Shown one piece after another: positions 1 to 21,701 of a DNA stretch of 21,701 nucleotides. The stretch covers positions 1-21,701 of the forward strand of contig NW_003148075.1 of assembly GCF_000003605.2 (NCBI RefSeq). Direction: 5' to 3'. The translations under genes and the position numbers were made by a program. Source of the DNA: Saccoglossus kowalevskii. Taxonomy: Eukaryota; Hemichordata; Enteropneusta; Harrimaniidae. A model generated the notes under the pieces. It was given only the letters and a program-made list of their open reading frames with translations. It was not told the origin of the DNA and ran no database searches. Numbering within the stretch: position 1 is the first letter of the stretch; each line of letters starts with the position of its first letter.

Positions 1-1
1 C

Positions 2-85
2 AATCATACCTAGGCATTAAGTGGAGTAAGATATTTTTAGTGGGATACTATATGTATGCTAGACTACATAATGAGATATTACTAG
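2..85. repeat. 84-bp monomer with 2-bp insertion
   Basis: The next monomer starts at 86, so this one is 84 bp. The extra bases lie at about 50-58, where ACTATATGTATGCT replaces ACTATAGATGCT. Its partner at 18598 is 82 bp, so the insertion is specific to this copy. Confidence 0.8.
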
Positions 86-413
86 CATCATGCCTAGGCA
101 TTTGGTGGAGTAAGGAATTGTTAGTGGGATATTCTAGATGCTAGACTACATAATGAGATATTACTAGCATCATACCTAGGCATTAAGTGGAGTAAGATCT
201 TTTTAGTGGGATACTATAGATGCTAGACTACATAATGAGATATTACTAGCATCATACCTAGACATTAAGTGGAGTAAGATATTTTTAGTGGGATACTATA
301 GATGCTAGACTACATAATGAGATATTACTAGCATCATGCATAGGCATTAAGTGGAGTAAGATCTTTTTAGTGGGATACTATAGATGCTAGACTACATAAT
401 GAGATATTACTAG

Positions 414-495
414 CATCATACCTAGGCATTAAGTGGAGTAAGATATTTTTAGTGGGATACTATAGATGCTAGACTACATAATGAGATATTACTAG
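414..495 (+). repeat. Reference monomer (82 bp)
   Basis: This copy is close to the majority sequence and is used here to number monomer positions, starting at CATCATACC. Composition is A29 T26 G17 C10 (33% G+C) with no CpG. Landmarks are the palindrome CCTAGG at 8-13, a T-run at 33-37, the palindrome CTATAG at 47-52, and the arms GATGCTAG (52-59) and CTAGCATC (79 to 4 of the next monomer). Forward stop codons lie in all three phases (for example TAG at 10 and 57, TAA at 17), and reverse stops also occur in all three phases. Because 82 is not a multiple of 3, the frame shifts each monomer, so an open frame in the consensus cannot exceed about 100 bases. Confidence 0.97.
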
Positions 496-499
496 CATC
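465..499. repeat. 8-bp inverted repeat with 19-nt loop, once per monomer (example)
   Basis: GATGCTAG (monomer positions 52-59) is the exact reverse complement of CTAGCATC (79-82 plus 1-4 of the next monomer). The arms are separated by 19 bases, so each intact monomer junction could form an 8-bp stem. Several monomer types break it: GATGTTAG, GATACTAG and GATGCTGG change the left arm, while TACCAGC, TACTTGC and TACGAGC change the right. I saw no compensating change in the other arm. This could be a protein site or a cruciform, or simply chance within a repeated unit. Confidence 0.6.
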
Positions 500-986
500 A
501 TGCATAGGCATTTAATGGAGTAAGATATTGTTAGTGGAATACTGTAGATGCTAGGCTGCAGAATGAGATATTACTAGCATCATACCTAGGTATTTAGTGG
601 AGTAAGATATTGTTAGTGGAATACTATAGAAGCTAGACTACATATGAGATATTACCAGCATCATACCTATGCATTTAGTGGAGTAAGATATTGTTAGTGA
701 AATACTATAGAAGCTAGACTACATAATGAGATATTACTAGCATCATACCTTGGCATTTAGTGGAGTAAGATATTGTTAGTGGGATACTATAGATGCTAGG
801 CTGCATAATGAGATATTACTAGCATCATACCTAGGTATTTAGTGGAGTAAGATATTGTTAGTGGAATACTATAGATGCTAGGCTGCATAATGAGATATTA
901 CTAGCATCATACCTAGGCATTTAGTGGAGTAAGGAATTGTTAGTGGAATAATATAGATGCTAGGCTGCATTATGAGATATTACTAG

Positions 987-1068
987 CATGATACCTAGGC
1001 ATAAAGTGGAGTAAGGCACTGTTAGTGGGATACTATAGATTCTAGGCTACATAATGAGATATTACTAG
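987..1068. repeat. Beta monomer, copy 1
   Basis: A distinctive type with CATGATACC, GGCATAAAG, GGCACTG and GATTCTAGGCTAC. The same four-part haplotype occurs at 7619, 15073 and 20715. The preceding monomer ends GCATTATGAG, a variant also found just before the related monomer at 8684. Confidence 0.85.
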
Positions 1069-1232
1069 CATCATGCCTAGGCATTAAGTGGAGTAAAGGC
1101 ATTGTTAGTGGAATACTATAGATGCTAGACTACATAATGGATATTACTAGCATCATACCTAGGCATTAAGTGGAGTAAGATATTTTTAGTGAGATACTAT
1201 TGATGCTAGACTACATAATGAGATATTACTAG

Positions 1233-1311
1233 CATCATACCTAGGCATTTAGTAGAGTAGATATGTAGTGGGATACTATAGATGCTAGACTACATAATGA
1301 GATATTACTAG
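1233..1311. repeat. 79-bp monomer at the edge of HOR domain I
   Basis: GAGTAGATATGTAGTGGG replaces the usual GAGTAAGATATTGTTAGTGGG, a loss of three bases. It directly precedes the first alpha cassette at 1312. Confidence 0.85.
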
Positions 1312-1803
1312 CATCATACCTAGACATTAAGTGGAGTAAGATATTGTTAGTGGGATATTCTAGATGCTAGACTACATAATGAGATATTACTAGCATCATA
1401 CCTAGGCATTAAGTGGAGTAAGGTATTGTTAGTGGGATATTCTAGATGTTAGACTACATAATGAGATATTACTAGCATCATACCTAGGCATTAAGTGGAG
1501 TAAGATATTGTTAGTGGTATACTATAGATACTAGACTACATAATGAGATATTACTAGCATCATACCTAGGCATTAAGTGGAGTAAGATCTTTTTAGTGGG
1601 ATACTATATATGCTAGACTACATAATGAGATATTACTAGCATCATACCTAGGCATTAAGTGGAGTAAGATCTTTTTAGTGGGATACTATAGATGCTAGAC
1701 TACATAATGAGATATTACTAGCATCATACCTAGACATTAAGTGGAGTAAGATATTGTTAGTGGGATACTATAGATGCTGGGCTGCATAATGAGATATTAC
1801 TAG
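1312..1803. repeat. Alpha cassette 1 (six monomers, 492 bp)
   Basis: Monomer order: (1) GGGATATTCTAGATGCTAG; (2) the same with GATGTTAG; (3) GGTATACTATAGATACTAG; (4) GATCTTTTTAG with TATATATGC; (5) GATCTTTTTAG; (6) CCTAGACATTAAG ending CTGGGCTGC. Monomer 1 differs from most copies in having CATCAT, ATTAAG and GATATTG rather than CACCAT, ATTTAG and GGCATTG. It is followed directly by delta copy 1. Monomers 2-6 closely match 3605-4014, 2211 bp downstream. Confidence 0.9.
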
Positions 1804-2375
1804 CATCATATCTAGGCATTTAGTGGAGTAAGATATTTTTAGTGGGATACTATAGATGCTAGACTACATAATGAGATATTACTTGCATCATGCCTAGGCA
1901 TTTAGTGGAGTAAGATATTGTTAGTGGAATACTAAAGATGCTAGACTACATATGAGATATTACCAGCATCATACCTAGGCATTTAGTGGAGTAAGGAATT
2001 GTTAGTGGAATACTATAGATGCTAGGCTGCATAATGAGATATTACTAGCATCATACCTAGGTATTTAGTGGAGTAAGATATTGTTAGTGGAATACTATAG
2101 ATGCTAGACTACATATGAAATATTACCAGCATCATACCTAGGCATTTAGTGAAGTAAAGAACTGTTAGTGGAATACTATAGATGCTAGGCTGCATAATGA
2201 GATATTACTAGCATCATACCTAGGCATTTAGTAGAGTAAGGAATTGTTAGTGGAATATTATAGATGCTAGGCTGCATAATGAGATATTACTAGCATCATA
2301 CCTAGGCATTTAGTGGAATAAGGAATTGTTAGTGGAATACTATAGATGCTAGGCTGCATAATGAGATATTACTAG
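1804..2375. repeat. Delta block 1 (seven monomers, 572 bp)
   Basis: Order: (1) CATATCTAGG with TTTTT, ending TACTTGC; (2) CATGCC, ending ACATATGAG/TACCAGC (81 bp); (3) GGAATTG/GGAATAC/GGCTGC; (4) AGGTATTT, ending ACATATGAAATATTACCAG (81 bp); (5) GTGAAGTAAAGAACTG; (6) GGAATATTATAG; (7) GTGGAATAAGG. The two 81-bp monomers explain 572 rather than 574 bp. Other copies start at 4015, 5980 and 9992. Confidence 0.9.
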
Positions 2376-2539
2376 CATCATGCCTAGACATTAAGTGGAG
2401 TAAGATATTGTTAGTGGGATACTATAGATGCTAGACTACATAATGAGATATTACTAGCATCATACCTAGGCATTAAGTGGAGTAAGATATTTTTAGTGGG
2501 ATACTATAGATGCTAGACTACATAATGAGATATTACTAG

Positions 2540-3030
2540 CACCATACCTAGACATTTAGTGGAGTAAGGCATTGTTAGTGGGATATTCTAAATGCTAGAC
2601 TACATAATGAGATATTACTAGCATCATACTTAGGCATTAAGTGGAGTAAGATATTGTTAGTGGGATATTCTAGATGTTAGACTACATAATGAGATATTAC
2701 TAGCATCATACCTAGGCATTAAGTGGAGTAAGATATTGTTAGTGGGATACTATAGATACTAGACTGCATAATGAGATATTACTAGCACCATACCTAGGCA
2801 TTAAGTGGAGTAAGATCTTTTTAGTGGGATACTATAGATGCTAGACTACATAATGAGATATTACTAGCATCATACCTAGGCATTAAGTGGAGTAAGATCT
2901 TTTTAGTGGGATACTATAGATGCTAGACTACATAATGAGATATTACTAGCATCATACCTAGACATTAAGTGGAGTAGATATTGTTAGTGGGATACTATAG
3001 ATGCTGGGCTGCATAATGAGATATTACTTG
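2540..3030. repeat. Alpha cassette 2 (491 bp)
   Basis: The full six-monomer order, one base short because GAGTAGATATT replaces GAGTAAGATATT near 2975. It carries private variants GGGATATTCTAAATGC, CATACTTAGG, and CTAGACTGCAT followed by CACCATACC. All three recur in the cassette at 19742, exactly 17,202 bp away. Confidence 0.9.
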
Positions 3031-3358
3031 CATCATGCCTAGGCATTTAGTGGAGTAAGATATTGTTAGTGGGAATACTATAGATGCTAGACTACATATG
3101 AGATATTACCAGCATCATACCTTGGCATTTAGTGGAGTAAGGAATTGTTAGTGGAATACTATAGATGCTAGGCTGCATAATGAGATATTACTAGCATCAT
3201 ACCTAGGCATTTAGTGGAGTAAGGAATTGTTAGTGGAATATTATAGATGCTAGGCTGCATAATGAGATATTACTAGCATCATACCTAGGCATTTAGTGGA
3301 ATAAGGAATTGTTAGTGGAATACTATAGATGCTAGGCTGCATAATGAGATATTACTAG
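3031..3358. repeat. Shortened delta block (four monomers)
   Basis: Resembles delta monomers 2, 3, 6 and 7: CATGCC with TACCAGC, then GGAATTG, then GGAATATTATAG, then GTGGAATAAGG. Delta monomers 1, 4 and 5 are absent. A TACTTGC end is present just before 3031, so the TACTTGC mark of the missing monomer 1 has been joined onto alpha monomer 6. Confidence 0.75.
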
Positions 3359-3522
3359 CATCATGCCTAGACATTAAGTGGAGTAAGATATTGTTAGTGG
3401 GATACTATAGATGCTAGGCTGCATAATGAGATATTACTAGCATCATGCCTAGGCATTAAGTGGAGTAAGATATTGTTAGTGGGATACTATAGATGCTGGG
3501 CTGCATAATGAGATATTACTAG

Positions 3523-4014
3523 CATCATACCTAGACATTTAGTGGAGTAAGGCATTGTTAGTGGGATATTCTAGATGCTAGACTACATAATGAGATATTA
3601 CTAGCATCATACCTAGGCATTAAGTGGAGTAAGATATTGTTAGTGGAATATTCTAGATGTTAGACTACATAATGAGATATTACTAGCATCATACCTAGGC
3701 ATTAAGTGGAGTAAGATATTGTTAGTGGTATACTATAGATACTAGACTACATAATGAGATATTACTAGCATCATACCTAGGCATTAAGTGGAGTAAGATC
3801 TTTTTAGTGGGATACTATATATGCTAGACTACATAATGAGATATTACTAGCATCATACCTAGGCATTAAGTGGAGTAAGATCTTTTTAGTGGGATACTAT
3901 AGATGCTAGACTACATAATGAGATATTACTAGCATCATACCTAGACATTAAGTGGAGTAAGATATTGTTAGTGGGATACTATAGATGCTGGCCTGCATAA
4001 TGAGATATTACTAG
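3523..4014. repeat. Alpha cassette 3, start of the best 1392-bp HOR unit
   Basis: Full six-monomer order. Here monomer 3 has GGTATACTATAGATACTAG, monomer 4 has TATATATGC, and monomer 6 ends CTGGCCTGC. It starts a complete alpha-delta-epsilon unit ending at 4914. Confidence 0.92.
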
Positions 4015-4586
4015 CATCATATCTAGGCATTTAGTGGAGTAAGATATTTTTAGTGGGATACTATAGATGCTAGATTACATAATGAGATATTACTTGCATC
4101 ATGCATAGGCATTTAGTGGAGAAAGATATTGTTAGTGGAATACTATAGATGCTAGACTACATATGAGATATTACCAGCATCATACCTAGGCATTTAGTGG
4201 AGTAAGGAATTGTTAGTGGAATACTATAGATGCTAGGCTGCATAATGAGATATTACTAGCATCATACCTAGGTATTTAGTGGAGTAAGATATTGTTAGTG
4301 GAATACTATAGATGCTAGACTACATAAGAAATATTACCAGCATCATACCTAGGCATTTAGTGAAGTAAAGAACTGTTAGTGGAATACTATAGATGCTAGG
4401 CTGCATAATGAGATATTACTAGCATCATACCTAGGCATTTAGTGGAGTAAGGAATTGTTAGTGGAATATTATAGATGCTAGGCTGCATAATGAGATATTA
4501 CTAGCATCATACCTAGGCATTTAGTGGAATAAGGAATTGTTAGTGGAATACTATAGATGCTAGGCTGCATAATGAGATATTACTAG
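4015..4586. repeat. Delta block 2 (572 bp)
   Basis: Same seven-monomer order as 1804-2375. Local differences include ACATAAGAAATATTACCAG in monomer 4, CATGCATAGG in monomer 2 and AGATTAC in monomer 1. The monomer-5 mark GAAGTAAAGAACTG is at 4362, 2211 bp after its counterpart at 2151. Confidence 0.9.
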
Positions 4587-4914
4587 CATCATGCCTAGAC
4601 GTTAAGTGGAGTAAGATATTGTTAGTGGGATACTATAGATGCTAGGCTGCATAATGGGATATTACTAGCATCATGCCTAGGCATTAAATGGAGTAAGATA
4701 TTGTTAGTGGGATAGTATAGATGCTGGGCTGCATAATGAGATATTACTAGCATCATACCTAGACATTTAGTGGAGTAAGATATTGTTAGTGGGATACTAT
4801 AGATGATAGACTACATAATGAGATATTACTAGCATCATACCTAGGCATTAAGTGGAGTAAGATATTTTTAGTGGGATACTATAGATGCTAGACTACATAA
4901 TGAGATATTACTAG
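4587..4914. repeat. Epsilon block 1 (four monomers, 328 bp)
   Basis: Order: (1) CATGCCTAGACRTTAAG with GGGATAC; (2) CATGCCTAGGCATTAA ending CTGGGCTGC; (3) CCTAGACATTTAG with GGGATAC; (4) GGCATTAAG with GATATTTTTAG. The same block is at 10564-10891 and 11548-11875. The first monomer here carries a rare CpG (AGACGTT, near 4600). Confidence 0.85.
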
Positions 4915-5406
4915 CACCATACCTAGACATTTAGTGGAGTAAGGCATTGTTAGTGGGATATTCTAGATGCTAGACTACATAATGAGATATTACTAGCATC
5001 ATACCTAGGCATTAAGTGGAGTAAGATATTGTCAGTGGGATATTCTAGATGTTAGACTACATAATGAGATATTACTAGCATCATACCTAGGCATTAAGTG
5101 GAGTAAGATATTGTCAGTGGTATACTATAGATTCTAGACTACATAATGAGATATTACTAGCATCATACCTAGGCATTAAGTGGAGTAAGATCTTTTTAGT
5201 GGGATACTATAGATGCTAGACTACATAATGAGATATTACTAGCATCATACCTAAGCATTAAGTGGAGTAAGATCTTTTTAGTGGGATACTATAGATGCTA
5301 GACTACATAATGAGATATTACTAGCATCATACCTAGACATTAAGTGGAGTAAGATATTGTTAGTGGGATACTATAGATGCTGGGCTGCATAATGAGATAT
5401 TACTAG
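4915..5406. repeat. Alpha cassette 4 (492 bp)
   Basis: Full order. Monomers 2 and 3 carry TTGTCAGTGG in place of TTGTTAGTGG, a mark shared with the cassettes at 10892 and 11876. Monomer 3 has GATTCTAG rather than GATACTAG, a variant shared only with the truncated cassette at 5653. Confidence 0.9.
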
Positions 5407-5652
5407 CATCATATCTAGGCATTTAGTGGAGTAAGATATTGTTAGTGGAATACTATTGATGCTAGGCTGCATAATGAGATATTACGAGCACCATACCTAG
5501 ACATTTAGTGGAGTAAGATATTGTTAGTGGGATACTATAGATGCTAGGCTGCATAATGAGATATTACTAGCATCATACCTAGGCATTAAGTGGAGTAAGA
5601 TATTTTTAGTGGGATACTATAGATGCTAGACTACATAATGAGATATTACTAG
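5407..5652. repeat. Zeta monomer and two linker monomers
   Basis: The zeta monomer (5407-5488) is CATATCTAGG with GGAATACTATTGATGC and TACGAGC, an alternative to delta monomer 1 after alpha. It is followed by CACCATACCTAGACATTTAG and a TTTTT monomer, then another alpha start. Other zeta monomers start at 8927 (variant), 12368, 17532, 18106 and 20234 (variant). Confidence 0.8.
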
Positions 5653-5979
5653 CACCATACCTAGACATTTAGTGGAGTAAGGCATTGTTAGTGGGATATT
5701 CTAGATGCTAGACTACATAATGAGATATTACTAGCATCATACCTAGGCATTAAGTGGAGTAAGATATTGTCAGTGGTATACTATAGATTCTAGACTACAT
5801 AATGAGATATTACTAGCATCATACCTAGGCATTAAGTGGAGTAAGATCTTTTAGTGGGATACTATAGATGCTAGACTACATAATGAGATATTACTAGCAT
5901 CATACCTAGGCATTAAGTGGAGTAAGATCTTTTTAGTGGGATACTATATATGCTAGACTACATAATGAGATATTACTAG
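5653..5979. repeat. Truncated alpha cassette (four monomers)
   Basis: Alpha monomers 1, 3, 4 and 5 are present and 2 and 6 are missing. Monomer 1 (GGGATATTC, GATGCTAG) passes directly to GTCAGTGGTATACTATAGAT of monomer 3, and monomer 5 leads into an aberrant delta start. One base is missing in GATCTTTTAG near 5850. The TTGTCAGTGG and GATTCTAG marks tie it to the cassette at 4915. Confidence 0.85.
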
Positions 5980-5998
5980 CATCATTATCATATCTAGG
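5980..5998. other. 6-bp insertion at a rearrangement junction
   Basis: The normal start CATCATATCTAGG reads CATCATTATCATATCTAGG here. The extra bases sit exactly where alpha monomer 6 has been lost and delta begins, so they probably mark the breakpoint. Confidence 0.75.
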
Positions 5999-6162
5999 CA
6001 TTTATTTGGAGTAAGATATTTTTAGTGGGATACTATAGATGCTAGACTACATAATGAGATATTACTTGCATCATGCCTAGGCATTTAGTGGAGTAAGATA
6101 TTGTTAGTGGAATACTAAATATGCTAGACTACATATGAGATATTACCAGCATCATACCTAGG

Positions 6163-6175
6163 CATTTAGTAAGGA
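6163..6175. other. 5-bp deletion within a monomer
   Basis: CATTTAGTAAGG replaces CATTTAGTGGAGTAAGG. The missing GGAGT lies between two AGT copies, as expected for slippage or a short-homology deletion. Confidence 0.85.
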
Positions 6176-6553
6176 ATTGTTAGTGGAATACTATAGATGC
6201 TAGGCTGCATAATGAGATATTACTAGCATCATACCTAGGTATTTAGTGGAGTAAGATATTGTTAGTGGAATACTATAGATGCTAGACTACATATGAAATA
6301 TTACCAGCATCATACCTAGGCATTTAGTGAAGTAAAGAACTGTTAGTGGAATACTATAGATGCTAGGCTGCATAATGAGATATTACTAGCATCATACCTA
6401 GGCATTTAGTGGAGTAAGGAATTGTTAGTGGAATATTATAGATGCTAGGCTGCATAATGAGATATTACTAGCATCATACCTAGGCATTTAGTGGAATAAG
6501 GAATTGTTAGTGGAATACTATAGATGCTAGGCTGCATAATGAGATATTACTAG

Positions 6554-6640
6554 CATCATGCCTAGACATTAAGTGGAGTAAGATATTGTTAGTGGGATAC
6601 TATATATGCTAGGCTGCATAATGAGATATTAGTAGCATCA
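6554..6640. repeat. Linker monomer between HOR domain I and block Z
   Basis: An epsilon-1-like monomer (CATGCCTAGACATTAAG) with TATATATGC and an altered end, ATATTAGTAGCATC. It is followed at once by the block Z match. Confidence 0.6.
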
Positions 6641-8015
6641 TGCCTAGGCATTAAGTGGAGTAAGATATTTTTAGTGGGATACTATAGATGCTAGACTAAA
6701 TAATGAGATATTACTAGCATCATGCATAGGCATTTAGTGGAGTAAGGAATTATTAGTGGGATATTCTAAATGCTAGACTACATAGTGAGATATTACTAGC
6801 ATCATACCTAGGCATTTAGTGGAGTAAGAAATTGTTAGTGGGATATTCTAGATGCTAGACTACATAACGAGATATTACTAGCATCATACCTAGGCATTAA
6901 GTGGAGTAAGATATTGTTAGTGGGATACTATAGATGCTAGAATACATAATGAGATATTACTAGCATCATGCCTAGGCATTAAGTGGCATAAGGCACTGAT
7001 AGTGGGATACTATAGATGCTAGGCTGCATAATGAGATATTACTAGCATCATGCCTAGGCATTAAGTGGTGTAAGATATTGTTAGTGGGATACTATAGATG
7101 CTAGGCTGCATAATGAGATATTACTAGCATCATGCCTAGGCATTAAGTGGAGTAAGATATTGTTAGTGGGATACTATTGATGCTGGGCTGCATAATGTGA
7201 TATTACTAGCATCATGCCTAGACATTAAGTGGAGTAAGGAATTGTTAGTGGAATACTATAGATGCTGGGCTGCATAATGAGATATTACTAGCATCATGCC
7301 TAGGCATTAAGTGGAGTAAGATATTGTTAGTGGAATACTATAGATACTAGGCTGCATAATGAGATATTACTAGAATCATACCTAGGCATTTAGTGGAGTA
7401 AGGAATTGTTAGTGGAATACCGTAGATGCTAGGCTGCATAATGAGATATTACTAGCACCATACCTAGACATTTAGTGGAGTAAGGCATTGTTAGTGGAAT
7501 GCTATAGATGCTAGACTACATATGAGATATTACCAGCATCATACCTAGACATTTAGTGGAGTAAGGTATTGTTATTGGGATAATGTAGATGCTAGGCTGC
7601 ATAATGAGATATTACTAGCATGATACCTAGGCATAAAGTGGAGTAAGGCACTGTTAGTGGGATACTATAGATTCTAGGCTACATAATGAGATATTACTAG
7701 CATCATACCTAGGCATTAAGTGGAGTAAGATATTTTTAGTGGGATACTATAGATGCTAGACTACATAATGAGATATTACTAGCATCATGCCTAGGCATTT
7801 AGTGGAGTAAGGAATTGTTAGTGGGATATTCTAGATGCTAGACTACATAATGAGATATTACGAGCATCATACCTAGGCATTAAGTGGAGTAAGATATTTT
7901 TAGTGGGATACTATAGATGCTAGACTACATAATGAGATATTACTAGCATCATACCTAGGCATTAAGTGGAGTAAGATATTTTTAGTGGGATACTATAGAT
8001 GCTAGACTACATAAT
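6641..8015. repeat. Block Z copy 1 (about 1.4 kb)
   Basis: About 17 monomers repeated in the same order at 14012-15469. Shared rare marks: AGACTAAATAATGAG, GAATTATTAG (6747 and 14119), TCTAAATGCTAG followed by CATAGTGAG, CTAGAATACAT (6937 and 14391), GTGGCATAAGGCACTGATAG (6985 and 14439), GTGGTGTAAG, GTTATTGGGATAATG (7571 and 15025) and a beta monomer. The offset is 7372 bp at the left and 7454 bp after one monomer difference. Both ends are approximate. Confidence 0.88.
7456..7700. repeat. Three-monomer block ending in beta, copy 1
   Basis: CACCATACCTAGACATTTAG with GGAATGCTATAG and TACCAGC; then GTTATTGGGATAATGTAG; then beta at 7619 (CATGATACC, CATAAAG, GGCACTG, GATTCTAGGCTAC). The same trio is at 14910-15154 and, with a 10-bp deletion, at 20562-20796. 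Confidence 0.9.
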
Positions 8016-8683
8016 GAGATATCACTAGCATCATACCTAGGCATTAAGTGGAGTAAGATATTTTTTGTGGGATACTATAGATGCTAGACTACATAATGAG
8101 ATATTACTAGCATCATACCTAGGCATTAAGTGGAGTAAGATATTTTTAGTGGGATACTATAGATGCTAGACTACATAATGAGATATTACTTGCATCATGC
8201 CTAGGCATTTAGTGGAGTAAGATATTGTTAGTGGAATACTGTAGATGCAGGCTGCATAATGAGATATTACTAGCATCATACCTAGGTATTTAGTGGAGTA
8301 AGATATTGTTAGTGGAATACTATAGATGTTAGACTACATAATGAGATATTACTTGCATCATGCCTAGACATTTAGTGGAGTAAGATATTGTAAGTGGTAT
8401 ACTATAGAAGCTAGACTACATAATGAGATATTACTAGCATCATACCTAGGCATTTAGTGGAGTAAGATATTGTTAGTGGAATACTATAGATGATAGGCTG
8501 CATAATGAGATATTACTAGCATCATACCTAGGCATTTAGTGGAGTAAGGAATTGTTAGTGGAATACTATAGATGCTAGGCTGCATAATGAGATATTACTA
8601 GCATCATACCTAGGCATTTAGTGGAGTAAGGAATTGTTAGTGGAATACTATAGATGCTAGGCTGCATTATGAGATATTACTAG
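8016..8683. repeat. Mixed monomers after block Z copy 1
   Basis: TTTTT/AGACTAC monomers pass into GGAATAC/GGCTGC monomers from about 8230. Local oddities are ATATCACTAGC near 8020, TTTTTTGTGGG near 8050 and GATGCAGGCTGC (two bases lost) near 8245. No cassette order is seen. Confidence 0.75.
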
Positions 8684-8765
8684 CATGATACCTAGGCATA
8701 AAGTGGAGTAAGGCACTGTTAGTGGGATACTATAGATGCTAGGCTGCATAATGAGATATTACTAG
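8684..8765. repeat. Partial beta monomer (hybrid)
   Basis: It has the beta left half (CATGATACC, GGCATAAAG, GGCACTG) but the common right half GATGCTAGGCTGC in place of GATTCTAGGCTAC. The preceding monomer ends GCATTATGAG, as before the beta at 987. This looks like a crossover or conversion within one monomer. Confidence 0.75.
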
Positions 8766-8847
8766 CATCATGCCTAGGCATTAAGTGGAGTAAGATATTG
8801 TTAGTGGGATACTATAGATGCTAGGCTGCATAATGAGATATTACTAG

Positions 8848-8926
8848 CATCATGCCTAGGCATTAAGTGGAGTAAGATATTGTTAGTGGGATACTATAGA
8901 TACTGGGCTGCATGATATATTACTAG
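8848..8926. repeat. 79-bp monomer
   Basis: GCATGATATATTAC replaces GCATAATGAGATATTAC near 8911-8924, a net loss of three bases. It directly precedes the variant zeta monomer at 8927. Confidence 0.8.
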
Positions 8927-9172
8927 CATCATACCTAGACATTAAGTGGAGTACGATATTGTTAGTGGAATACTATTGATGCTAGGCTGCATAATGTGAT
9001 ATTACGAGCACCATACCTAGACATTTAATGGAGTAAGATATTGTTAGTTGGATACTATAGATGCTATGCTGCATAATGAGATATTACTAGCATCATACCT
9101 AGGCATTAAGTGAAGTAAGATATTGTTAGTGTCGTACTATATATGCTAGGCTGCATAATGAGATATTACTAG
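8927..9172. repeat. Variant zeta monomer and linkers
   Basis: 8927 has GGAATACTATTGATGC and TACGAGCACC of zeta, but CCTAGACATTAAG and GTACGATATTG at its left. The following monomers have unusual bases: ATGCTATGC near 9064 and GTGTCGTACTATATATGC near 9130, which contains a rare CpG. Confidence 0.7.
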
Positions 9173-9499
9173 CATCATACCTAGGTATTTAGTGGAGTAA
9201 GATATTGTTAGTGGAATACTATAGATGCTAGACTACATATAAAATATTACCAGCATCATACCTAGGCATTTAGTGAAGTAAAGAACTGTTAGTGGAATAC
9301 TATAGATGCTAGGCTGCATAATGAGATGTTACTAGCATCATACCTAGGCATTTAGTGGAGTAAGGAATTGTTAGTGGAATATTATAGATGCTAGGCTGCA
9401 TAATGAGATATTACTAGCATCATACCTAGGCATTTAGTGGAATAAGGAATTGTTAGTGGAATACTATAGATGCTAGGCTGCATAATGAGATATTACTAG
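9173..9499. repeat. Partial delta block (monomers 4-7)
   Basis: AGGTATTT with ATATAAAATATTACCAG, then GAAGTAAAGAACTG (9275), GGAATATTATAG and GTGGAATAAGG. Delta monomers 1-3 are absent. In register with the delta block at 5980, 2946 bp upstream. Confidence 0.85.
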
Positions 9500-9581
9500 C
9501 ATCATGCCTAGACATTAAGTGGAGTAAGATATTGTTAGTGCGATACTATAGATGCTAGGCTGCATAATGAGATATTACTAG

Positions 9582-9991
9582 CAACATACCTAGGCATTAA
9601 GTGGAGTAAGATATTGTTAGTGGGATATTCTAGATGTTAGACTACATAATGAGATATTACTAGCATCATACCTAGGCATTAAGTGGAGTAAGATACTGTT
9701 AGTTGTATACTATAGATACTAGACTACATAATGAGATATTACTAGCATCATACCTAGGCATTAAGTGGAGTAAGATCTTTTTAGTGGGATACTATATATG
9801 CTAGACTACATAATGAGATATTACTAGCATCATACCTAGGCATTAAGTGGAGTAAGATCTTTTTAGTGGGATACTATAGATGCTAGACTACATAATGAGA
9901 TATTACTAGCATCATACCTAGACATTAAGTGGAGTAAGATATTGTTAGTGGGATACTATAGATGCTGGGCTGCATAATGAGATATTACTAG
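9582..9991. repeat. Alpha cassette lacking monomer 1
   Basis: Alpha monomers 2-6 with private changes CAACATACC at the start and GATACTGTTAGTTGTATAC in monomer 3. Monomer 4 has TATATATGC as in 1558-1639 and 3769-3850, so this belongs with the cassettes at 1312 and 3523. Confidence 0.88.
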
Positions 9992-10563
9992 CATCATATC
10001 TAGGCATTTAGTGGAGTAAGATATTTTTAGTGGGATACTATAGATGCTAGACTACATAATGAGATATTACTTGCATCATGCCTAGGCATTTAGTGGAGTA
10101 AGATATTGTTAGTGGAATACTAAATATGCTATACTACATATGAGATATTACCAGCATCATACCTAGGCATTTAGTGGAGTAAGGAATTGTTAGTGGAATA
10201 CTATAGATGCTAGGCTGCATAATGAGATATTACTAGCATCATACCTAGGTATTTAGTGGAGTAAGATATTGTTAGTGGAATACTATAGATGCTAGACTAC
10301 ATATGAAATATTACCAGCATCATACCTAGGCATTTAGTGAAGTAAAGAACTGTTAGTGGAATACTATAGATGCTAGGCTGCATAATGAGATATTACTAGC
10401 ATCATACCTAGGCATTTAGTGGAGTAAGGAATTGTTAGTGGAATATTATAGATGCTAGGCTGCATAATGAGATATTACTAGCATCATACCTAGGCATTTA
10501 GTGGAATAAGGAATTGTTAGTGGAATACTATAGATGCTAGGCTGCATAATGAGATATTACTAG
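9992..10563. repeat. Delta block 4 (572 bp)
   Basis: All seven monomers in order, the least damaged copy with 1804-2375. AATACTAAATATGC near 10116 is shared with delta block 3, and ATGCTATACTAC just after it is private. Confidence 0.9.
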
Positions 10564-10891
10564 CATCATGCCTAGACATTAAGTGGAGTAAGATATTGTT
10601 AGTGGGATACTATAGATGCTAGGCTGCATAATGAGATATTACTAGCATCATGCCTAGGCATTAAGTGGAGTAAGATATTGTTAGTGGGATACTATAGATG
10701 CTGGGCTGCATAATGAGATATTACTAGCATCATACCTAGACATTTAGTGGAGTAAGATATTGTTAGTGGGATACTATAGATGCTAGACTACATAATGAGA
10801 TATTACTAGCATCATACCTAGGCATTAAGTGGAGTAAGATATTTTTAGTGGGATACTATAGATGCTAGACTACATAATGAGATATTACTAG
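10564..10891. repeat. Epsilon block 2 (328 bp)
   Basis: Four monomers in the order seen at 4587-4914, followed directly by alpha monomer 1 with CACCATACATAG. Repeated exactly at 11548-11875 as far as I can see. Confidence 0.88.
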
Positions 10892-11383
10892 CACCATACA
10901 TAGACATTTAGTGGAGTAAGGCATTGTTAGTGGGATATTCTAGATGCTAGACTACATAATGAGATATTACTAGCATCATACCTAGGCATTAAGTGGAGTA
11001 AGATATTGTCAGTGGGATATTCTAGATGTTAGACTACATAATGAGATATTACTAGCATCATACCTAGGCATTAAGTGGAGTAAGATATTGTCAGTGGGAT
11101 ACTATAGATACTAGACTACATAATGAGATATTACTAGCATCATACCTAGGCATTAAGTGGAGTAAGGTCTTTTTAGTGGGATACTATAGATGCTAGACTA
11201 CATAATGAGATATTACTAGCATCATACCTAGGCATTAAGTGGAGTAAGATCTTTTTAGTGGGATACTATAGATGCTAGACTACATAATGAGATATTACTA
11301 GCATCATACCTAGACATTAAGTGGAGTAAGATATTGTTAGTGGGATACTATAGATGCTGGGCTGCATAATGAGATATTACTAG
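10892..11383. repeat. Alpha cassette (492 bp), in tandem duplicate A
   Basis: Full order with private marks CACCATACATAG (monomer 1), TTGTCAGTGG (monomers 2 and 3) and GTAAGGTCTTTTTAG (monomer 4). All three recur 984 bp downstream. Confidence 0.93.
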
Positions 11384-12374
11384 CATCATACCTAGGCATT
11401 TAGTGGAGTAAGGAATTGTTAGTGGAATATTATAGATGCTAGGCTGCATAATGAGATATTACTAGCATCATACCTAGGCATTTAGTGGAATAAGGAATTG
11501 TTAGTGGAATACTATAGATGCTAGGCTGCATAATGAGATATTACTAGCATCATGCCTAGACATTAAGTGGAGTAAGATATTGTTAGTGGGATACTATAGA
11601 TGCTAGGCTGCATAATGAGATATTACTAGCATCATGCCTAGGCATTAAGTGGAGTAAGATATTGTTAGTGGGATACTATAGATGCTGGGCTGCATAATGA
11701 GATATTACTAGCATCATACCTAGACATTTAGTGGAGTAAGATATTGTTAGTGGGATACTATAGATGCTAGACTACATAATGAGATATTACTAGCATCATA
11801 CCTAGGCATTAAGTGGAGTAAGATATTTTTAGTGGGATACTATAGATGCTAGACTACATAATGAGATATTACTAGCACCATACATAGACATTTAGTGGAG
11901 TAAGGCATTGTTAGTGGGATATTCTAGATGCTAGACTACATAATGAGATATTACTAGCATCATACCTAGGCATTAAGTGGAGTAAGATATTGTCAGTGGG
12001 ATATTCTAGATGTTAGACTACATAATGAGATATTACTAGCATCATACCTAGGCATTAAGTGGAGTAAGATATTGTCAGTGGGATACTATAGATACTAGAC
12101 TACATAATGAGATATTACTAGCATCATACCTAGGCATTAAGTGGAGTAAGGTCTTTTTAGTGGGATACTATAGATGCTAGACTACATAATGAGATATTAC
12201 TAGCATCATACCTAGGCATTAAGTGGAGTAAGATCTTTTTAGTGGGATACTATAGATGCTAGACTACATAATGAGATATTACTAGCATCATACCTAGACA
12301 TTAAGTGGAGTAAGATATTGTTAGTGGGATACTATAGATGCTGGGCTGCATAATGAGATATTACTAGCATCATA
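11360..12374. repeat. 984-bp tandem duplication, right copy
   Basis: Right member of the pair. The junction near 11384 joins alpha monomer 6 directly to delta monomer 6, skipping delta 1-5, as expected for unequal exchange between two HOR units out of step. Confidence 0.9.
11876..12367. repeat. Alpha cassette (492 bp), in tandem duplicate B
   Basis: Same sequence and private marks as 10892-11383. It is followed by a zeta monomer (12368) instead of delta. Confidence 0.93.
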
Positions 12375-14011
12375 TCTAGGCATTTAGTGGAGTAAGATAT
12401 TGTTAGTGGAATACTATTGATGCTAGGCTGCATAATGAGATATTACGAGCACCATACCTAGACATTTAGTGGAGTAAGATATTGTTAGTGGAATACTATA
12501 GATGCTAGGCTGCATAATGAGATATTACTAGCATCATACCTAGGCATTAAGTGGAGTAAGATATTTTTAGTGGGATACTATAGATGCTAGGCTGCATAAT
12601 GAGATATTACTAGCATCATGCCTAGGCATTAAGTGGCATAAGGCACTGTTAGTGGGATACTATAGATGCTAGGCTGCATAATGAGATATTACTAGCATCA
12701 TGCCTAGGCCATTTAGTGGAGTAAGATATTGTTAGTGGGATACTATAGATGCTAGGCTGCATAATGAGATATTACTAGCATCATGCCTAGGCATTAAGTG
12801 GAGTAAGATATTGTTAGTGGGATACTATAGATGCTAGGCTGCATAATGAGATATTACTAGCATCATGCCTAGGCATTAAGTGGAGTAAGATATTGTTAGT
12901 GGGATACTATAGATGCTGGGCTGCATAATGAGATATTACTAGCATCATACCTAGACATTTAGTGGAGTAAGATATTGTTAGTGGGATACTATAGATGCTA
13001 GACTACATAATGAGATATTACTAGCATCATACCTAGGCATTAAGTGGAGTAAGATATTGTTAGTGGGATACTATAGATGCTAGACTACTTAATGAAATAT
13101 TACTAGCACCATACCTAGGCATTTAGTGGAGTAAGGAATTGTTAGTGGGATATTCTAGATGCTAGACGACATAATGAGATATTACTAGCATCATACCTAG
13201 GCATTCAGTGGAGTAAGGAATTGTTAGTGGGATATTCTAGATGCTAGACTACATAATGAGATATTACTAGCATCATACCTAGGCATTAAGTGGAGTAAGA
13301 TATTGTTAGTGGGATACTATAGATGCTAGACTACATAATGATATATTACTAGCATCATACTTAGGCATTAAGTGGAGTAAGATATTTTTAGTGGGATACT
13401 ATAGATGCTAGACTACATAATGAGATATTACTTGCATCATGCCTAGGCATTTAGTGGAGTAAGATATTGTTAGTGGAATACTATAGAAGCTAGACTACAT
13501 ATGAGATATTACCAGCATCATACCTAGGCATTTAGTGGAGTAAGATATTGTTAGTGGGATACTATAGATGCTAGGCTGCATAATGAGATATTACTAGCAT
13601 CATACCTAGGTATTTAGTGGAGTAAGATATTGTTAGTGGAATACTATAGATGATAGGCTGCATAATGAGATATTACTAGCATCATACCTAGGCATTTAGT
13701 GGAGTAAGGAATTGTTAGTGGAATACTATAGATGCTAGGCTGCATAATGAGATATTACTAGCATCATACCTAGGCATTTAGTGGAGTAAGAAATTGTTAG
13801 TGGAATACTATAGATGCTAGGCTACATAATGAGATATTACTAGCATCATGCCTAGGCATTAAGTGGAGTAAGGCATTGTTAGAGGAATACTATAGATGCT
13901 AGACTACATAATGAGATATTACTAGGACCATACCTTGGCATTTAGTGGAGTAAGGCATTGTTAGTGGGATACTCTAGATGCTAGACTACATAATGAGATA
14001 TTACTAGCATC
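12368..14011. repeat. Irregular domain with zeta start
   Basis: Zeta (12368), then mixed monomers without cassette order. Noted: GTGGCATAAGGCACTG near 12626 (compare block Z), a 1-bp insertion in CCTAGGCCATTTAG near 12710, AGACTACTTAATGAAATATT near 13085, TAGACGACATAATG near 13164 and ACTAGGACCATACC near 13921. One 81-bp TACCAGC monomer lies near 13498. Confidence 0.75.
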
Positions 14012-15469
14012 ATACCTAGGCATTAAGTGGAGTAAGATATTTTTAGTGGGATACTATAGATGCTAGACTAAATAATGAGATATTACTAGCATCATGCATA
14101 GGCATTTAGTGGAGTAAGGAATTATTAGTGGGATATTCTAAATGCTAGACCACATAGTGAGATATTACTAGCATCATACCTAGGCATTTAGTGGAGTAAG
14201 GAATTGTTAGTGGGATATTCTAGATGCTAGACTACATAATGAGATATTACTAGCATCATACCTAGGCATTAAGTGGAGTAAGATATTGTTAGTGGGATAC
14301 TATAGATACTAGACTACATAATGAGATATTACTAGCATCATACCTAGGCATTTAGTAGAGTAAGATATTGTTAGTGGGATACTATAGATGCTAGAATACA
14401 TAATGAGATATTACTAGCATCATGCCTAGGCATTAAGTGGCATAAGGCACTGATAGTGGGATACTATAGATGCTAGGCTGCATAATGAGATATTACTAGC
14501 ATCATGCCTAGGCATTCAGTGGTGTAAGATATTGTTAGTGGGATACTATAGATGCTAGGCTGCATAATGAGATATTACTAGCATCATGCCTAGGCATTAA
14601 GTGGAGTAAGATATTGTTAGTGGGATACTATTGATGCTGGGCTGCATAATGTGATATTACTAGCATCATGCCTAGACATTAAGTGGAGTAAGGAATTGTT
14701 AGTGGAATACTATAGATGCTGGGCTGCATAATGAGATATTACTAGCATCATGCCTAGGCATTTAGTGGAGTAAGATATTGTTAGTGGAATACTATAGATA
14801 CTAGGCTGCATAATGAGATATTACTAGAATCATACCTAGGCATTTAGTGGAGTAAGGAATTGTTAGTGGAATACTATAGATGCTAGGCTGCATAATGAGA
14901 TATTACTAGCACCATACCTAGACATTTAGTGGAGTAAGGCATTGTTAGTGGAATGCTATAGATGCTAGACTACATATGAGATATTACCAGCATCATACCT
15001 AGACATTTAGTGGAGTAAGGTATTGTTATTGGGATAATGTAGATGCTAGGCTGCATAATGAGATATTACTAGCATGATACCTAGGCATAAAGTGGAGTAA
15101 GGCACTGTTAGTGGGATACTATAGATTCTAGGCTACATAATGAGATATTACTAGCATCATACCTAGGCATTAAGTGGAGTAAGATATTTTTAGTGGGATA
15201 CTATAGATGCTAGACTACATAATGAGATATTACTAGCATCATGCCTAGGTATTTAGTGGAGTAAGGAATTGTTAGTGGGATATTCTAGATGCTAGACTAC
15301 ATAATGAGATATTACGAGCATCATACCTAGGCATTAAGTGGAGTAAGATATTTTTAGTGGGATACTATAGATGCTAGACTACATAATGAGATATTACTAG
15401 CATCATACCTAGGCATTAAGTGGAGTAAGATATTTTTAGTGGGATACTATAGATGCTAGACTAAATAAT
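14012..15469. repeat. Block Z copy 2
   Basis: Partner of 6641-8015. It has one extra monomer, with CATTTAGTAGAG near 14355, just before CTAGAATACAT, which shifts the offset from 7372 to 7454. Differences are scattered single bases: ACCACATAG (14149), CATTCAGTGGTG (14514), GGTATTTAG (15248), and ACTATAG where copy 1 has ACCGTAG (about 7419). The two copies appear roughly 98-99% alike by eye. Confidence 0.87.
14910..15154. repeat. Three-monomer block ending in beta, copy 2
   Basis: Same trio as 7456-7700 at exactly 7454 bp offset. Beta starts at 15073. Confidence 0.9.
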
Positions 15470-15660
15470 GAGATATTACTAGCATCATGCATAGGCATTT
15501 AGTGGAGTAAGGAATTATTAGTGGGATATTCTAAATGCTAGACTACATAGTGAGATATTACTAGCATCATACCTAGGCATTTAGTGGAGTAAGGAATTGT
15601 TAGTGGGATATTCTAGATGCTAGACTACATAATGAGATATTACTAGCATCATACCTAGGC
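15444..15660. repeat. Repeat of the first part of block Z
   Basis: AGACTAAATAATGAG, CATGCATAGG, GAATTATTAG, TCTAAATGCTAG and CATAGTGAG appear again immediately after block Z copy 2, so the block restarts for about two to three monomers before the pattern changes. This makes three copies of these marks in the window. Confidence 0.8.
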
Positions 15661-16022
15661 ATTAAGTGGAGTAAGATATTTTTAGTGGGATACTATAGAT
15701 GCTAGACTACATAATGAGATATTACTAGCATCATGCATAGGCATTTAGTGGAGTAAGATATTGTTAGTGGAATACTGTAGATGCTAGGCTGCAGAATGAG
15801 ATATTACTAGCATCATACCTAGGTATTTAGTGGAGTAAGATATTGTTAGTGGAATACTATAGAAGCTAGACTACATATGAGATATTACCAGCATCATACC
15901 TAGGCATTTAGTGGAGTAAGATATTGTTAGTGGAATACTATAGAAGCTAGACTACATAATGAGATATTACTAGCATCATACCTAGGCATTTAGTGGAGTA
16001 AGATATTGTTAGTGGGATACTA
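15661..16022. repeat. Third copy of the distant-duplication segment
   Basis: CATGCATAGG, AATACTGTAGATGC, CTGCAGAATGAG (15787), AGGTATTT, GAAGCTAG with TACCAGC, then GAAGCTAG again. The same order is at 439-790 and 19033-19384. The offset from here to the right copy is 3362 bp, exactly 41 monomers. Confidence 0.83.
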
Positions 16023-16055
16023 TAGATGCTAGACTACATAATGAGATATTACTAG

Positions 16056-16547
16056 CACCATACCTAGACATTTAGTGGAGTAAGGCATTGTTAGTGGGAT
16101 ATTCTAGATGCTAGACTACATAATGAGATATTACTAGCATCATACCTAGGCATTAAGTGGAGTAAGATATTGTTAGTGGGATATTCTAGATGTTAGACTA
16201 CATAATGAGATATTACTAGCATCATACCTAGGCATTAAGTGGAGTAAGATATTGTTAGTGGTATACTATATATACTAGACTACATAATGAGATATTACTA
16301 GCATCATACCTAGGCATTAAGTGGAGTAAGATCTTTTTAGTGGGATACTATAGATGCTAGACTACATAATGAGATATTACTAGCATCATACCTAGGCATT
16401 AAGTGGAGTAAGATCTTTTTAGTGGGATACTATAGATGCTAGACTACATAATGAGATATTACTAGCATCATACCTAGACAATAAGTGGAGTAAGATATTG
16501 TTAGTGGGATACTATAGATGCTGGGATGCATAATGAGATATTACTAG
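16056..16547. repeat. Alpha cassette (492 bp), HOR domain III
   Basis: Full order, with private ACTATATATACTAG in monomer 3 and AGACAATAAG plus CTGGGATGC in monomer 6. It is followed by a delta-1-like monomer with TACTTGC (16548), then a CTGCAGAATGAG monomer rather than delta 2. Confidence 0.9.
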
Positions 16548-17039
16548 CATCATATCTAGGCATTTAGTGGAGTAAGATATTTTTAGTGGGATACTGTAGA
16601 TGCTAGACTACATAATGAGATATTACTTGCATCATGCCTAGGCATTTAGTGGAGTAAGATATTGTTAGTGGAATACTGTAGATGCTAGGCTGCAGAATGA
16701 GATATTACTAGCATCATACCTAGGCATTAAGTGGAGTAAGATCTTTTTAGTGGGATACTATAGATGCTAGACTACATAATGAGATATTACTAGCATCATA
16801 CCTAGGCATTTAGTGGAGTAAGGAATTGTTAGTGGGATATTCTAGATGCTAGACTACATAATGAGATATTACTAGCATCATACCTAGGCATTAAGTGGAG
16901 TAAGATATTGTTACTGGGATACTATAGATGCTAGACTACATAATGATATATTACTAGCATCATACCTAGGCATTAAGTGGAGTAAGATATTTTTAGTGGG
17001 ATACTATAGATGCTAGACTACATAATGAGATATTACTAG
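16548..17039. repeat. Six linker monomers between alpha cassettes
   Basis: Delta-1-like, then AATACTGTAGATGC with CTGCAGAATGAG, then GATCTTTTTAG, GGAATTG with GGGATATTC, GATATTGTTACTGGG with AATGATATATT, and a TTTTT monomer. They make up a 984-bp alpha-to-alpha spacing like that of 10892-11876, but with different content. Confidence 0.8.
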
Positions 17040-17531
17040 CACCATACCTAGACATTTAGTGGAGTAAATCATTGTTAGTGGGATATTCTAGATGCTAGAC
17101 TACATAATGAGATATTACTAGCATCATACTTAGGCATTAAGTAGAGTAAGATATTGTTAGTGGGATATTCTAGATGTTAGACTACATAATGAGATATTAC
17201 TAGCATCATACCTAGGCATTAAGTGGAGTAAGATATTGTTAGTGGGATACTATAGATACTAGACTACATAATGAGATATTACTAGCATCATACCTAGGCA
17301 TTAAGTGGAGTAAGATCTTTTTAGTGGGATACTATAGATGCTAGACTACATAATGAGATATTACTAGCATCATACCTAGGCATTAAGTGGAGTAAGATCT
17401 TTTTAGTGGGATACTATAGATGCTAGACTACATAATGAGATATTACTAGCATCATACCTAGACATTAAGTGGAGTAAGATATTGTTAGTGGGATACTATA
17501 GATGCTGGGCTGCATAATGAGATATTACTAG
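17040..17531. repeat. Alpha cassette (492 bp)
   Basis: Full order with CATACTTAGG and GTAGAGTAAG in monomer 2. It is followed by one zeta monomer, then the next alpha, so 17040-17613 is a seven-monomer unit of 574 bp. Confidence 0.92.
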
Positions 17532-17613
17532 CATCATATCTAGGCATTTAGTGGAGTAAGATATTGTTAGTGGAATACTATTGATGCTAGGCTCCATAAT
17601 GAGATATTACGAG

Positions 17614-18105
17614 CATCATACCTAGACATTTAGTGGAGTAAGATATTGTTAGTGGGATATTCTAGATGCTAGACTACATAATGAGATATTACTAGCATCA
17701 TACCTAGGCATTAAGTGGAGTAAGATATTGTTAGTGGGATATTCTAGATGTTAGACTACATAATGAGATATTACTAGCATCATACCTAGGCATTAAGTGG
17801 AGTAAGATATTGTTAGTGGGATACTATAGATACTAGACTACATAATGAGATATTACTAGCATCATACCTAGGCATTAAGTGGAGTAAGATCTTTTTAGTG
17901 GGATACTATAGATGCTAGACTACATAATGAGATATTACTAGCATCATACCTAGGCATTAAGTGGAGTAAGATCTTTTTAGTGGGATACTATAGATGCTAG
18001 ACTACATAATGAGATATTACTAGCATCATACCTAGACATTAAGTGGAGTAAGATATTGTTAGTGGGATACTATAGATGCTGGGCTGCATAATGAGATATT
18101 ACTAG
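17614..18105. repeat. Alpha cassette (492 bp)
   Basis: Full order, in register with 17040-17531 at 574 bp (7 x 82). Monomer 1 has CATCATACCTAGACATTTAG and GATATTG, a hybrid of the monomer that usually follows zeta and alpha monomer 1. It is followed by zeta (18106). Confidence 0.92.
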
Positions 18106-18597
18106 CATCATATCTAGGCATTAAGTGGAGTAAGATATTGTTAGTGGAATACTATTGATGCTAGGCTGCATAATGAGATATTACGAGCACCATACCTAGA
18201 CATTTAGTGGAGTAAGATATTGTTAGTGGGATACTATAGATGCTAGGCTGCATAATGAGATATTACTAGCATCATACCTAGGCATTAAGTGGAGTAAGAT
18301 ATTGTTAGTGGGATACTATACATGCTAGGCTGCATAATGAGATATTACTAGCATCATACCTAGGCATTAAGTGGAGTAAGGCATTGTTAGTGGGATACTC
18401 TAGATGCTAGACTACATAATGAGATATTACTAGCATCATACCTAGGCATTAAGTGGAGTAAGATATTTTTAGTGGGATACTATAGATGCTAGACTACATA
18501 ATGAGATATTACTAGCACCATACCTAGACATTTAGTGGAGTAAGGCATTGTTAGTGGGATATTCTAGATGCTAGACTACATACTGAGATATTACTAG
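18106..18597. repeat. Zeta and linker monomers
   Basis: Zeta (18106-18187, with ATTAAG rather than ATTTAG), then CACCATACCTAGACATTTAG, further GATATTG monomers, a GGCATTG/GGGATACTCTAG monomer (near 18400), a TTTTT monomer and an alpha-1-like monomer (18516) not followed by alpha 2. Confidence 0.7.
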
Positions 18598-19438
18598 CAT
18601 CATACCTAGGCATTAAGTGGAGTAAGATATTTTTAGTGGGATACTATAGATGCTAGACTACATAATGAGATATTACTAGCATCATGCCTAGGCATTTGGT
18701 GGAGTAAGGAATTGTTAGTGGGATATTCTAGATGCTAGACTACATAATGAGATATTACTAGCATCATACCTAGGCATTAAGTGGAGTAAGATCTTTTTAG
18801 TGGGATACTATAGATGCTAGACTACATAATGAGATATTACTAGCATCATACCTAGGCATTAAGTGGAGTAAGATATTTTTAGTGGGATACTATAGATGCT
18901 AGACTACATAATGAGATATTACTAGCATTATGCATAGGCATTAAGTGGAGTAAGATCTTTTTTGTGGGATACTATAGATGCTAGACTACATAATGAGATA
19001 TTACTAGCATCATACCTAGGCATTAAGTGGAGTAAGATATTTTTAGTGGGATACTATAGATGCTAGACTACATAATGAGATATTACTAGCATCATGCATA
19101 GGCATTTAGTGGAGTAAGATATTGTTAGTGGAATACTGTAGATGCTAGGCTGCAGAATGAGATATTACTAGCATCATACCTAGGTATTTAGTGGAGTAAG
19201 ATATTGTTAGTGGAATACTATAGAAGCTAGACTACATATGAGATATTACCAGCATCATACCTAGGCATTTAGTGGAGTAAGATATTGTTAGTGGAATACT
19301 ATAGAAGCTAGACTACATAATGAGATATTACTAGCATCATACCTAGGCATTTAGTGGAGTAAGATATTGTTAGTGGGATACTATAGATGCTAGGCTGCAT
19401 AATGAGATATTACTAGCATCATACCTAGGTATTTAGTG
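18598..19438. repeat. Right segment of the distant duplication (partner 1-849)
   Basis: In register with the window's first 849 bases at 18,594 bp offset, with the shared marks given there. The match stops near 19438, where this copy has GTGAGTAAGGAATTG and the left copy has GTGGAGTAAGATATTG. Confidence 0.85.
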
Positions 19439-19590
19439 AGTAAGGAATTGTTAGTGGAATACTATAGATGCTAGACGACATAATGAGATATACTAGCATC
19501 ATACCTAGGCATTTAGAGGAGTAAGGAATTGTTAGTGGGATATTCTAGATGCTAGACTACATAATGAGATATTACTAGCATCATACTAGG
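19430..19590. repeat. Two adjacent monomers with three 1-bp deletions
   Basis: TTTAGTGAGTAAGG (near 19438), GAGATATACTAGC (near 19489) and CATCATACTAGGC (near 19583) each lack one base. They follow directly on the end of the distant duplication. Confidence 0.8.
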
Positions 19591-19741
19591 CATTAAGTGG
19601 AGTAAGATATTGTTAGTGGGATACTATAGATGCTAGACTACATAATGATATATTACTAGCATCATACCTAGGCATTAAGTGGAGTAAGATATTTTTAGTG
19701 GGATACTATAGATGCTAGACTACATAATGAGATATTACTTG

Positions 19742-20233
19742 CACCATACCTAGACATTTAGTGGAGTAAGGCATTGTTAGTGGGATATTCTAAATGCTAG
19801 ACTACATAATGAGATATTACTAGCATCATACTTAGGCATTAAGTGGAGTAAGATATTGTTAGTGGGATATTCTAGATGTTAGACTACATAATGAGATATT
19901 ACTAGCATCATACCTAGGCATTAAGTGGAGTAAGATATTGTTAGTGGGATACTATAGATACTAGACTGCATAATGAGATATTACTAGCACCATACCTAGG
20001 CATTAAGTGGAGTAAGATCTTTTTAGTGGGATACTATAGATGCTAGACTACATAATGAGATATTACTAGCATCATACCTAGGCATTAAGTGGAGTAAGAT
20101 CTTTTTAGTGGGATACTATAGATGCTAGACTACATAATGAGATATTACTAGCATCATACCTAGACATTAAGTGGAGTAAGATATTGTTAGTGGGATACTA
20201 TAGATGCTGGGCTGCATAATGAGATATTACTAG
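19742..20233. repeat. Alpha cassette (492 bp), partner of 2540-3030
   Basis: Full order. It shares GGGATATTCTAAATGC, CATACTTAGG and CTAGACTGCAT/CACCATACC with 2540-3030 at 17,202 bp offset. It is followed by a zeta variant (20234) ending AATGATATATTAC and CATCCTACC. Confidence 0.92.
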
Positions 20234-20561
20234 CATCATATCTAGGCATTTAGTGGAGTAAGATATTGTTAGTGGAATACTATTGATGCTAGGCTGCATA
20301 ATGATATATTACTAGCATCCTACCTAGGCATTTAGTGGAGTAAGGAATTGTTAGTGGAATACTATAGATGCTAGGCTGCATAATGATATATTACTAGCAT
20401 CATACCTAGGCATTTAGTGGAGTAAGGAATTGTTAGTGGAATACTATAGATGCTAGGCTGCATAATGATATATTACTAGTATCATACCTAGGCATTTAGT
20501 GGAGTAAGGAATTGTTAGTGGAATACTATAGATGCTAGGCTGCATAATGAGATATTACTAG
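20234..20561. repeat. Zeta variant and three GGAATTG monomers
   Basis: Three near-identical monomers (GGAATTG, GGAATAC, GGCTGC) follow the zeta variant. The repeated AATGATATATT ending in the zeta variant and the next two suggests a recent single-monomer amplification. Confidence 0.75.
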
Positions 20562-20796
20562 CACCATACCTAGACATTTAGCATTGTTAGTGGAATGCTA
20601 TAGATGCTAGACTACATATGAGATATTACCAGCATCATACCTAGACATTTAGTGGAGTAAGGTATTGTTATTGGGATACTATAGATGCTAGGCTGCATAA
20701 TGAGATATTACTAGCATGATACCTAGGCATAAAGTGGAGTAAGGCACTGTTAGTGGGATACTATAGATTCTAGGCTACATAATGAGATATTACTAG
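20562..20796. repeat. Three-monomer block ending in beta, copy 3 (10-bp deletion)
   Basis: Same trio as 7456-7700 but 235 rather than 245 bp. GACATTTAGCATTG at 20573-20586 lacks ten bases, including GTGGAGTAAG, leaving a 72-bp monomer. Beta starts at 20715. Confidence 0.9.
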
Positions 20797-21701
20797 CATC
20801 ATGCCTAGGCATTAAGTGGAGTAAGGCATTGTTAGTGGAATACTATAGATGCTAGACTACATATGAGATATTACCAACATCATACCTAGGCATTTATTGG
20901 AGTAAGGAATTGTTAGTGGGATATTCTAGATGCTAGACTACATAATGAGATATTACTAGCATCATATCTAGGCATTAAGTGGAGTAAGATATTTTTAGTG
21001 GGATACTATAGATGCTAGACTACATAATGAGATATTACTTGCATCACGCCTAGGCATTTAGTGGAGTAAGATATTGTTAGTGGAATACTGTAGATGCTAG
21101 GCTGCATAATGAGATATTACTAGCATCATACCTAGGTATTTAGTGGAGTAAGATATTGTTAGTGGAATACTATAGAAGCTAGACTACATATGAGATATTA
21201 CCAACATCATACCTAGGCATTTAGTGGAGTAAGATATTGTTAGTGGAATACTATAGATGCTAGGCTGCATAATGAGATATTACTAGCATCATACCTTGGC
21301 ATTTAGTGGAGTAAGATATTGTTAGTGGGATACTATAGATGCTAGGCTGCATAATGAGATATTACTAGCATCATACCTAGGTATTTAGTGGAGTAAGATA
21401 TTGTTAGTGGAATACTATAGATGCTAGGCTGCATAATGAGATATTACTAGCATCATACCTAGGTATTTAGTGGAGTAAGATATTGTTAGTGGAATACTAT
21501 AGATGCTAGGCTGCATAATGAGATATTAATAGCATCATACCTAGGCATTTAGTGGAGTAAGGTATTGTTAGTGGGATACTATAGATGCTAGGCTGCATAA
21601 TGAGATATTACTAGCACCATACCTAGACATTTAGTGGAGTAAGATATTGTTAGTGGGATACTATAGATGATAGGCAGCATAATGAGATATTACTAGCACC
21701 A
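20797..21701. repeat. Right-hand mixed monomers, array continues
   Basis: Mostly GGAATAC/GGCTGC monomers, including two with TACCAACATC (near 20868 and 21194), a variant of the TACCAGC type seen nowhere else in the window. CATCACGCC near 21044 holds a rare CpG. The window ends five bases into a monomer (21697-21701). Confidence 0.8.

What the first reader, a model, noticed from the sequence alone, without database searches (positions are those of the whole stretch)
3523..10891. A 17-monomer, 1392-bp higher-order repeat unit
The order alpha (6) + delta (7) + epsilon (4) is complete at 3523-4914 and, with its first monomer replaced, at 9500-10891. Both are exactly 1392 bp, which equals 17 x 82 minus the two 81-bp monomers in delta. 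The units starting at 1312 (1228 bp), 2540 (983 bp) and 10892 (984 bp) fit as this unit minus 2, 5 and 5 monomers. HOR structure marks homogenised satellite, in known cases often at or near centromeres, but no centromere role can be shown here.
Basis: seen in the sequence. Interest (0 to 1): 0.8.

Follow-up and report, generated by a model that had tools for sequence, protein, structure and literature searches.

The report
Irregular repeat blocks in satellite array
The window is one uninterrupted array of an 82-base repeat from an animal, probably an acorn worm, in which blocks of 12, 15 and 17 repeats have been copied, and the repeat seems to descend from one arm of a small scattered inverted-repeat element.

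Summary
The window is one 82-bp tandem array. The two 1392-bp stretches (3523-4914, 9500-10891) match at 1366/1392 bases, and the 1228-, 983- and 984-bp blocks fit as the same order minus 2, 5 and 5 monomers. But 1392 bp is not the dominant period: lag 12 (984 bp) is strong (z 6.9), lag 17 weak (z 2.6), lags 6 and 7 below chance. Blocks of 12, 15 and 17 monomers follow irregularly: local duplication, not a fixed unit. The 82-bp family is on three contigs; two non-core 22-mers (up to 2 mismatches) match nowhere else in the assembly. One edge lies 5.6 kb from EGF/laminin-G open frames. Nothing supports a centromere.

Beyond the finding, a ~31-bp core of the monomer is scattered genome-wide in arrays of different units (37-161 bp). 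In 24 loci, neighbouring monomers on opposite strands face outward in 8 cases and inward in 0, five of them 103-129 bp apart. I read the satellites as expanded arms of an inverted-repeat (foldback/MITE-like) element, comparable to Drosophila Tetris. Its termini, target-site duplications and transposase are not shown.

The parts
1..21701 (+). 82-bp tandem satellite array; the search tool places the window at G000:C3834:1-21701 (the length of C3834 itself is not printed)
   Evidence: TRF 265 copies, 92% matches; 265 monomers, mean pairwise identity 90.8%, 153 distinct
1312..2539 (+). 15-monomer block (GHEAACNLBIOBBJA)
   Evidence: 1215/1228 bases equal to 3523-4914; labels
2540..3522 (+). 12-monomer block (GHEAACLBBBCC)
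   Evidence: 965/983 bases equal to 3523-4914
3523..4914 (+).
   Evidence: 98.1% identical to 9500-10891, no gaps
3589..3619 (+). one example of the ~31-bp core shared with other satellites (AATGAGATATTACTAGCATCATACCTAGGCA); it recurs with small changes in the monomers
   Evidence: first 22 bases located; conservation across 23 representatives
9500..10891 (+). 17-monomer block, second copy, first monomer replaced (10 mismatches)
10892..11875 (+). 12-monomer block (GHEAACBBCCJA)
   Evidence: 971/984 bases equal to 3523-4914
10376..11390 (+). first copy of a 1015-bp exact repeat with lag 984 (second copy 11360-12374), the longest exact repeat of the window
6885..8032 (+). 14-monomer block repeated at 14339 (lag 91 monomers); end approximate
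   Evidence: run of 14 monomers with at most 3 mismatches each

Best explanation
The window is the inside of a satellite locus of which the assembly holds at least 41 kb on three contigs. Its 82-bp monomer is a relative of the outward-facing arm of a short inverted-repeat element (foldback or MITE-like) that is scattered over the genome. At several sites an arm, alone or with part of the element's interior, was amplified head to tail, and this gave separate satellites with units from 37 to 161 bp that share a ~31-bp core. At this locus the array went on to be rearranged by unequal exchange or a similar copying process that duplicated stretches of several to many monomers. That is why blocks of 12, 15 and 17 monomers share one internal order. 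Shown here: the array, the block duplications, the confinement of the 82-bp family to three contigs of this assembly, the dispersed core, and the outward pairing in the loci scanned. Inferred: that the pairs are a mobile element, that it is non-coding, that arms were the source of the arrays and not the reverse, that the three contigs are one locus, and that unequal exchange was the copying process.
For: Block structure. Confinement: two non-core 22-mers at up to 2 mismatches occur 422 and 384 times in the genome, exactly the 422 and 384 counted on C3834, C2413 and the end of C3139; the core 22-mer occurs 1010 times, 471 of them on those contigs. A 25-base core pattern occurs 252 times without mismatch, control 0; the 100 places listed are on 28 contigs, 21 of which have one listed place. 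Core columns across 23 representatives: pairwise identity 0.955 (-4 to 13) and 0.803 (13 to 27); 0.43-0.45 just outside; 0.29-0.32 further out; chance 0.276; core columns outside the anchor 0.813. Outward pairs 8, inward 0, in 24 loci scanned; reversed-sequence control 7 hits, best E 4.3; two-sided sign test 0.0078. Five of 8 gaps are 103-129 bp. Interior modules: L024 reads core-minus, R, L, core-plus; L027 has R before its plus core; L028 and L060 have L before a plus core; reversed controls 0. One side of the pair holds the array in L011, L022, L024 and L059.
Against: No target-site duplication or element end was demonstrated. No transposase was looked for. Two of the 8 outward pairs rest on weak hits (L022 E 0.03, L024 E 0.02); without them it is 6 of 6. 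A looser letter scan gave two inward candidates, L025 (21/30) and L060 (20/30), that the profile did not report. The L module in L027, and a degenerate core with L module inside L020, were seen by eye only. The R hit of L020 is on the outer side of its core. 16 of 24 loci show no inverted partner; 9 of the loci fetched hold withheld stretches that could hide one. At the edge on C3139 the partner would lie on the unassembled side, so the window's own array gives no test. Loci were found through similarity to the window, which favours the core. The 23 representatives were picked from 31 rows; the 8 dropped were further copies of a family and the two rows of L059, one of them a degenerate core.
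Confidence: 0.66

Rival explanations
1. A regular, homogenised higher-order satellite of centromere type, of which the 17-monomer unit is the canonical repeat and this contig a fragment.
For: Two 1392-bp copies at 98.1% against 90.8% mean monomer identity; the array breaks the assembly, so its true size is unknown.
Against: 17-mer twice, not adjacent; lag 17 weak; C2413 with the same monomers has none whole. Only three contigs carry the family. No CENP-B box within 3 mismatches. The assembled edge is 5.6 kb from open frames with EGF and laminin-G domains.
Confidence: 0.08
2. [quoted passage not shown]
For: Core conserved while flanks fall towards chance; core less variable than the rest of the unit in 8 of 9 arrays measured, which represent 7 families; exact core matches on 28 contigs among 100 listed places.
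Against: In C4303 the core is more variable than the rest (ratio 1.34), and in C543 and C1900 its rank among windows is middling (32 of 86, 28 of 86). Common descent from one element explains a shared core without selection. No binding data.
Confidence: 0.15
3. An ordinary family of minisatellites with a common core that spread by copying of short tandem pieces; outward pairs are chance inversions.
For: 16 of 24 loci show one strand only. Loci do share other dispersed repeats in their flanks, mostly at differing distances from the core, so no larger carrier is evident.
Against: 8 outward against 0 inward, gaps clustered at 103-129 bp, interior modules beside the inner end of cores.
Confidence: 0.18
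4. The block structure is an assembly artefact of collapsed or misjoined repeats.
For: Array contigs of 21.7 and 18.8 kb; tandem arrays are prone to this.
Against: Independent contig C2413 has the same monomer vocabulary and similar cassettes; blocks differ by scattered substitutions, apart from the 1015-bp exact repeat.
Confidence: 0.06

Closest known systems
Tetris / TIR-220 satellite of Drosophila virilis (PMC4079207; abstract and sections 10 and 20 read)
   Same: Inverted-repeat, apparently nonautonomous element whose arms carry tandem repeats (~220 bp there), with longer satellite-like arrays of the same repeat elsewhere
   Different: Tetris has arms of up to 1,735 bp with an outer flanking domain and 8-10-bp target-site duplications; here arms are about 80 bp, ends are not defined, and several satellites with different unit lengths share mainly a core
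[quoted passage not shown] PMC9673304 passages; the 2021 centromere paper was not held)
   Same: Divergent satellites that share a short conserved motif, with simple and higher-order arrays
   Different: The window has no CENP-B box within 3 mismatches; no CenH3 or FISH data here; the core is longer (~31 bp) and also present in outward-facing pairs
[quoted passage not shown]
   Same: Diverged monomers in an order repeated as a block at higher identity
   Different: Block length varies (12, 15, 17 monomers), copies are not in one regular series, and the family is on three contigs only
Amphioxus 'mirage' minisatellites (PMC3087553 passages)
   Same: Unstable tandem duplications in a marine deuterostome
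   Different: Mirages duplicate exon-intron boundaries of the gene itself; no shared core is described in the passages read

Membership tests
Higher-order repeat satellite | Blocks of several diverged monomers repeated at clearly higher identity than monomer to monomer | tested here: met
   98.1% between blocks against 90.8% mean monomer identity; 200 shuffles 64 or more mismatches against 17
Higher-order repeat satellite | One block length reiterated in tandem through the array | tested here: not met
   Starts of the cassette are 1228, 983, 1392, 4585, 1392, 984, 4180, 984, 574, 2128 bp apart
Centromeric satellite | CENP-B box | tested here: not met
   0 matches at up to 3 mismatches; a 15-base generic form had 0 exact matches. 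Not a required feature in all animals (recalled)
Centromeric satellite | CenH3 association and presence at the primary constriction | not testable with these tools
   No ChIP or FISH data; the family is on three contigs only
Foldback / MITE-like inverted-repeat element | Inverted arms around a short interior at dispersed sites | tested here: met
   8 outward, 0 inward pairs in 24 loci, five gaps of 103-129 bp; 16 loci without a partner
Foldback / MITE-like inverted-repeat element | Tandem repeats inside the arms | tested here: met
   L011, L022, L024, L059: several copies on one side of the pair; that these copies lie within element ends is not shown
Foldback / MITE-like inverted-repeat element | Shared interior | tested here: inconclusive
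   L or R modules on the inner side of cores in L024, L027, L028, L060; both modules in one locus only in L024 by the search; L020 has R on the outer side
Foldback / MITE-like inverted-repeat element | Defined ends and target-site duplications | not tested
Foldback / MITE-like inverted-repeat element | Autonomous partner with transposase | not tested
   No search made

The most novel reading that the evidence does not exclude
A ~31-bp core, first carried by a short inverted-repeat element as a protein-binding site, seeds and marks a whole set of unrelated-looking satellites in this genome; the bound protein (a transposase-derived, CENP-B-like factor) keeps the core constant while the rest of each unit is replaced, and it drives the amplification that makes higher-order blocks.
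Probability: 0.12. Interest if true: 0.65.

Novelty: new member of a known kind. Interest (0 to 1): 0.4.

Why it matters
It shows a satellite with higher-order blocks for which nothing points to a centromere, and links it to dispersed inverted pairs, so that the path from small element to satellite to higher-order block may be readable in one genome. Several satellites of different unit length that share mainly a core let one test whether short motifs steer satellite birth.

Tried and rejected
Autocorrelation on raw bases misled, since 81-bp monomers shift the register; I used monomer lags. Rfam, tRNA and ORF scans of the window were empty. Plasmid records hold no match to 3523-4914; viral contigs and prokaryote genomes hold no exact match to the core pattern. 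Four literal stretches of the repeat are in no paper of the library. Amphioxus mirage minisatellites were considered and set aside because the mitochondrial code points to another phylum. A larger common carrier (Helitron-like or other) was considered: loci share other dispersed repeats in their flanks (for example L010/L022, L023/L025, L026/L058/L060), mostly at differing distances from the core; one pair, L026 and L060, has such a repeat at a similar distance (about 0.96 kb), which I did not follow. An earlier count said the core pattern lies on at least 38 contigs; a recount gives 28 contigs among the 100 listed of 252 places. Codon test for the organism: COX1 scores 504.8 bits with ATA=Ile against 495.1 with ATA=Met; for AAA it does not discriminate (504.8 against 504.6); ND1 scores 361.6 with ATA=Ile and AAA=Lys, 355.4 by table 5, 341.1 by table 9 with AAA=Asn.
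Full report
Setting. The window is G000:C3834:1-21701 in an assembly of 572 Mb and 4830 contigs; the length of C3834 is not printed in any call. The window is one 82-bp tandem array from end to end, without tRNA, Rfam match or ORF of 100 aa. In the mitochondrial contig C4830, COX1 and ND1 score best with TGA=Trp, ATA=Ile and AAA=Lys; one AGA stands in ND1 at a serine that I recall as conserved; AGG is absent from COX1, ND1 and COX2; COX1 lies on the opposite strand to ND1 and COX2. Passages of PMC3121625 list AUA=Ile, AAA=Lys, AGA=Ser, no AGG, and a derived gene order for the acorn worm Saccoglossus kowalevskii. So a hemichordate is likely. This is an inference, not a species call.

The observation. 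I cut the array into 265 monomers by alignment to a cyclic consensus and clustered them. The order alpha+delta+epsilon appears as GHEAAC, NLBIOBB and a four-monomer end. The two 1392-bp stretches match at 1366/1392, and the first monomer differs at 10 positions. The three shorter blocks fit as stated. In 200 shuffles of monomer order the best 17-monomer pair never had fewer than 64 mismatches, against 17 observed.

What the order is. Cassette starts lie 1228, 983, 1392, 4585, 1392, 984, 4180, 984, 574 and 2128 bp apart (11 starts, one with its first monomer replaced). The share of monomer pairs with at most 2 mismatches is 0.154 at lag 12 (z 6.9), 0.097 at lag 17 (z 2.6), 0.015 at lag 6 (z -3.3) and 0.047 at lag 7 (z -1.2); long lags of 73, 85, 91 and 100 monomers also stand out (z 3.7 to 4.6). 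By mean distance, lag 17 shows nothing (z -0.1). The longest exact repeat is 1015 bp at lag 984. Contig C2413 (18,760 bp) is array throughout. Of its 229 monomers 98 are identical to a window monomer and 226 are within 3 mismatches; it has the cassette GHEAAC three times and no full 17-mer. Its first 9,999 bases hold exact repeats at a lag of 2857 bp, 35 monomers. The picture is repeated duplication of blocks of varying length.

Where the family is. Two 22-mers from the non-core part, with up to 2 mismatches, are found 422 and 384 times in the whole genome. The same counts on C3834 (window), C2413 and 19.7 kb of C3139 are 422 and 384. So at this sensitivity the 82-bp family is nowhere else in the assembly. 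C3139 shows an edge. Open frames with EGF and laminin-G domains lie at 405-3558 of L010 and the array starts near 9195, 5.6 kb away. Collapse of repeats in the assembly is possible, so the true size is unknown.

The core. The core 22-mer is found 1010 times, control 0, 471 of them on the three contigs. A 25-base pattern that the window itself lacks is found 252 times, control 0; the 100 places listed are on 28 contigs, 21 with one listed place, of which at least C2348, C3690 and C3273 are nevertheless short arrays. The arrays that hold the core have units of 37, 73, 79, 82, 83, 85, 86, 91, 93, 105, 112 and 161 bp. Across 23 representatives, chosen from 31 rows, the core columns agree at 0.955 and 0.803, the columns just outside at 0.43-0.45, those further out at 0.29-0.32, chance 0.276. 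The comparison was ungapped and anchored on 13 core bases, so it overstates the fall outside: a gapped alignment of ten units shows that most also share parts of the rest of the monomer. Core columns outside the anchor still agree at 0.813. Within arrays, the core varies less than the rest in 8 of 9 (ratios 0.22-0.73), more in C4303 (1.34); the nine include two pairs of the same family.

Inverted pairs. A profile from ten monomers was run on 24 loci (L010-L029 without L012, L052, L058-L061). Neighbours on opposite strands within 1500 bp were outward in 8 cases (L011, L020, L022, L024, L027, L028, L059, L061) and inward in none; gaps 727, 489, 259, 103, 122, 110, 122 and 129 bp. The reversed-sequence control gave 7 hits, best E 4.3. 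Sign test 0.0078. Hits of E up to 0.05 were used; L022 and L024 depend on hits of 0.03 and 0.02, and without them it is 6 of 6. A looser scan of letters had shown two inward candidates, L025 and L060, at 21 and 20 of 30, which the profile did not report. Sixteen loci show no partner; nine of the loci hold withheld stretches. Two interior modules, taken from the 105-bp and the 85-bp units, lie on the inner side of cores in L024, L027, L028 and L060; in L024 both are present in the order expected of one element, with seven array copies on one side; in L020 the R hit is on the outer side, as in the 85-bp unit.

How it likely works. An inverted-repeat element spread; arms, with or without interior, were amplified head to tail at some sites; at this locus block duplication by unequal exchange or a like process made the higher-order order. 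Only the patterns are shown; mobility, direction and copying process are inferred. The closest described case is Tetris of Drosophila virilis (PMC4079207, abstract and sections 10 and 20). The Meloidogyne satellites with a CENP-B-box-like motif (PMC3694981 abstract; PMC9673304 passages) are the closest case for a shared motif; whether the core here is held by selection is open.

Print check. Four literal stretches of the repeat gave no paper. Searches on hemichordate satellites (4 papers; 4 papers) listed none on this subject by title and start of abstract; none of these was opened. Most papers of subscription journals are not held. In this second version the confidence of the best explanation went from 0.68 to 0.66 and that of the minisatellite rival from 0.17 to 0.18, because flanking repeats shared between loci, and the selection of rows, are now told in full.

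Noticed in passing
L059:2185-2747 (C3273): A separate inverted-repeat stretch (best pair 2185-2274 and 2657-2747, 91% over 91 bp) sits between monomers of the 105-bp array.
   Followed up: no
L052:8485-9900 and L053:1-6505 (C543): A second satellite with a 38-bp unit (37 + 172 copies, 96-97% matches) on the same contig as the 86-bp array; the profile found no monomer in its L052 part (L053 was not scanned).
   Followed up: no
L009 (C4830), COX1 at 1333-2871 minus: Mitochondrial COX1 is on the opposite strand to ND1 and COX2, and the code fits ATA=Ile, AAA=Lys, AGA=Ser, as listed for Saccoglossus.
   Followed up: partly
L017:2629-3328 (C2): A 37-bp unit that is little more than the core itself, 19 copies: the barest satellite of those seen.
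   Followed up: partly
window 5983-6310: An 89-bp monomer followed by an 81-, a 77- and an 81-bp monomer: an irregular spot of the array.
   Followed up: no
L023:1065-2068 and L025:1-923: A shared stretch (92% over 830 bp) near the cores of both loci but at different distances, probably another dispersed repeat.
   Followed up: no
L026:961-1247 and L060:2701-2982: A dispersed repeat (82% over 294 bp) at about the same distance (0.96 kb) from the core in two loci; related copies in L058, L010 and L022 lie elsewhere.
   Followed up: no
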